NCBI RefSeq assembly: GCF_040448675.1
Contig: NZ_CP159289.1
Span: 5,811,001-5,875,000 of the forward strand
Length of the DNA stretch: 64,000 nucleotides
Direction: 5' to 3'
DNA from: Dyadobacter sp. 676
GTDB taxonomy: Bacteria; Bacteroidota; Bacteroidia; Cytophagales; Spirosomataceae
In this document: one piece after another, positions 1-64,000 of the stretch
Numbering within the stretch: the first letter of the stretch is position 1
How the letters are laid out: every line of letters starts with the position of its first letter
Program-made: the position numbers and the translations under genes
The notes under the pieces: model-generated
Told to the model about the DNA's origin: nothing
The model's database searches: none
Seen by the model: only the letters and a program-made list of their open reading frames with translations

Positions 1-1
1 G

Positions 2-397
2 ATACAGCAAACCCGTTTCCGCGAAGGCCTCGATGTACAGTTTTCCGTTGACGCTTCCTGCGAAAACATGCTGATCGCGCCGGTGACGATCCGGAACCTG
101 GTCGAGAACGCGATCAAACATAATGTAATGTCTCAGGATTTGCCGATGCAAGTGAGGATTTACCCGGAAAACGGCTACATCGTTGTACGGAACAATCTTC
201 AAAAAAAGCGGTTTGTCGAAACCAGCAACAGGCAGGGACTCAAAAATCTTTACTCGCTTTATTCATATCTCACGCCGCTGCCGGTACAGCGCTTGGAGGC
301 CGATGGCTTTTTTACGGTCAAAGTGCCGCTCATTGCCGGTAACGGAAAGGCATGCCACATCGAAACCGACATTTCCCATGAAAGCAATCATCATTGA
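2..397 (+). CDS. LytS/YehU-type sensor histidine kinase, C-terminal part (partial)
   Basis: The reading frame is open from the window edge and ends at 397; the start lies outside the window. About 131 residues are visible and form the end of a HATPase domain. The N box reads NLVENAIKHN, as in LytS/YehU-type kinases (His_kinase family), and is followed by a short strand-rich tail (RQGLKNLYSLYSYL, then the terminal beta strands). Kinases of this type phosphorylate LytTR response regulators. The next gene is such a regulator and starts inside this one (20-base overlap), so the two form a translationally coupled pair. The membrane input domain cannot be seen, so the signal is unknown. Confidence 0.85.
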   Translation: MQQTRFREGLDVQFSVDASCENMLIAPVTIRNLVENAIKHNVMSQDLPMQVRIYPENGYIVVRNNLQKKRFVETSNRQGLKNLYSLYSYLTPLPVQRLEADGFFTVKVPLIAGNGKACHIETDISHESNHH

Positions 398-1148
398 AGA
401 CGAGACGCTCGTAGCCCGCCAGCTCGAAAGAAAGATTGGCCAACTGGCGCCCGATATCGAGGTGACGGCCATTTTACCCAGCCTGAAAACGGCCCGCAAG
501 TGGTTCCTCGAAAACGCCGAACCCGACCTGATGTTTATGGACATCCAGCTCAGCGATGGTATCAGTCTGGATGTTTTCGATTTTTACGATCTTAAATGCC
601 CCGTCATTTTTACCACCGCATACAGCGACTATGCGATCCGTGCTTTCAAAGTGAACGGGATCGACTACCTGCTCAAACCGGTTCTCGAACGCGACCTGAA
701 ACGAGCCCTCGACAAATTCAGGGAAAAAGCGGGCATGGTAACAGGCCTCTCGGCTCAAATGAGTCAGCTCATGCAAATGCTCACCAGGCCCGAAAGCGGG
801 TATCCGGGTTACAAGGAGAAATTTCTGGTCAACGTTCGTCAGCACTGGGTGCCGGTCGACACCCGCGATATCGCCTGTTTTTGCAGGGATAATTTCAACT
901 ATATGCACACATTCAGGGCCGAAAAATACCTGCTCGATTACAATTCCATGGATGAAATCGAGGCAGTGCTGGACCCGCGCTATTTTTACCGTGCCAACCG
1001 GCAGTATATTATCCATATCGACGCCATCCAGAGTATTACGCCGCATGAAAACCAGAAACTGACCGTGCGGCTCAAAGCGCCCTTGCTTTTTGAAATGGAC
1101 ATCAGCCGCGAGAAGGCGCCCGCATTCAAGCGGTGGTGCGACCGCTGA
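378..1148 (+). CDS. LytTR-family response regulator
   Basis: A 256-residue protein with an N-terminal CheY-like receiver and a C-terminal LytTR DNA-binding domain. The acidic pocket is E7 and D8, the phospho-acceptor is D55 in LMFMDIQLSD, and the later Thr and Lys (TTAYSDYA, LLKPV) are in place. The LytTR domain covers roughly residues 150-256 and contains typical YFYRANRQYIIHI and ITPHENQKL stretches. The ATG at 378 was chosen because the receiver strand MKAIIIEDE begins there; the frame is open farther upstream only because it overlaps the kinase gene. It is co-transcribed with the upstream kinase and probably receives phosphate from it. Its target genes are not evident. Confidence 0.93.
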   Translation: MKAIIIEDETLVARQLERKIGQLAPDIEVTAILPSLKTARKWFLENAEPDLMFMDIQLSDGISLDVFDFYDLKCPVIFTTAYSDYAIRAFKVNGIDYLLKPVLERDLKRALDKFREKAGMVTGLSAQMSQLMQMLTRPESGYPGYKEKFLVNVRQHWVPVDTRDIACFCRDNFNYMHTFRAEKYLLDYNSMDEIEAVLDPRYFYRANRQYIIHIDAIQSITPHENQKLTVRLKAPLLFEMDISREKAPAFKRWCDR

Positions 1149-1239
1149 TCTTCTTTTGTCACCTGTAAGCAACTATTGCATTGCCCTTTCTCTCTTTGTC
1201 GAAAATCGCATAACAGGTTCATTATTTTACCGAAGTTTC

Positions 1240-2277
1240 ATGCCCATGTACAAAACCCTGGCCTGTCTCGGCCTGCTTTTTTTCGGTGGTAGCCCGTCTG
1301 TCGCACAGGACGGCCCGGTTTCTCCGTCCGCAATGCGGGAAGATTTTCAGTTTATCCGCCGTCAGTTGTTTCAGGCCCACGCCAATCCCTTTTCCCGATT
1401 ATCCAGGGAAAGATACGAGGCTTACCTGGACTCCCTGGAAGCCGGGCTGACCGCGCCGCTGCCGGTTGCGGATTTCCGCGAAAAAGCAACCCTGGCCCTG
1501 CTCCCTCTGGGCGACGAGCATGCGGCCGTTTCCTCGGGCAAGGCAGCAGCGGGGCACAAAGCTCCCGCCTGGGCCGACAGCGTGGCGACCAATATCAGCT
1601 ACCGCCGGCAGGGCAATACCGGCTACATTTTCGCCCGGTCGTTCGCAACAAGAGGAAACGCGGACCTGGCTGTGTATCAACGTTGTATCGACAGTATTTT
1701 CGCCATGGTCTGGCGGGATGGCATAATGCGCCTGGCGATCGACGTGAGCAGCAACGATGGCGGGGCGTCGGCCGTTGGTAATATGCTCATCAGCCATTTT
1801 CACCCGAAGCCTTACCGGACCTATTCGATGAACTGGAAGCGGAGCGACGAGTACCTTGCCCGGCTGACTTCCTGGGGATTCACCGACGAAACCTACCGGA
1901 AGGCTGCCCCTGGGGAGATATTGCGTTATCCTTCCCGCACCGTCACGCCCGAAAAGACGTCCGGGCCTTTCAAGGGAAAAGTGATCGTGATTATCGGGCC
2001 GGGTACCTTTTCCAGCGCGATTATCTTCGCTACGCTCGTGCAGGATAACAAGATGGCCCTGTTAGCGGGTGAGTCGCCGGCAAACGGTCACCCGACCCAT
2101 TTCGGCGAAATGTATTCGGTCGTTCTTCCCAATACCCGACTGGAGTTGCGTTTTGGTGTGAAGGAGTGGATCAGACCGGCCGGGCGGGGTACCGTGAATA
2201 AACTGGTCCCGGATATTGCTTTTAAACTCCCCGCCGACGGAGACTATGCGACGATTTTAAAACGGCTCCCCTGGTAG
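1240..2277 (+). CDS. S41-like secreted peptidase
   Basis: About 345 residues. A signal peptide (MPMYKTLACLGLLFFGGSP, cleavage near SVAQ) is followed by a helical cap region and a C-terminal S41 (C-terminal processing peptidase/tricorn-like) fold. The strand DVSSNDGG corresponds to the usual D-x-R-x-N-x-GG motif with the Arg replaced. GPGTFSSA matches the region carrying the nucleophilic Ser. The closing segments (FGVKEWIRPAG, KLVPDIAF) are common in S41 enzymes of Bacteroidota. No PDZ domain is apparent. The start was placed at the signal peptide; the open frame upstream overlaps the LytTR gene and is unlikely to be translated. A second ATG lies six bases downstream. Activity and substrate are inferred from the fold only. 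It lies 91 bases after the regulator and may belong to the same transcript. Confidence 0.75.
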   Translation: MPMYKTLACLGLLFFGGSPSVAQDGPVSPSAMREDFQFIRRQLFQAHANPFSRLSRERYEAYLDSLEAGLTAPLPVADFREKATLALLPLGDEHAAVSSGKAAAGHKAPAWADSVATNISYRRQGNTGYIFARSFATRGNADLAVYQRCIDSIFAMVWRDGIMRLAIDVSSNDGGASAVGNMLISHFHPKPYRTYSMNWKRSDEYLARLTSWGFTDETYRKAAPGEILRYPSRTVTPEKTSGPFKGKVIVIIGPGTFSSAIIFATLVQDNKMALLAGESPANGHPTHFGEMYSVVLPNTRLELRFGVKEWIRPAGRGTVNKLVPDIAFKLPADGDYATILKRLPW

Positions 2278-2323
2278 CCGAATGGAGCAACATACATTTT
2301 GCCAAAGCGCAATTGAACGGCGT

Positions 2324-2957
2324 TCAGCCATTCATCGGTTTGGACATAACAAATTGCTCGGTCAGTTTCAGGGCCAGCGCATCGATGTTGTCGACACGTA
2401 ATTTTTCGAAAATCCGGTGTTTGTATTCGGCCACCGAGTCGCGTTTCACCTTCGCGGCTTCGGCGATCTGCTTGTAGGACGCGTTGGCGGCCAGCAGGTC
2501 GGCTATCAGCCTTTCCTTTCTGGTAAGCTGGCGGTTAAGGGGATCGGCGGCGATGTGTGAAAGCAATATCTGCTGGATATCGAACCCGATAAATTTTGCT
2601 TTGCTCTGAGCCACCCGGATCGCTTCGATAATTTCTACCGGATCGGATTTTTTGGAGATCAGCGAATGGATGCCCGTCCGGATGAATGCATAAATGTACT
2701 CGAAATCATCGCCCAGGTGTACGATGATGGCCGTGTCGGGATTAGACTCCCTGAATGAATCCAGTAATGAGGCGTCTTTTCCGTCCGAAACGCCGGCATC
2801 GAGAATGACCGTGCCGATCCTGAAATTGTTGCTCAGTAAAAGGCTGTTTTGAATGGTGTCCGCTTCCAGGATTCGGGAATCGGGAAATTCGCTCACGATA
2901 ATCGAACGGAGGCCAATATTCAATAGGGGGGTTATCTGTAACGATCAAAATCGCCAT
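2324..2957 (-). CDS. NarL/FixJ-type response regulator, frameshifted at a G6 tract
   Basis: Translation from the ATG at 2923 gives 199 residues, but that start cuts into the receiver's first strand. The missing start (MAILIVTDNP) lies in another frame beginning at 2957. Removing one base from the G6 run at 2926-2931 joins them into 210 residues, matching the 209-residue paralogue at 28452. The joined protein has a receiver (D53 in VILDAGVSD) and a C-terminal LuxR-type HTH (LTRKERLIADLLAANAS, then RIFEKLRVDN). The receiver is atypical: the first acidic pair is reduced to TDNP. It lies just downstream of, and in the same direction as, the large T9SS protein gene. The tract may be an assembly error, a mutation or a variable switch; the sequence alone does not decide. 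Confidence 0.82.
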
Positions 2958-3017
2958 TTGATGACGTGGGTTATTAATATTCAGGAGTTAATAAATATGC
3001 GTTTCGTGTAAAGCAGG

Positions 3018-3059
3018 AAGGGTTTCGAAGCAATCCCGAACGACCGCTTCAAAACCCTT
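3018..3059. terminator. Imperfect hairpin between the T9SS protein gene and the NarL-type regulator
   Basis: Two 14-base arms (3018-3031 and 3046-3059) pair with one mismatch around a 14-base loop, starting 10 bases after the stop of the T9SS protein gene. No U-tract follows on the minus strand, so it may be a processing or attenuating stem rather than a full terminator. Confidence 0.4.
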
Positions 3060-3069
3060 TACCTGGTTT

Positions 3070-6000
3070 TTACCTCGAAACGGCTACCTTTTGTGTGCTG
3101 ATAGTGCCGTCAAACAGGGTCAATGAAAGTGTATAAATGCCGGGTGACAGACTACGGACATCCAGACCTTCGGCAGGGACGCCATTGCTTTTGAGCACTT
3201 GTATGCCCGACACGTTCGTCAAAACGGCCTGCTTGACCTGGTCACTGCCCCGGACCAGCAGCTTGTCGGCCACGGGATTCGGGTATGCGGTCGCAAGGGC
3301 GCCTTTTATTTTCACTTCGCGGATGCTGCTGAACGCATGGCCGCCCTCGGTATGGTCTGCGGCACGGTCGATCATTTTCAACCGGTACAGGTTGGTGCCG
3401 ATGGCAGGATTACCGTCCGTGAATGTGTAGTTGACGACAACTTTACTTTCCCCGCGTGACGCTACCGAGCCGATGTTCGTCCAGGTCTTGCCGCCCTGGC
3501 TCCGCTGGATTTCAAACCTGTCGCTGTTGATTTCCTCGGTGGTTGACCAGGAAAGCAGCACTGTACCGCTCTCAGCGACCGCAGTAAACCGCGCCAATGT
3601 AACCGGTAGCGGGTTTTCGAAGGCGATGAAATAGTCTTCGACTTCCCCGTTTTCCGCTGCTCCGTTAACGCTTCCGGTAGTCAGCGGATCGGTCGTGATC
3701 CTGAACCTGGCATAAACACCGGTCGTTCCGGTTGCACCGCCCAGTGTTGCGGACGGCCATGTCAACGCTGCTGTACTGCTGCCGGACGCGACGGTCGTAC
3801 ACACGCCTTCCGCCGCATCGAATACGCCGTTGTTGTTCCAATCGATCCAGCCGCACAAATTCGCGGTGCTTCCGGTGGTATTTACTACCGACAGGTCGAC
3901 AGTGTAATTGGTCACTGACTTGGTAGCACCGCCCTGGATCTCGGGGAACAACGCTACTCCGTCTTCGTCCTGGTCGCCGGCATTATTATCGCCGACGGCG
4001 TTAGTGGATGGAACCCCGTCGAGCTCGCTGTCGATGAGGCTGCCCAGCGAAAGGAAGCTGGTTACTTTGTGGGATGGTCCATTGCTGGCCGCCAGGGTGC
4101 TGTACGAATCCGGTGCATCGCCGTAATCGCAGCCTATACCGATGGTGATGTCGTCGATCGCGAAATCGTTTCCGTAAACACCGGGTGTTTGCTGATTGTT
4201 GCGAATAATAAAATCGACGGTACCGGACGCGTCAGCTGTAAATGTAAAGCTGTATTGACGCCAGTCGCTGTCGAAGGTGTAGGGAATGTCGCCCGTGGAC
4301 GCGGACGATATCAGGGCGCCTGACAGATTGCGAGATTCCAGTACCAGGTTCGGCACTACATAGCCGGGCGCGGTGGTCAGGTTTGTAGCCCAGAGCGACA
4401 ATGAATAGGTGGCTCCGGGAAGCAAACCGCTAAACCTTCTGCGGAAAACTTCGTCCTGGCCGTAACCGCCATTCACATGCATGAAATAGCCTCCTACATC
4501 GCCCGGTGTGTGGTCGAGGCCTGGCGTACCGTTGTACATGAGGGAAAAGTTGTTGACCAGACTGTAAGTTTCCGCGCCGAGCTCATCATAGTGGTAGGGG
4601 CTGTAAATGGTGGACGTAACCGATGGCGTGTCGGAGCCGGAGGCACCAAAAGTTTCTACGTATGGTGTTCCGCAGGAATTGGAAATAACTGACGATTGAA
4701 TGTTGTAATTTACAAATTCCAGGTGCACGGTTTCCCCGGCTGTTACTGTCACCGTCGCGGTGCGCGTCGGGATATCGGTAGCCACCGAGCCGCCGGCCGT
4801 GTTGATCTTGATCAGCTCCCAGGATGCCGGTGTAGCATTTTCCGAGATTGTATACGTGCCTGGGGGTACATTGTAAATAACGGTATTGGCAGTTCCTGAG
4901 GGATGTACCGTGTGGTCGTTCAGCCAGCCACCGTCTTCCCTGCGCTGAATGAGGCGTCCGCGTCGGGCGAGACTTCCTGTAAATTTCGCATAGTTTGTCA
5001 GGATAGGCGTGTCGCCATCCGCGCCTGCCGATATACCGCCGTTGCTGGGGCCCACTCCCAATCCCGAAGAGTTCGGGTCAAGAACCCATGTGGTGCCGGA
5101 TAAGCGATAGCTTTGTCCGCTGTTGACTGCCCAAACCGACCCGTCGGCTGCGACCGTCACATCTAGAAACCCTCCGCCGGGAAATACATCGGTCACCGTT
5201 GCCGTGCCGCCGGATGTTGTCACTCTGCTTACGACCCCCGTACTCTCGTCGAGCACATACACCGAGCCATCGGGCGCTACGTCCAGGCGTGTTCCGCAAA
5301 CATTGGGGAAGGGCGTGAATGTAGAACCGCCGTCCCACCGGTGTAACGTGTAGCAAGGCCCTGCGCCGGCCAGAATATAGGCAGACTGAACTGTTCCGGC
5401 CGAAATTCCCACATCCACCGCATTGATGGAAGTGCTTAGCGGAAAGAAGTTGCTACCATCCCATCCAAAAACAGCGCCTTGCGCATTCACCAGGATCGGG
5501 GTGCCGTTGTTGTAAACATCGACCCTCGTACCTGCACCCGGCGCGGCAATCCAGTTGGTAGCGCCGGCAGGCCGGTAGTACACCAGGCCGTTATCGGGCG
5601 TGTTGGTCGTTGCCGCTACGGCCCAGACAGTATTGTCTCCACCCATACCCACATCCTGCATCGAAATAAAAGCGGGATCGTCGTTCAGGGTGAACGAGCT
5701 GCCGGATGGCAGGTTGGAGGTGAAACTGAAATCAATCCCCGGAGAAACCTCGGATTGTGCTTTCTTAGCGATCACAATCGTGGAAAGCGGGGCAAGCTCG
5801 CGCGACGCGAACGTATACGCAGTGAATGCATCCGGCGAAAGGGGAGCCGTTGTGGTAATGGAGCCGGCATTCAGGTCGCTGGCGCCGCCCAGTACCGAAG
5901 TCGGGTCAACTGCCGATGGGATAGCGACCCATTTGGTCCCGTCCCAGCCGGCGATGGTCAGGCTGGCCAACTGGCTGGCGGTGAGCGACGAAATACCGCT

Positions 6001-6585
6001 CGTCGCATCCCAGGTCAATGTCAAAGGTGTCGCCGCGCTGCCGTCAATATCCCAGTACTCGACCGTACTAACGGCGGTTACGCCCGCGCCCATACTGCTC
6101 GTTGCGAAGGGCCCGCCATTAGGGAGGGCCGCATAATTACCGCCGGTGAAAACGTTGCTGGTAACGGCTGTATTGGGATCCGCACGGAAGTATGCACCCA
6201 TCGTCCCGTCACCCGAAGCGGCGAACGGCCCCAGCGAGCCATTGTCGCCTACCGGGAAAATAAACTGGCCGGCACCATACTTACGCACGTACCCGTCCAC
6301 ATAGCCCGCATCGGATGCGCCTGTGGATGTAAGGTTGTCGCCGGCGAAATTCAGAATACCGAAGTTCCCCGCAGCACGCTCGGTGAGGATTACGCCCGGC
6401 TGCGCACCCGAACCTCCCGCGACAAAGTCGTGGTTGGCGAAAAAGGTCATCTGGGCACCACCGAATATCGTGGTGTTGCCCTGGCTGCCCTCCTGCCCGT
6501 AGGCGCTGATGTTAACCGCAAGCAATGCGGCCAGCACCCCTTTGAAGGTATTTGCCAACGATAAATTCAAATATATTTTCTTCAT
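3070..6585 (-). CDS. Large secreted T9SS substrate with GEVED domain
   Basis: 1171 residues, exported by the Sec system (signal peptide up to about NISAYGQ) and then probably by the type IX system to the cell surface. The N-terminal third is a beta-rich region typical of Bacteroidota adhesin-like proteins (FIFPVGDNGSLGP). Residues about 300-530 resemble a tectonin-like propeller (repeated WAV, VYYRPAG, GSVYVLDES, GSVWAVNSG). A carbohydrate-binding-like jelly-roll segment follows near DEVFRRRFSGLLPGATY. A GEVED domain ends at GEVEDYF near residue 980. An FN3-like linker (LPVTLARFTAV) leads to a T9SS type A sorting domain (AYPNPVADKL to the C terminus). No catalytic motif was recognized. It probably acts as a surface binding or adhesion protein. 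The NarL-type regulator follows on the same strand. Confidence 0.88.
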   Translation of the reverse strand: MKKIYLNLSLANTFKGVLAALLAVNISAYGQEGSQGNTTIFGGAQMTFFANHDFVAGGSGAQPGVILTERAAGNFGILNFAGDNLTSTGASDAGYVDGYVRKYGAGQFIFPVGDNGSLGPFAASGDGTMGAYFRADPNTAVTSNVFTGGNYAALPNGGPFATSSMGAGVTAVSTVEYWDIDGSAATPLTLTWDATSGISSLTASQLASLTIAGWDGTKWVAIPSAVDPTSVLGGASDLNAGSITTTAPLSPDAFTAYTFASRELAPLSTIVIAKKAQSEVSPGIDFSFTSNLPSGSSFTLNDDPAFISMQDVGMGGDNTVWAVAATTNTPDNGLVYYRPAGATNWIAAPGAGTRVDVYNNGTPILVNAQGAVFGWDGSNFFPLSTSINAVDVGISAGTVQSAYILAGAGPCYTLHRWDGGSTFTPFPNVCGTRLDVAPDGSVYVLDESTGVVSRVTTSGGTATVTDVFPGGGFLDVTVAADGSVWAVNSGQSYRLSGTTWVLDPNSSGLGVGPSNGGISAGADGDTPILTNYAKFTGSLARRGRLIQRREDGGWLNDHTVHPSGTANTVIYNVPPGTYTISENATPASWELIKINTAGGSVATDIPTRTATVTVTAGETVHLEFVNYNIQSSVISNSCGTPYVETFGASGSDTPSVTSTIYSPYHYDELGAETYSLVNNFSLMYNGTPGLDHTPGDVGGYFMHVNGGYGQDEVFRRRFSGLLPGATYSLSLWATNLTTAPGYVVPNLVLESRNLSGALISSASTGDIPYTFDSDWRQYSFTFTADASGTVDFIIRNNQQTPGVYGNDFAIDDITIGIGCDYGDAPDSYSTLAASNGPSHKVTSFLSLGSLIDSELDGVPSTNAVGDNNAGDQDEDGVALFPEIQGGATKSVTNYTVDLSVVNTTGSTANLCGWIDWNNNGVFDAAEGVCTTVASGSSTAALTWPSATLGGATGTTGVYARFRITTDPLTTGSVNGAAENGEVEDYFIAFENPLPVTLARFTAVAESGTVLLSWSTTEEINSDRFEIQRSQGGKTWTNIGSVASRGESKVVVNYTFTDGNPAIGTNLYRLKMIDRAADHTEGGHAFSSIREVKIKGALATAYPNPVADKLLVRGSDQVKQAVLTNVSGIQVLKSNGVPAEGLDVRSLSPGIYTLSLTLFDGTISTQKVAVSR

Positions 6586-6646
6586 GTGATTTGCTTGCTA
6601 GTTGGTAATCAGACCGTGTTTCAGTCCTCGTTTTCAGCGAAACCGT

Positions 6647-7372
6647 CTATTCGATTTTGGTAATCGTCATGTAAGCGCGCCCGCATGTACCGGTCCATAT
6701 AGGGTTGACAGGCGGGTTACCGTCGGTTTGCATGGTGTAGCCTTCCAGCGAAATAGCATCTCCGGTAGATAATTTTCCTGTGTATACGACAGATTGCCAG
6801 TCTCCAGCAGTACCTCCCAGCGGCGAAGTCCCCTTAAACAGCGGGCCGCCATTTTCAGACACCACCCAGATCCGCGTCCAAAGGACCACTCCGGCCCCTG
6901 TGGTACTATTACACGACAAGCCCACCTGCACTGAATAAGATCCGTCCGCAGGAATGTAATACCTGTTTTGTCCCGTCACCCAATTTTCGGCGCCGATTGT
7001 CGGAACCAGCGGAAGCCGCTGCGCAGGATCGTCATGGAAAGCGAAGGTCGGGACAACCGCCGGGCTGGTAATCGCCCCGTTGAAGACCGTTTGTGGAATT
7101 TTCGCCGTAGCCAGCGGCTGCCAGGTCGCTGTGCCGTTCGCATCGGAGGTCAGCACATAGCCCGTTCCCTGCGAGCCGTCCGCGATGGTCAGCTTGCCCG
7201 TGTTTTTGTTAATACTGATTTTGTTGGCGGGATTCGTGCTTTCCACTTCCAGGTTGTTGTTCGGATCAATGGTCGTGGGATTGGACCCGATTTTCACTTG
7301 TGCGGACGAGATAGTCGCTGCTGTCAGCAAAAAGCCAAACGTCAGTGCTGGGATAAGTCGAATTGTGTTCAT
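6647..7372 (-). CDS. Secreted C1q/TNF-like beta-sandwich protein
   Basis: 241 residues with a signal peptide (cleavage near TISSAQ). After a short region typical of Bacteroidota surface proteins (GKLTIADGSQGTGYVLTSD, then NGTATWQ) comes a domain resembling the bacterial C1q/TNF-like jelly roll: RYYIPADGSYSVQVGLSC, then WTRIWVVSENGG, then GDAISLEGYTMQ. Two Cys (SC and GTC) may form a disulfide. There is no T9SS sorting domain. It lies 61 bases upstream of the large T9SS protein gene in the same direction, so the two may share a transcript and act together at the surface. The function is unknown; the jelly-roll assignment is by pattern only. Confidence 0.7.
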   Translation of the reverse strand: MNTIRLIPALTFGFLLTAATISSAQVKIGSNPTTIDPNNNLEVESTNPANKISINKNTGKLTIADGSQGTGYVLTSDANGTATWQPLATAKIPQTVFNGAITSPAVVPTFAFHDDPAQRLPLVPTIGAENWVTGQNRYYIPADGSYSVQVGLSCNSTTGAGVVLWTRIWVVSENGGPLFKGTSPLGGTAGDWQSVVYTGKLSTGDAISLEGYTMQTDGNPPVNPIWTGTCGRAYMTITKIE

Positions 7373-7730
7373 GTGATTATTAATTCAGTTAATTGATTGA
7401 ATGAAATGATTTATCGCGACACGCGACAAATGATCCGGGCTTCGAAGTTTGGATATTTGATCAGGCCTCGACAAGGCGTCCCTTGTCTCGGCATGAACAA
7501 ACATAGGATGCCTGACGAATTATTTTTGTAGATATTGGTAATTTGAAGTCGTAGATAATGCCCTACATCATTGAATTTTTACTACAAGCTGGCCGAGGAC
7601 GCCAGTCGAAGCGCCGATACGCGGTCACCACGCCCGACATTGCCGGGCGTAAACCTTTCGCCGGGGAGAATTTGACGAATGTTAGTGAAGAACAGGGTTA
7701 CCCTGTCTGCCGGAGGAGGCCTGTAATACG
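7373..7730. other. Non-coding stretch upstream of the secreted protein gene
   Basis: No convincing gene is seen on either strand. It should hold the promoter of the minus-strand gene starting at 7372. Two short inverted repeats are visible: 7630-7650 (7-base arms, GC-rich) and near 7692-7706 (ACAGGGT T ACCCTGT). Open frames here lack recognizable domains and codon bias. Confidence 0.4.
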
Positions 7731-7776
7731 AAAAATTCTCACGAGGACAATTGTAACAAGCGTCCTAGTGAGAATT
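7731..7776 (-). terminator. Probable intrinsic terminator of the Rnk/GreA-like gene
   Basis: Arms 7734-7748 and 7762-7776 pair over 15 bases with one mismatch around a 13-base loop. Read on the minus strand, the stem is followed directly by five T. It lies 55 bases after the stop of the gene at 7831, in the right orientation to end it. Confidence 0.65.
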
Positions 7777-7830
7777 GAATGCCGCGCTATTGTTCCGAAC
7801 CGCGGACGATCCGTAAACGGTACGTCAAGC

Positions 7831-8223
7831 TCACACCTGATCGTAATGCACTTCCAGGATTTTGAATTTTCTGATTCCGGCGGGCATTTTCCATTCGACC
7901 GTTTCGCCTTGGCAGAGGCCGATCATGGCCGCGCCCATAGGCGTGAGTATGGATATTTTTTGTCGGGTGATATCCGCCAGATTGGGCATGACGATGCTGA
8001 ATTCCATTTCCTTGCCGGTGGTCAGTTCCAAAACTTTTACGCGTGAATTCAGCCGGATGCTGCCTTCAGGAAGTTCGTCTTCCTCGACCACAATGGCGCG
8101 GTTTAACTCGTAGGCAAGCGACATTTCGTTTGCGCCGGGGCTTCCGGGGAAATTGTTGGCAAATTGCCTGAGTAGCCGGAAATCATTTTTTCCGAGTATG
8201 ACGGGGCTCGTGTTATTGCTCAT
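7831..8223 (-). CDS. GreA/GreB-family C-terminal domain protein (Rnk-like)
   Basis: 130 residues. The C-terminal half has the GreA/GreB FKBP-like fold seen in Rnk: the stretch RLNSRVKVLEL, then the signature TPMGAAMIGLCQGETVEW, and the ending KFKILEVHYDQV. There is no N-terminal GreA coiled coil, and the length fits the Rnk group, which binds RNA polymerase in the secondary channel region. An effect on transcription is therefore an inference from the family. The ATG at 8223 begins MSNNTSPVILG; a longer frame upstream has a basic leader that does not look like protein. It probably ends at the hairpin at 7731-7776. Its own neighbours are uncharacterized. Confidence 0.85.
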   Translation of the reverse strand: MSNNTSPVILGKNDFRLLRQFANNFPGSPGANEMSLAYELNRAIVVEEDELPEGSIRLNSRVKVLELTTGKEMEFSIVMPNLADITRQKISILTPMGAAMIGLCQGETVEWKMPAGIRKFKILEVHYDQV

Positions 8224-8295
8224 GGTATTTTTTGGGTTTGTTGATCGTCGGCAACGTTGCCTTGGGATCATTGGGTTTAGGAATAGCCGATGCCG

Positions 8296-8643
8296 CTATT
8301 CTGCTTGAAAAGTGTTTTGGAGGTTCGACCAGTACTGGTAAACGAAAATTCTTTCCTGCCGCGACAGTCCCTCATTTGCTCTCGCAAGGCGGGCCAGAAT
8401 CCTGAGAAACCGGTTTGTTGCCGTCTCGTAGGAGTTTGCGGTCCAATTCTTCGCCTGGGCCTGCCCGGTGCCTGTCTCGTCCAGTATAACGGCATTCTCA
8501 CAAATGAAATGGGTAATGACCGACATGTCGGGCTTTTGACCGGCCGCCCCGGTTTCCTGCGGGCGGAGCTGCCCGTGCGTTCTGAAAAGTTGCTGCACTT
8601 TTTCCAGAGCCGGTGATATTCTCATTTTATCCATACAGTCCAA
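8296..8643 (-). CDS. Hypothetical small helical protein
   Basis: 115 residues starting MDCMDKMRI; a start at the second Met is equally possible. The sequence is charged and helix-rich (RFLRILARLARANEG, then QERIFVYQYWSNLQ) with no signal peptide or membrane segment. No family was recognized. It lies between the Rnk-like gene and the broken DUF932-like gene, both on the same strand, and may be part of an accessory cluster of plasmid-type genes. It could be a real gene because its amino-acid composition is balanced and the frame is uninterrupted, but no motif confirms it. Confidence 0.5.
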   Translation of the reverse strand: MDCMDKMRISPALEKVQQLFRTHGQLRPQETGAAGQKPDMSVITHFICENAVILDETGTGQAQAKNWTANSYETATNRFLRILARLARANEGLSRQERIFVYQYWSNLQNTFQAE

Positions 8644-8686
8644 ATTCGATTGATACTAACTGATTGCCTGCGCTGTGCCCGTGCGA

Positions 8687-9638
8687 TCAATTGAGGGCAA
8701 GCGCTGCGAATTGATGGAAGACCTTTTCGTCCAACTTATAGCGATCGTTTAGGGTAAGGCTGCTACGGGCGTTGAAAAGGGCGTAATTAACCGCATTATA
8801 CATAAGCCAGTAGGAGGGCGCCGCCCCCAGCAGCCGCTGCTCGATCCGTAGCCGTTCAAGGGCCTGCCTGGCCAGCTGGACCGGAATCGGCAGGTGTCGA
8901 AGCAGGTTTTCGTCTTTTCGTGTCATGGATTTTTCCTGGAAATACTCATACACCCGGGTTGTCAGCGTCGGTTCCTGTCGGGTAACCGCGCTCAGCAGGT
9001 CGGTTAATTGCTTCTGGAAGCATTCCGAGGTCTATCTTGCGGTTTCCCTTCTGCTTACGCAATTGCGGCAGCGGTTCGCCGGAGGAGCTGCCCGCCCGCC
9101 GGTGACTTTTGGAAGCCGGATGGCCCCGCAGCCAGTCCTGGTAGTGGGCAAGTTCCGAGAAAGAGTCGGCCCAGCCCATCAGTCCGTTCTGGCATATAGC
9201 CCTGTACATGCTGCCTGTAAACAGGCCGCCGTCCGCGAGCGTCCGTCCCTGCACACTGAAAGGCGTTTTGCCGTTATAGCCGTTTGTTACGATAACGCTG
9301 CGTTTGAGGTGCTCGCCACCGATGGCCAGTTCTTCGGGAAGGATAATGCTGATGCTGAACTCGCCGGTGATCGTATGCTTGATCTGAAGTTCGTAACGTT
9401 CAAACAGGTTATCCACCGCCTGCCGGATCATGGCATTCGGTATCACGGTGTATCCCGCGCTTTGTATGCCGAAAACCGTTTTCCTGTGCCCGTACGGCTT
9501 ACCTACGATCAGTTGCTGCCGGTCGGTGGCGATGATGTCGTATTCGGGCAGCATATCGGCCAGCAAAACGGAGTCGACCGGATAGCAAATCTCCTCCCAG
9601 GATGTGGCTGTTTGCGGTATCGCGCTCAAATAAGTCAT
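8687..9638 (-). CDS. DUF932-like phage/plasmid-type protein, frameshifted
   Basis: Two adjacent frames form one protein. The first (from the ATG at 9638, MTYLSAIPQTATSW) runs well past the GG at 9016-9017, but its last residues (after DLGMLPEA) look unnatural. Removing one G there continues into the frame that reads MLQKQLTDLLSAV, then RVYEYFQEKS, then PSYWLMYNAVNYALFN, ending at 8687: 316 residues with no further break. The core VIVTNGYNGKTPFSV and RAICQNGL parallels the TNSHDG and RVVCQNTL motifs of DUF932 (TIGR03299-like) proteins, which are common on phages, plasmids and conjugative elements. Their molecular function is not established. The break may be decay of a mobile-element relic or a sequence error. 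Confidence 0.7.
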
Positions 9639-9787
9639 AGCAACTGTTTTTACAATTGTAAATTTACAGCCGGAATACCAATTTCCAAACCACGTCGCAC
9701 TTAATTTGACAAACCGGGTAAGATGCGTCGCGGCATTTTGCCCCTTCCCGGCGCAAGAACTGCACATTTTTTGTAAACCCGACGGCG

Positions 9788-9795
9788 TACATTTG
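9788..9795 (+). promoter_or_regulatory. TAnnTTTG box upstream of the AraC/GyrI-like gene
   Basis: TACATTTG matches the Bacteroidota -7 consensus and lies 20 bases before the ATG at 9816. A TTG at 9771-9773 is closer than the usual -33 spacing, so the assignment is tentative. Confidence 0.35.
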
Positions 9796-9815
9796 CATCG
9801 TAAACATTGAAAAAC

Positions 9816-10633
9816 ATGGCCAGTGAAGTTCTGTTATATATCAATAGCCATCTGGACAGCAAAATTACCCTGGACACCTTGTCCGGCCTGACCGGCTACT
9901 CACCCTTTCATCTTCAGAAGAAGCTGAGCGCCGAATTGGGTAAAAGTCTCGGCAGGTATATCCAGGAGCAGCGCTTGCATACCGCGGCCTATTTTCTGGC
10001 TTTGACGCGCGTGCCGGTCAATGAAATAAAATACCTGGTCGGTTTTGAAGACGACAGTTCTTTCGGAAGGGCATTTAAAAAGCTGTACGGTGTGCCGCCG
10101 CTGCAATACCGCAAATCGAAAAAGCACCGGCAAGCTTTCCCGCTGCGGACATTCCGGTACATTTCCGCAAAAGGCATGATTTACAACGAGGCGCCCAGAA
10201 CCGCGCGCGTTTTTGCGTCAAGGGGCGATTATTTCTCCGAGGGCATTTACGGAATATGGAAGGAGGTCGCGGCTTATATCAGGTCCATCGGCAAAACGCC
10301 CGAAGATTTCAATCATTATGCGATCCTGCACGAATGCCCGCATCTTACCGGCAGCAGGGACTGCCGTTACGACGCCGCTATCGTGCCGATAGGATTTGAG
10401 CTTCCCGAAGATCCTTTCTGCCAAACCGCTGTCTTCGATGGCAGGTACATCAGGTACGACTTCTGCTGCCAGGTGAGGGACTATGAGGCGGTCAGCGCGG
10501 AAGTGAACCACACACTGGCGCAGCAGACGAATATACAGCACCGTTACGCGTGTCGTATTTCAGGTTCGGCGCCATGCCCGACCACACGAATCCCGACAAT
10601 TTATTAATCAACTGGTATTTGCCCATACATTAA
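9816..10633 (+). CDS. AraC-family regulator with GyrI-like C-terminal domain, tail frameshifted
   Basis: Starts at the ATG 9816 (MASEVLLYINSHL). Residues 1-110 form an N-terminal AraC/XylS double HTH (LDTLSGLTGYSPFHLQKKLS and IKYLVGFEDDSSFGRAFKKL). The rest is a GyrI-like small-molecule-binding domain (IYGIWKEVAAYIRS, then DCRYDAAIVPIG). This layout is that of multidrug- or stress-sensing regulators such as Rob. The frame used at the start stops at 10607 with an odd tail. A different frame supplies a family-like ending (GAMPDHTN, then LLINWYLPIH) that stops at 10633, so a frameshift of minus one or plus two lies within about 10530-10567. The usual WLPxSGY segment was not found, so part of the domain may also be lost. 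Confidence 0.75.
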
Positions 10634-10648
10634 TCAACCCATACGTAA

Positions 10649-11299
10649 ATGAAAAGAAGAATAGTAGTATCCCTGCATTGCCTGGGGATAGCAGGACTTG
10701 TTTTTGCCTTCGGGGATCTTTTGATAGACCAGGAGAATGTGATTTTTAAAGCCGCGCGGGAGCCTGTGAATTTTGCGGAACTGACCACTTCCACCTCCTA
10801 TCTGTGGTGGGCGGGGCGGGGATTTCTGGGAGTATTCCTCGAAATGGTCGGGACCGTCGAGTTGTACCTCTATCTGCAAAAGACAGTGGCGGAACGATGG
10901 GCATTTGCGGGGCTCTTGCTTACGCTTACGCATCAAATGATGGGAATGGGTGTTTTTGCGATAGCTTATTTTATGTTTCCCGCCGCGGGGCACCTGTTCC
11001 GGGCGGGGGTGCCGGATGTGATGTCGTATGTGACCATGCAAGGGCCGCTGGCGGGCTTTTTCGGGGTTTCCCTGTTGAGTACCCTGGCGGGGTTGTTCTG
11101 CATGGCAATAGCCGTTCAAAAGAGCGGAAAATTGCCATGGTGGACCGGTTGGCTGGCTTTCCTAGGCTTTGCCCTGATTCCGGTCCCCGGCGTAATCGTT
11201 CAGTTCCTGGCTAACGGCCTGTGGGCGTCGGCGTATTTCCGGATGGCGGTTTACATCGGTAAAACGATGGACGAAAGAGAGCCGGAGCTTCAATTTTAA
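10649..11299 (+). CDS. Uncharacterized six-helix membrane protein
   Basis: 216 residues with about six hydrophobic segments: GIAGLVFAFGDLL, the 60-80 region, FAGLLLTLTHQMMG, GPLAGFFGVSLLSTLAGLFC, GWLAFLGFALIPVPGVI and VQFLANGLWASAYF. There is no recognizable transporter or enzyme signature. It starts 15 bases after the repaired end of the AraC/GyrI-like gene on the same strand and is probably co-transcribed with it. This suggests that it is a membrane effector or a target of that regulator, but this is inference. A DUF4386-like assignment was considered and not adopted because no specific motif supports it. Confidence 0.7.
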   Translation: MKRRIVVSLHCLGIAGLVFAFGDLLIDQENVIFKAAREPVNFAELTTSTSYLWWAGRGFLGVFLEMVGTVELYLYLQKTVAERWAFAGLLLTLTHQMMGMGVFAIAYFMFPAAGHLFRAGVPDVMSYVTMQGPLAGFFGVSLLSTLAGLFCMAIAVQKSGKLPWWTGWLAFLGFALIPVPGVIVQFLANGLWASAYFRMAVYIGKTMDEREPELQF

Positions 11300-11378
11300 A
11301 ATGTTGGTTTTTACCAAATATTTCAAAAATCCGACCGCGCAAATTTGTACCGTCGAAACTCTTAAACAGCTATTTGCC

Positions 11379-11711
11379 ATGAAGTTTGCCTATCTGGCCG
11401 CTTTCGCGGTTGTGTGGTCGTTCTCTGCCTACAAGAAGGCCCCCCGAAATACCCAAACAGATGATTCGCAATTTGTCGGAACCTGTGATTATGCCCGCGA
11501 AACGGACCTCCGCTCATACCAGGCCTTTATCCTGGTCAAAGGCCGGCCGCTTTCCGTTCGGTCACTATATGGGCAACCGGTCGGATCTTACGCCAACGCG
11601 AAATTGATCATAGCCGGGGCGAGGGGCTGTGCAGTTAAAATGCAAAAAATCTCAATTTTTTTTGTAGTAAATTCGCTACAAATAATACCCGGCAGGTTTT
11701 CAGGAAAATAG
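11379..11711 (+). CDS. Hypothetical small protein with signal-like N terminus (doubtful)
   Basis: 110 residues from the ATG at 11379 (MKFAYLAAFAVVWSFSAYKK), whose hydrophobic start resembles a signal peptide. The middle (FVGTCDYARETDLRSYQAF) looks protein-like, but the C-terminal third is a run of hydrophobic and basic residues typical of non-coding AT-rich DNA. A C6 tract lies at 11440-11445, so a frame disturbance like those elsewhere in this window is possible. No family is recognized. Confidence 0.35.
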   Translation: MKFAYLAAFAVVWSFSAYKKAPRNTQTDDSQFVGTCDYARETDLRSYQAFILVKGRPLSVRSLYGQPVGSYANAKLIIAGARGCAVKMQKISIFFVVNSLQIIPGRFSGK

Positions 11712-12407
11712 AAAAATATGCGTTTTGACGCAATAGGGTTACAAAAATTGGACGAAGATTTTAAAAACGTAGAAATTAGGACACTAAAATGTAGTATTTG
11801 TTCTATAAAAAATATTTTTTGTAGAATTTATTTTATTGTATAATTGAATCGTCGGTTGTAGCTTTCCGTTGAAAAATTTTCTATCATCAGTTGTGGATAG
11901 AAAACCTGCACCACAAAAAATCTCTACAAAATATCGTAACGCGTGCGAGTGCCCACGGCCGGGGCCGGTTTTTGAAATTGTTAAACTATTCGAACTGACA
12001 CTATGACGATTTCTACGCAACTTCCGCATGACTGTTGTTACAGTCTTACCAGTTACGAGGGCGAAAGGTCGCCCCCGAAATGATGTTTCACGTTTCAACG
12101 GAGCATCGTAGAAACGGTATCCAGATGCTTTCCATTTAGCTTACCCGGTGCCTATACCAACGGGGACCGGTGCTTCGTTGCCCGCCTTCAATCGCAAAGG
12201 CGCTGCACCATGGTATCCGACAAATTCGGCGTACCCGGAAAGCGGCTCTTTTGAGGTCACGGGAGTGGTATGCTCATGACGTTTATGTATATCCGTTACT
12301 AATTGGCAAACGGATCCAACGTGTAGGATTTAACTGCCTGAAACAGGCGAAAAGCGCACAAGACAAGGTTTCGTCCCGCGCAGGTCAACATTCATCAATA
12401 TCAACGT
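11712..12407. other. AT-rich non-coding region upstream of the 1408-residue T9SS gene
   Basis: Nearly 700 bases with no supportable gene. The first 250 are clearly richer in A+T than the surroundings. They contain repeated TTTTGTAGA/TCTACAAAA-type words and an inverted repeat with 9-base arms at 11877-11885 and 11896-11904. This is the likely control region of the downstream gene. It could also hide a small RNA; nothing specific was recognized. Confidence 0.4.
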
Positions 12408-15400
12408 ATGGAAAAATTACTACCTAGTCGGCCTCTGCTTAGAGCTGTTCGACAAATCGGCTCGGTTTACGCATCAAGAAAAACTGTTCTTTTCTGGGTA
12501 TTTGCTTTGATACCTTTCTTGTCCAGCGGGCAGGTTGTTTCACCAGACACGAGTTTATTGCCCTGTAACACACCAACCGCACTGAATCTGCCGATCTATC
12601 ACATGAGTATCGTCCCCAGTGTGCCGTTGGGAACAGTGTGGACGGGTACTTACGGCCTGGCGGGCGCGGTGGTGAGCAACTCCGCCAATGCGATCAGCGC
12701 GAGTACGAGCGATGCAGCCACCTTCCTTGCGGTGCTTTCGGCCAGCGGAGGCATGCGGTTGACCGTTCAAAGCGACAACGGTTATTATCCGGCGGGCTTT
12801 TTCGCCGGCTTCGAGATCCAGAACACGGGCATTATCGGGGCCACATTGCTGGGCTCGCTCACGGTCCGTACCTTTCTGAACGGTACGATGCAGGAGGAAT
12901 TCACCGGTGCCAGCGGCTTGCTCGCGGCGAATATCGTCAGCAGCAGCGGCAGAACGACGGTCGGCTTCGTGACGACGAAGAACTTCAACAGGATACAGAT
13001 CGATCAGGCTTTGTCTCTGAGTGTTAACCTGGGTACGACGCAGATTTTCAACGCCGTGGCGACCAAATTCTGTGCCGAATCGACGCCTCGCGCATGTAAC
13101 GTCGTCGAACACTGGCATAACCCGACCTTCCCGGTATATGTGAACACCGACCGGACCGGTATCAGCGATCTGGCCTGCGCGAACTGCGCGGTGCGAAATA
13201 CCGTAAATCTGATTAACCAGGATACGACGGATTACGCGGAGATCGACCTCGTGGCCTCGCTCGGTGCAACCGGATCCGTTTCGATCAAAAACACCAGGAC
13301 TATCTACCCGGCAGGTACCTTCGCAGGATTTGAGATAGCCGACCAGCGGACGATCGGAATTGCGTTTGCGGCCGGCCATACCGTAACAACCTACCTCAAC
13401 GGCGTACAGCAGGAGCAGGTATCGGACGGGGGCGCATTGGGCAGCGCGGGTGTTTTCACCTCTTCCGGACGCGTAATTACAGGTTTTAAAACCAAATTCG
13501 CATTTGATGAAATCCAGTTCAGTGTCAGCAACCTGGGATCTGTACAGGCCGCGCCTACGCGGGTGTACGGGGCGGTGATCGAACGCTTTTGCGAAGGCCC
13601 GGCGTTGGCATGTAATACCAATACCAAACTGGTGAAACCCAATTATCCCGTCATTGTCGACAGTCGTAATACAGGGATCGACGCCGTTGCGTGTATTCAG
13701 TGTAACATCGTTGAATCAGGTAATGCGATTGACGCGGACCCCGATAACTATACCGAACTCGTGATCCCCGCCAACATTGGTACAACCGCCGCATACGGTG
13801 TCACCGACGGGGCGAAAATTTATCCGGCCAATACCTTCGCCGGTTTCGACATCGACAACCCGAACCTGATCGGTGCCAGCGCGCTTTCGGGGATTACCAT
13901 CTCTACCACGGATCAGTACGGCCTCGTCATCGAGTCGTTTTCGGGTAACAGCGGGTTGATATCCGCAAAAAGCTCGGTGCTCAACGGCGCGGGCAGGCAA
14001 ACCATCGGCTTTCTGGCAACCCAGCCTTTCAGCGGTGTAAAAATCACCGTCAGCTCGGTTGTTAATGCCAATATCGGTACGACGCGCATTTACAATGCGG
14101 TATTCAAATCATTCTGTGCCAATGAGCTGGCTTGTAATACGCTGACGGCGGTTTCCAACCCGACCCACCCGGTATATGTAAACGGCGTCCGGACTTCGAT
14201 CGACGCGGTCGGCTGCGCGGCTTGTCAGCTGAACAATTCGGAAAACATCGTCAACGGCTCGGTAACCGTTCCGGCGACGCTCGTAATGGGTGCCAGTGCA
14301 GGCTCTTCGGCCACGGTTGCGGTGGCGAATGCGATCGAGACTTATCCCGCCGAATCCTTCGCCGGTTTTGACATCGAATCCGGGGCCCTGCTTTCAGCAA
14401 ACGCGCTGGGCGGTATGACGATCCATTTGTATAACGATGGTACGCTGGTGCAAAGCGGCACCGGAAATTCGCTGATGGCCGGGGTAAGCACTTCGCTTGT
14501 GACAGGCGGCAGCAACAGGCAAATTGTCGGTATCATCAGCAAAGTTCCCTTCGACGAAGTACAGCTGGAAATCACAAACCTGCTGGGCGTGGATCTGGGC
14601 ACCATTCAGATATACCGCGCCTATATGCAAAGGAGCTGCGCGATCACCGTCGACTGTAACTTTAATGTAACGCTGAGCGATCAGAACCACGGAGCGGTGA
14701 TCGACGGGGAACAAACCGGAACCAGGGGCATTGCCTGCGCGGGTTGCGAAGTACAGGCCCCGTGGAATGCGGTTTCCGCTTCCACCACCGACTTCGCCCG
14801 GATTCACAACCTGGCCAGCGGTGTGCAAACCAACTCCCTGGCCGTAGCAGTTCCCGCTACCTCGTTCCCTGCCGGTACTTTCGCCGGGTTCACCATCAAA
14901 AAGAACCCGTTCCTGCTTTCGGCGGGTTTGTTCACCGGCATTACGATCACCACTTACCTGAACGGGGTTGAGCAGGAATCGAAAGCCGACGCGGCATTGT
15001 TCGACCTGTCGGTCCTGACGCAATGGTTTGGTACTCCGGCAGATTTTTACAACCCCGGCTTCTACACGACCGTACCGTTTGACGAAATCAAGATTTCCAT
15101 CGGTTCGCTCGTGCAAGCGGTAGATCAGTATGTGGACATATATGGTGCGATCGTCGATACACGGACGGCTATCGGGCTGGCCTGTAACCAAACCAACCCC
15201 GATGTGAATGTGGCGGTTATCGATGTGGCTATCGACGGAAACGTATCGACCAACGACAAAGTGCTTGCCGGAACTACCTACGGTGCGGCAGCCCCTGTGC
15301 CAGGGTACAACAATCCCAGCGGCGACTCTCCGGCAATCGGTGCGGACGGAAGCTATACCTTTACGGCTAGTGCCGCTGGAGTATACCAGTTCCTGGTTCC

Positions 15401-16634
15401 CGTGTGTCCTGCCAGTTCTCCGGGTAACTGTCCCGTCGAGTTGCTGGTGATTACGGTTAACGGCCCGACTTCCAACCCGCCGGTGGCTAACCTGGATGTA
15501 GCTTCCACGCTGGCGGGAACGCCGGTGACGATCAATACCCTGGCCAACGACTCGCCGGGCAACAAAGACGTCCAGCTGGTACCCGCATCGGTAGTCGTGA
15601 CGGATTTGAACGGTGGCAACCCCGGTAACACTGCCAGAGGAGGAAATGCGGTAGTCAATTCGGCCATAGGGGCTATTACCTATACGCCTCCTGCCGGATT
15701 TGCGGGCAAGGACACCATCCGCTATACCGTTACCGACAATCAGGCGATACCATTGAGCGCATCGGCTTACCAGATCGTTACCGTAATGTTGCAAGGTACA
15801 GGCAACAGCACTCAGGCGGCTGACGACTATGTGCTGCTGACAGCCATTTCGGAGCTGACCGTCGACGCGGCCCGCGGTGTGAAAGCCAATGACACGGACC
15901 CACAGGGAGATGCGCAGACAGTAACAACCCAAACCACCTCCGTTCCAGGCAAAGGTACCTTGACACTGCAAAGTGATGGAAGCTACACGTTTATGCCTGA
16001 ACCGACCATCTCGGGTTCCACCATGTTCGCATACACAACGACAGACTCGCAGGGAGCAACCGCGAATGCGACGTTGTATATTTCGGTAGCGCCGGGCGCA
16101 TTACCGGTAACATTGGAGGAATTCCGGGCCGTGCGGGAAGGCAACCAGGCACTGCTGTCGTGGTCGACCAGCTGGGAAACCAACAGCGACTATTTCGAGG
16201 TACAGCACAGCCAGGACGCCAGACACTGGTCACCGATCGGTAAAGTGGAATCTTACGGCGAGAGCAACACGCTCCGGCGTTATACCTTCGTCCACAAAAC
16301 GATGGTGGCGGGAATGAACTATTACCGCCTTAAAATGGTGGATAAGGACCTGACTTATCAGTACAGCAGCATCCGGAACGTGGAAGCGGAAGGCAACAGT
16401 ATGCTGACCGTCGCTCCCAACCCGGTTTCCGACCGTCTTTTCCTGACCAGCCTGGCGGGACGGAAAATCAGCCGGGTGTCGGTTGTCAACAGCGGCGGCA
16501 CTGTGGTTTACTCATCGAAAAACTTCCCGTCCGCCGGTATCCAGGTAAGCAAATGGGCGTCGGGTATGTATGTGATTGAAGTTACCGAGGAGAGTGGTTT
16601 GACCCATCGCCTTAAAACCGTGATCCAGAAATAA
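12408..16634 (+). CDS. Repeat-rich secreted T9SS surface protein (1408 residues)
   Basis: A long signal region ends near FLSSGQ. Five homologous units of about 145-190 residues follow (roughly 45-985). Each opens with a CN-type Cys, and four contain a CxxC pair (ACANC, ACIQC, GCAAC, ACAGC). Each also has YPAxTFAGF-type, GGMTI/TYLNG and FDEIQ segments, suggesting a beta-sandwich fold with a conserved disulfide or metal site. Residues about 1010-1215 are cadherin/Ig-like modules (TINTLANDSPGN, DDYVLLTAISELTVDA). Then come an FN3-like linker (LPVTLEEFRAV) and a type A T9SS sorting domain (VAPNPVSDRLFL). No enzymatic motif is seen; a surface adhesin or binding protein is likely. The receiver-like gene follows 358 bases downstream on the same strand. 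Confidence 0.88.
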   Translation: MEKLLPSRPLLRAVRQIGSVYASRKTVLFWVFALIPFLSSGQVVSPDTSLLPCNTPTALNLPIYHMSIVPSVPLGTVWTGTYGLAGAVVSNSANAISASTSDAATFLAVLSASGGMRLTVQSDNGYYPAGFFAGFEIQNTGIIGATLLGSLTVRTFLNGTMQEEFTGASGLLAANIVSSSGRTTVGFVTTKNFNRIQIDQALSLSVNLGTTQIFNAVATKFCAESTPRACNVVEHWHNPTFPVYVNTDRTGISDLACANCAVRNTVNLINQDTTDYAEIDLVASLGATGSVSIKNTRTIYPAGTFAGFEIADQRTIGIAFAAGHTVTTYLNGVQQEQVSDGGALGSAGVFTSSGRVITGFKTKFAFDEIQFSVSNLGSVQAAPTRVYGAVIERFCEGPALACNTNTKLVKPNYPVIVDSRNTGIDAVACIQCNIVESGNAIDADPDNYTELVIPANIGTTAAYGVTDGAKIYPANTFAGFDIDNPNLIGASALSGITISTTDQYGLVIESFSGNSGLISAKSSVLNGAGRQTIGFLATQPFSGVKITVSSVVNANIGTTRIYNAVFKSFCANELACNTLTAVSNPTHPVYVNGVRTSIDAVGCAACQLNNSENIVNGSVTVPATLVMGASAGSSATVAVANAIETYPAESFAGFDIESGALLSANALGGMTIHLYNDGTLVQSGTGNSLMAGVSTSLVTGGSNRQIVGIISKVPFDEVQLEITNLLGVDLGTIQIYRAYMQRSCAITVDCNFNVTLSDQNHGAVIDGEQTGTRGIACAGCEVQAPWNAVSASTTDFARIHNLASGVQTNSLAVAVPATSFPAGTFAGFTIKKNPFLLSAGLFTGITITTYLNGVEQESKADAALFDLSVLTQWFGTPADFYNPGFYTTVPFDEIKISIGSLVQAVDQYVDIYGAIVDTRTAIGLACNQTNPDVNVAVIDVAIDGNVSTNDKVLAGTTYGAAAPVPGYNNPSGDSPAIGADGSYTFTASAAGVYQFLVPVCPASSPGNCPVELLVITVNGPTSNPPVANLDVASTLAGTPVTINTLANDSPGNKDVQLVPASVVVTDLNGGNPGNTARGGNAVVNSAIGAITYTPPAGFAGKDTIRYTVTDNQAIPLSASAYQIVTVMLQGTGNSTQAADDYVLLTAISELTVDAARGVKANDTDPQGDAQTVTTQTTSVPGKGTLTLQSDGSYTFMPEPTISGSTMFAYTTTDSQGATANATLYISVAPGALPVTLEEFRAVREGNQALLSWSTSWETNSDYFEVQHSQDARHWSPIGKVESYGESNTLRRYTFVHKTMVAGMNYYRLKMVDKDLTYQYSSIRNVEAEGNSMLTVAPNPVSDRLFLTSLAGRKISRVSVVNSGGTVVYSSKNFPSAGIQVSKWASGMYVIEVTEESGLTHRLKTVIQK

Positions 16635-16992
16635 CGTTTATTGATTCATATCGGGACAAGGGTGGAAATTCTTCCGGAAGGAAAGGGTTTTCACCCGCTC
16701 CCGAAATTTTCTCCCGTAAAACCTCCAAAAATCGTTTTTAGCTTCACTTTTCAATTCTTCATTCTGAAAAATCGCCATTGCGTTACTGCGTAGCCATACC
16801 CAATCGACGGTCGGCGCCTGCCACCCGGGTTCCCGGCTTACGATGTTACCGCTGACGAGCTGTTACCTACGGCGGAATCGCCATGCCTGCCGGCAAAGCC
16901 TCGGGAAATGTAAAACTGCGGGGAGCAGGTACGCGATTTTGATTGCAAGCGGCCTTCTTGTATATGTACTACTTCTGGTATGCAATGCAGCT
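16635..16992. other. Gap between the T9SS gene and the receiver-like gene
   Basis: No gene is supported. The frame of the receiver-like protein is open back to 16843, but its upstream part is a basic and hydrophobic leader without receiver features. It may contain the promoter of the next gene. Confidence 0.35.
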
Positions 16993-17433
16993 ATGAATGC
17001 AGCAATAATAGACACACACCCGGTCTCCTCGGAAAAATTAACACAGGTTTTGAATGAGTCTTTCGAAGACATCGACATCGTTACCTTTGCGTCTATGGAG
17101 ACCTTCGCCGACGTGGTGGATAATGACGGCCTTAAAGCCGATATCGTAATTGTCCACGTTAGCGGAACTGTTTACGAAGCGGACTTGTCGCCTTTGAACC
17201 GGATACTGGCAAACCGCCCCGGCAGCCGGATTATCGTTCTGTACGATCAGCGGGCCATGATTCTGCCATTCCTGAAAATCGGGGCTCACGGATTTCTGAA
17301 AAAGACCGATCTCGGGGAATTAAAAGACTGTATCCACTGGATTCAGAAGGGGCGAAGATATTGCAACAACGAAATCACCAACTGGATCATAAACGCTTCC
17401 CCCAAAAGGCTGGGAGGACATCGGGCCCGGTAA
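16993..17433 (+). CDS. Degenerate stand-alone receiver domain without phospho-acceptor Asp
   Basis: 146 residues starting MNAAIIDTHPVSSEKL. The alternating strands and helices follow the NarL-type receiver fold of the regulators at 2324 and 28452: SRIIVLYDQRA, then FLKIGAHGFLKKTDLGEL, the latter with the conserved K of the KK pair. The position of the phosphorylated Asp (strand ADIVIVHVSG) carries His instead, and the LuxR-type HTH is absent; the protein ends at GRRYCNNEITNWI. It is therefore unlikely to be a normal phospho-switch. It may be a protein-protein module or the remnant of a full regulator. Its place just after a giant T9SS gene repeats the pattern at two other loci. A start farther upstream is possible but less natural. 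Confidence 0.65.
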   Translation: MNAAIIDTHPVSSEKLTQVLNESFEDIDIVTFASMETFADVVDNDGLKADIVIVHVSGTVYEADLSPLNRILANRPGSRIIVLYDQRAMILPFLKIGAHGFLKKTDLGELKDCIHWIQKGRRYCNNEITNWIINASPKRLGGHRAR

Positions 17434-17588
17434 CCCGGCTTGTGCTTGCCGGCATTATTTGCCGGTAATGACCTTCGCGACGCGGTCGCGACGAACGTCG
17501 TGAGGGGCCGGAATCGCACGCCGACAGCGCGGAAGGCATAATTTTTTTGGCAGGACGTGGCTCATATTGTGATACAAATCGAGCGACG

Positions 17589-17978
17589 ATGAATAAGAAC
17601 TTTGCCTGTCTGGTGATTGATGACGACACGGATGACCAAGCCTTTTTTCTCTTTGCCCTTACAGATACATTCCCCGCGGCGACCTGCTATTTTGCCAATA
17701 ATTGCCTCGAAGCCATCGAGCGGCTGGCGACCGGCCTGATACCCCCGCCCGACTACCTTTTCATGGATTGGGTTATGCCCGCGATGCAGGCCGAAGAATG
17801 TATCGCCGAACTACGCAGAATCCCCGGTATGGCCGCCACCCGATTTTTTATCCTGTCCGGATCGGCCCCGTTTTTGACGGCAGAGCAGCAGTCGCAGCTC
17901 GGGATAAGCAGGATTTTGGTGAAACAGGGAAATGTGGATGACCTTTCGGGGCTTCTTCAATCGGTGATAATTCCTTAA
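17589..17978 (+). CDS. Single-domain CheY-like response regulator
   Basis: 129 residues consisting only of a receiver. Strand one LVIDDDTDD provides the acidic pocket (D11-D13), D60 in DYLFMDWVMP is the phospho-acceptor, FILSGSAP carries the Ser/Thr switch, and the Lys is in RILVKQGN. This Rcp1-like type is abundant in Cytophagales and works in phosphorelays or by binding partners. No kinase stands next to it apart from the remnant at about 18849-19049. The start at 17589 (MNKNFACLVID) begins the receiver exactly. Confidence 0.85.
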   Translation: MNKNFACLVIDDDTDDQAFFLFALTDTFPAATCYFANNCLEAIERLATGLIPPPDYLFMDWVMPAMQAEECIAELRRIPGMAATRFFILSGSAPFLTAEQQSQLGISRILVKQGNVDDLSGLLQSVIIP

Positions 17979-18192
17979 AACTACACCTTCCGCTGGTCTG
18001 CCCGCAGGCAGGGGCGCTTCATACCCAAAGTGAGGAGCGGAAATCATACGGGAACAACGGATATTGCGGAAATGCGGGGAATTTCTTTGCGTATGCCGTC
18101 TGGTGAACGGCTTGTACGAAGAAATGCCGGGCACGGGTTTTGCATGACGGGCGTCCGTTAGTTGGTTTTTTAATTCAACCTTTATCACCCGT

Positions 18193-18864
18193 ATGAAAGC
18201 ATCTACCCCGAAAAAGGGCTTTTTTTATGAAAATAGCCTGAGTATTGTTTTTATAACACTTTTCATTGCCACACTACTTGCCCAGGCGATTACCGGATGG
18301 CACGAGCACAACGAGGAACTCAGGCAGGAAAATGCCCCGGCCATCGGTTTTGCGATGTACCTGCAGAGTGGCCACTTCATCTCCGCCACCTTTGAAAATT
18401 TCGAAAGCGAATTTCTTCAAATGGCCTTGTATGTGGTTCTAACCGTTGGTCTCCGGCAAAAGGGCTCGGCGGAGTCCAAGTCTCTCGATCAGCCCGAAGA
18501 AGTTGACCGCGAACCTAAACCGAGTGCCGACGCACCCTGGCCGGTCAGGAAAGGCGGCCTGATCCTCAAAATTTATGAGCATTCACTTTCCATTGCGTTT
18601 GTTTTACTATTTCTGATATGCTGGTCCCTGCATTTTTATGGAAGCTGGCTGGACCAGAATCAGGAGAAAGCGCTCAATGGCGAGCCGGCGGTCAGTCCGG
18701 GGGAGTATCTGACGGAAGCGAATTTCTGGTTCGAAACCTTTCAGAATTGGCAAAGCGAATTCCTTTCGGTGGCCAGCATCGTTATACTGACAATTTTCCT
18801 CCGCCAGAAGGGTTCGCCCGAATCCAAGCCCGTAGATGCACCTAACGCTGAAACAGGCAAGTAA
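18193..18864 (+). CDS. DUF6766-family membrane protein
   Basis: 223 residues that repeat one pattern twice: a membrane helix after YENSLSIVF or YEHSLSIAF, an acidic extramembrane loop, a FENFESEFLQ or FQNWQSEFLS segment and a second helix ending LRQKGSAESK or LRQKGSPESK. This gives four membrane segments and a clear internal duplication. The layout fits DUF6766, whose function is unknown. It lies 214 bases after the CheY-like gene. Nothing in the sequence suggests transport or catalysis. Confidence 0.8.
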   Translation: MKASTPKKGFFYENSLSIVFITLFIATLLAQAITGWHEHNEELRQENAPAIGFAMYLQSGHFISATFENFESEFLQMALYVVLTVGLRQKGSAESKSLDQPEEVDREPKPSADAPWPVRKGGLILKIYEHSLSIAFVLLFLICWSLHFYGSWLDQNQEKALNGEPAVSPGEYLTEANFWFETFQNWQSEFLSVASIVILTIFLRQKGSPESKPVDAPNAETGK

Positions 18865-19049
18865 ATCGCGGGCTTGACCGCTGGCCGAGACATTATGCCC
18901 TTACCGAACCGGCTGCTGAACTGCAGCACCTGGGCGACTGTCTATTAGTGAAGGGACTGTGCGAGTTGATGGGGGGCAATTTGAAAATCGAAAGCAGTCC
19001 GGGGCGGGGTACCAGGTTCACAATCCGCCTATCGGTCCGTTGGTCGTAG
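18849..19049 (+). pseudogene. Histidine kinase C-terminal remnant (HATPase end)
   Basis: A reading frame ending at the TAG 19047-19049 translates to LVKGLCELMGGNLKIESS followed by PGRGTRFTIRLSV. This is the G2-box end of a HATPase domain: the usual GLGL-x-LVK has become LGDCLLVK, and RGTRF is kept. Upstream there is no N box, no dimerization domain and no start codon, and the frame runs into the end of the DUF6766 gene. It seems to be the last quarter of a kinase whose front was lost by deletion. A G6 run at 18971-18976 lies inside it. Confidence 0.65.
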
Positions 19050-19140
19050 CTTTCAGGTCTTGCAGCCGGATCATGGGCAGACATCGTTAATCCGGATTTA
19101 AATGAATGCAGGTTTCGGCCGGATGGTCGTATTTAGCATT

Positions 19141-19171
19141 AAAAAAAGGCGGCCCGGCAAACCGGGCCGCC
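19141..19171 (-). terminator. Strong intrinsic terminator of the giant T9SS gene
   Basis: A perfect 10-base G/C stem (19148-19157 with 19162-19171) with a 4-base loop, followed on the minus strand by seven T. It starts nine bases after the stop of the giant gene, which is the textbook arrangement. Confidence 0.88.
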
Positions 19172-19179
19172 CGAGGCAT

Positions 19180-22100
19180 TTATTTAACGTGGACGAATTT
19201 GTGTGTATGAACAGATCCGTCAGTGTGTGTGATGCGAAGGATGTACACCCCGGCGTCGAGCTTGCTTACATCCAGTTTACCGGAGTCGACCGGTCCGGAG
19301 CTGTAAACCTGCAAACCTGCCAGGTTGTCGATCCGGATGGCTTTCACCTGTTTCCAGCTGGTCACTTTGAGCGTCAGCTCGCGGTTAACCGGGTTCGGAT
19401 AGATGCTGCTTTCCAGTTTGCGCTCGAAGCGGACGCTCCGGATAGCGCTGAAAGCAAACGTACCATCGAGGTCCACCATTTTCAACCGGTACAGGTTTTC
19501 ACCGGCTTCCGGCTTGCGATCGGCGAAAGTGTAGGATTTTTTCACCTTGCTATCACCTTGCGCTTCCACGATACCAACCTGCTTCCATGCTTTGCCGTCG
19601 GTGCTGCGCTGGATTTCGAAGTGATCCGAGTTGGTTTCTTCCGAGGTTACCCAGTTCAATTCCGCTGTATTTTCACGCGCGGTGGCCGTGAAGGACACGA
19701 GCGTTACCGGAAGCGGTTTCTCCCAGCGGATCGTGTAAGGGGCAGGTGGCGACTGCTCGCCAGCCTCATCCAAATACGCGTACTCGAAAGTAGTGCTGGT
19801 GTAACCGGTGCCGGTCAGCTTGATGGTCATCAGTGCCGGGTCGTAGTTCGGGATTACTTGTCCGGCCGTTACCAGCGTGCCATTGTAATACAACTCGCCA
19901 TGGTCGGGCAGGGTTGTGATCACCACGGTGCGGTCTTTACCCGAACCGTTCAGCGTACCATCCTCAGGGTCGGTGCCGGTAAGCTGGTCAGGTGAAGTCG
20001 TGCCTGCACCTGTGCTCGTGTGCGTACCGTTGAGGGTGATGACCTGGTCTGGCGTAGGCTGGTCGATCAGGTAATCCTTTGGCTCTGCCAGCGGCGGCTG
20101 CTGCACGCCGAAGTTGGCATTGGTCACATCGGTAGTGGTTACCACGATATTTGGCAAAATACCATTCACCGTTCCGTCGCTTCCGGCATTGGCGCCCAGG
20201 TGCTCGCCGGTGTTGTTCCAACCGGTCGGCAGGCTAGGTGTCGCCGATCCGGCGGCTGTCTGGTGCAGCACGACGCTGTACGTGTCTGGCTGAACATTAC
20301 CGAAATCGTAAGAGCCATCGGCATTGACCGGAACAGTGGCAACGACTGCCCCTGTGCTGTCGATCAGCGAAACATACAAGCCCGACGGAATGGTCGTTAC
20401 CGAACCGGTTGTATTGACGGTGCTGTCGGTCAATGCATTGGCATCATGGAAGACGTTACCCGACAAGCTCACGACCGGCGTAGTAAACGGCTTGGTCACC
20501 GAGCTTTCGTTACTTTCCAAACCGCCGTTGTCGGTTACAGTGAATGGCACGTCTACGGTCGGATTGCCATCGATTGGGTCGACGAGCACTTGCAAGCCTG
20601 TTACCGGCACGGTCACGCCCGAGTCGGGGAACACCTGCTGTCCGGCTCCCGGGGTAGTGCCCGGGGCGACGTAGGTTGTCCCGTTGATCGTTACAGTCGT
20701 CACATTCTCAGGGAACTGGGTAAATGTGATGGATTCGACAGTACCGTCCGGATCAGAGAAATTGAAATCCCCGGAAATATCCACGGTCACAGTTCCGCCA
20801 GGGTTTGGCGAGGAAGGCAGGTTCTCGTCGGTCGTCACCGGCGGCTGCTGCACGCCGAAATTGGCATTGGTCACATCGGTAGTAGTCACCACGATGTTAG
20901 GCAAAATACCATTGACGGTTCCGTCGCTTCCTGCGTTGGCGCCCAGATGCTCGCCGGTATTATTCCAACCGGTTGGCAGGCTAGGTGTCGCCGATCCGGC
21001 TGCTGTCTGGTGCAGTACGACGCTGTACGTGTCTGGCTGAACATTACCGAAATCGTAAGAGCCATCGGCATTGACCGGAACAGTGGCAACGACTGCCCCT
21101 GTGCTGTCGATCAGCGAAACATACAAGCCCGACGGAATGGTCGTTACCGAACCGGTTGTATTGACGGTGCTGTCGGTCAATGCATTGGCATCATGGAAGA
21201 CGTTACCCGACAAGCTCACGACCGGCGTAGTAAACGGCTTGGTCACCGAGCTTTCGTTACTTTCCAAACCGCCGTTGTCGGTTACAGTGAATGGCACGTC
21301 TACGGTCGGATTGCCATCGATTGGGTCGACGAGCACTTGCAAGCCTGTTACCGGCACGGTCACGCCCGAGTCGGGGAACACCTGTTGTCCGGCTCCCGGG
21401 GTAGTGCCCGGGGCGACGTAGGTGGTGCCGTTGATCGTTACAGTCGTCACATTCTCAGGGAACTGGGTAAATGTGATGGATTCGACGGTGCCATCGGGAT
21501 CAGTGAAGTTGAAATCGTTTGAAATATCGACAGTCACTGTTCCACCAGGGTTTGGCGAAGACGGTAGGTTCTCGTCGGTCGTCAGCGGCGGCTGCTGCAC
21601 GCCGAAGTTGGCATTGGTCACATCGGTAGTGGTTACCACGATGTTTGGCAGAATACCATTCACCGTTCCATCGCTTCCGGCATTGGCGCCCAGGTGCTCG
21701 CCGGTGTTATTCCAACCGGTTGGCAGGCTTGGCGTCGCCGATCCGGCGGCTGTCTGGTGCAGCACGACGCTGTAAGTGCCTGGTGTTACATTACCGAAAT
21801 CGTAAGAGCCATCGGCATTGACCGGAACAGTGGCAACAACTGCCCCTGTGCTGTCGATCAGCGAAACATACAAGCCCGACGGAATGGTGGTTACCGAACC
21901 GGTCGTATTGACGGTGCTGTCGGTCAATGCATTGGCGTCGTGGAAGACGTTACCCGACAGGCTTACAACCGGCGTGGTGAAATCAGCGGTTACCGTGCTG
22001 ACGTTACTTTCCAGGCCGCCGTTGTCGGTCACAAAGAACGGAATCGAAGTAGAAACATCTCCATCTACAGGGTCAACCAGCACCGACAGGCCCGTTGCGG

Positions 22101-25100
22101 GGACTGTCAGGTTTCCTGCCGGCCATACCTGCTGTCCGGCACCCGGTGTAGTGCCCGGCGCTACATAGGTAGTGCCATTGATCGTGATGGTTTCGACATT
22201 TTCAGGGAATTCCGTAAAAGTGATCGACGCCACTGTTCCATCGCTATCAGTCAATCCGAAATGCGAGGTGAGATCCACCGTAGTGTTTCCACCAGGATTC
22301 GGTTGCGTGGGTTCTGTACCGCCGGTGGTTACCGGAGGCAACTGGATACCGAAGTTGGCATTGGTCACGTTTTCCCCCGCGACAGTTACGCCGGTCAATA
22401 TGCCATTCACGCCCGCGTCGCTACCCACACCCGCGCCCAGGTTCTCGCCGGTGTTCACCCATCCCGCCGGAAGGCTCGGTGTGGTAGAACCGGTAGAAGT
22501 CTGGTGCAATACGATGCTGTAATCACCCGGAGCGGTCACCCCGAAATCGTAAGTGCCGTCTGCATTGACAGGGACAGTTTTTACGGCCGCACCGGTCGAA
22601 TCCACCAGCGTTACATAAAGGCCGGTCGGGATCGACGGGTCGGTAGCCGTGCTGTTAACAGTCACATCCTTCAATGCGTTGGCATCGTGGAATACATTAC
22701 CGGTCAAAGTTACCGGAGCAAAACATGCCTCGGGCGCATTGATAGCCACATTAACCTGTTTAACCAACTGGCACTGGCTTGCATTGTCTGTTACCGTAAC
22801 GGTATAGGTTCTTGGCGAACCGGTCGTTACAGTAGGATTGGCAATGAATGCATTGGAAAGACCTACCGACGGACTCCACACGTAGGAGTAGTTACCCGAA
22901 GAGGTCACATTCAAAGGCAATGCCGCCGAAGTACCTTCGCAAAGTGCTACATTGTCCACAGTCGCGGCAATGGTATTTGGATTAACTACCACTACCACTT
23001 CCTTGTAATTGCTGCAACCGGTTGTCAGGTTGGTCTGCGTCAGCCGGTAAGTCTGGGTGGACGTCGCAGCAACAGTGGTACTGGTGCTGTTCGGCGCTGA
23101 AACGCCAGTCAACGGGCTCCATTGCCAGGTAGTATTGGCAGGAGCGGTGCCAGCCAGTGAGAGCGTCGCTACGCCACCTTCGCAAATGGCAGTGTTACCG
23201 GTGATCGCAAAATCGGCAGGCGTGTTGACAGTCACCACTACCTGGTCGGTGGTGGTACAGCCATTCAGGGTCACGCTAACGGTGTAGGTCGTCGTTGTGG
23301 TAGGCTTAACGGTCGGCTGGGCGACGTTGGCCGCGCCTACGATGCCCGCTCCTGTCCACGAGTAGGTAGCGCCTGCGACGGCCGGCGTACCGATGACAGT
23401 GGATTCACCAGGGCAAAGCACGGCATCAGAACCTGCATTGGCCGACGGGCTGACTTTCACCTGATCGGTGAAAACACATCCGCTGGACAGGGTCACTGTG
23501 ACGGTGTAGGTCATCTCGCTGGTGACGGTGGCAGTCGGGTTGGCGACGTTGGTCGCGCTCAGCCCGGTTGCGGGTGCCCATGCGTAGGTAGCGCCCGCAG
23601 GAGCGGCCGGGTTGCCGGCAGCGCCGTAACCGATGGCGATCGGGCCCGCAGGACAGACAGTCTTGTCTACCAGTTCAAGGCCATTGACCGGATTGACAGT
23701 AACAGTCACCTGATCGCTCAACGGGGTATTACAGCCCGGATAGCTCACTTTCACTGTGTAAGTCGTAGTGGCGGTCGGGTTGGTGACGGTCGGGGTGGCG
23801 CAGGTGGTGCAGCTCAGCCCGGTAGCTGGTGTCACGCCGTCAGCCATAAACCATTCGTATTGCGCAAATGGCTCCGCATCGCGGCCCAGTTGCACGGCGG
23901 CACCCTGGCAGGTGCTGACCGCTGCGCCGGCGTATTCGCCGGTAGCGACGGTGTTGCTGAGTACAACGGTATCCTTAGCCACACAGCCCGAAAGCGGGTC
24001 GGTTACGGTAAGGATATAGCTTTGAGGTGTTGCGAATGCAAACTGTACCTGAGGTTGCGCGTCGTTGGCATCGGTGCCATTGGTCCAGGCTGTGTTGGCC
24101 GGTTCCCACGAATAGGTCCAGTTGGTGCCGGCGGGTGCAGCAGTACCGAGTGTTACCGTTGCGCCGTTACACACCGCGCGGTCCTTGCCCGCATTGGCAA
24201 CAGGTGCGGACGAGTTCACGACAACTTCTGCTTTGGTCTTACAACCTGAGGCCGTTTCGGTAACGACCACCGCGAAAGTCTGGCTGTTGGCAACAGTCGC
24301 TGTCGGGTTGGCGATGGCCGGATCGCTCAGGCCCAGCGCCGGTGTCCATGCGTACGTGAAACCGGCTACCGGCGTATTACCGATCTGTACCGGCACGTTC
24401 GGACAGGTATATTTGTCCTGTGTCGGGAATACAGGCAGTGACCAGCCCGGAGGGTTGATCACAATCGACTTCTGACATACGATCGAAGCATCGTATTTGT
24501 TGGTCACCGTTAAAGTGATCGTAGCCTGTGCCGTAGAGGTGATATTAACCGTCTGCGCACTTGCATTGTCGACCAGGTTGGCAGGGCTCCATGAGAAGTT
24601 ATAGTCGGCGGGATTGCCTAGAGAACTACCCAGGCGCAATGCCGTACTGCCAAATACTTTGGGACATCCCTGTTCCGACAAAGTCAGGATTTCGAAGTCG
24701 CAAGTCGCTCCCGGTCCGGTGCAAGGCTGAATCAGCACATCGGCCGTACACGTAACGCCATTCAAAGTTACCGTGCGACGGAAGCGCGTAACACCGCTAT
24801 TGCTTTTCAGATAGGCATCTTTACCGCCATTGCGGGTTTGCAGAACAGCACCGTCCCCGCTCACCACGCTCCATGTGTAAGTAGCACCGGGGGCGTTATT
24901 CTCATCGAGATGGGAAACCCAGGCAGGACCGCAAATGGTTTCATCCTGGTCGGTAATACGGTTGCTGATCACCGAAACCTGCACCTGGTCTGTGAACGCA
25001 CAGCCATTCTTGGTAGCGGTAACCGTATAATTGATCGCTCCGCCCGTGACGGCAGCCGTTCCTGCATTGAAAACGGGATTGGCTACCTGAGAAGAAGAGA

Positions 25101-28100
25101 GGTATTGTCCGGGTGTCCAAGTATACGCAAAAGTATTATCGGCAGTACCGCCCAAGGTAGTGGAGGTGTTTTTACAGATCGTCTGATCCGCACCTGCAAA
25201 GGCCAGCGTGTTATTGGGGGCTGTCACCGGGGTCACGGTCACGTCGCTGGTAGTGTTGCATGTTGCACCACTTTTCTGGGTGACCGTTACAGTCAGGCGA
25301 TAGGTGGTTGCCGAAGTCGGATTAGCCACGGGCTGTGCGCAGGTGGTGCAACTCAGGCTGCTGACCGGATCGCCCGAAATACTCGTCCATGCATAGCTTA
25401 CCGAAGGGCTCGCGACAGGAGGCGTGCCGATTTGTACTCCTCCGCTGCCCTGGCATATCGACTGGCTCGTACCGGCATTTGCCACGGCCGGGACCACGGT
25501 CACCTGATCGATGTCCACGCAACCGGCTGTATCGGTGATTTTCAATGTATAGGTCGTTGCCTGCGTGATGGCCGGGGTGGTGAACGAGGCCGTCGAAGCG
25601 ACCGGAGTGCCGGTGCTTGTAGAACCCGAATACCATTGGTAGGAGCTGTACGAGCCCGAGCCGCCGCTGGCGCTGCCGTTCAATGTAACGGTGTTGGCGC
25701 CGGGCCCGCAAACGTACCATTGCGGTCCGTCGGCATTGGCAATGGGAGAAACGTTGCTGCTGATTACCACGGAGGCTACCTGCGAGCTATCGACTGTCGC
25801 CTGCGAGCAAAGTTCGGCATTGACCTTGATCAGCCGACGGTAATAAAGCGTCGTCTGGGAGGCCAGCGGTTGCAGGTCTTTGAAAACCTCTCCGGGCATG
25901 TCCTGCCACGGGCCGCTCGGGCTATCCGCTTTTTGCCATTGGTAAAAGACTTTTCCCGTATAGCTTGCCGGCGAGGTGACACCCACCGCATTACCTTCGA
26001 TTACCGCCGGAATGCCCAGGACACAGGCGGTCTGCGTCATGGGGGCCAGGGTAGTGGCTGAAACTGCGAAGTTATCCGGCAGCGAGCCGTCGTTGAATTT
26101 GGCAATGACGCCGTCATTGGTCCCCCCGCCGTAGGTCTCCTGGTAGGCGCCCGGTGTGGCAGCGTTGGCACCTGTGGTGTTATAAACAACCACGATATTG
26201 CCTTGGGGATCCATTGAGATACTTTTACCTCTCGCATCAGCTATACTTCCCATCCCATAAGGGCCATCAACCCCTGTCGTTCCCAGATAAGTCCCCCAAA
26301 CGCGTTGTCCCTGGGGGGGTAAACTGGTTCACAAATACATCCGTGCTTCCCATCGGGCTGGGCTTGTAGGTACAATTGGTGGCCAGAGCGGCGCCCGCGT
26401 CGTTTGACTGACCCATGATATTCAGGTTGCCCGCATTGTCCTGCGTTACGCTGATAGCAATCGTCATCGCTGCAATCGAAGTGGTCAGGTACGTACCCAT
26501 TTTTTGGGTACCGCTTAGATCGAAGCTGGCAAAGAAGGTGCTCCTCACTGTAATTGCCGACGTCTCAAGAGCAGCAGGCACAGTTTCGATAAAAGTACCG
26601 GGAGTACTGATTCCCGAAGCACTCTTGGTCTGACCAACCGTGTAGATAGTCTGACCTGCTCTGTCGATGTGGATGTCATGCATGTAATCTGCATTGGAAC
26701 CGCCAAAATAACGTCCCCAGACCCGTTGCCCATTCGTTTTATCGATTTTCAGAAGAAAAGCATCCGTGGATCCGGACTTGGTTTGTCCTTGGGGGGGCAT
26801 TCGCGGCCAGATCGGTATTCGTCGTTGCTCCGGAAACGTATACCTGGCCATCGGCATCGAGGTCCATGGCGCCGAGATAGGAAATGGTGGAAGTTAGCGG
26901 AGGTCCTGCAAAAACTTGACTGAAATCAACGTAGGTACCCCATTGCCTTACCCCTGCATCATTGAATTTGACCAGTGCCGACTGGATCTGGTTGATAACG
27001 ATGGTAGCGGGTAGGTTAGGTCGGAACGTTCCCGGCGTGGCGATATCGACGCCGGTTGGCGTTTGAGTGCCGGTAATAATGCTTCCATACGCATAAAAAT
27101 TGTTCTGGTTGTCGACAACGATCCGGGAAGGAAAAAACGGCATACTTCCCCCGAAATAGCTTCCCCACGTGCGCTGGCCCGTGGTTGCGTCGAACCGGGC
27201 CAGAAAGCCGGTGTTCTGGTTCGCCGCAGTCTGGGCGGTCTGATGCGCGCCGGCGGTTGCCATACCGGTGCTGGTAGTCGTACCACCGATGTACAGCACA
27301 TTGCCATGGACGGCAAGAGCGGAAGCTAGATCCCTTCCCGCTCCTCCGTAATAAGTGGCCCAGATACGCTGCCCCGCGCTGTTGAATTTGGCCAGAAACG
27401 CGTCTTCGTTCGGAGTTGTTCCCGTTACGCCGCCGCCATAACTTCCGTCGTAGGCTCCGGCAGTGGCAATACCGAAACTACTGGCCGTATTACCAGTTAC
27501 GTAAATGTTGCCGCTGGCATCCGTTGCCACAGCCGCGATCTGGTCCACGGCTGTTCCACCGTAATAGGTTGCCCATTCCAGTTGCGGGGTAGGGTCGATG
27601 ACCAGCGTTTTGGTTCTGTCATAAGACGGGACATGGAAGGCATAAACATCGGCTCCCGTGGCTTTGTACCGAACACTTACTTTTTGACCTGTTTGGTCAA
27701 TCCAGCTGGCCGGAATGTGTTCGTTAAGTGCTCCATGGTTGAGGGCCATCACGACGCGGCCATTCTTAAGGACAGTCTGGTTGGCGCCCTTGTATTTGAG
27801 CCTAATTTGCGATGCATCGGCGCCGGGACGTACAATGAAGTTGTATTCAACCGGCTTGTCGGTGCCTTTGCGCGCGACGAATTCGAGGTCGATGCCGGGA
27901 TACACGTCACGGTAGGTCACAGTCTGAAACTTGTGGATGCCATAGAATTCTCCGTTCCCGTTGACCACGTTCACCGGCTCGGAAACGGCCGGACCGGTGG
28001 TCATCGCCGCCGCCGGGTTAGCCCCGAGCAGCTCGATATCGACACGGTGGAACTTGTTTTTCGTCGTGTAGGTGTCGTAACTGAAACCCGTCTGACGCAA

Positions 28101-28352
28101 TTGGACTTTGAGTCCGGGCATGCTCAACAGGTATTTCACAGCCTTGTTGGGCTTACCTGCCTGGTTAACGAGCTGTCCCCTGTTTTCGGTAAAGCCCGCG
28201 CCTGCGGCATCTTTCAGCCATTGCGACATCTTGTCTTTGCTCACCTGTTCAGCGGGTCGCTGGGGAGGCGGGGGTACTGCGGGGGCCTGGGCCGTCGCCG
28301 CATAAGTTGTCCAGCCCCATAAGGCCAGAAACAGTAGAAATCGTTTTTGCAT
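19180..28352 (-). CDS. Giant T9SS surface protein (~3056 residues), two G7 frameshifts
   Basis: Three consecutive frames form one protein. Removing one base from each of the G7 runs at 26791-26797 and 26313-26319 gives an uninterrupted reading frame from the ATG at 28352 to 19180. The order is a signal peptide (to about YAATAQ), a DUF7948-type N-terminal domain (GFTENRGQLVNQAG to VIDPTPQLEWATYYGG), and SBBP-type propeller repeats (GNIYVTGNT, then WGSYFGGSM) to about residue 700. Many Ig/PKD-like modules then run to about 1870 (YTWTPGQYLSSSQ and TYTVTVTL types). Repeated SdrD-B-like modules span 1870-2750, followed by an FN3-like linker and a type A sorting domain (SIYPNPVNRELTL). No enzyme motif is seen; surface adhesion or gliding is inferred. 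As written, translation would stop early near 26739. Confidence 0.85.
20104..22720 (-). repeat. 747-bp tandem repeats inside the giant T9SS gene
   Basis: Three units of exactly 747 bases (249 codons) start at 20104, 20851 and 21598, followed by a partial, more diverged unit from about 22345. The first two share long stretches without visible differences. Each encodes an SdrD-B-like module (GNVFHDANALTDSTVN) and a second beta domain (TVTDNGGLESNESS). The in-frame period and near identity point to recent duplication or gene conversion. Confidence 0.9.
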
Positions 28353-28451
28353 AACTGACAGTTAAATGAATGAATAAACATAGCGGGGTGGTTCTCAGAT
28401 CTTTTTCTGTTTCATAGGCATGGGATTTGGTGAATAATGTGGTTGAATCGG

Positions 28452-29081
28452 TTAGTTGCCGCTTTCCTTGTTGACCAGCACCTTGTTGAGTTTGACGGCG
28501 AGGTCGACTAAGTTGTCTACCTCCAACTTCCGGAAGATTCTGCGTTTGTAGTATCCCACACTTTTGGAGGTGGTGCCGGTAATGTTGGCGACCTGTTGAT
28601 GCGACTTATTGGCCAGCAGTAAATCAGCCATAAACTCTTCCCTTTTCGTCAGCGTCCGGTTAATGGGCTTATCGACGATATGAAACAGCAGCTGTTGCTG
28701 GACATCGGAGCTGATGTACCTGGTATTATTTTCGGCGTGCCGGAGGCCCTCGCTGATCTCTTCGGGCAAGGACTTGTTCGAAAACAACGCCGTTACGCCC
28801 GCCCGGATAAATTTGTACATAAACTGGGTCTGGTCGCCGAGATTGACCAGGATTGCCGCCTGTGGGTTTATCGTTTTGAAATCCTCTATCAAGATCGTAT
28901 CCTTGGCGTCGGAGGCACCTATATCCAGAATCATTACCTGAAATTTTGAAGTCCCGGACAACTCGATGGCTTTTCGGACGGTATCCGTTACGACGATGGG
29001 ACTTTCGGGATACTGACTTTCGATAATTGCGCGTATTGCGATTGAAAACAGGGGATTATCTGTAACGACTGATATCGTCAT
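28452..29081 (-). CDS. NarL/FixJ-type response regulator
   Basis: 209 residues, intact. The receiver opens MTISVVTDNPLFSIAI, carries D53 (VMILDIGASD) and a strand with LVNLGDQTQF where the usual Thr/Ser switch is not obvious. The LuxR-type HTH covers about 145-195 (LTKREEFMADLLLANKS, then RIFRKLEVDNLVDLA). It is the closest relative in this window of the regulator at 2324, and both stand beside giant T9SS protein genes. This one lies 99 bases upstream of the giant gene on the same strand and may share a transcript with it. The input kinase is unknown; the propeller kinase nearby is convergent with another regulator. Confidence 0.9.
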   Translation of the reverse strand: MTISVVTDNPLFSIAIRAIIESQYPESPIVVTDTVRKAIELSGTSKFQVMILDIGASDAKDTILIEDFKTINPQAAILVNLGDQTQFMYKFIRAGVTALFSNKSLPEEISEGLRHAENNTRYISSDVQQQLLFHIVDKPINRTLTKREEFMADLLLANKSHQQVANITGTTSKSVGYYKRRIFRKLEVDNLVDLAVKLNKVLVNKESGN

Positions 29082-29285
29082 GATCGGGTAGGGTTATTCA
29101 TGTGTAAAATGGGGTAAAATCACGTCCCGGATTTCTGTCATCGACAGATGGACGGTGTAAACATATAGGGGAGTATCAACAACGGAAATCGAAATATTAC
29201 TACTAACTGTTACGAATTATTCAGTTTGTGAAAATCGTCTGCTACCTTTACCTTGAATTGTAAATCGTTCTCTCAGCACCCCAAC

Positions 29286-29936
29286 ATGTATCACATCCTC
29301 ATTATCGACGACCATCCCATGGTATCCATCGGGATACAAGCCATCGTAAAGACAGTAGTCGAGAATTCCACAATTACTTTCGGGTACACGTTTCAGGAAG
29401 GACTCGATGCCCTTGCCCGAAAGCATGTGGACCTTATGATCCTGGACCTTGCCATTCCGGGGACCCGCGGGCCGGAGATGATCAGCGTGTACAGGGATGC
29501 GCAGCCGGATTTGAAGATTCTGGTATTTTCGGGCAGGGATGAATTGAGGAATGCCCCCGTTTACCTCGACAGGGGCGCCAACGGTTTCCTGCATAAAAAC
29601 AGCTTCGATTCGGAAGCGGCGAGGGCGATCCGAACGGTGCTGGAAAATAAAAAGTATATCAGTCCGAAGCTAAAAGAGGCTATGCTCAGCAACCTGATCG
29701 AGGGAAAGCCGATGCCGTCGGACCCGGCCGCTCAGCTCACTCCGCGCGAACGGGAGGTCCTCGGGTTGCTGCTCACGGGCAAATGGCTCAAATCGATCGC
29801 CGACGAGCTGAATGTCAAGATTTCTACGGTGGGAACGCAAAAGAACCGGATTTTCAAGAAACTGAAAGTCGATAACATCGTAGATCTCGCCAAAAAATTC
29901 TGGTACCTGGAAGAAAGTACCGCGGATCATCTATGA
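29286..29936 (+). CDS. NarL/FixJ-type response regulator (partner of the propeller kinase)
   Basis: 216 residues from the ATG at 29286 (MYHILIIDDHPMVSIG). The receiver is canonical: D8 and D9, phospho-acceptor D54 (LMILDLAIPG), a Ser switch in ILVFSGRDE, and FLHKNS with the conserved Lys. The LuxR-type HTH follows LTPREREVLGLLLTG and ends with RIFKKLKVDNIVDLA. Its 3' end overlaps the convergent kinase gene by 10 bases. This convergent pairing suggests that the kinase and regulator work together, although they are not in one operon. The divergent gene upstream is the other NarL-type regulator. An upstream TACCTTTA at 29253 resembles a -7 box. Confidence 0.92.
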   Translation: MYHILIIDDHPMVSIGIQAIVKTVVENSTITFGYTFQEGLDALARKHVDLMILDLAIPGTRGPEMISVYRDAQPDLKILVFSGRDELRNAPVYLDRGANGFLHKNSFDSEAARAIRTVLENKKYISPKLKEAMLSNLIEGKPMPSDPAAQLTPREREVLGLLLTGKWLKSIADELNVKISTVGTQKNRIFKKLKVDNIVDLAKKFWYLEESTADHL

Positions 29937-32900
29937 GTTGTTTCGGTCGCGTTGTCTTTCCCGAAAAACAGGTGGATGCATGCGCCCGGATTGTTTTTAA
30001 CGTACAGTTCCAAACGCAGGAACTTGGATATCTGTTTCAGCAGGAGCAGGCCGAGGCCTTCGTAGCCTACGGGAAGATTGGTATGTTCGTCAGGGTCCAC
30101 CGCGTTGAGCCAGGTCAGCAGCTCGGAAGGCATGCCGGGGCCGATATCTTCAAAAATGAGGTGCATTCCGGCTTCTTCATGCCTGGTGTAAATTTTGACC
30201 CTGTTTCCCTCCCGGATTTTGATGGCGTTATCGATCAGATTATGGACGATGATGCCCAAAAGTTTAGGGTCGGTCAATACGGTTTCACCGGGGGCCACGT
30301 CCACCTGGATAGCACCATTGCTTGCATTGGCGATCGGTCTGAAAAGCGAAACCTTTTCTTCGATCAGGTCACGCAGCCCGACCTCCGACAGCGTATTGTA
30401 CCCGCCGCGCAGCTCGGGTTTGATGAAATTGACCAGGTTGTCAACCATATGATACATGTTTTCGACGGCCAGCTTTAACTGTTTCATGAAGCTGATGGCG
30501 CTGTCGAGGTTGTTTGCTTCGATCAGGGACTGACTGTAATCCAGTGCATACGACATATGCTTCACCGGAGTGCGAATGTCGTGCGAGATGGACGCGATCA
30601 TATGAATATGCAACCTGACTTGCTGTTCGAGGTGTTTTTCAGAATCGCTCAGCACGCCGAGTGTTTTTTCCAGATGCTCCGTCCGCTCCCTGACCTTGGC
30701 TTCCAATAGGAGGTTTTGTTTTTTGATCGCTTTGATGCGCTGCCTCAATATCCCGTAGAACAGCAGCAGGACCGCCGCGACGGCGATGCCCCGGAACCAC
30801 CATGTTTCATGCCACCGTCTCCCGACGGCAATAGTTACCTGCATCTCACTGTAATTGTTCTTCCCGAAGCCGTTAGCCTTGCGCACGCGCAGCGTATAAT
30901 TGCCTCCTCCGTGCAGGGGAATGGCTATGGCCCTGTTTTCTTCCAGGGCTTTCCATTCCGTCAGGGGTTCGTCGCCTTTAAAGATCCGGTACGACATTCT
31001 CAGATTGTATGGATCCCCGAAATAGGGGGTGGTTACCTTCAAAACGATTTGCGGCACCCCGGCCCCGACCGACACCCTATTGCCATCGAATGTCAAGGTG
31101 CTATCGTCGCCGCCCGAACTGTCGATGAAAATCTGCTCGTCGGGGAGCTCCGGTCGCGTCTGTTCCGGCACGAACCACACGAGGCCGTCGATCGACGGGA
31201 GAGACACGATGCCCCCCGGGCGCCCTTAGCGCGCACGGCTGGCAACCTCCATTGAATTCATTGGTATTGAAGCCCGCGGTTTTGGAGTAATAGTGATAAT
31301 ACAAGTCGAAGGGCTTACGTGCGTAGGCCAGGAGGTCACTCCTTTTGATTTGGAACAACCCTTTATTGGTCGTTATCCAAAAGAAACCGTTCTTATCCTC
31401 TGTCATGCAGTGGGCGCTGGCGAGGTACTGCTCCTTGTCCACCGGGAACTGCGTCAGTTTATTGCCCTTCAAAAGAAATAGGCCATTGGCGTAGGTGGTA
31501 ATCCATATTTCGTCCCGACCGTCGGGAATATAGAGGCTCCGGATATAAAAACTGGCAAGGCCGGTAATGCAGGTTATCCGTTTCGTACGCAAATGGATTT
31601 TATAAAGCCCCTTCCCGGTTCCGATCCACAGGATTTCTGCGGTTTGATGTTGAATCCAGGAAATGTTGGACAGGTGCTTTCCCGCAAAGTAGCGCGGTTG
31701 CACGCCGGGTTGCGAAGGATCGATGTAGTAGAGGCCGGTCGCATTGGTGCCGATCCAGATCCTGCCGTCCCGTCCTTCGTAGAGTTGCTTTATCTCGTCG
31801 GGGATCTTCCAGGTGGAAATGATATGTTCCCCATCGCCGTCGAACCTGAACAACGTTTCCCGTCGTTTACACCATATCGTTCCCGCACGGTCTTTCAGGA
31901 TGCTGTACTTGTCCCAGTCGACGGATTTTTCCATTAATTTCAAATGCGAAGTCACCGAACCGTTTTCATCGAGTGAGAAAACGGTGCCGTTAACGGTGAT
32001 AATTTTGTTATTGTCGAGAAGCGCCTGACCATAATACACGTTGTCCAGACTTGCACGCGGGGCACTTATCGTTCGAAACTGCTTTTTGCTGAGAACATAG
32101 AGACCATGGAGCTGGCTTCCGAGGAACAACCGGCCGGTCTCCCTGTTCAGGTGAATGGTTTTAATGCCTGCGGCCTGAAAGTCGAATCCGTCGAGGATCA
32201 GGGTGCTCCGAAGCGATCCGTCCCCGGCGGGTTGCAGCTCGTACAGACGCCTGCCTGCGGATACGAAGGCCTGGTTGGAGCAGTTATTCCAGAAAATCCG
32301 ATGTCCGGATGTTAATTTCAAATCTTCCGAAATGGCACCGGAAAGTATTGATTCCCGCGGACGCGAGCCGCCTCCCGGACCCGGAAAACGGGTCAGGCTT
32401 AAATTTTCGTGCAGGTAATACAGGTCGTCGCCCAAACGGAAAAAGCGGAAAAAGCTCATGCCGGGAAAATGAAAGAGCTTCGTCATTTTATTGTTCACAT
32501 AGTAGCCGACGTCTTGCTCGTCATACGCGAAATGCCTTGCTCCGGGCGCCGGGTATAACGCCGCAATTTCGTGGCGATAGTGCGTCAACGCATCCTCGTT
32601 AAGGTCCGGCAGTGCTTCGATCAGATGCAGCTTGCGGATTTTTGGAATATTGGCCGACCTGCGCAGGGGATAACCTTTCAGGGAAGTGTCGATAGCCGCT
32701 TTGCCTCCGACCACCCGGACCCAGACCTCGTTGTTGGTCATCGCAAGCAGATCGTCCCGACCGTTTTCCGGATCGAGGTAGAAACCGGAGATACTTCGGG
32801 CGGCATAAGAGTCGCCCAGCTTGTCGAAACTGACAAAACGGTTTCCGTCGAAACGCACCAGGCCCCTTTCCGTAGCCAGCCAGACGTTCCCGCGCTCGTC

Positions 32901-33074
32901 CCGGGCAATCGATTTGACGCTGTTTTGCGGCAGGCCATTTTCGTCCGTGAAATGCCTGACATCGTAACCCGGAACGGAGGCTTGCTGGTTCGGCGCTTTT
33001 TGGCCGGCTGAAATATGAGGGAGGGTAAATAAGCAAAGAACCAATAGAAAAGGGGCCTTGTAAAATGGATGCAT
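29927..33074 (-). CDS. Propeller-type sensor histidine kinase, frameshifted at a C6 tract
   Basis: Two frames join when one base is removed from the C6 run at 31212-31217, giving 1048 residues with no other break. The order is a signal peptide (LPHISAGQ), two-component regulator propeller repeats (about 40-600, for example DERGNVWLATERGLVRFDG and GRIWIGTNATGLYYID), a Y_Y_Y-type domain, one membrane helix (about 759-776), a coiled linker, HisKA with H831 (SISHDIRTPV) and a HATPase with the N box (NLIDNAIK, N948). No receiver or AraC domain follows, unlike hybrid sensors, so phosphate must pass to a separate regulator, most simply the one at 29286. The propeller should sense a periplasmic ligand, which is unknown. 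As written, the protein stops after the propeller and would be inactive. Confidence 0.82.
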
Positions 33075-33368
33075 TTTGGCTGCCTAATATAACGTTGAAG
33101 GTGCAATAAAGCGGAATTGCGCGAATACTCTTCAAGACCGTGACCCGATTTTCAGCCGGAAGGTCAACGGAGCGCGGATATCTTTTTTGCAACCCGTTTC
33201 TCAAAAGGAAAAAGCCGGCAAATACTAATGACGAGCCCCGGTGGCAGCGTCCCTGCCGTCACGGGTATTTGCCGCTTTATGCCTGTTGGATCATTCCCTA
33301 ACCCTGCCCGCGGGCTAAAATTACGGAACCGCACCGCGGTTGTGCCGGAAATGGCTCCGAAGCGGATT

Positions 33369-34346
33369 TCAACAGGAAATTATTTGTCCCTTCCAGCTCG
33401 TGGTTCGCAGGAACTGTTCCCAATCGAGCACGTCCGGGTTGATTTGTTTGTACCAAAGCAGGTCACGATCTTTTCCGAAATAGCCGTATTCGACGGCATA
33501 GGTTACCATTCCCGAAATCTCGCGGACCAGCGTCTCGTTGGAACCGAATTCGGGGAAGTGACGGAGTAGTTCTTCCTGCGAGAACGCGGAACTGTACTCA
33601 GCCTTTTTGCCGGTGACCCGCGCAAAGGTATCGACCATTTCACGGGGTGAAATGATGTCGCCGATGACCGGCAACGATTTACCGGCATACTGGTCGGGAT
33701 TCGAGAAAATTTCCAGAACGGCAGGGCCGGTGGCGGTAAGAGGGTCGACGAACGGGGCGGGGAAGTTTTCGGGCAGGTATATCGGGAATATGAGCGTATC
33801 CCCTTTCATAACGGGCGTATAAAATTCCATCAGGTTCGTATAAAAGAAAGCCATGTAAATGAAAGAGCTTACGACCGGTAACGTCCTGATGTACGCCTCG
33901 ATCCTGGCTTTGTCCGTAAAGTGGGGCGCAAATATTTTCCCTCCACTGATTTTGTCGACGTCTTCCAGGCTGCTGAAAACGATATGCCGCACGCCGGCAC
34001 GAACAGCCGCATCGGCCAGCTGCTTGCCCAGTTCCAGCTCGTAACTTGCCGGCGGTACGATGTTTGGGGTTAGCAGGAAAACACCGTCCGAGCCGAGGAA
34101 TGCTTCTTGATATTCCTTTTCGTATCCGGGAGCAAGGGGAAGACCGATCAATTGGGCTCCCTGCGCCGCCAAACGGAGCGCCTCGGGAGAATCGGTCCGC
34201 CGGGTAATGCCGCGGACGCGATACCGCCCGCTTGCCAGCAAGGTATGGGCAACACTGCGCCCCTGCTTGCCCGAAATGCCTGTGATGGTGATAAGTGGTT
34301 TGTATTCGCTATCCGCGATACCGTGTACTTTCGATTCAGATCTCAT
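33369..34346 (-). CDS. NmrA-like NAD(P)-binding reductase
   Basis: 325 residues with a Rossmann fold at the N terminus. The dinucleotide motif is ITGISGKQG (TGxxGxxG type), followed by RVRGITRR, where basic residues suggest NADPH. A second strand reads GVFLLTPN, and HIVFSSLEDV and FAPHFTDKARIE follow. The sequence and length fit the NmrA/HSCARG group, whose members include quinone reductases and redox sensors lacking activity. The gene is divergent from the HxlR regulator at 34457, across an intergenic region with inverted repeats. Regulation of this reductase by HxlR is a reasonable inference, as in many quinone or electrophile response loci. Confidence 0.86.
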   Translation of the reverse strand: MRSESKVHGIADSEYKPLITITGISGKQGRSVAHTLLASGRYRVRGITRRTDSPEALRLAAQGAQLIGLPLAPGYEKEYQEAFLGSDGVFLLTPNIVPPASYELELGKQLADAAVRAGVRHIVFSSLEDVDKISGGKIFAPHFTDKARIEAYIRTLPVVSSFIYMAFFYTNLMEFYTPVMKGDTLIFPIYLPENFPAPFVDPLTATGPAVLEIFSNPDQYAGKSLPVIGDIISPREMVDTFARVTGKKAEYSSAFSQEELLRHFPEFGSNETLVREISGMVTYAVEYGYFGKDRDLLWYKQINPDVLDWEQFLRTTSWKGQIISC

Positions 34347-34381
34347 GCTCTATTGTTTCAAAAATTTATACTATAAAAAAT

Positions 34382-34425
34382 ATAGTTGCAAAACTATTTA
34401 TAGCTTAATAGCTTTGCAATAACTA
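34382..34425. promoter_or_regulatory. Inverted repeats between the NmrA-like and HxlR genes (candidate HxlR operator)
   Basis: ATAGTT GCAA AACTAT at 34382-34397 is a palindrome with 6-base arms. TAGTTGCAAA near 34384 also pairs with TTTGCAATAACTA at 34413-34425, apart from one extra base. The region is AT-rich and shared by divergent genes, as expected for an autoregulated HxlR operator. Confidence 0.5.
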
Positions 34426-34456
34426 TCCATTTGGATAGGTGCTCAAACGGATCGTT

Positions 34457-34843
34457 ATGGAAATAGAATGTCGGGGTGATTTTGTAGAAGTCAACAGCAA
34501 GTTGTACCCGTGTACGGTAAGCCTGGCTATGGACCTGGTAGGGGGGAAGTGGAAGGTGGTTATCCTGTATCATTTGAAGGATGCCCCCAAACGGTACAGC
34601 GAACTTAGAAAAGAAATGCCGGGGGTAACCGAAAGGACATTAAGCCTGCAATTAAAGCAGTTGGAGGAAGATGGCCTTGTCGCCAGGCAGGTCTATGGGG
34701 AAAAGCCGCCTGTCAGGGTGGTTTACAGCCTGACGGATTTTGGCAAGTCGTGCCGGCCTGTACTGGATGCCATCCTTGGATGGGGTAATGAAATCGCCTC
34801 CCGAGAAGGCAAATTTATAAACGTTTCGATGGAGGGCCGGTAG
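34457..34843 (+). CDS. HxlR-family winged-helix regulator
   Basis: 128 residues from the ATG at 34457 (MEIECRGDFVEV); an in-frame GTG at 34439 is an alternative. The HxlR core is clear: YPCTVSLAMDLVGGKWKV, then RYSELRKEMPGVTERTL, then LKQLEEDGLVARQVYG and VVYSLTDFGKS. The single Cys in YPCTV is at the position used as a redox or electrophile switch in several HxlR proteins such as HypR and YodB. It contains a G6 tract (34541-34546) that is in frame. It lies divergent from one NmrA-type gene and nine bases before the AraC gene, so it may control both directions. Confidence 0.92.
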   Translation: MEIECRGDFVEVNSKLYPCTVSLAMDLVGGKWKVVILYHLKDAPKRYSELRKEMPGVTERTLSLQLKQLEEDGLVARQVYGEKPPVRVVYSLTDFGKSCRPVLDAILGWGNEIASREGKFINVSMEGR

Positions 34844-34852
34844 CGGTTTTAA

Positions 34853-35698
34853 ATGGATGAATTGAACAACAGGCCGATAACCCGAATGGAGGATAGTAAA
34901 GGAATTTATGCGGAGGAGCGGATCGCTGTTCCAGATGAGTTTGCCAACGTTTTTTCCTATTTCTACACAGCCCGGAACGACAGCGCACACCCTGTTCACA
35001 AAACACTGATACCCAGTTTTCAGACCATCATCGCGTTCAACTTCGGATCGCCCGCCAGGGTACGGTTCGGGGATAATGCGCTTTGGGTAGAGCAGTGCAT
35101 TGTCCTGGGGCCGCTCAAACGGCCCATTGAATATATTTTGCCGCCGGATACCCATTTGCTGGTCGTTAATTTCAGGGACGACGCCTTTTATCGTTTTTTC
35201 GGACCGGTTATGTTTTCGGAAATGATTGCCCGGCATCCCGACGAACTCCTGGAAAAAAGCTGCTTTTCGGAGCTTTGGCTGCGGCTTAAAAACGAATCCC
35301 CTCACAGGCGGCCAGGGCTGATCCTGGATTTTTGCAGGCCGTACCTTCGCCCGAGGGACGCCGCGTTCGAATGCATAACGGAAGCCCGGCCCGACTATGT
35401 CCGGATGAACGCAATCAGGACCATTGCACAGGAGACGGGACAAAGCGAACGCAACGTGCAGCTAAACCACAAAAAATACCTGGGTTACACAGCGAAGGAA
35501 AGAAGCCGGTATCAAAAGTTTCTGAATGCCCTGCGCATGTCGCAAGGGATTAGCGGCAAGGCGGATTGGCACCAGATCGCCGAAGCGAGCGGATATTACG
35601 ACCAAAGCCAGCTGATCCACGACTTCCGGCATTTTATGAACGTTAGTCCCGGACAATACCTGAAATTTCAGGCCGGGATCTGCCAGACAGCCTCCTAG
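34853..35698 (+). CDS. AraC-family transcriptional regulator
   Basis: 281 residues. The N-terminal part (about 1-150) has the pattern of the DUF6597-type sensing domain found in many Bacteroidota AraC proteins (LIPSFQTIIAFNFGSPA, then QCIVLGPLKRPIEY). The C-terminal 100 residues form an AraC double HTH: AQETGQSERNVQLNHKKYLG for the first helix pair and ASGYYDQSQLIHDFRHFMN, followed by SPGQYLKFQ, for the second. It follows HxlR by nine bases and precedes the NmrA-like reductase by 81, so it is probably in one operon and may regulate it. The ligand is unknown. Confidence 0.88.
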   Translation: MDELNNRPITRMEDSKGIYAEERIAVPDEFANVFSYFYTARNDSAHPVHKTLIPSFQTIIAFNFGSPARVRFGDNALWVEQCIVLGPLKRPIEYILPPDTHLLVVNFRDDAFYRFFGPVMFSEMIARHPDELLEKSCFSELWLRLKNESPHRRPGLILDFCRPYLRPRDAAFECITEARPDYVRMNAIRTIAQETGQSERNVQLNHKKYLGYTAKERSRYQKFLNALRMSQGISGKADWHQIAEASGYYDQSQLIHDFRHFMNVSPGQYLKFQAGICQTAS

Positions 35699-35779
35699 CG
35701 TACGGGACGTTTCGTTTTCTTACAATTTTTGCTGCTCCCGGCGGACGAATTTTGTGCTGTTCATTAAAAAACGGAAATT

Positions 35780-36649
35780 ATGAAACAGGCAAACATCTTT
35801 CTGACAGGCGCTACCGGTACCGTGGGAGCGCAATTGGTTCAACGGCTGGCCTCCATGCAGGTACCTTTCAAAGCATTGGTGCGCAGCGGTTCCAATGCCG
35901 GAGTTTTAAAAAATTTACCCCTCGCCGAGGTCACGGAAGGGAATCTCGATAATCCCGCCAGTTTTGAGCATGCGCTCAGGGGCGTCGAAACGGCTTTTCT
36001 TTTAACGAATTCATCGGAAAAAGCCGAGTCTTTGCAAATGAATTTCGTTCAGGCCGCGTATGAGGCGGGGGTTAAGCACATTGTCAAGCTTTCCCAGTTC
36101 GCCGCAGACGAGTCTTCGCCTGTCCGGTTTCTACGGTATCACGCGAGGGTGGAAAAGAGGATCAGAGACCTGGGGTTCGCCTACACTTTCCTTCGTCCCA
36201 ACCTGTACATGCAGGGCCTGCTGGCGTTTAAAACACACATAAGGGATAGCGGCCGTTTTTTTGCGGCTATCGGCAAGGCGAGGGTAAGCGCTGTCGATGT
36301 GAGGGACATCGCGGCGGTTGCGGCAGCTGCCCTGACGCAGGACGGGCACCGAAACAAGGTTTACGACATCACGGGGCCGCAATCGCTCAGCCATTACGAA
36401 ATGGCCGGGACATTTTCCACGGTGCTGGGCAAACCCGTTACGTTTGTAGACGTAACGCCTGCACAAATGGAAGCGGCTTTACAGGCCGCAGGTTTTCCCG
36501 AATGGCAGGTAGGAGGGCTGATCGAAGACTACGCACATTATGCGCGGGGCGAGGCGCAGCCGGTGTACGACACCGTGCAGCGCGTTACGGGGCAGAATGC
36601 GGTCACTTTCAAACAGTTTGTCAGGGAACATAGCTTTCTATTTCGCTGA
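35780..36649 (+). CDS. NmrA-like NAD(P)H oxidoreductase (YtfG/QOR2-like)
   Basis: 289 residues. A complete Rossmann core begins with IFLTGATGTVGAQLV, followed by FKALVRSGSNA, AFLLTNSSEKA, HIVKLSQFAAD, FLRPNLYMQGLL and DVRDIAAVAAAAL. The pattern and length match the NmrA/YtfG-type reductases, which use NADPH and act on quinones or small carbonyls; some only sense the NADP ratio. It is distinct from the paralogue at 33369. It stands in the HxlR-AraC operon, which supports a role in an electrophile or quinone response. Substrate specificity cannot be read from the sequence. Confidence 0.88.
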   Translation: MKQANIFLTGATGTVGAQLVQRLASMQVPFKALVRSGSNAGVLKNLPLAEVTEGNLDNPASFEHALRGVETAFLLTNSSEKAESLQMNFVQAAYEAGVKHIVKLSQFAADESSPVRFLRYHARVEKRIRDLGFAYTFLRPNLYMQGLLAFKTHIRDSGRFFAAIGKARVSAVDVRDIAAVAAAALTQDGHRNKVYDITGPQSLSHYEMAGTFSTVLGKPVTFVDVTPAQMEAALQAAGFPEWQVGGLIEDYAHYARGEAQPVYDTVQRVTGQNAVTFKQFVREHSFLFR

Positions 36650-36683
36650 TATGCGGATCAAGGCTATGCCCAAGCATTCATAT

Positions 36684-37469
36684 TCAGTCTTCGGCTTTAT
36701 TTTGCGGGGCTCCCTGGTGTTTGTGAATGGCGCTGTCGGCACTGCTGCTGATTACGAATTGCCGCACAGCGCCCTGTTCCCACGCATTTGCCCCCGCCAC
36801 CGGCGTTGGTTGCCGGATGTCCTGCCGGTTCATCCGCGTTTTCGCGGTGGACACATTGAAACGCTTATCGCGCGCTTCAACGAGCTCTTTCCGGAGTTGC
36901 CCGTCGCGGGTGAAACCCATCATCAGCATAGGCGAGCCCAACGGCAGGTCCCTTTGCTGGTCGGTGTGCCAGGTATGGATGGTTTTGCCATAGGTTGAAA
37001 CGAGTTTTTTCATCAGCTCGTGCTCGGCAATAAGAGGGATTCCGGGCGCTATAAGCGTACCCGATTTAACCTCATAGGCGTGGGAATGCCAAAGCTTCCG
37101 TTCTTCCTCGGAAAGCGTCCTGAACAGTTTTTCGGTAATGATATATTCCACGCCCATCAGCTTGGCATCGCGCTCGTTTCCATCGAAGATAACCGCCTGG
37201 TAAACATCCTGGTTGAGCTGCTGAACATAATGGTGGGCTTCCATTTGTGCCCGGATGTTCCCGTTGTAAAAGTGAAAACCATCCAGATACGCGTCGAAGT
37301 AGCGGAGCGGCCCTTTGCTTTGCAATAAATCGGCCCCGGTGGTCAGCAGGCGATCTTTAACAGGCTTTTGATCGCCGGGGACATCCACATTGGATTCGGT
37401 GTTCCGTCCGCCGCAACCGGCCAGCAATAGTAACCCCCACAACAAGGGCTTGGAAAACATGCGTCTCAT
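36684..37469 (-). CDS. OBAP/DUF1264-like lipoprotein
   Basis: 261 residues with a lipoprotein signal (WGLLLLAGCGG, Cys near residue 19). The body follows the DUF1264 (oil body-associated protein) pattern: HHYVQQLNQDVYQAVIFDG, KLMGVEYIITEKLFRTL, LWHSHAYEVKSGTLIAPG and KTIHTWHTD, followed by a C-terminal RDKRFNVST. The His-rich core suggests metal binding, but no activity is established for the family. It is convergent with the NmrA-like gene, 34 bases apart. It probably sits at a membrane surface facing the periplasm. Met4 is an equally possible start. Confidence 0.85.
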   Translation of the reverse strand: MRRMFSKPLLWGLLLLAGCGGRNTESNVDVPGDQKPVKDRLLTTGADLLQSKGPLRYFDAYLDGFHFYNGNIRAQMEAHHYVQQLNQDVYQAVIFDGNERDAKLMGVEYIITEKLFRTLSEEERKLWHSHAYEVKSGTLIAPGIPLIAEHELMKKLVSTYGKTIHTWHTDQQRDLPLGSPMLMMGFTRDGQLRKELVEARDKRFNVSTAKTRMNRQDIRQPTPVAGANAWEQGAVRQFVISSSADSAIHKHQGAPQNKAED

Positions 37470-37720
37470 AATATTTAGCCAGGAATAGTGATAGTGATGC
37501 CGGAACCGGCTGTCTGCGCGGCATCCTCCCAGCTCTCTGTGGAACTGGCCATTACAACCGACATGGCACTTTCAGTTTAAATGTTGAAACAAATACACCT
37601 GATAGCCGGCGTCGTTGTCAATAAGCGTACCCCGCACGTTTCCGCCGCGGCTGCTCCGTTTGAGCGGCGCGGCGGGGAATGCGGGGAACATAATGGGGAA
37701 GCGATTCCCGGCGGGAAGAG

Positions 37721-38066
37721 CTATTGGCCGGTTTCACTTTTCTGCTCGAAAAGACGCATCGCGAACAGCCCGTTTCCGACCGCGCCTCCTGCCCGGAGAG
37801 CCGCGGCGATAAATACCGTTTCGGCGATTTCCTCCCGGCTGGCTCCGGCTTTAACCGCATTTTCGATATGAGATTCGATGCAATAGGCGCATTGGGTCGT
37901 CAGGGCCACCGCTACCGACATCAGTTCGCGGTATTTGACCGGGATTACGCCGTCGGCACGTTCCGCGGTATATTTCAGGTTCAAAAAAAGCTGCCGCTTC
38001 CTTTTTGGCGGCGTTAATCAGTGTCTCGGTGTAGGCGCGGTCGCCGGGGTTTTGGTAGTCAGCCAT
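37721..38066 (-). CDS. AhpD/CMD-like carboxymuconolactone decarboxylase-family protein, frameshifted
   Basis: Starts MADYQNPGDRAYTETL at 38066. The frame breaks at the A7 run at 37983-37989; removing one base joins it to NLKYTAERADGVIPVKYREL and ends at 37721: 114 residues, the normal length for this family. The CxxC redox pair is in TTQCAYCIESHIENA, with the conserved His three residues on and a GASREEIAETVFIAAAL helix. Such proteins act as peroxidase-like or AhpC-reducing disulfide enzymes. As written, translation stops before the active site if begun at 38066, whereas a start at the Met at 37984 would still contain CxxC. No functional partner is next to it. Confidence 0.78.
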
Positions 38067-38285
38067 CGTTCTTTGGTTATAAAATAAATTTCCTAACCTA
38101 CCCAAAAGGGCCGCGAGGGGATAATCTACGGCACGGGTTAAAAGCGTCGGTCTGACTTCTCATTCCATTCGTACGTGCCGGCATTCCATCGGCCCGTAAC
38201 TTGCGTTAAAACGCGCGTCCTACCGGTTGTTTACCGGCATTAAAACCAGGTGATGCGGTTCGCGGCAGATAAACACCGATCCGAC

Positions 38286-41006
38286 TCAGCTTTTCACAAA
38301 CCGCCAATCCTTGGGCGATACCCCGAAGCGGTTTTTGAAAACAGTCGAAAAATAGCTTTGCGAGGTAAACCCGGTTTGATCGGCGATCTCGGCCATGGTC
38401 AGGTCCGGGTTCAGAAGCAACGAGCATGCTTTTTCCAGGCGGAGATTCAGAATGAGGTCGTTGGCACCACCACCCAGGAGCGCTTTCGTTTTTCGGAAAA
38501 GCTGCACGCGCGACAGGCCCAACTCTTTGCCCAGGGATTCTACCGTCAGGCCCGGGTCGTCCAGCCGGGAGACGATCAGCGCGCGGAGTTCGTTCAGGAA
38601 TTTTTTATCGAGCCGCGAGAGCCCGGCTTCGGCGTCGGGCATACCCCGGCCGATTTGTGCGCTGCGCAGCAATTGCCGGTTGGCCAGCAGGCTCCGGATG
38701 CTTTCTTGCAGGAATTGCGGGCTGAATGGTTTCGTAAGGTACATGTCCGCCCGCGCCTGCATGCCCTCCACCTGTTGTTCGGGGGTGTTTCTGGCGGTAA
38801 GCAGGATCACCGGAATGTGCGACGTGCGCAAATCCGCTTTCAATGTGGAAGTTATTTGCAGGCCGTCCATTCCCGGTAGCATTACGTCGCAAACGATCAG
38901 GTCGGGTACGGTTTCGAAGCATTGGTCCAGGCCGGCAAGGCCGTCGGTGGCGGTCGAGACCTGATAGTGATTTTGCAAAAGTCCTGCCATGAACCCGAGC
39001 AGATCCTCGTTGTCTTCGATGAGCAATACCGCGGGCTGGTCCTTTTGTACAGCCGTAGCGGGCCGTTCTTCCGTTTCGGCGATCGTCCAGTCAACGGAGC
39101 GGTCGACGGGGTCTGCAACCGGGTCGGCTATGTCTTCGGGCCGCAAATGTGCCGTACCCAGCGGCAAAGTAACGGTAAAAGTAGCGCCTTCGTCCTTTTT
39201 CCCGTCGGCTATGATCGTTCCCTGGTGCAGCTCCACGAACTCGCGCGATAACGGTAACCCGAGTCCCGTACCCTTGATCGAGTTTTTCCCCTGGTAAAAC
39301 ATCTCGAATGCGCCGGCAATGTCCGTTTCGCTCAGCCCGGAGCCATTGTCCTGCACCTTGATAACCACATGGTCGCTGATCCTGGACAGGTGGATATGAA
39401 TGCGTCCCCAGTCGGAGGTGAACTTGAATGCATTGGAAAGCAGGTTGAAAAACACCTTGTCCATCATATCGCGGTCGAACCACACTTCCAGGCTGGGCAA
39501 TGTGGTAATGAGGCGAAAATCGATCCGGCGTTTCCGGGCCACCTGATCGAACGGCAGCATAAGTTCGCGAATGAAAGCGACGATATCGCTGCCCGAAGCC
39601 TGCACGCGGATCTTCCCGCTTTCGATCTTGCGGAAATCCATCAGTTGGTTCACGAGCCATAGCAGCCGCTTCGCATTCTTTTGCACCAGTGAAAGATTCT
39701 TTCTCGCGGCCGGGTTTTCATTTTTTTGTTTTAAAAGCTCTTCCACCGGCCCGAGGATGAGTGTCAGCGGCGTCCTGAATTCATGGGAAATATTGGTAAA
39801 GAACCTGAATTTGGACTCGGTCGCTTCCTGTGCTTTTTCGGCAATGTCCTGAATGCGGTTGCGCTGAACCAGGATTTCCTGGTTTTTCGAGTTCAGCTCC
39901 CGGTTGATCTTCTTATTTTCGATCAGCGAATACAAGGCGACGGAGCCCAGGATGATGGATACGATAAAAAGCCCCGTCATCACGTACAGCAGCCCGCGCT
40001 GGGTCTGGTAAATTTCCAGCTGCTCGTCGATCCGGGCTTGCTGGCGTTCGATATCGTTTTGCTGCGAGATCATCTTGTCGGTCTGCATTTTGATCATCCG
40101 CACATTCGACGAGTCGATGATGGCGGTTTGCAGCAGGTTTTCTTTCTGATAAGGCTGCTTTTGCAGGATGTTCATCGCTATCCGTGCCGCTTCTTCGCCG
40201 CCTGTCGGATATAGGGCCGTGGCGGTAATGTGGCCATCGTACACCATCTGAATATCCCCGAATTGCCCCGGCAGGCCGTCGACGCCGATCACACGGATCT
40301 TGCGGTCGGGAAAAACTTCATTACAAACCTCCCGGGCGCCCATCGCCATGACCTCGTTCTGGGCGAAGATCAGGTCGAGGTCCGGGAAGCGCGGTAATGT
40401 CTCGCGCAGTTGTTTTTTGGCGATCTCCTTCTCCCACTGACCATTCAGCGTAGCCATGCGCCGGATACCCGGCTGGCCCGCGAGGGCATCCACGAGGCCG
40501 CGGTGGCGGTCGGAGGCGGGCGAGGAGCGTGGCAGCCCGGTGATTTCGATGATCTTGCCCTCGCCCCGCAGCAGCGTGACGATGTACTCGCCCACGGTTT
40601 TGCCTACCTGGTAATTATCTCCGCCCACATATGCGGTGTAATAGGGAGAGGAAGTGCGCCTGTCGACCACCACCACCGGAATCCCTTTCCTGAACACCTT
40701 TTCGATCACAGGCGTGAGCGGGTCCGATTCGTTGGGCGACACGATCAGCAGGTGAATGCCGCTTTGCAACAATTCCTCGATCTGCTTCACCTGAACGGCG
40801 CTGTTGGCGTGGGCGTCCTTGAAAATCAGTTTCGTATTGTTGTGAAATGCCAGTTCGCGCTCCATGCCGTCGAGCATGGCACGCCTCCATTCGTCGTCGC
40901 CGGTGCATTGCGAAAAGCCGATGACGTAGTTTTCCCGCTGTTTTTCGGCACAGCCCGCAAACAACGTCAGCAGCAGGAAAGCGATCAGCACGAATCTCAT
41001 GGGCAT
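38286..41006 (-). CDS. Hybrid two-component sensor with periplasmic sugar-binding domain (fructose-sensor type)
   Basis: 906 residues. An N-terminal signal with a lipobox-like FAGC (C19) is followed by a type I periplasmic binding domain (about 26-315: IGFSQCTGDDEW, VVVVDRRTSSP, VIGVDGLPGQ), a membrane helix (342-362), HisKA with H408 (NISHEFRTPL), HATPase (NLLSNAFKFT, GTGLGLPLS), a receiver with D707 (IVCDVMLPGMDG) and a C-terminal AraC HTH (LGLSRVQLFRK, then GFTSQSYFSTVFK). Bacteroides BT1754 has this layout and senses fructose to induce its levan locus. The gene is last in an operon with GH32, SusCD, fructokinase and a porter (29 bases after GH32), so fructose sensing and autoinduction are a strong inference. 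Confidence 0.93.
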   Translation of the reverse strand: MPMRFVLIAFLLLTLFAGCAEKQRENYVIGFSQCTGDDEWRRAMLDGMERELAFHNNTKLIFKDAHANSAVQVKQIEELLQSGIHLLIVSPNESDPLTPVIEKVFRKGIPVVVVDRRTSSPYYTAYVGGDNYQVGKTVGEYIVTLLRGEGKIIEITGLPRSSPASDRHRGLVDALAGQPGIRRMATLNGQWEKEIAKKQLRETLPRFPDLDLIFAQNEVMAMGAREVCNEVFPDRKIRVIGVDGLPGQFGDIQMVYDGHITATALYPTGGEEAARIAMNILQKQPYQKENLLQTAIIDSSNVRMIKMQTDKMISQQNDIERQQARIDEQLEIYQTQRGLLYVMTGLFIVSIILGSVALYSLIENKKINRELNSKNQEILVQRNRIQDIAEKAQEATESKFRFFTNISHEFRTPLTLILGPVEELLKQKNENPAARKNLSLVQKNAKRLLWLVNQLMDFRKIESGKIRVQASGSDIVAFIRELMLPFDQVARKRRIDFRLITTLPSLEVWFDRDMMDKVFFNLLSNAFKFTSDWGRIHIHLSRISDHVVIKVQDNGSGLSETDIAGAFEMFYQGKNSIKGTGLGLPLSREFVELHQGTIIADGKKDEGATFTVTLPLGTAHLRPEDIADPVADPVDRSVDWTIAETEERPATAVQKDQPAVLLIEDNEDLLGFMAGLLQNHYQVSTATDGLAGLDQCFETVPDLIVCDVMLPGMDGLQITSTLKADLRTSHIPVILLTARNTPEQQVEGMQARADMYLTKPFSPQFLQESIRSLLANRQLLRSAQIGRGMPDAEAGLSRLDKKFLNELRALIVSRLDDPGLTVESLGKELGLSRVQLFRKTKALLGGGANDLILNLRLEKACSLLLNPDLTMAEIADQTGFTSQSYFSTVFKNRFGVSPKDWRFVKS

Positions 41007-41035
41007 GAAAATACAAAATAAAGGCGCATCCCCGG

Positions 41036-42544
41036 CTATTCCATCGAGGGTTTAAGCGCCGTGTACCGCAAATCCCTTAGCCGTATGCCCTTTGACGATT
41101 TGATCGTCAAGTCCGACATCGGGGTATCCGGGAAGAAGATATCCGTCATGACGGTAAGGCCGCCGTCCGCAAAAAGCTCCACCGAGGCCACATCTGCCAC
41201 GAGCGTCAATGCAATCCCCGAGTCCTTCGATAGTCTCGGGGCGGTGTGCTTTTGCCCGAAACCCGCTTCGAAGTCCGTCTTGCCCGATCTGGAACGGTCG
41301 ATGTAATATTGGTTGGAGGCCTTGTCGTACCCGATCAACAGCTCGTTGCCCGATTTATTGGAAAGTACCAGTTCGAAATCGTCGGCAGTGGCGGTTTTGA
41401 AATCCATGCGGAACAGGCCGGAAGCATTTCCGCCTTTCGGCGACAGCTGTACGGGTGCTTTCACGGCAATTTCGCTTTTCGAAACGACCTCACCTTCAAT
41501 GGCTTCCAGTTCCTTCGCCGGGATAGACGTGAGGTACAATTCCTTGCCCGCCGCTTTCAGGCCCAGCTCGCGGGAAATCGTGTTGGCGCTGCGCCATGGG
41601 TCGGTCGGTACCTGGTTGGCATATTGCCAATTGCTCATCCAGCCCATCAGCAGCGTGCGGTTGCCGGTGTTCGAGAAAGTGACGGCAGCATAGTTGTCGG
41701 CGCCCCAGTCGAGCCATTTGATTTCTTTGGAATAAGGGGTAAATGTCCTGCCATCGAAATCGCCGACGAAGTACTGGCCTGCCGAGCCCTTGTTCGGACC
41801 GCCGGGGTTGATATTCACGATCAATACCCACACCTGCCTGCCTTCGTGCGTGAGCGGGAACAGGTCCGGGCATTCCCACACCCCGCCATGCGCGCCCGCA
41901 TCGGCACCGAACTCGCTTTCCTTCGACCATTTTTTGAGATCCGGGGAGGAATAAAAAGTAATACGGTCCTTCGTGGCGAGGGTCATTATCCACTTTTTTT
42001 GCGGTTCGTACCACCGCACTTTCGGGTCGCGGAAATCGGAAATGCCGGGGTTAGGTAACACCGGGTTGCCGCTGTACTTGGTCCAGGTTTTACCTTCGTC
42101 GAGGCTGTATGCGATGCTCTGGTATTCGTGGCGGCCGGTTTTCTGCTTTTCCAAAACAGGGTTATGATGCGTGAAAATGGCTACCAGAGGCACTTTGCCG
42201 TCCTTTCCGAAGCCGGAAGTATTGTTCACATCCACCACGGCACTGCCCGAGAAAATGTAACCCAGGCTGTCAGGATAAAGGGCAATGGGCTGTTCTTTCC
42301 AGTACAGCATATCCTTGCTCGTGGCATGGCCCCAGTGCATGGGGCCCCACACTTTGGCCTCCGGGTAGTATTGGTAAAACAAATGGTAAGTGCCATTGTG
42401 GAACACCATCCCGTTCGGATCGTTCATCCAGTGGGCTTTCGGCGAGAAGTGGAACTGGGGACGGTATTTTTCAGGGGTGTCCTGGGCGTTTGCGGATGAC
42501 GCAAGTAGCGCGGCGACGAGTATCGAAGTGATCGTTTTTCTCAT
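41036..42544 (-). CDS. GH32 fructanase (exo-levanase/inulinase/invertase type)
   Basis: 502 residues with a signal peptide ending near ASSANAQ. All GH32 catalytic markers are present: nucleophile D42 in WMNDPNG, transition-state D173 in FRDPKV and acid/base E224 in WECPDLF. A five-bladed propeller (to about residue 330) and a C-terminal beta sandwich (FELVLSNKSG to LRDLRYTAL) complete the family. The retaining hydrolysis releases fructose from beta-fructans or sucrose; the 42-residue spacing and the absence of extra modules suggest exo action, but the linkage cannot be fixed by eye. It has no lipobox, so it is probably periplasmic. It follows SusD, after a hairpin repeat, and precedes the fructose-type sensor. 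Confidence 0.93.
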   Translation of the reverse strand: MRKTITSILVAALLASSANAQDTPEKYRPQFHFSPKAHWMNDPNGMVFHNGTYHLFYQYYPEAKVWGPMHWGHATSKDMLYWKEQPIALYPDSLGYIFSGSAVVDVNNTSGFGKDGKVPLVAIFTHHNPVLEKQKTGRHEYQSIAYSLDEGKTWTKYSGNPVLPNPGISDFRDPKVRWYEPQKKWIMTLATKDRITFYSSPDLKKWSKESEFGADAGAHGGVWECPDLFPLTHEGRQVWVLIVNINPGGPNKGSAGQYFVGDFDGRTFTPYSKEIKWLDWGADNYAAVTFSNTGNRTLLMGWMSNWQYANQVPTDPWRSANTISRELGLKAAGKELYLTSIPAKELEAIEGEVVSKSEIAVKAPVQLSPKGGNASGLFRMDFKTATADDFELVLSNKSGNELLIGYDKASNQYYIDRSRSGKTDFEAGFGQKHTAPRLSKDSGIALTLVADVASVELFADGGLTVMTDIFFPDTPMSDLTIKSSKGIRLRDLRYTALKPSME

Positions 42545-42551
42545 GTTTTAT

Positions 42552-42619
42552 TTTTTGTGCCACGAAGGCACGAAAATTCACGAAACGTATTCGTGTTTAA
42601 TTCGTGTCTTCGTGGCAAA
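42552..42619. repeat. Intergenic CACGAA-rich inverted repeat between susD and GH32
   Basis: CCACGAAGGCACGAA near 42560-42574 pairs with TTCGTGTCTTCGTGG (42601-42615) with one mismatch, and an inner ACGAA/TTCGT pair adds a second stem. Words of this kind recur between genes in Cytophagales genomes, so it may be a dispersed repeat. It sits in the 81-base gap and could stabilize or attenuate the operon mRNA. Confidence 0.5.
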
Positions 42620-42625
42620 TTAAAC

Positions 42626-44338
42626 TTAGTATCCAGGATTCTGAACATATAGCCCCTTCGTAAAGCTGATCTCCCGCTGCGGGATAGGCAGATATTCATC
42701 CCGCCCCGCAGTGAATTTGGCAGTCGCCAGGAAAGGCCTTCTTACTTTTTCCTTTTCAAGATACGCATTCAACGTCTGCTCCGCGATACCCCAGCGCACC
42801 AGATCGAAGAAACGCGGGCTTTCCGTCGCGAATTCGAGCCTTCTTTCCCAGCGCAGCGCCTTTCTGGCGTAATCCTGCGTCCAGCCCGAAGCGGGATATT
42901 CCCTGATATGATACTTCGAAGGGGAACTGCCATCCGTCTTTTTCAGCCGCGCGGTACTCGCGGCGGCACGTCTGCGGATCTGGTTGATGAGCGGCAATGC
43001 CAATGCGTGCTGTCCGAGCTCGATGTACGCCTCGGCCTGCATGAGCAGCACGTCGTCGTAACGGATAATGTCGATGTTTTTGGAGCTGCCGATGAACGGC
43101 CCTTCCTTGTGGTACGACGGGCTCGTGGCCAACTGCTGTTCTTTCATCGTATGGAAAAACCCATATACCCCCGGGTCGCGCACCCAGCTGTTGCTGAACG
43201 GCTTGGTTGCATCGTATTTGTAAGGATGGCCATCGATGCCGATGGTATGGTCCACGCGCGGGTCGACCGTCTCGGTAGCAAAATCGACGTTTTTATCATT
43301 GAACGTCTCGAAGAGCGGCAAGCCGTCGGCGTCGGTCCGGTAAGCATTGGCGAGGTTCTGGCTGGGCTGGTGGAAGCCGCAGCAGCCGTATTGCGGCGCG
43401 CCGTGCGGATAATTGAGGCCGGTTACATAGCTGAGGCGACCTACCGCTGTGCCGTCGTTGATGGAATACTGGATCGCGAAAATGGATTCGGGGCCGTTTT
43501 CAGTCTCGGCAATGAAGTTTTCGGCGAAATCGGGTTGCAGACTGTACTGGCCGGAGCCGATCACCTGCTGGGTGAGCGTTACGACTTCCTGCAAACGGTT
43601 TTTGTTGATCGCCGTCACCTTGTGGTTTGCGTCCTGCTCATATGCCTGGAAAAGCCGCAGTTTGGCGAGGTATGCGGCTGCCGACAGCTTATTGGCCCGG
43701 CCGATCTGGCTTTGCTTCTGCGGCAGGTTGTCGACCGCGAACCGGAAGTCCTCGCCGATCTTGTTCCAGAGCTCGTCGTTGGAATACCGCACGTTGGACT
43801 CTTTCAGAATATCGTCGCTCGACAGCTTTTCATCGATGTAGGGAATATTCTTGAACAGCATTTTAAGCATAAAGTGTGAATGTCCGCGCAGGAAACGCAT
43901 TTCGGCAATGCGGGTAGTGCGCAGCGGGAATTCCGCCTCGGTTAACGCGTCGAGGCTGTTGAGGGCGGCGTTGGCCCTCGAAATCGCTTTGTAAAAATTT
44001 TCCCAGGTGAATGGATGCATCATCCCGAAATCGGGGCGAGTAAGATTGTAGTGCTCGTAAAAGTCGACTTCCGCCACGTCCGATACGCCGCCTCCGCCCT
44101 TGTAGGCGTCGTCGGAGCGGACGCTGCCGTAAACCCACATGCTGGTCATGGGGCCGATCATATCGTCGTTGCCGATGCCCGCGTAAGCCGCGGTGCAAAG
44201 CGATTCGGCCGCGGACGCGGATTTGAGGTTTTCCGACGACAGCAGCCCTTCCGGCTGGTAATCTAGGAAGTCGTTGCAGGAGGTATTGACCAGCATTGTC
44301 CCACTGACAATCAGGCCGAATATGTATTTGCTTTTCAT
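42626..44338 (-). CDS. SusD/RagB-family outer-membrane glycan-binding lipoprotein (fructan locus)
   Basis: 570 residues with a lipoprotein signal (LVNTSCNDFLD, Cys near 21). The SusD pattern is clear: RIAEMRFLRGHSHFMLK in the TPR-like core, NIDIIRYDDVLLMQAEAY and INQIRRRAA in the second half, and RWERRLEFATESPRFFDLVR then YLPIPQREI at the end. SusD proteins bind the glycan at the cell surface and close the paired SusC channel as a lid. It lies 20 bases after SusC and shares the operon with GH32 and fructokinase, so the ligand is probably a fructan. Substrate residues are not identifiable by eye. Confidence 0.94.
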   Translation of the reverse strand: MKSKYIFGLIVSGTMLVNTSCNDFLDYQPEGLLSSENLKSASAAESLCTAAYAGIGNDDMIGPMTSMWVYGSVRSDDAYKGGGGVSDVAEVDFYEHYNLTRPDFGMMHPFTWENFYKAISRANAALNSLDALTEAEFPLRTTRIAEMRFLRGHSHFMLKMLFKNIPYIDEKLSSDDILKESNVRYSNDELWNKIGEDFRFAVDNLPQKQSQIGRANKLSAAAYLAKLRLFQAYEQDANHKVTAINKNRLQEVVTLTQQVIGSGQYSLQPDFAENFIAETENGPESIFAIQYSINDGTAVGRLSYVTGLNYPHGAPQYGCCGFHQPSQNLANAYRTDADGLPLFETFNDKNVDFATETVDPRVDHTIGIDGHPYKYDATKPFSNSWVRDPGVYGFFHTMKEQQLATSPSYHKEGPFIGSSKNIDIIRYDDVLLMQAEAYIELGQHALALPLINQIRRRAAASTARLKKTDGSSPSKYHIREYPASGWTQDYARKALRWERRLEFATESPRFFDLVRWGIAEQTLNAYLEKEKVRRPFLATAKFTAGRDEYLPIPQREISFTKGLYVQNPGY

Positions 44339-44358
44339 ACAATGTGCTTTTCCGGGAG

Positions 44359-47300
44359 TTAGAAAGAAATGTTCAAACCAAATGTGAATGTCCTTGGGAT
44401 CGGGATGGCGTTGATGTCCGTCCGCTCGGGGTCCGGGCCGCTGAACTGCTTCGATTTGATCAGGAAGAGGTTTTCGGCCATCAGGTACATCCGCACGCGT
44501 TGCAGCCTGATCTTCTGCACCAACTCCTGGTTCAGCGCGTAACCCAGCTGAATGTTGCGCAGTTTGAAATAGGAAGTATTGACATTGAAATAATCTGAAG
44601 AACGCGTCTCGTTATTGGCATCCGACAACGACAATGCGGGGATTTTGGAACCGGTATTGGTTGGCGACCAGGCATCGAACACGCCCGGGCCTACATTCTC
44701 GCGGCCGCGGATGAAGTTGTTGTAGAAGGTATAAATATCGAATCCCTTCCGGCCTGCGATGCCCGAGCCGAAAACGGCGAGATCGAACGACTTATAGAAT
44801 GCCTCCACTTTCAGATTGTACTCAAAGGCAGGCAGGGTTGTGCCGAAAAACACCCGGTCGAGGTCGTCGATACGGTTATCGCCATTGGTATCCACGTAAC
44901 GGATGCGGCCCGGGCCTGCGCCCACCTGCGCGGGAGCGGCGTCCACTTCGGCCTGGTTCTGGAAGAGGCCATTGGTTTTGTAACCAAACAAATCGAACTG
45001 CGAATGGCCGAGGATCGTCTGGATCGCGTTACCGGGGTAGGCGGCGCGCACTTCTTCGGGCAGGGATGTGATTTTATCGCGGAAACGGCTCACGCCCGCC
45101 ATGATATTGTAGGTAAAATCGCCCTTTGGCCGCGCGTAGTATCCCGCCGAGAACTCGAAGCCCCTGTTGGACTTCGCCGCGCCGTTCAGCACGCGCAATT
45201 GCCCTTCGCCTACCGCGGAAGCCACCGGCGGGGTGATAAGGATATCGCTGGTTTTGCGCGTAAAGTAGTCGAACGACCCCTGGATCATCCCGTCGAAAAG
45301 CCCGAAGTCGAGCCCGAAATTGGCCTCGTCGGTGGTTTCCCATTTCAGGTTGGGATTAGCGCCCTGGATCGACACGAAGCCCGAGGGCAGGTTGCCTGTG
45401 TTGGCCCCATTGAGGTCATAGGCCGTGCCGATATTATAGAACTGGTCGAAAAAGCTGTTATGGCCGTTCGGAAATTGCGACTGGCGGGCGCCGTACCGCG
45501 TATCATACAATCCGAAGCGGGCGAGGTCCCCGATCTCCTGGTTTCCAACCCTGCCGACCCCGGCCCGCAGTTTCAGATTGCTGATCCTGGTAATGCCTTT
45601 GAAAAAACTCTCTTTATCGATGCGCCAGCCCACAGAGGCCGCGGGGAAAATACCATAGGCATTCTCGGACCCGAAGCGGGAGGAGCCGTCGCGACGGATG
45701 GTGATCGCGGCCAGGTAGCGGTCCGAAAAGCCGTAATCGATCCGGGCGAACTGCGACAACAGCCTGCTGCCCGAGCCGGAACCGGTCACATTGGTATTGC
45801 CCGTACCCGCGTTGAGCACAAAATATTCCTTCGTTTGCACCGCGAAACCTTCTTTCCTCGCTATTTCAAAATCGGAGTCGTTTTTAATAGCCTCGATACC
45901 CGCCAGGAACTTGAAATGATTGTTGCCGAGGTCGAGGTTGTAGCGGGCGGTGTTCGACCAGGTAATGCTGAGAAAACGGTTCTGGTCGATCGTCAGGCTG
46001 TTGTTCGCGCGGCCGAACGAGCCTTCTTCGAAAGACTGTTCGATGTTTTTGAAACGGTAGGCCGCATTGTCGGCTCCGAGGCTGGTTTTGAGAAAGAAAT
46101 TTTTAAAAGGCTGGATTTCCACGAACACATTTCCGAACAGCGTCAGCCGGTGCGCGTTGTCCCATTTGTTGATCTCCTGCATGTGCAGCGGATTGTTACG
46201 GTCGGAATAGCCCGAACCGATAGCGCCGCCCCACGAACCGTCTTTGGCATATACCGGAATGGTAGGCGCCAGCGTAACCGCCAGGCCCGGCGTGGCCGCC
46301 CCGCCGATGTCGGTCGAGGCCAGGGTTTCGTTTGAGGAAGCGAGCTGCATGTTGGCCCCGATTTTAAGTTTGCCGTCGAATGCGCTGGTCAGCCCGTTGA
46401 TGCGGCCGCTGAGTTTGTCGTAATCGGTGTAACGGAGCATGCCGGTGTTTTTGTAATATCCCAAATTAATTTGAAGCGATGAGGCGCCGTTTCCGCCTGA
46501 AATGGTGAGCTCATTGTTCGTGACGATGCCGGTTTTGTACATCACCTTCTGCCAGTCGGTATCGCCGGCGGGCATACTGGGGTTACCGCCCACGAAAGGC
46601 TGTACTTTCACGCTATTCAGGACCGGGTTGCTGAAATCCCTGTTCCAGTCGAACTGGTACAGGGCCCCGTAGCCGTCTTCCGGATTCACCTTATCGTTCA
46701 CAGAAGCCTGCCACAATGCACGGCCCCTGTCGACGGCATTCAGCATTTTGAACCGCGCGTATTTCTCGGATTGGGCCGAAATGCTCGTATTGAAATCGAT
46801 ATTGATCTTTCCGTTGGCGTTCGAGCCGTTTTTTGTCGTGACGATGATCACCCCGTTGGAGGCCCGCGAGCCGTAGATCGACGAGGCCGACGCGTCTTTC
46901 AGAACCTGTATCGATTCGATGGAGTTGGGATTGAGTCCCTGAAAAACCTCCGGGCGCTTGGTAGGCACGCCGTCAATAATGTAAAGCGGGTCGGTGTTGC
47001 CGAGGGTGTTGGCGCCGCGGATCAGGATCCGGGAGTTGGTGCCGTTCGGCGAGCCGGTTTTCTCGATGTACAATCCCGGCACGCGGCCCTGCAATGCCTG
47101 CATGGGATTCCCCGAGCTGATATTTTTCAAAGGAGCCATGTCCACCACGGCGATGGCACCGGTAAGATCTTCCTTTTTGGAAGAGGTATACCCGACCACC
47201 ACGACCTCGTTGAGGCTTTTCTGGTCGTAATCCAGCGTAATGTCGATAGCGGTCCGGTCGCCTATCGCCACTTCTTTCGTCTGCATGCCGATGTAGGAAA

Positions 47301-47520
47301 ACACCAATGTGGCCCCTGCGACGGGCGTAATGGCATATGCTCCCGAAACGTCGGTAACGGCACCGTTCGAAGTCCCTTTTTCAAGAACATTTACACCGGG
47401 AAGCGGCTCGCCGTCGGCACTCCTGACGACGCCCTTCACTTGTGCCCTGTTTTGCGCGTGGGCGGGCATGTTCACCACACAGGCGACCGCAAAGGCCACC
47501 AGCAGTAAAATTTTTCGCAT
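44359..47520 (-). CDS. SusC/RagA-family TonB-dependent transporter (fructan locus)
   Basis: 1053 residues. A signal peptide to about MPAHAQ is followed by a CarboxypepD_reg-like domain (VKGVVRSADGEPLPGVNV), the SusC linker (LNEVVVVGYTSSKKEDLTG), the plug (YIIDGVPTKRPE, VLKDASASSIYGSRASNG) and a long beta barrel ending in FTFGLNISF with the terminal aromatic residue. It imports oligosaccharides in a TonB-dependent way together with SusD. It is intact, unlike the SusC of the second locus. In the operon it follows the fructokinase by 35 bases. Confidence 0.95.
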   Translation of the reverse strand: MRKILLLVAFAVACVVNMPAHAQNRAQVKGVVRSADGEPLPGVNVLEKGTSNGAVTDVSGAYAITPVAGATLVFSYIGMQTKEVAIGDRTAIDITLDYDQKSLNEVVVVGYTSSKKEDLTGAIAVVDMAPLKNISSGNPMQALQGRVPGLYIEKTGSPNGTNSRILIRGANTLGNTDPLYIIDGVPTKRPEVFQGLNPNSIESIQVLKDASASSIYGSRASNGVIIVTTKNGSNANGKINIDFNTSISAQSEKYARFKMLNAVDRGRALWQASVNDKVNPEDGYGALYQFDWNRDFSNPVLNSVKVQPFVGGNPSMPAGDTDWQKVMYKTGIVTNNELTISGGNGASSLQINLGYYKNTGMLRYTDYDKLSGRINGLTSAFDGKLKIGANMQLASSNETLASTDIGGAATPGLAVTLAPTIPVYAKDGSWGGAIGSGYSDRNNPLHMQEINKWDNAHRLTLFGNVFVEIQPFKNFFLKTSLGADNAAYRFKNIEQSFEEGSFGRANNSLTIDQNRFLSITWSNTARYNLDLGNNHFKFLAGIEAIKNDSDFEIARKEGFAVQTKEYFVLNAGTGNTNVTGSGSGSRLLSQFARIDYGFSDRYLAAITIRRDGSSRFGSENAYGIFPAASVGWRIDKESFFKGITRISNLKLRAGVGRVGNQEIGDLARFGLYDTRYGARQSQFPNGHNSFFDQFYNIGTAYDLNGANTGNLPSGFVSIQGANPNLKWETTDEANFGLDFGLFDGMIQGSFDYFTRKTSDILITPPVASAVGEGQLRVLNGAAKSNRGFEFSAGYYARPKGDFTYNIMAGVSRFRDKITSLPEEVRAAYPGNAIQTILGHSQFDLFGYKTNGLFQNQAEVDAAPAQVGAGPGRIRYVDTNGDNRIDDLDRVFFGTTLPAFEYNLKVEAFYKSFDLAVFGSGIAGRKGFDIYTFYNNFIRGRENVGPGVFDAWSPTNTGSKIPALSLSDANNETRSSDYFNVNTSYFKLRNIQLGYALNQELVQKIRLQRVRMYLMAENLFLIKSKQFSGPDPERTDINAIPIPRTFTFGLNISF

Positions 47521-47555
47521 AAGGGTATTGATTAAAATTAGGGTAAGATGAAAAA

Positions 47556-48476
47556 TCAGTGGGCAACGACTTGTTGCCGCATATGGATCAGGGCGTGGAT
47601 GTCGGTTTCGGTAAATGCGGGCAATGCGCCTTTTTTGCTGGCAACCGATGCCCCTGCCGCACAGGCAAATTCGAGCGAGGCGGGCAGCGGATGTCCGGTA
47701 GCGAACCGGTAAAGGAATGCGCCGAGGAACGCGTCGCCGCTGCCGATCGTGTCGGAAACGTCTACGGTGAATCCGCTGTGCCGGTGGTATTCGCCCCCGG
47801 CGGTGAGCACCATGGCACCTTCCGCCCCGCAGGTGAGCACAAGCATGTCGAGCCCGAACCGGTCTACGAGCACGGCCATGGCTTGCCGTTCGTTTTCAAA
47901 CGGTGCGAGCCAGCCGCTTACTTCCCGGAGCTCGTGCTCATTCATCTTCACGATGCGTGCGAAGGCGAGGAGTTCTGTCACCTGTTCGCGGGTATAATGC
48001 GGAGGCCGAAGGTTCACATCGAATATCGGCACGCATCCGTGAGGCACACGCGTGCTGGCGAGGTAGCGCAGCAATGTATCGCGCGAAGTGCGGTCGCGGG
48101 AGGCGAGGGTGCCGTAAACGAAGAAATCGCTGGCAGCGACGCATTGGGCGGCTGCATGGTCGAACCGGATGTAGTCCCAGGCTACCGGGTGCAGGATTTT
48201 GTAGGTAACCTCGGTGCTGTCCGACACGTTGGCCTTGGCAATGCCGGTAAGGTGGGTTTCCCCTGTTTGTACCCACCTGGTCGAAAGGCCTTGCTCAGCC
48301 ATAAATGCGAGCAGCTCAGCGCCCAGTTCGTCACGGCCGACGCGGCTGATAAAGGAAACGTCCATGCCATAGCGCTGCAAATGTACCGCGACGTTCATCG
48401 GTGCGCCGCCGGCGAGCCGGGCGTCGGGAAGTACGTCCCAGAGTACTTCCCCAAAAACGGTCAGTTTTGGTGTCAT
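47556..48476 (-). CDS. PfkB-family fructokinase
   Basis: 306 residues. The ribokinase-like pattern is complete: GGAPMNVAVHLQRYG near the start, FDVNLRPPHY, MNEHELREVSGW and the C-terminal signature DTIGSGDAFLGAFLYR with the catalytic Asp in GSGDA. The early segment FGEVLWDVLPDARLAGGAP is typical of bacterial fructokinases. It would convert imported fructose to fructose-6-phosphate with ATP. Its position between the porter and SusC in an operon with GH32 supports fructose as the substrate. It has no signal peptide and is cytoplasmic. Confidence 0.92.
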   Translation of the reverse strand: MTPKLTVFGEVLWDVLPDARLAGGAPMNVAVHLQRYGMDVSFISRVGRDELGAELLAFMAEQGLSTRWVQTGETHLTGIAKANVSDSTEVTYKILHPVAWDYIRFDHAAAQCVAASDFFVYGTLASRDRTSRDTLLRYLASTRVPHGCVPIFDVNLRPPHYTREQVTELLAFARIVKMNEHELREVSGWLAPFENERQAMAVLVDRFGLDMLVLTCGAEGAMVLTAGGEYHRHSGFTVDVSDTIGSGDAFLGAFLYRFATGHPLPASLEFACAAGASVASKKGALPAFTETDIHALIHMRQQVVAH

Positions 48477-48497
48477 GTCGTATGCGTTAACGGGTGA

Positions 48498-49832
48498 TTA
48501 GTGGAGTATCAATGTCTTTTCGATCTGTTCCAGCGAAGTGCCTTTGGTTTCGGGCATGAGTTTCCACACGAAGATGAGCTGGAGTACCATCATCCCGCAG
48601 AAGATCATGAAAGTGTTGCCGCCACCCAGGGTTTCGGCGATGTAGGGAAATGTAAAGGCGATCACCGCCGCCAGCAGCCAGTGCATGAAGCTGCCCATAG
48701 ACTGACCGGCCGCCCGGACCTGGTTGGGAAATATCTCGGAAATGAAAACCCAGATCACCGCGCCCTGCGATAGTGCGAAGAAGGCTATGTAAATGAAAAG
48801 GTAAACCGGCACCGCGTAGCCGCCGAGATTGCCGCTGTAAAATGCCTGCGCCACAAGCCCGAGCGTTGCTATTAACCCGAAAGAGCCTATGAACATCAGC
48901 GTGCGGCGGCCGAAGCGGTCGATGAGGTTGATGGCGATGAAGGTGAAGCAAAAGTTGACCAGCCCTACACCCGCCGACGAGAGCAATGCCGAACTTTTGC
49001 CCAGGCCGGCCATCTCGAAAATGCGCGGCGCGTAGTAAATGATGGCATTGATGCCCGAAACCTGGTTGAAAAAGGCAAAGAGCAAAGCCAGCAATACGGG
49101 CAGTTTGTATTGGGAAGAAAAAATGGAAACGGCAGCACCGTCCTGCTTGCCTGCATGGGCGGAATTCCTGATATCGGCAACGATCCCGCTGACGTCGATC
49201 CCGCTATTGGCGACGGTGAGTATCCGCCGTGCCTCCTCGATTTTGCCGCGTTTTACAATCAGCCAGCGGGGGCTTTCAGGGACAAACAGTACCGCGACCA
49301 GGAAGAGCAGCGACGGAAAAGCCTGCACGCCGAGCATCCATCGCCAGTCGTTGTCGCCCATGCCAACGAGCAGATAATTGGAAAGGTAGGCAACCAGAAT
49401 GCCCAGCACCACATTGAACTGGAACATTGCCACCAGCCGCCCCCGTGCGTTGGCGGGGGATATTTCGGATATGTAAAGCGGCGCGGTAACGGATGAAATT
49501 CCGACGCCGATTCCGCCGAGAAAGCGGAAAATGAGAAAAGAAACCCAGTCGGACGCCAGCGCGGAACCGATCGAAGAAAGCAAATACAGGACCGCGATGG
49601 CAAAAAGCGTGTATTTGCGGCCATAGCGCTCGGAAGGAATCGCGCCCGTGAGGGATCCGAGGACTGTGCCTATCAACGCGATGGAAACCGTGAAACCGTG
49701 TTGTACCGTGGTAAGGCCCCACAGTTGCTGGATCGATTTTTCGGCGCCCGATATTACGGCTGTGTCAAATCCGAATAAAAAACCGCCCAGTGCCACTGTG
49801 AATGCCCAGAAGATTACCTTTTTGCTTGTCAT
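48498..49832 (-). CDS. MFS sugar porter family transporter
   Basis: 444 residues from the ATG MTSKKVIFWAF. About 12 membrane helices are visible and the sugar-porter signatures are present: GFLFGFDTAVISGA in helix 1, SERYGRKYTL and FRFLGGIGVGISS, PESPRWLIVKRGK after helix 6, NQVSGINAIIYYAPRIF in helix 7 and a closing PETKGTSLEQIE. Such proteins move hexoses with protons (XylE/GLUT type). It is first in the fructan operon, so it probably carries fructose into the cytoplasm. An upstream in-frame TTG start would add 15 residues without membrane features. The promoter should lie in 49833-50053, a region with AT-rich stretches. Confidence 0.93.
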   Translation of the reverse strand: MTSKKVIFWAFTVALGGFLFGFDTAVISGAEKSIQQLWGLTTVQHGFTVSIALIGTVLGSLTGAIPSERYGRKYTLFAIAVLYLLSSIGSALASDWVSFLIFRFLGGIGVGISSVTAPLYISEISPANARGRLVAMFQFNVVLGILVAYLSNYLLVGMGDNDWRWMLGVQAFPSLLFLVAVLFVPESPRWLIVKRGKIEEARRILTVANSGIDVSGIVADIRNSAHAGKQDGAAVSIFSSQYKLPVLLALLFAFFNQVSGINAIIYYAPRIFEMAGLGKSSALLSSAGVGLVNFCFTFIAINLIDRFGRRTLMFIGSFGLIATLGLVAQAFYSGNLGGYAVPVYLFIYIAFFALSQGAVIWVFISEIFPNQVRAAGQSMGSFMHWLLAAVIAFTFPYIAETLGGGNTFMIFCGMMVLQLIFVWKLMPETKGTSLEQIEKTLILH

Positions 49833-50053
49833 GATTTTGTAATTGATTTCTGACGAAGCTACCGGCTCTCCGGGCAAACTATTTTAGATTCCGTACCAAA
49901 AGTTTTTAAATTCTAAACTCCCTTTTTTTAATATTATAATGCTGATTATTAGTTATTTGTGATCTCGCACTGACGCGCGGTTTTCAGATTTGTTTCAAGG
50001 TTTTTCAGGAATGTTACCAGTCGGGCCCCTTCGCGAAAACGGAAGGGGCCATG

Positions 50054-51793
50054 TTAATCCGCTATCCCGGACGATTTGGTGATTTTCACGTCCGCATACC
50101 GCCACGACTGATCGAATGCGGATTTGACTGCCTGCGCTTCGCGGGTGTTTTTTTGTCCCATCAGGGAATTGTAAAGACCTGCCAACGCCCATCCGTTTTT
50201 CTTCCAGGTCTGCAAATCCTGCCGGTAAATGCTTTCCGCTTCTGCGTTTTTTCCCGCTTTGAGCAATACCGCACCCAGGTGATGCCGGATCGAAAAGAAC
50301 CAGTCCGGCGGTTCGTTATAATTGAGGTTATCTTCAAGGGCAACGGCCTCTCTGAGCAGGGCTGCGGATTTATCCAGCTGTTTGTGCTGCGCAGCCAGCC
50401 CTGCCGCCAGCACTTTGGAAGCTATCCGGGCCAGTTCGCTGGTAGTGTTGATATTCCACACGGTCAGGTGAACCAGGCTGGTATCGGCTGCGAGTGGGGC
50501 GAGCGAGTTCATTTCTTCCTGCGCGCGGGCAAGGTCGTGTTTACCCAAAAAGGCCATACCCCTCGCGTAATGCCAGATCGCACGCGGGTAGACCAGGTCG
50601 TCGGCTGGGCGGGGGAGGGAGAGAATGGAATCCCACATCGAAAACTTTGCGGCGATATAATAAGGTATCGTATAATAATGTTGAAGCGTGCCCCATCCCG
50701 GCATACGCATTACTTCACGCGCGGTATGCTCCTGAACTTTCCGTGCAGCCATCCAGGCCAGCTCCCAGTTCCCTTCCAGCGTTGCAGTGGCGGCCAGGAA
50801 ATGGTAATTATGCGGAAAGTAGGCAAGCGGGTAAGCGCCCTGGGCGTGGCAGGTGGTGGTGTAGCTGCTGTCGGCCTTCACGGCGCGGATATTGGAAAGT
50901 GAGCCCAGATGATAGTCGCCCGTGTTGATGTAAATATGTGACGGCATGTGCAGGAGGTGGCCGGCGCCCGGAACCAGGGAATCGAGCAGCACGGCCGATG
51001 CCATGGCTTTTTCCGGCGTTGCCGAGGATTCCAGCGCGTGGATATAGAAGTGGTGTGCGCCCGGGTGTTTCGGGTTCTTTTTCAACAGATTTTCCAGCGT
51101 GGTCAGCAGTGCCGGCGTCCACGGTTTGGGCACCTTTGTTTTCTTTTCATACAGGTCCCAGGGATGCAGGTCCATCCGCGCCTCGGCATATAAGGCCCCG
51201 ATGTCGGGATCAGAGGGGTATTGGTTGTATACTTTCTCCATCGCGCCGGCATAAGCGACGTCCAGGGGCGCCCGGTCAGCGGGCGACTCTTTGGTATAAC
51301 GGGTGGCCAGTGCTCCTATCAGCGCATTTTCCTTCGGGGTGCAGCCTGCCGCCAGCTTTTGCGCCTTGGTAACCGCTTCCCAGGCGCGCCGCAGATTGTC
51401 GGGCTCCATTCCCCCATTGTAATTGGGCCCCAGCACATACGCGAAGCCCCAGTAAGCCATCGCACAGGTCGAATCGAGCCGGATGGCTTCGAAGAACGAA
51501 CGGGCGGCCTCGGCGTGGTTGAAGCCGTACGCCAGCATCAGTCCCTGGTTGAAATATGCCTGTGCTTCCGGGTTGGAAGTCGAAATTTTGAAATCGACGC
51601 CTTGTAGCCCATTCAGCCGGGGCGCTTTCTTTTGCGAACCATACCAATCGATATCGGTGGTTTTGGGATTGTAACACACTGCAATGCGCGATGTGCTATC
51701 GGAGGGCTGGTTTCCTTCCTTTTTTTCCTGCTTCTTGAAACAGGCCGAAAGTACAAGAAGGATCAATGGGAGGTAACGCTGGACGGGTTTCAT
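50054..51793 (-). CDS. TPR-repeat lipoprotein
   Basis: 579 residues. The lipobox LVLSACFKK places the mature Cys near residue 18. After an acidic and Lys-rich linker, helical pairs typical of TPR units follow (AQAYFNQGLMLAYGFNHAEA, AMAYWGFAYVLG, HPGAHHFYIHALE, HLLHMPSHIYINTGDY, KNAEAESIYRQDLQTWK). The pattern matches a Bacteroidota family of tetratricopeptide proteins of unknown role. It stands between the two glycan loci on the minus strand, 221 bases before the start of the porter gene, and is divergent from the 7TM receptor. It may share regulation with the fructan operon, but no sugar-related motif is seen. Confidence 0.85.
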   Translation of the reverse strand: MKPVQRYLPLILLVLSACFKKQEKKEGNQPSDSTSRIAVCYNPKTTDIDWYGSQKKAPRLNGLQGVDFKISTSNPEAQAYFNQGLMLAYGFNHAEAARSFFEAIRLDSTCAMAYWGFAYVLGPNYNGGMEPDNLRRAWEAVTKAQKLAAGCTPKENALIGALATRYTKESPADRAPLDVAYAGAMEKVYNQYPSDPDIGALYAEARMDLHPWDLYEKKTKVPKPWTPALLTTLENLLKKNPKHPGAHHFYIHALESSATPEKAMASAVLLDSLVPGAGHLLHMPSHIYINTGDYHLGSLSNIRAVKADSSYTTTCHAQGAYPLAYFPHNYHFLAATATLEGNWELAWMAARKVQEHTAREVMRMPGWGTLQHYYTIPYYIAAKFSMWDSILSLPRPADDLVYPRAIWHYARGMAFLGKHDLARAQEEMNSLAPLAADTSLVHLTVWNINTTSELARIASKVLAAGLAAQHKQLDKSAALLREAVALEDNLNYNEPPDWFFSIRHHLGAVLLKAGKNAEAESIYRQDLQTWKKNGWALAGLYNSLMGQKNTREAQAVKSAFDQSWRYADVKITKSSGIAD

Positions 51794-52082
51794 AAACCTG
51801 GAAGTTAGGTGAGAGATCGTGTTTACAGAATGCCGTGCATGCCTATACGGTAACAGTAAATATAACGGAATATCTGACTGTGAATGAGTATGTTGTGTTC
51901 TTCTTAGCGTACGGTCGAAGCGGGGCTGTTTTGCGGGTTTCCGGCTATTCGCGGCAGCCCGGACGCCAGCGACCGGTCGCGCGGGTTTTCTTTCCCGACC
52001 GGCCGCCTGATAAACGGCGGCACACCGGAGGAACCCGGCGCCGCCGGAAACCGGTTATGTGTGAGACATCCATCCGAGCGTT

Positions 52083-54038
52083 ATGCATCGCATGCCATAC
52101 TTTTCCATTCCCGGTTGCCGCAAGCCCATTTTGCTAATCGCATTATTTGTGATCGGCGTGTTCGGGCACGCATTTCCCCAACGCACCGTGGAGATAGCCG
52201 ATTCGCAGGATCAGCACATGTTCATCGGGGATGAAATTCAATATCTGGAAGATACCACCGGCGGATACACACTTGCGGAAATTTTGTCGCCCGCATTGAA
52301 CGGCCGTTTTGTGAACAGCCGGACCAACACGCCCCAGAATTACAACCTGAAATCCACCTATTGGTACAGGATCAGGATCCGGCATAACCCGGAAAGCGGC
52401 AAGAATTGGGTGCTGGAATTTTTCGATCAAACGATCGACGATATTACGGCCTATTCGCCGGACGGGCACGGCGGATACGTGATGCGCCGGATGGGTGACC
52501 AGCTGCCATTCCGAAACCGGGAATACGCCCACAAAAATTTCGAACTTAATATTCCGAACACAACCGCGTACGACGGCGCCTATTATTTCCGGGTGAAATC
52601 CCACCAGACGGCGGACGCCATTATCGTGCTGCGCTCGGTGAACCGTTTCATTCAGTACGCACTGGATGAATATTTCATCTTCGGCATATTTTACGGAATG
52701 GTGCTGGTTTTCAGCTTCTACAACCTGATGATGTACCTCGCGGTGCGGCAGGTGCAATATCTGTATTACGTTCTGTATAACCTCAGTGTGGGCCTTTTTG
52801 AGATGTGTATCGACGGCATAGCCTATCAGTATCTATGGCCCGATGCGCCGCACTGGAACCAGTACGCCTATGGCATAGCCCTGTACGGTATCAGTATTTT
52901 CGCACTGCAGTTTACGAGGACATTGCTCTACACGCATAAAAAAGCCCCTGTACTGGACCGTATCATTCTGGGGATAATGGTTTTGCGGACCCTGTTTTTT
53001 GCCGTTTGCCTCTTCATCGACACCGACTGGTTCAGTTACAAGTTCGTGGAGCTGGTCCCGCTCGCGGTAGCGTTTTACACAGGCATATACATTTACCGGA
53101 AAGGTTACCATCCCGCACGTTTCTTTGTTTTGGGATACACCTTTCTTTCTATCGGCTTCATACACAAGTTGTTGCTAATGTTGCACGTCGACGGCCTGAA
53201 TTTTGGCGTCGTCACCTATTACAGCCTGAGCATCTGTTTTGTGCTGGAAATGATTTTTCTCTCGTTCGCGATCGGCGACAAGGTGCGGGTGCTGAAAACC
53301 AAAAAGGATAAGGCGCAAAAACAAATCATTCACCAGATGAGGCTGAATGAAAAGTTGAAGGACTCACTGAACAGCAGGCTGGAAGCGCAGGTAGAAGAGC
53401 GGACGAGGGAAGTGCTGGAAAAGTCGGCGATTATCGAAGCGCAGAACCAGGAGCTGACGGAAGTCAATGCGCTTTTACAGAAACAGAAAGAGGAAATCCT
53501 GCAAATGAACCGGCTGCTGGAAAAGGATAACGAAGTGCTGCATACCAATGTGGTGAAAGTGACCCAGGCACGGGTGATGTCGGCGGAGGTGGATTTCGAG
53601 GAGTTCAGCAGGATTTACCCGGACAACGACAGCTGTTTCAGGTTTCTGGCGGCGATGAAATGGGGAAGCGATGCAGCCGGCGACCATTACGAATGCCGGA
53701 AATGCGGCCACAACCATTATTTTCACGGGCATTCGCCCCACAGCCGCCGGTGCGCCAAATGCGATTACGACGAATCGGTGATCGCCCATACGATTTTCCA
53801 GAATACCCGTATTCCGATCAACAAGGCATTTTATATGGTCTTTTTGATGTATACCACAAAGGGGAAAATTTCTTCTCACAAGTTGTCGGAAATCCTTTCC
53901 ATCCGGCAAGGCACCTGCTGGGCATATGCCAGCAGGATCAAAAAAGTAATGCAGGACCGGCGCAAGGAGATTGCCGCTTCCAGATCGGGCGAGGGATGGA
54001 GCCTGCTCGTGCTCGACCATTCTTTCGAAACAGCCTGA
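52083..54038 (+). CDS. 7TM-DISM receptor fused to an IS1595-type zinc-ribbon DNA-binding domain
   Basis: 651 residues. A signal-like N terminus is followed by a 7TMR-DISMED2 extracellular domain (about 40-185: TYWYRIRIRHNPES, YYFRVKSH), seven membrane helices (about 195-400: FGIFYGMVLVFSFYNLMMY onward), a coiled coil (400-490: QVEERTREVLEKSAIIEAQN) and a C-terminal domain. That last part has a zinc ribbon with C538, C541, C557 and C560 (YECRKCGHNHYF, RRCAKCDY), then TIFQNTRIPINKAFYMVFLM and a helix-turn-helix-like segment to about 625. This is the order of the N-terminal region of IS1595/ISXO2 transposases, without the DDE catalytic domain. It probably works as a membrane-anchored transcription factor for the SusCD-GH30 genes directly downstream. 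Confidence 0.82.
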   Translation: MHRMPYFSIPGCRKPILLIALFVIGVFGHAFPQRTVEIADSQDQHMFIGDEIQYLEDTTGGYTLAEILSPALNGRFVNSRTNTPQNYNLKSTYWYRIRIRHNPESGKNWVLEFFDQTIDDITAYSPDGHGGYVMRRMGDQLPFRNREYAHKNFELNIPNTTAYDGAYYFRVKSHQTADAIIVLRSVNRFIQYALDEYFIFGIFYGMVLVFSFYNLMMYLAVRQVQYLYYVLYNLSVGLFEMCIDGIAYQYLWPDAPHWNQYAYGIALYGISIFALQFTRTLLYTHKKAPVLDRIILGIMVLRTLFFAVCLFIDTDWFSYKFVELVPLAVAFYTGIYIYRKGYHPARFFVLGYTFLSIGFIHKLLLMLHVDGLNFGVVTYYSLSICFVLEMIFLSFAIGDKVRVLKTKKDKAQKQIIHQMRLNEKLKDSLNSRLEAQVEERTREVLEKSAIIEAQNQELTEVNALLQKQKEEILQMNRLLEKDNEVLHTNVVKVTQARVMSAEVDFEEFSRIYPDNDSCFRFLAAMKWGSDAAGDHYECRKCGHNHYFHGHSPHSRRCAKCDYDESVIAHTIFQNTRIPINKAFYMVFLMYTTKGKISSHKLSEILSIRQGTCWAYASRIKKVMQDRRKEIAASRSGEGWSLLVLDHSFETA

Positions 54039-54213
54039 GATACCCGCTCCCAAAACGTACCCCGCCGGATAACCCGCTTTTCCGCTTGGTGGAAATTTAC
54101 GCACTTTTTTTGGCAAAAATCGACGGTTTGCAGCCGTATCAACGTTCGGGGCCGCGTGTGCGTCCAGGCCGCTGTCACCGGCTGTAAATCAGGCAAATCG
54201 ACCGTCGTGGCCA

Positions 54214-54240
54214 ACGGTTCCGAACCGTATCAATATTGAT
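54214..54240. promoter_or_regulatory. Two adjacent palindromes upstream of SusC (candidate operator)
   Basis: ACGGTTC C GAACCGT (54214-54228) is an inverted repeat with 7-base arms, followed directly by the perfect 12-base palindrome ATCAATATTGAT (54229-54240). They end about 43 bases before the putative -33 element of SusC, a place where an activator could bind. The zinc-ribbon receptor encoded just upstream is the natural candidate. Confidence 0.5.
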
Positions 54241-54282
54241 GTAAGTATCTATTATACAGGTGTTTATAAATATTTTCTGCTA

Positions 54283-54311
54283 TTGATTTTCTCAAACTAT
54301 GCCTAAATTTG
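54283..54311 (+). promoter_or_regulatory. Bacteroidota-type promoter of the SusC gene
   Basis: TAAATTTG at 54304-54311 matches the TAnnTTTG -7 consensus, and TTG at 54283-54285 lies 18 bases upstream, close to the usual -33 spacing. The ATG of SusC follows 59 bases after the box. Confidence 0.55.
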
Positions 54312-54370
54312 CCCCATGGAATTGTCCAAGAAATTATCCGATTAATTACCAATAATTCATTTAACAATCT

Positions 54371-57338
54371 ATGGGAAAGAGAATTACGGTGTTCATTGCC
54401 ATGATTCTGGCGGCGGTAAGCCTCGCGAACGCGCAGGAGATCGTCGTGAAGGGGGTGGTCAGGGATCAGCAAAATCAGTCATTGCCCGGCGCAAGTGTGC
54501 TGGTGAAGGGAACGCAATCAGGTACTGTAACAGACGTAGACGGAAATTATTCGATCACCGTGCCCAATGAACAGGCGGTGCTGGTGGTCTCATTTATCGG
54601 TTACGAAACACAGGAAGTGACGGTAGGTTCCCAAACGAAGATCGACGTAACGCTCGGAGCGGACCTGAAAACGCTGAACGAGGTGGTAGTGATCGGTTAT
54701 GGTACGCAGAAACGAGGCGATGTGACGACTTCAATAGCGTCGGTCGACACGAAAGACATCGAAGAACGGCCGATTTTACAGGCGGCGCAAGCCTTACAGG
54801 GAAAAGCAGCGGGCGTACAGGTCACGCAGCCTTCCGGAAAACCGGGCAGCGCGTTGTCTATCCGTGTACGCGGGGCGACGTCCGTACAGGCGGGTAACGA
54901 ACCCCTGTACGTGGTCGACGGAGTGCCAACCATGGACACCCGCGACCTGAACGTGAACGATATCGAAAGTATCCAGGTATTGAAGGATGCATCTTCGGCG
55001 GCTATTTACGGCGCGAGGGCCTCGAATGGCGTAGTGATCGTCACTACCAAAAGGGGTAAGGCCAACCAGTCGCAGGTTAATTTCTCGGCCTATTACGGCT
55101 TTTCGAACATTGCCAAAAAGATCGACGTGCTGAATCCGCAGCAATATGCCGACCTGATGAATGAAATGGGGCATAACATCACGGTGGGCAGCGAAACGAC
55201 CGACTGGAACAAGGAAGTTTTCACCACCGGACATAACCAGAACTACCAGCTTTCATTTTCGGGCGGTAACGACAAGAACAGGTATTTTGTATCGGGCGCG
55301 ATCACCAAGGATCAGGGGATTATCAAGCCGGCCAGCTACCGGCGGTATTCGTTCCGCATGAACCTCGATAATCAGATCAAAAACTGGTTCAAACTGACGA
55401 CGAACGTCAGCTATTCCAATGCCAGGATCCGCGATGTGAAGGACAACAACAACGCGGGCCGCAATGCGGTGGTATTGGGTGCGCTGGGTGCTCCGCCGAC
55501 CATGGGCGTATATTCCCAGGATTCGGTAAGGGGAACGATTTTCTCGACAAATCCCCTTAAAGCAGGCTGGGACAATCCGCTGGCGGCCATGTTCGGGCCT
55601 GACCAGTCGGCCAGGGACAACCGGATTTTCGGCAATGTGGCCGGTGATTTCACGCTGGCCAAGGGGCTGGTGTTCCGTTCCAATTTCGGGATCGACTTTA
55701 TGAACCATGCCAATGACTATTACCTGGACCCATACCGCACAACCGAGGGCTGGGGAGCCAACGGCAGCACGCACGGACTCGGCAATGCGACGCGTTCCAA
55801 CTCCTTTACCTACCTCTGGGAAAATACGCTTAACTACGAAAAGAAATGGGAGAAGCATGAATTCTCGGCGCTGGCGGGTACGACCGTTCAGAAAAACAAC
55901 TGGAACAATTCCTATATCGCGGGCCGGGACTTCCCTTCGGACGGCGTTGTGAAAACGATGAACGCGGCCAATGAGATCACCGAAGCCTACACCGAGCAAT
56001 CGGAATGGTTTCTGAATTCCTATCTGGGGCGGTTGATGTACAACTTCGACAGCAAATACCTGATTACGGCCAACTTCCGGGCGGACGGGTCATCCAAGCT
56101 CGCCAAGGGAAACCAGTGGGGCTTTTTCCCGTCGGTGTCGGCCGGCTGGCGCATTTCGGCGGAGCCGTTCATGGAGGATGTCAAGTTCATCACCGACCTG
56201 GAAGCTGCGTGGCGGCTGGGGACAAAACGGTAACCAGGAAGGGCTGGCCAATTACGCATCCTATGGTTTGAACAGCTACACGCGCCGCACGCCTACCACG
56301 CCGCCTTCGGGCCCGGCCGTTACGCCTCCCACGTACGCGCCTAACCCCGACCTGCGATGGGAGACGACCACGCAGACCAACTTCGGTATCGACCTGAGTA
56401 TGTTGCAGGGCCGCCTCACTTTCACTGCCGACGCCTATTTGAAAAAGACTCACGACCTGCTGCTGAATGTGCCGTTGCCAAACACAAGCGGCTACACCTA
56501 CATACCCCGAAATTCCGGTAAGCTGGAAAACAAGGGGCTGGAATTCGTTTTGTCGAGCGTCAATTTTGATAAGTCGGATTTCCAGTGGACGACCGATTTC
56601 AACATTGCATTCAACCGCAACAAAATCACCGAACTGCAACTGAGCAAAATTTATCGCTACGCCGAGGTGGAAGGCCGGAGCGACCAGATCATCATTTTGC
56701 AGGAAGGGGCTTCCCTGGGAACGTTTTACGGTTACATCGCCGATGGCGTAAATCCGGAAACCGGCGACATGATCTACCGCGATATTAACGGCGACGGCGT
56801 TTTCTCTCCTTCCGACCGGACGGTCCTGGGCTCGGCACAGCCGAAATTTACTTACGGGATGAACAACAACCTGACCTACAAGAATTTCAGCCTGTCGTTC
56901 CTTTTCCAGGGCTCGCAGGGAAACAAGGCGTTCAATGCGTCGAGGCTGGAAACGGAGGGAATGTATGACAGCAAAAACCAGTCGACCGAGGTGCTGCGGC
57001 GCTGGCAAAAGGCGGGGGACATTACCGATATTCCGAGGGCAACCGACGGCAACGTCAACAACTCGCTGATTTCGTCGCGCTTTGTCGAAAACGCCTCCTT
57101 CCTGCGGATGAAAAGCGCCACGATCTCGTATGCGCTCGGTAAAGAGTTCGCCGACAAACTTAAACTGGGCCGGGCGACTGTTTACCTGACTGCCCAAAAC
57201 CTTTTCACGATCACCAAATACAAAGGGTTCGACCCCGAGGTGAATGCGTTCACGTCGAGCGGAGCCACCCTGGGTATCGACTACGGAACCTACCCGGTAT
57301 CGCGGGCATTTGTGGCGGGTCTCAATGTTCAGTTTTAA
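54371..57338 (+). CDS. SusC/RagA-family TonB-dependent transporter, frameshifted (second glycan locus)
   Basis: Two frames join to 988 residues if one G is removed from the GG at 56200-56201, where the reading FITDL continues as KLRGGWGQNGNQEG, a conserved SusC stretch. The order is a signal peptide (SLANAQ), CarboxypepD_reg-like domain (VKGVVRDQQNQSLPGASV), linker (LNEVVVIGYGTQKRGDVT), plug (YVVDGVPTMDTRDL, VLKDASSAAIYGARASNG) and beta barrel ending AFVAGLNVQF. As written, the protein would lose about one third of the barrel and could not insert properly. Since SusD and GH30 follow intact, a sequence error is at least as likely as true inactivation. It starts 332 bases after the receptor and would import the products bound by SusD. 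Confidence 0.88.
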
Positions 57339-57350
57339 TTCAGGAATTTT

Positions 57351-58817
57351 ATGAAAAAGATCAATTATATAGCGATTGTCCTGGGATTATCCATACTGCT
57401 TCCGTCGTGCCAGGACCAACTCGATTTACAGCCTGTTTCCCAAACCGTGGTGGGCGAAAGCGGTAGCGGCACCGCCGGCTCGGCCATCAGGGACGTCGCG
57501 AGCGCCGAGGCCGCCCTGGCAGGGTGCTACGCGATTTTCAAGAACAGCTCCGCGGAATATTATGTGATGGATTACTTCATTCTGGGCGACGGGCAATCGG
57601 ATAACTCCTATGCGGGCGCCGACAATGCAGCCTGGTTTGAAGTGGATGAATTCAGGATGCTCTCGACCAATGCGGTTGCAGCCAGGGATTGGCAATATTT
57701 GTACAATCACGTGGCGAGCGCCAACTCTATTATCGCCAATGTACCCAAGGTAACCGACGCCTCGCTGCCGGCCGATCGTAAGGCGCAGATAGTCGGGGAA
57801 GCGAAATTTATCAGGGCAAGGGCCTATTTTGATCTGGTGAGGATCTATGGGGATGTGCCGTTGGTGGTGGACGAGTTGCCGACCATTACTTCCGAAAATG
57901 TGGACGAAATTTACGGCCAGCTTTATCCTGCCAGAAGTACGGCAGAGGAGGTATATGCCCAAATTGTTAAGGATCTGGACGAGGCTGCCACTACTGTGCC
58001 GAAATCGGGACCGAACAAAATGACGGTGACACCGGGAGCGGTGCATACGTTGCTGGCAAAGGTGTACGCAACTCGCAAGGACTGGGCGAAAGTGAAAGAG
58101 CATGCCGACAAGGTGATTGCATTGGGTTATACGCTGCTGCCCAATTTCGAGGATTTGTGGGATGGCAAGCACGAAAACAGCGCAGAAGCCATTTTTGAGC
58201 TGAATTTCGAAGACTGGTCGACCGGTGGAAACTGGGGTTCTTCCATGTTTTTCGGCACCGACTGGAAAAAATTCAATACCCCTTCCAATGACCTTGTAAA
58301 GGCTTATGACGACGAGAAGGACGTGGTACGCAAAGCATCGACGATTTATACGGCCAATGTGACAGGCAAATGGTCGGACAAATACTGGCCGTTGACAAAG
58401 TTCCCGTTTGCCTATAAAATGCGCAACACCGACGCCTCGCAAAATATCATCATGTACCGCCTGGCCGATGTACTGCTTCTAAAGGCGGAGGCATTGAACG
58501 AAACCGGCGATCTGGCAGGCGCCCGCGCGCTGGTTAACCAGGTGCGGACGCGCGCGAAGCTGCCGGCAACACAGGCGGCGGACCAGGCGACAATGCGCCT
58601 TGCGATCGAGAAGGAGCGCCGGCTGGAGCTCGCGTTCGAGGGGCAGCGCTGGTACGATCTGGTACGGACGGGCAGGGTGGTGCCGGTAATGGAGGCGGTG
58701 AAGGACGGCTCGGGCAACAGTTTGAACTACAAACTTACCGATACGAAACTCCTGTGGCCGATTCCGCAGGGCGAGATCGACAAGAATGCCAATCTGACCC
58801 AGAACAAGGGCTATTAG
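57351..58817 (+). CDS. SusD/RagB-family glycan-binding lipoprotein (second glycan locus)
   Basis: 488 residues with a lipobox (SILLPSCQDQLD, Cys near 20). SusD features include the TPR-like core (KAQIVGEAKFIRARAYFDLV, RIYGDVPLVVDEL), MTVTPGAVHTLLAKVYATR, IIMYRLADVLLLKAEALN with GARALVNQVR, and the terminal KERRLELAFEGQRWYDLVR plus LLWPIPQGEIDKN. It lies 12 bases after SusC, so the two are surely co-transcribed. It would bind the glycan processed by the GH30 enzyme next door. There is no sign of damage. Confidence 0.95.
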   Translation: MKKINYIAIVLGLSILLPSCQDQLDLQPVSQTVVGESGSGTAGSAIRDVASAEAALAGCYAIFKNSSAEYYVMDYFILGDGQSDNSYAGADNAAWFEVDEFRMLSTNAVAARDWQYLYNHVASANSIIANVPKVTDASLPADRKAQIVGEAKFIRARAYFDLVRIYGDVPLVVDELPTITSENVDEIYGQLYPARSTAEEVYAQIVKDLDEAATTVPKSGPNKMTVTPGAVHTLLAKVYATRKDWAKVKEHADKVIALGYTLLPNFEDLWDGKHENSAEAIFELNFEDWSTGGNWGSSMFFGTDWKKFNTPSNDLVKAYDDEKDVVRKASTIYTANVTGKWSDKYWPLTKFPFAYKMRNTDASQNIIMYRLADVLLLKAEALNETGDLAGARALVNQVRTRAKLPATQAADQATMRLAIEKERRLELAFEGQRWYDLVRTGRVVPVMEAVKDGSGNSLNYKLTDTKLLWPIPQGEIDKNANLTQNKGY

Positions 58818-58895
58818 GAATTAGCTGAGTCATGCCGGGCGACGGATGCTTTCGGGGCACCTGTTCCGGCATGGCTTTCTTTTTTTATCAAATCC

Positions 58896-60353
58896 ATGAA
58901 AGCAAATCTGATAGCGACGGCCGTGAGTCTGGCCGTTGCGCTGAACGGTTGTTCGGCCGGAACGCCGGCGACTGACAGTCCCGGCCCGGTTGATACCACT
59001 TCTTCCGGCAAAGTAGCCGTGTGGGTTACCAACGGCCAGCAAAGCAAATTACTAAAAAACGAAAACCCTGTCACGATCGGCAAGGTGGGCGCAGTCGCAC
59101 CATCGGCCCACCTGATCGGGATCGACTTTTCGACCAAACTGCAAGAAATGGATGGCTTTGGGGCCGCGCTTACGGGTTCTTCGGCCTACCTGATCAACCG
59201 GAAACTCAACGTATCGCAGCGTGAGGCCCTGCTTAAAGACCTTTTTGATCCGCAGACGGGAATCGGTATAAGCTACCTGCGCGTTACAATGGGCGCATCG
59301 GATTTCTCGCTGGAAGATTTCACCTATAACGATCTGCCCGCAGGGCAAACGGATCCCGGGTTAAAACAATTTTCCATTTCGAAAGATCAGGCGGACCTGT
59401 TGCCCGTTCTGAAATCCGTAGTCGTGTTGCAGCCGGCGATCAAAATTATGGCCACCCCGTGGTCGGCGCCCGCGTGGATGAAAACGAATGGCAAACTGGC
59501 CGGAGGGAGCCTTAAACCGGAGTGGTACGAGACTTATTCCAACTATTTTGTGAAATACCTCGATGCCTACCGAAAAGAAGGCATCGCTATCGACGCGATT
59601 TCGGTGCAGAACGAGCCTTTGCATGAGGCTGCGTACCCGTCGATGGGCATGGATTCGGTAGCGCAGTGCAATTTTATCAAAAACCACTTAGGGCCGCTTT
59701 TCCGGACGAAAGCGATCGGCACGAAGATCCTGTTGTACGACCACAACTGGGACAGGCCCGGTTATCCGCTGTCGATTTTGGGTGATCCGAAGGCCAACCA
59801 ATATGTCGCCGGTTCGGCGTTTCATGCGTATGGCGGGAACGTGTCGGCGATGAGTCAGGTCCATGACCGGTTTCCCGACAAAGGGTTGTATTTCACTGAA
59901 ATATCCGGCGGCCGCTGGGCCACCAATTTTGCCGACAACCTGAAATGGAATATGTCGAATATTTTCATCGGAACTGCCAACAACTGGTCGAAGAATGCGC
60001 TCTTGTGGAACCTGGCGCTGGATGAAAACGATGGCCCGAAAAATAAGGGCTGCGATAACTGCCGTGGCGTGGTGACTATCGCCTCCAACGGCAGCGTGAC
60101 GAAAAACGTGGAATATTATGCGATTGCCCATATGTCGAAATTCGTTCGCCCGGGCGCATTCCATGTGCAGTCGGACAGGCTGGGCGCGTCGACTGGCCTC
60201 GAACATGTGGCGTTCCTCAACACGGACGGTTCCAAAGTACTGGTAATACTAAACCAGAGCGCCGACAACAGAAAGTTCACCGTTTCATTCGGCGAAAATC
60301 AATTTAGCTACACGATCGACCCCAATGCGGTAGCGACACTTGTGTGGAAGTGA
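58896..60353 (+). CDS. GH30 glycoside hydrolase lipoprotein (candidate beta-1,6-glucanase)
   Basis: 485 residues. A lipobox-like start (VALNGCSAG, Cys near 19) indicates a membrane lipoprotein. The clan A barrel carries GH30 motifs: EMDGFGAALTGSSAYLI near residue 85, YLRVTMGASDFSLEDFTY, MATPWSAPAWMK, acid/base E240 in ISVQNEP and nucleophile E335 in YFTEISGG. A C-terminal beta domain ends VLVILNQSADNRKFTV. The sequence resembles GH30 glucosylceramidase/beta-1,6-glucanase types more than the xylanase subfamily, as in the Bacteroides enzyme that cuts beta-1,6-glucan; this is inference. It closes the SusCD operon (78 bases after SusD), so the locus probably uses a beta-glucan. Confidence 0.9.
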   Translation: MKANLIATAVSLAVALNGCSAGTPATDSPGPVDTTSSGKVAVWVTNGQQSKLLKNENPVTIGKVGAVAPSAHLIGIDFSTKLQEMDGFGAALTGSSAYLINRKLNVSQREALLKDLFDPQTGIGISYLRVTMGASDFSLEDFTYNDLPAGQTDPGLKQFSISKDQADLLPVLKSVVVLQPAIKIMATPWSAPAWMKTNGKLAGGSLKPEWYETYSNYFVKYLDAYRKEGIAIDAISVQNEPLHEAAYPSMGMDSVAQCNFIKNHLGPLFRTKAIGTKILLYDHNWDRPGYPLSILGDPKANQYVAGSAFHAYGGNVSAMSQVHDRFPDKGLYFTEISGGRWATNFADNLKWNMSNIFIGTANNWSKNALLWNLALDENDGPKNKGCDNCRGVVTIASNGSVTKNVEYYAIAHMSKFVRPGAFHVQSDRLGASTGLEHVAFLNTDGSKVLVILNQSADNRKFTVSFGENQFSYTIDPNAVATLVWK

Positions 60354-60441
60354 AACTGCGGCGCCCGATCGGTTCCACACAAGTGGGTAGGCCCGCTGGA
60401 AGGTGCTTTACAATAAAATCCTGTGGGGAAACCAGCACGTT

Positions 60442-60494
60442 CAGCCCGACGGCTATCGATCGGCCACGCTGGCCGATCGATAGCCGTCGGGCTG
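60442..60494. terminator. Perfect 24-bp hairpin after the GH30 gene
   Basis: The arms 60442-60465 and 60471-60494 are exactly complementary, separated by five bases (ACGCT). The stem is GC-rich and starts 89 bases after the GH30 stop. No T-run follows, so it is not a classical intrinsic terminator, but it would end or protect the operon mRNA. The length and perfection are unusual. Confidence 0.6.
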
Positions 60495-60537
60495 CCTCGC
60501 TTCTGGCACGATTCTTTAAAACGGCGCGCGACTAAAA

Positions 60538-60575
60538 ATCTGTTCATCAAATCTTTATCTGTTCATCAAATCTTT
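60538..60575 (+). repeat. Perfect 19-bp tandem duplication upstream of the DUF4142 gene
   Basis: Two identical 19-base units (ATCTGTTCATCAAATCTTT) occupy 60538-60556 and 60557-60575 and end five bases before the ATG at 60581. The AT-rich word may include promoter or leader elements. The duplication looks recent because there is no mismatch. Confidence 0.85.
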
Positions 60576-60580
60576 CTGTT

Positions 60581-61135
60581 ATGAAAAAAATGCGTTTGCT
60601 GCTTTTCGCAGCCATGTTGATAGCCGTTGCATGCGACGATGACGACGATCAGAACGATCCGGGCAACAGCCTGTCGAACGCCGACAAAATATTCGTGACC
60701 AATGCTGCCGATGGCGGGATGTTCGAAGTGAAGGCCGGGGAACTGGCCGTTGCAAAGGGCGATTCTACCTCCATGGGCTTTATGCACGGCGATTCGCTCA
60801 GTGTGAAGTCGTTCGGAAGAATGATGGTTACCGATCATTCGAAAGTGAACGAGGAGCTCAAAAATCTGGCTGAGCGAAAAGGCGCTTCGGTACCGGGTTC
60901 GCTCAGTGCCGCCAAACAACAGAAGCTGGATAGCCTGTCGGCGGCGAATGGAGCGGCATTCAATGCCATGTACGCGAAGATGATGGTTTCCTCGCACCAG
61001 GAAACGGTACAGCTCTTCCAGACGCAGGCGGCGAGCGGGAACGACGGCGAGTTGAAATCGTGGGCGGCCGACAAGATACCCGCTTTGCAGCACCATCTGG
61101 AAATGTCGCAAATGTTGCGGGATTCGATCCGATGA
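60581..61135 (+). CDS. DUF4142-family lipoprotein
   Basis: 184 residues with a lipoprotein signal (AMLIAVACDDDDD, Cys near 18) and a very acidic linker. The four-helix DUF4142 pattern follows: DKIFVTNAADGGMFEVKAG, then FGRMMVTDHSKVNEELKNLA, AFNAMYAKMMVSSHQETVQL and the terminal KIPALQHHLEMSQML. The conserved His residues are in TDHSKVN, SHQETV and LQHHL, which may bind metal as in related ferritin-like folds; this is not established. It stands alone after the hairpin of the GH30 operon. Confidence 0.88.
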   Translation: MKKMRLLLFAAMLIAVACDDDDDQNDPGNSLSNADKIFVTNAADGGMFEVKAGELAVAKGDSTSMGFMHGDSLSVKSFGRMMVTDHSKVNEELKNLAERKGASVPGSLSAAKQQKLDSLSAANGAAFNAMYAKMMVSSHQETVQLFQTQAASGNDGELKSWAADKIPALQHHLEMSQMLRDSIR

Positions 61136-61168
61136 GTGTTTGAGTCGCGCCTCAAAACCACCGCTGCC

Positions 61169-61207
61169 CGGTCAGCCGATGAACGTATAGCCGTCATCGG
61201 CCGACCG
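61169..61207. terminator. Hairpin between convergent DUF4142 and MBL/rhodanese genes
   Basis: Arms 61169-61182 and 61194-61207 pair over 14 bases with one mismatch around an 11-base loop. It lies between convergent genes and could serve both as a terminator, although no T-run is evident. Confidence 0.5.
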
Positions 61208-61233
61208 GACCGTGGGATTATCGACAGAAGTTA

Positions 61234-62676
61234 TTATTTCAAATACTCGGCCACGTCCGGACCCAGGTCGTAAACTTTCGCATCGGGCAGGCGCTTCCTG
61301 AGCAGGCTGCTGGCGGTTGCCGAACGATATCCCGAAGCACAGCTTACGAGAATGGGCTTGTCTGTGGGAATTTCAGACAACCGTTTTTCGAGGTCCTGAA
61401 GGGGGATATTGAGCGCATTTTCGAAAAGCGGTGTTTGCTGCGCTTCTCTGGTTGTCCGCACATCCACATACGTATACCGATTGGCTTTCGGGTCGAATCC
61501 GGCCCGGTCGAAGGCCGCGAATTGTTCGCCGTCTTTGGCGTCATATGTAAAAGCCCCTTTCACTTTCGATTCATATCCGATCAGGGCCGTCTTTTCGAGG
61601 GCGGTTTGCAGCGCTTGTTCATCCTGGGCAACGAGGTAAAACGTGGTGTCGGGATGAACGATGGTACCGAGCCAGGTCACAAACCCCGCGCCGTCGCCCT
61701 GGATATTTACAGCGTCGGGAATGTAGGAAGCCTTGAACAGATTCGCCGGCCGGGCGTCGATCACCGTGGCGTTCGCTTCCGGGCGATAGTTCCGGGCCAA
61801 TCGCCTCACTGCCGCCAGACCCGATTTCAACTCGGGCGCACCGGCCATGTTCAGTTCGACGTCATATTTGAAATAGGCCGGTATGAATGGCTGGTCGCTC
61901 AGCAGCAGTTTGACAAACTCCTCCTTAGGCCGCGTTTCGAATGCATAATTGCTTTGTTTTTCTTCGCCGATCGTCGAGCTAAGCGCCTTCCGAATGGACT
62001 TACCGCAAAGCGATCCCGCTCCGTGCGCCGGGTACACGACCACGTCATCGGCCAGTTTGGCAAATTTGTTGTGGACGGTATCATACATCATCTCGGCGAG
62101 CCGCTGGCGCTGGGCTTCCGTTTTTTTCGAAAATTCGCGCAGGTCGGGGCGGCCGACATCACCGATAAAAAGCGCGTCGCCGGAGAAAACCACTTTGTCC
62201 CGACCGTCTTCGGCGAGTACCACGGAAATATGGTCGGGTGCATGCCCGGGCGTGTACAACGACCGCAGCGTGACGTTGTCCGACAACTTGATGGCATTCC
62301 CGTCGTCGAAGGCCGTCTTGCGGTACTTTGCCTGTGTGAGACTGCTGGCGTATACCGGCACGTTCAGTTTCTTTTGCATTTCCTGGTGGGCGCTCACAAA
62401 GTCGGCGTGCGGGTGTGTTTCGATAATGCCGGTAATTTCGGCGTATTTCTTTCTGGCATAGTCATAGTAAACAGCCGGATTTCGCTGCGGATCGATGACG
62501 ATGACCCTGGCACCGGCCCTGACGGCGTAGGAAAAGTGCGCAAGCCCTTTCACCTCGAACTGCTCGATTTCGTATTGCGCCGACGAAAAGACGGTCCGGC
62601 CGAGTATTCTGTGAAAGGGCACCGCGGACGCGACGCCCAGACAAGCCAGATTTTTAACGAAGTTTCTTCTTTCCAT
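61234..62676 (-). CDS. Exported MBL-fold hydrolase fused to rhodanese domains
   Basis: 480 residues. The N terminus ERRNFVKNLACLGVASAV fits a twin-arginine signal (RRxFxK), so export of a folded metalloprotein is likely. The metallo-beta-lactamase domain (about 35-265) has ETHPHADFVSAH, LYTPGHAPDHISV, FSGDALFIGDVGRPDL and YPAHGAGSLCG. The usual HxHxDH reads HxHxDF, as in many MBL/rhodanese fusions. Two rhodanese domains follow: the first (TVIDARPANLF, FYLVAQDEQ) lacks the active Cys, and the second has it in LVSCASGYRSA. Relatives oxidize glutathione persulfide or handle sulfane sulfur; the exact reaction here is an inference. It is convergent with DUF4142 and divergent from the SemiSWEET gene. 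Confidence 0.9.
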   Translation of the reverse strand: MERRNFVKNLACLGVASAVPFHRILGRTVFSSAQYEIEQFEVKGLAHFSYAVRAGARVIVIDPQRNPAVYYDYARKKYAEITGIIETHPHADFVSAHQEMQKKLNVPVYASSLTQAKYRKTAFDDGNAIKLSDNVTLRSLYTPGHAPDHISVVLAEDGRDKVVFSGDALFIGDVGRPDLREFSKKTEAQRQRLAEMMYDTVHNKFAKLADDVVVYPAHGAGSLCGKSIRKALSSTIGEEKQSNYAFETRPKEEFVKLLLSDQPFIPAYFKYDVELNMAGAPELKSGLAAVRRLARNYRPEANATVIDARPANLFKASYIPDAVNIQGDGAGFVTWLGTIVHPDTTFYLVAQDEQALQTALEKTALIGYESKVKGAFTYDAKDGEQFAAFDRAGFDPKANRYTYVDVRTTREAQQTPLFENALNIPLQDLEKRLSEIPTDKPILVSCASGYRSATASSLLRKRLPDAKVYDLGPDVAEYLK

Positions 62677-62904
62677 AGATTCGATTGCAAGTTATGACCG
62701 ATTTCCGGCCGGGGTCCGAAAGGGAGAACATCGGGCGGCCCGGTTTGATACAAAGTTAACGAACACCCGCATTAAACCGCCCGGATTTTCGCCGGCAGCA
62801 CGACGGACGCGCGCCCGCACGAAGCAGTCGCTGAACAACGAAGCCGTGAAAATGACCGGGGAAGCTAGCGCAGGTATGGTTTTATTGAAAGGAGGCCGGA
62901 CCAG

Positions 62905-63231
62905 ATGATATCCATAAGGATATTCACGCAAATTTCTATAGAATCTAATCGAATCGATAACAAAGTGGACATAATCGAAGTCGTCGGCCTGGTTGCCGGC
63001 ATTTGCACGTCTTCCGCTGTGATACCGCAGCTGGTAACGACGATCCGGAAAAAGAAGGCCAGCGATGTTTCCATGGCGATGTTCATCGTATTGCTGACGG
63101 GCAACGCCTTGTGGGTGTTTTATGGCTTCAATAAAAGCGACATTCCCATTATCGCTACCAACCTTTTTACGATAGGCCTGAATGTGGCCATGCTGGTCTT
63201 GAAATTCAAATACAAGAAGGCGGGAAGTTAG
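62905..63231 (+). CDS. SemiSWEET-family sugar transporter
   Basis: 108 residues in the longest form; a GTG start at 62965 (VDIIEVVGLVAG) would give 88 residues, the normal SemiSWEET size and therefore perhaps the true start. Three membrane helices of the MtN3 fold are visible: VGLVAGICTSSAVIPQLVTT, MAMFIVLLTGNALWVFYGF and IIATNLFTIGLNVAMLVLK. The PQ motif at the first helix and the conserved Asn-Trp in TGNALWVFYG agree. These proteins dimerize and let sugars pass down the gradient. It stands alone but near the second glycan locus, so it might release or take up its sugars; that link is speculative. Confidence 0.85.
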   Translation: MISIRIFTQISIESNRIDNKVDIIEVVGLVAGICTSSAVIPQLVTTIRKKKASDVSMAMFIVLLTGNALWVFYGFNKSDIPIIATNLFTIGLNVAMLVLKFKYKKAGS

Positions 63232-63251
63232 CGTTAGCCGGGAATGCGGCG

Positions 63252-63908
63252 TCAATTCAGTGTTTTAATTTCCGCCGCTACCCCGTGGTAGCGATTATAC
63301 TCCCCGAGCGTGGCCAGATTTCCGTCCGGTAACCTGAGCTCCACTTTCCAGTTCATCGAATTCGCAAGCTGAAAAATCATGAGCTGTACCTGGTTTCCCG
63401 CAATCCGGGGAAGATCGCTCTGCATTGCTTTCTCATTCATGATTTGCTTGGCCTGGTTGAGGATAGAGGTGTAATCTTCGGTCTGAAACCTGTTCAACCA
63501 TCCTTGCTCGATATCATAGAACTTATAATCGGTGTCGATAGAAAGGATTTCGGGGGATGGGAAAAAATCGATTACGAGCCGCCGGTCCTGGTTGTCGTAA
63601 TGGAACTTCATTTTCGTGAAATCGTATCCCACCAGTACTTTCGCCTTCGCGATGATCAGCGCCTTTTTCTTATCGTTGATCATATGCCAGACTTTCCGGT
63701 CGTTTTCGTAGTTATAAATTTCCGTAAAATACCCTTCCGCCATTACAACTTTAAAGACCTTTTCGATGCGCTCCAGTAATACGGACGCTTCGTGACCGGA
63801 CACCGCTTTGGCCGAAGTCCGTTTATCGAAAAACGAGCGGACGGAGGCACCCGCGAATCCACCGACGGCGAGGCTGACGATCAAAAAAAGTAAAGTGGTT
63901 GAGTCCAT
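63252..63908 (-). CDS. DUF4230-domain membrane-anchored protein
   Basis: 218 residues. One N-terminal membrane helix (LLFLIVSLAVGGFAGASVR) anchors a soluble domain with the DUF4230 pattern: FKVVMAEGYFTEIYNYEND, KKALIIAKAKVLVGYDFTK, RLVIDFFPSPEILSIDTDY and EKAMQSDLPRIAGNQVQ. The domain is widespread in Bacteroidota and Firmicutes and has no assigned function. It is convergent with the SemiSWEET gene, 20 bases apart. The remaining bases to the window end hold no recognizable gene. Confidence 0.9.
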   Translation of the reverse strand: MDSTTLLFLIVSLAVGGFAGASVRSFFDKRTSAKAVSGHEASVLLERIEKVFKVVMAEGYFTEIYNYENDRKVWHMINDKKKALIIAKAKVLVGYDFTKMKFHYDNQDRRLVIDFFPSPEILSIDTDYKFYDIEQGWLNRFQTEDYTSILNQAKQIMNEKAMQSDLPRIAGNQVQLMIFQLANSMNWKVELRLPDGNLATLGEYNRYHGVAAEIKTLN

Positions 63909-64000
63909 TGGCTGTGTGTTTTATTTCTGGTTAAATTCAGACAAAAAAGCCGTAACGCCAAATAGTTGCGGCAAATGATCGCCGGACGAATGCGTTTGGC

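Follow-up and report, generated by a model that had tools for sequence, protein, structure and literature searches.

The window analysed here, a 64,000-nucleotide stretch of the Dyadobacter sp. 676 genome, carries on its plus strand a receptor gene followed by a SusC-SusD-GH30 locus. The receptor (52083–54038, 651 amino acids; both correct in the original prediction) was delimited from its open reading frame and from Pfam and NCBIfam profiles, and combines a seven-transmembrane (7TM) receptor with a zinc-ribbon and helix-turn-helix (HTH) output domain of the IS1595-transposase type. A 7TMR-DISMED2 periplasmic sensor domain spans residues 50–183 (52230–52631; Pfam, E = 3.4e-30), and a 7TMR-DISM_7TM membrane domain spans residues 196–400 (52668–53282; Pfam, E = 2.1e-46). 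The hydropathy plot of the whole protein has one N-terminal peak, a signal or anchor, and then seven peaks within residues 198–398, which together with the two profiles bears out the earlier reading of a DISMED2 sensor with seven helices. The protein thus has the 7TM unit and the DISMED extracellular domain of a 7TMR-DISM receptor, both with Pfam scores far above cut-off. It continues with a linker helix, recognized from sequence and probably a coiled coil (residues ~401–494; 53283–53564), whose final stretch is modelled as a long helix in the predicted structure of residues 469–651. Domain order and hydropathy are compatible with a predicted topology of periplasmic sensor, membrane span, and cytoplasmic C-terminal end. 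A single further 7TMR-DISM protein was found in this genome; its end resembles a histidine kinase, as read by eye, and no SusC or SusD lies within its 12 kb.

Downstream of the receptor and on the same strand, a SusC-type TonB-dependent porin (54371–57338) is read as two ORFs (54371–56233 and 56178–57338) with an apparent frameshift, followed by a SusD-type glycan-binding lipoprotein (57351–58817; PF07980, E = 8e-42) and a GH30 glycoside hydrolase (58896–60353), for which the profile and structure-relative search gave 5NGK as the nearest solved relative. SusC is a single frame in the relatives, with 988 amino acids in 11 and 984 in one, and its split at 56178–56233 in the window points to gene decay or to an error in sequencing. 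Elsewhere in the window, a fructan-type locus on the minus strand (38286–49877) encodes a hybrid two-component system (HTCS) with a Peripla_BP_4 sensor, GH32, SusD, SusC, a PfkB kinase, and a sugar transporter.

The C-terminal end of the receptor is a transposase-derived, DNA-binding-type domain (residues ~505–628; 53595–53966, plus strand), assigned from profiles, BLASTP, alignment, and a structural model, that contains a zinc ribbon (C538, C541, C557, C560) and an HTH. In the window protein, the Pfam profile Zn_ribbon_IS1595 matches residues 513–562 under its 25.4-bit cut-off (E = 6e-4, 20.2 bits), with Zn_Tnp_IS91 scoring about the same (6.7e-4), and the NCBIfam profile NF033547 (IS1595 transposase) aligns its positions 1–57 of 215 with residues 574–629 (E = 1.1e-6, 28.7 bits against a 75-bit cut-off). 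These sub-cut-off scores are not chance, because Zn_ribbon_IS1595 is matched by 38 of 41 divergent receptor C-termini (best 1.9e-11) and NF033547 by 33 of the 41, and because BLASTP retrieves transposases directly. When whole receptors were scanned, Zn_ribbon_IS1595 appeared in one of four, at 0.001. Against transposase genes from sister genomes, which belong to the same bacterial family, BLASTP aligned ~120 amino acids with E-values down to 4e-31; the nearest transposases, L016 and L017, are 40% (E = 4e-31) and 36% (E = 6e-31) identical. Receptor residues 505–628 are colinear with the transposases' own first ~125 residues, and the alignment ends before their first catalytic motif (recognized by eye), after which ~23 residues remain in the receptor. 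A Pfam scan of the window protein found no DDE catalytic family.

The four cysteines are invariant in all 41 divergent relatives, in line with the zinc ribbon originally read from these positions. Its IS1595-like character, the adjoining HTH, and the missing DDE domain were likewise borne out by the profiles, by the 36–40% identity to the nearest transposases, and by the Pfam scan; far from being unlike IS1595-type ribbons, the domain is tied to them by NF033547, BLASTP, and the matches of its divergent relatives. The receptor accordingly has the N-terminal zinc ribbon and HTH of the IS1595 family, with the window protein alone scoring under the curated cut-offs, and lacks the DDE domain that completes a transposase of this family. 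A model of residues 469–651 (mean pLDDT 83, and >90 in block means of model residues 71–160) puts a pair of short strands close to the cysteines and helices 579–591, 598–605, and 609–625 in HTH order. Comparison of this model with structure libraries gave weak matches, none of them significant; DNA-binding HTH proteins of several families are among the best-ranked entries, a ranking to which we give no weight. When 55 domains from the receptor side and 16 from transposases were placed in one tree, a single branch with support 99/97 separated the two sets; the alignment has few columns, the root is unplaced, the bootstrap is unsettled, and one receptor row (L108b) is a very long-branched paralogue that has no zinc motif. 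This split fits a single origin and is no proof of one. Taken at the level of sequence, these comparisons show the domain to be homologous to the N-terminal zinc-ribbon/HTH region of IS1595-type transposases, with the catalytic part absent. This is the part of the transposase expected to bind DNA.

The architecture is widespread. Receptor residues 480–651 match 1098 database proteins at E = 1e-3 or better; all 120 of those listed contain the 7TM domain, and the genera named among them are Dyadobacter, Mucilaginibacter, Pontibacter, and Chitinophaga. A divergent query gave 567 protein matches. The full-length receptor, searched at E = 1e-60, finds matches in 130 of 390 genomes of the order, a figure that should not be taken for the number of complete architectures, since at least four of the listed matches stop at residues 459–474 and perhaps have no output domain. 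Among 395 genomes drawn across the class, 16 match at the same threshold, seven of them outside the order.

Besides the window, we surveyed 53 receptor loci, 13 from its family and 40 from the order, each covering up to 20 kb and some ended by the contig; they were hand-picked, and so non-random, from the matches listed in genus and order searches. SusC and SusD were located by BLAST with seeds derived from the window, except that SusC of L081 and L134 was first seen by eye and later confirmed. SusC starts within 1.1 kb downstream of the receptor, on the same strand, in 34 of the 53 loci, and SusD lies behind it in 33 of these 34, the contig ending in L081. By our estimate, which takes the 84 SusD matches in the 7.28-Mb genome as a proxy, chance would place SusC that near downstream of ~0.6% of positions. 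In five further loci SusC lies within 5 kb, and 14 of the 53 have no SusC or SusD within 5 kb on the same strand. Homologues of the same architecture are thus strongly linked to SusCD. Within the window's family, the order receptor-SusC-SusD-GH30 is kept in 12 of 13 loci with varying flanking genes, and the 12 genomes of the genus that carry the receptor are exactly the 12 of 48 with GH30 at 73–100% identity. Seven loci from the class search were also examined, four of them PUL-linked (L127–L130) and three without a PUL link (L131–L133).

Several loci depart from this arrangement. In L040 (9708–11665; genus member G083) the receptor is split into two frames next to intact SusC, SusD, and GH30 genes, a natural case for an expression test. 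L101 (8055–11883) has a tandem receptor pair and no SusCD in the 15.6 kb examined, and in L108 (9098–14030) the receptor adjoins a 799-residue paralogue that lacks the zinc motif, and SusCD follows the two. The receptors of L131–L133, which have no nearby SusCD, adjoin a very long protein (1670–1800 amino acids) and similar other genes.

The enzymes encoded behind SusCD differ among the loci. A Pfam scan of 16 downstream proteins from distant loci returned six Glycoamylase, three GH16, two GH3, two LamG, two PKD, and one SusE domain. The connection with SusCD-GH30 proposed originally therefore holds for SusC, directly downstream in 34 of 53 loci, and not for a fixed enzyme (GH30, GH16, GH3, or Glycoamylase) or for the 14 of 53 loci without SusCD. 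Members of the Glycoamylase family act on beta-1,2-glucan. The enzyme families linked across loci (GH30, GH16, GH3, and Glycoamylase) suggest that the receptor-linked loci have beta-glucan substrates. Beta-1,6-glucan is cleaved by a GH30_3 enzyme of Bacteroides that shares 72% identity with 5NGK (PMC7553746), and the glucan of the window locus is probably beta-1,6-glucan.

GH30 loci of other lineages have different neighbours, with no receptor near GH30 in the 18 examined. Some of these receptor-less loci adjoin Y_Y_Y proteins, of which four were scanned, with Reg_prop in three and a LuxR/GerE-type HTH in two. ECF sigma genes lie beside two loci, FecR being confirmed in one, and a DUF6377 protein directly upstream of SusCD-GH30 (L160, 7214–8860) is a candidate regulator of another type.

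The gap between receptor and SusC contains two conserved direct repeats, which became apparent when the gaps of the window and 12 family relatives were aligned and which read CGG-N8-CGTATCA in most. In the window, the gap alignment and motif counts predict site A at 54124–54141 (CGGTTTGCAGCCGTATCA) and site B at 54215–54232 (CGGTTCCGAACCGTATCA), both on the plus strand and 91 bp apart. They lie roughly 170 and 80 bp upstream of a likely -7 promoter box before SusC (54304–54311, plus strand; TAAATTTG), which we take to be of the Bacteroidota type and which is a pattern match found at chance number in the window. The repeat consensus is usually AA[CG]CGTAT[CT]A or a near variant, and of its 14 core columns 13 do not vary across the 13 family loci, whereas the other gap columns are invariant in 36 of 296 cases. 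Each of 17 close linked loci (the window included) has two or more CGTAT[CT] cores, and in all of them SusC adjoins the receptor or, in L128, a GH2-led SusCD does; four of them come from other families (L082, L128, L129, and L130), and L081 and L134 were added after these 17. The pair is spaced 90–92 bp in 15 of the 17, 78 bp in L082, and 76 bp in L130, where for L033 and L043, which have a third CGTAT[CT] match, the pair nearest 91 bp was counted; in L081 a repeat pair stands 88 bp apart before SusC. Across the 17 loci, 36 matches to CGTAT[CT] point this way and two the opposite way. The 18-bp repeat pattern has three matches in the window's genome, two at sites A and B and a third inside a reading frame, which we set aside as chance; its reversed control also has three.

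The DNA feature originally noted in this gap, adjacent palindromes at 54214–54240, is mostly unconserved and gives way to the direct-repeat pair. The first palindrome, which overlaps one of the two conserved direct repeats, is exact only in the window, its 4-bp arms (CGGT-N5-ACCG) being kept in six of 12 relatives; the second is exact in one of the 12 relatives as well.

For controls, a pair was defined as two CGTAT[CT] matches on the SusC strand 74–94 bp apart. All 17 receptor-linked gaps contain such a pair. None was found in 13 receptor-less GH30-SusCD promoters, which are those of the 18 receptor-less GH30 loci with an identified SusC and come from other lineages, so that this control is not a matched one. 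Fourteen receptors whose neighbour is not SusC served as a second control and likewise had none; they are L044 plus 13 of the 14 loci lacking SusCD nearby, all except L101. Inspection by eye of the inverted repeats around eight transposase genes revealed nothing CGTATCA-like that would place the origin of the operator in transposon ends.

Beyond the close loci, the prediction of repeat sites passed in part in genome G882, where the locus ends with the receptor and the SusC gap is distant. With the core fixed beforehand, one of the five sites in the 8 kb falls in that gap, and the 74–94 bp CGTAT[CT] rule yields no pair; with T allowed for A after inspection of the gap, AA[CG]CGT[AT]T[CT]A occurs twice in 8 kb, both times in the SusC gap and 89 bp apart. 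De novo searches returned TYAATGTTTTTaAaGcGtnA in a second family, with a log-likelihood ratio of 108, where the highest of 20 shuffles reached 65, for 16 hand-chosen gap sequences from which near-copies and two that looked different (L093, L096) had been left out. In a third family, the motif was GTGTGcaGTAAGcGTATA, with a second element TTTTTTCaTTGTTTTTTA 83–86 bp upstream; its log-likelihood ratio of 219 against 56 in shuffles is optimistic, because it comes from 17 of 25 gaps after eight (L104, L138, L141, L143–L147) had been removed by eye beforehand. The AAGCG(TAT) core common to these two other families suggests one recognition mode, in motif sequences that are related and partly hand-chosen and with shuffles given fewer starts. 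Exact k-mer counts in 24 gaps drawn from mixed families, and again in 13 of these, put no 8-mer above the shuffle maximum, and three 9-mers per gap set exceeded it, of the ATCGATTGC / CATCAATCG type and unlike the direct repeats; positional and EM analyses were used in place of exact k-mer enrichment. The receptor-SusC gaps of one family (L084–L088, L091, L094, and relatives) hold a second, palindromic CAATCGATTG / CAAACGTTTG-like motif, which we presume may be a LacI-type site.

Several known systems share parts of this design. An HTCS, exemplified in the window at 38286–41006, controls SusCD loci from periplasm to promoter in a single protein, as the receptor would, and differs in having HisKA, HATPase_c, receiver, and AraC-type HTH domains, none of which occurs in the receptor. 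The IS1595-family transposases share the zinc ribbon and HTH, colinear and 36–40% identical in the nearest; the receptor differs in lacking the DDE domain and in carrying the shared domain fused behind a receptor. NicD has the same DISMED2 sensor and 7TM unit, LadS and RetS being further 7TMR-DISM receptors. The DISMED2 domain of NicD has been linked to direct carbohydrate binding, and its output is GGDEF (PMC8544897), in contrast to the DNA-binding-type domain here. The proposed recruitment of an element's DNA-binding part for host gene control also has a parallel in mobile-element-derived transcription factors, where the review passages covered treat Xre and ribbon-helix-helix proteins and not receptor-borne transposase domains (PMC8987985).

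The glycan-locus regulators described for Bacteroides are SusR-like proteins, HTCS, and ECF sigma/anti-sigma pairs, with predicted operators that are repeats 67 or 77 bp apart for SusR and ~21 bp apart for HTCS (PMC3878776). SusR is a membrane protein with a periplasmic sensor and a cytoplasmic DNA-binding end beside SusCD loci, the layout predicted for the receptor, and its two long-spaced direct repeats resemble the sequence pattern found here at 76–92 bp, in close relatives only (PMC3878776). Kinship was judged from the SusR-type proteins beside GH30-SusCD loci, SusR itself being taken by description. Those proteins have Y_Y_Y (4/4), Reg_prop (3/4), and LuxR/GerE-type HTH (2/4) domains, unlike the 7TMR-DISM and IS1595-derived output of the receptor, in which a Pfam scan found no Y_Y_Y or LuxR/GerE-type HTH. 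Aligned with the SusR-type protein L161, the receptor matches best in the linker helix (E = 0.002), and neither the scan nor this comparison gave a sign that SusR-type output domains are relatives of its own. Since both sensor and output domain differ, the receptor would work like SusR and yet stand outside the SusR group.

We consider it likely that the receptor is a membrane-tethered, one-component activator of a locus for the uptake of beta-glucan, probably beta-1,6-glucan. The periplasmic DISMED2 domain would bind a glucan fragment, the 7TM unit and linker helix would carry the conformational change inward, and the cytoplasmic zinc-ribbon/HTH domain would bind the two direct repeats ~91 bp apart and thereby switch on susC-susD-gh30. 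Activation is suggested by the distance of sites A and B, ~170 and ~80 bp, from the likely -7 box. The one-component glycan switch with a domesticated transposase domain, as first proposed, is supported by these sequence comparisons.

Alternatively, the receptor might signal through contact with another protein, the repeats being bound by a different transcription factor whose gene lies elsewhere. Contacts with proteins are a known role of zinc ribbons, and the palindromic CAATCGATTG-like motif suggests additional regulators in one family, yet we regard this as unlikely, given that the domain stems from a transposase part expected to bind DNA and that the repeat pair tracks the receptor and not the GH30-SusCD genes (17/17 against 0/13, in unmatched lineages). 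A tethered repressor that leaves the DNA upon glucan binding appears less likely again: the sign of control is not fixed by sequence, but neither site covers the likely promoter box, both being placed well upstream as expected for an activator, and SusR, whose predicted operators have the same two-site layout, is described as an activator (PMC3878776).

The SusCD link could also be passive, an old cassette that was co-inherited or co-transferred while the receptor regulates something else. The differing flanks of the cassette within the genus and the 14 of 53 relatives without nearby SusCD would suit such a history, which we nevertheless hold to be improbable, as the association is kept at 29–40% receptor identity and with other enzymes (GH16, GH3, Glycoamylase). 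That read-through merely joined a receptor gene to a transposase fragment deserves practically no credence: some members are auto-annotated as 'transposase', but the conservation of the family refutes an artefact, with invariant cysteines, presence in many genomes of the order, and the 7TM domain in all 120 listed of the 1098 C-terminal matches.

The architecture itself is real and conserved, and undescribed as far as our literature search shows; that search found no description of a 7TM receptor with an IS1595-type output by title or opening of the abstract, covered the most crowded topics through the top-ranked papers, and lay mostly outside subscription journals. On the sequence comparisons above, our best reading is that the receptor is probably a one-component PUL regulator tethered to the membrane, whose output domain is unreported for such regulators in the literature searched. 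With less confidence, we favor the broader view that a distinct class of Bacteroidota PUL regulators goes back to one ancient event, in which the DNA-binding domain of an IS1595 transposase was domesticated as part of a 7TM carbohydrate receptor; its members would grip repeats 76–92 bp apart at beta-glucan loci, the 7TM receptor itself being the transcription factor. If true, this would add a further class of PUL regulators that is frequent in the order searched, and would supply many PULs with a predicted regulator and close relatives with a predicted operator. GH30-SusCD genes stand beside differing kinds of regulator by lineage, so the locus is suited to studying regulator exchange around a kept function. 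Such a class would also show clearly, in bacteria, how the part of a transposase that binds DNA can come to serve as the output of a receptor.
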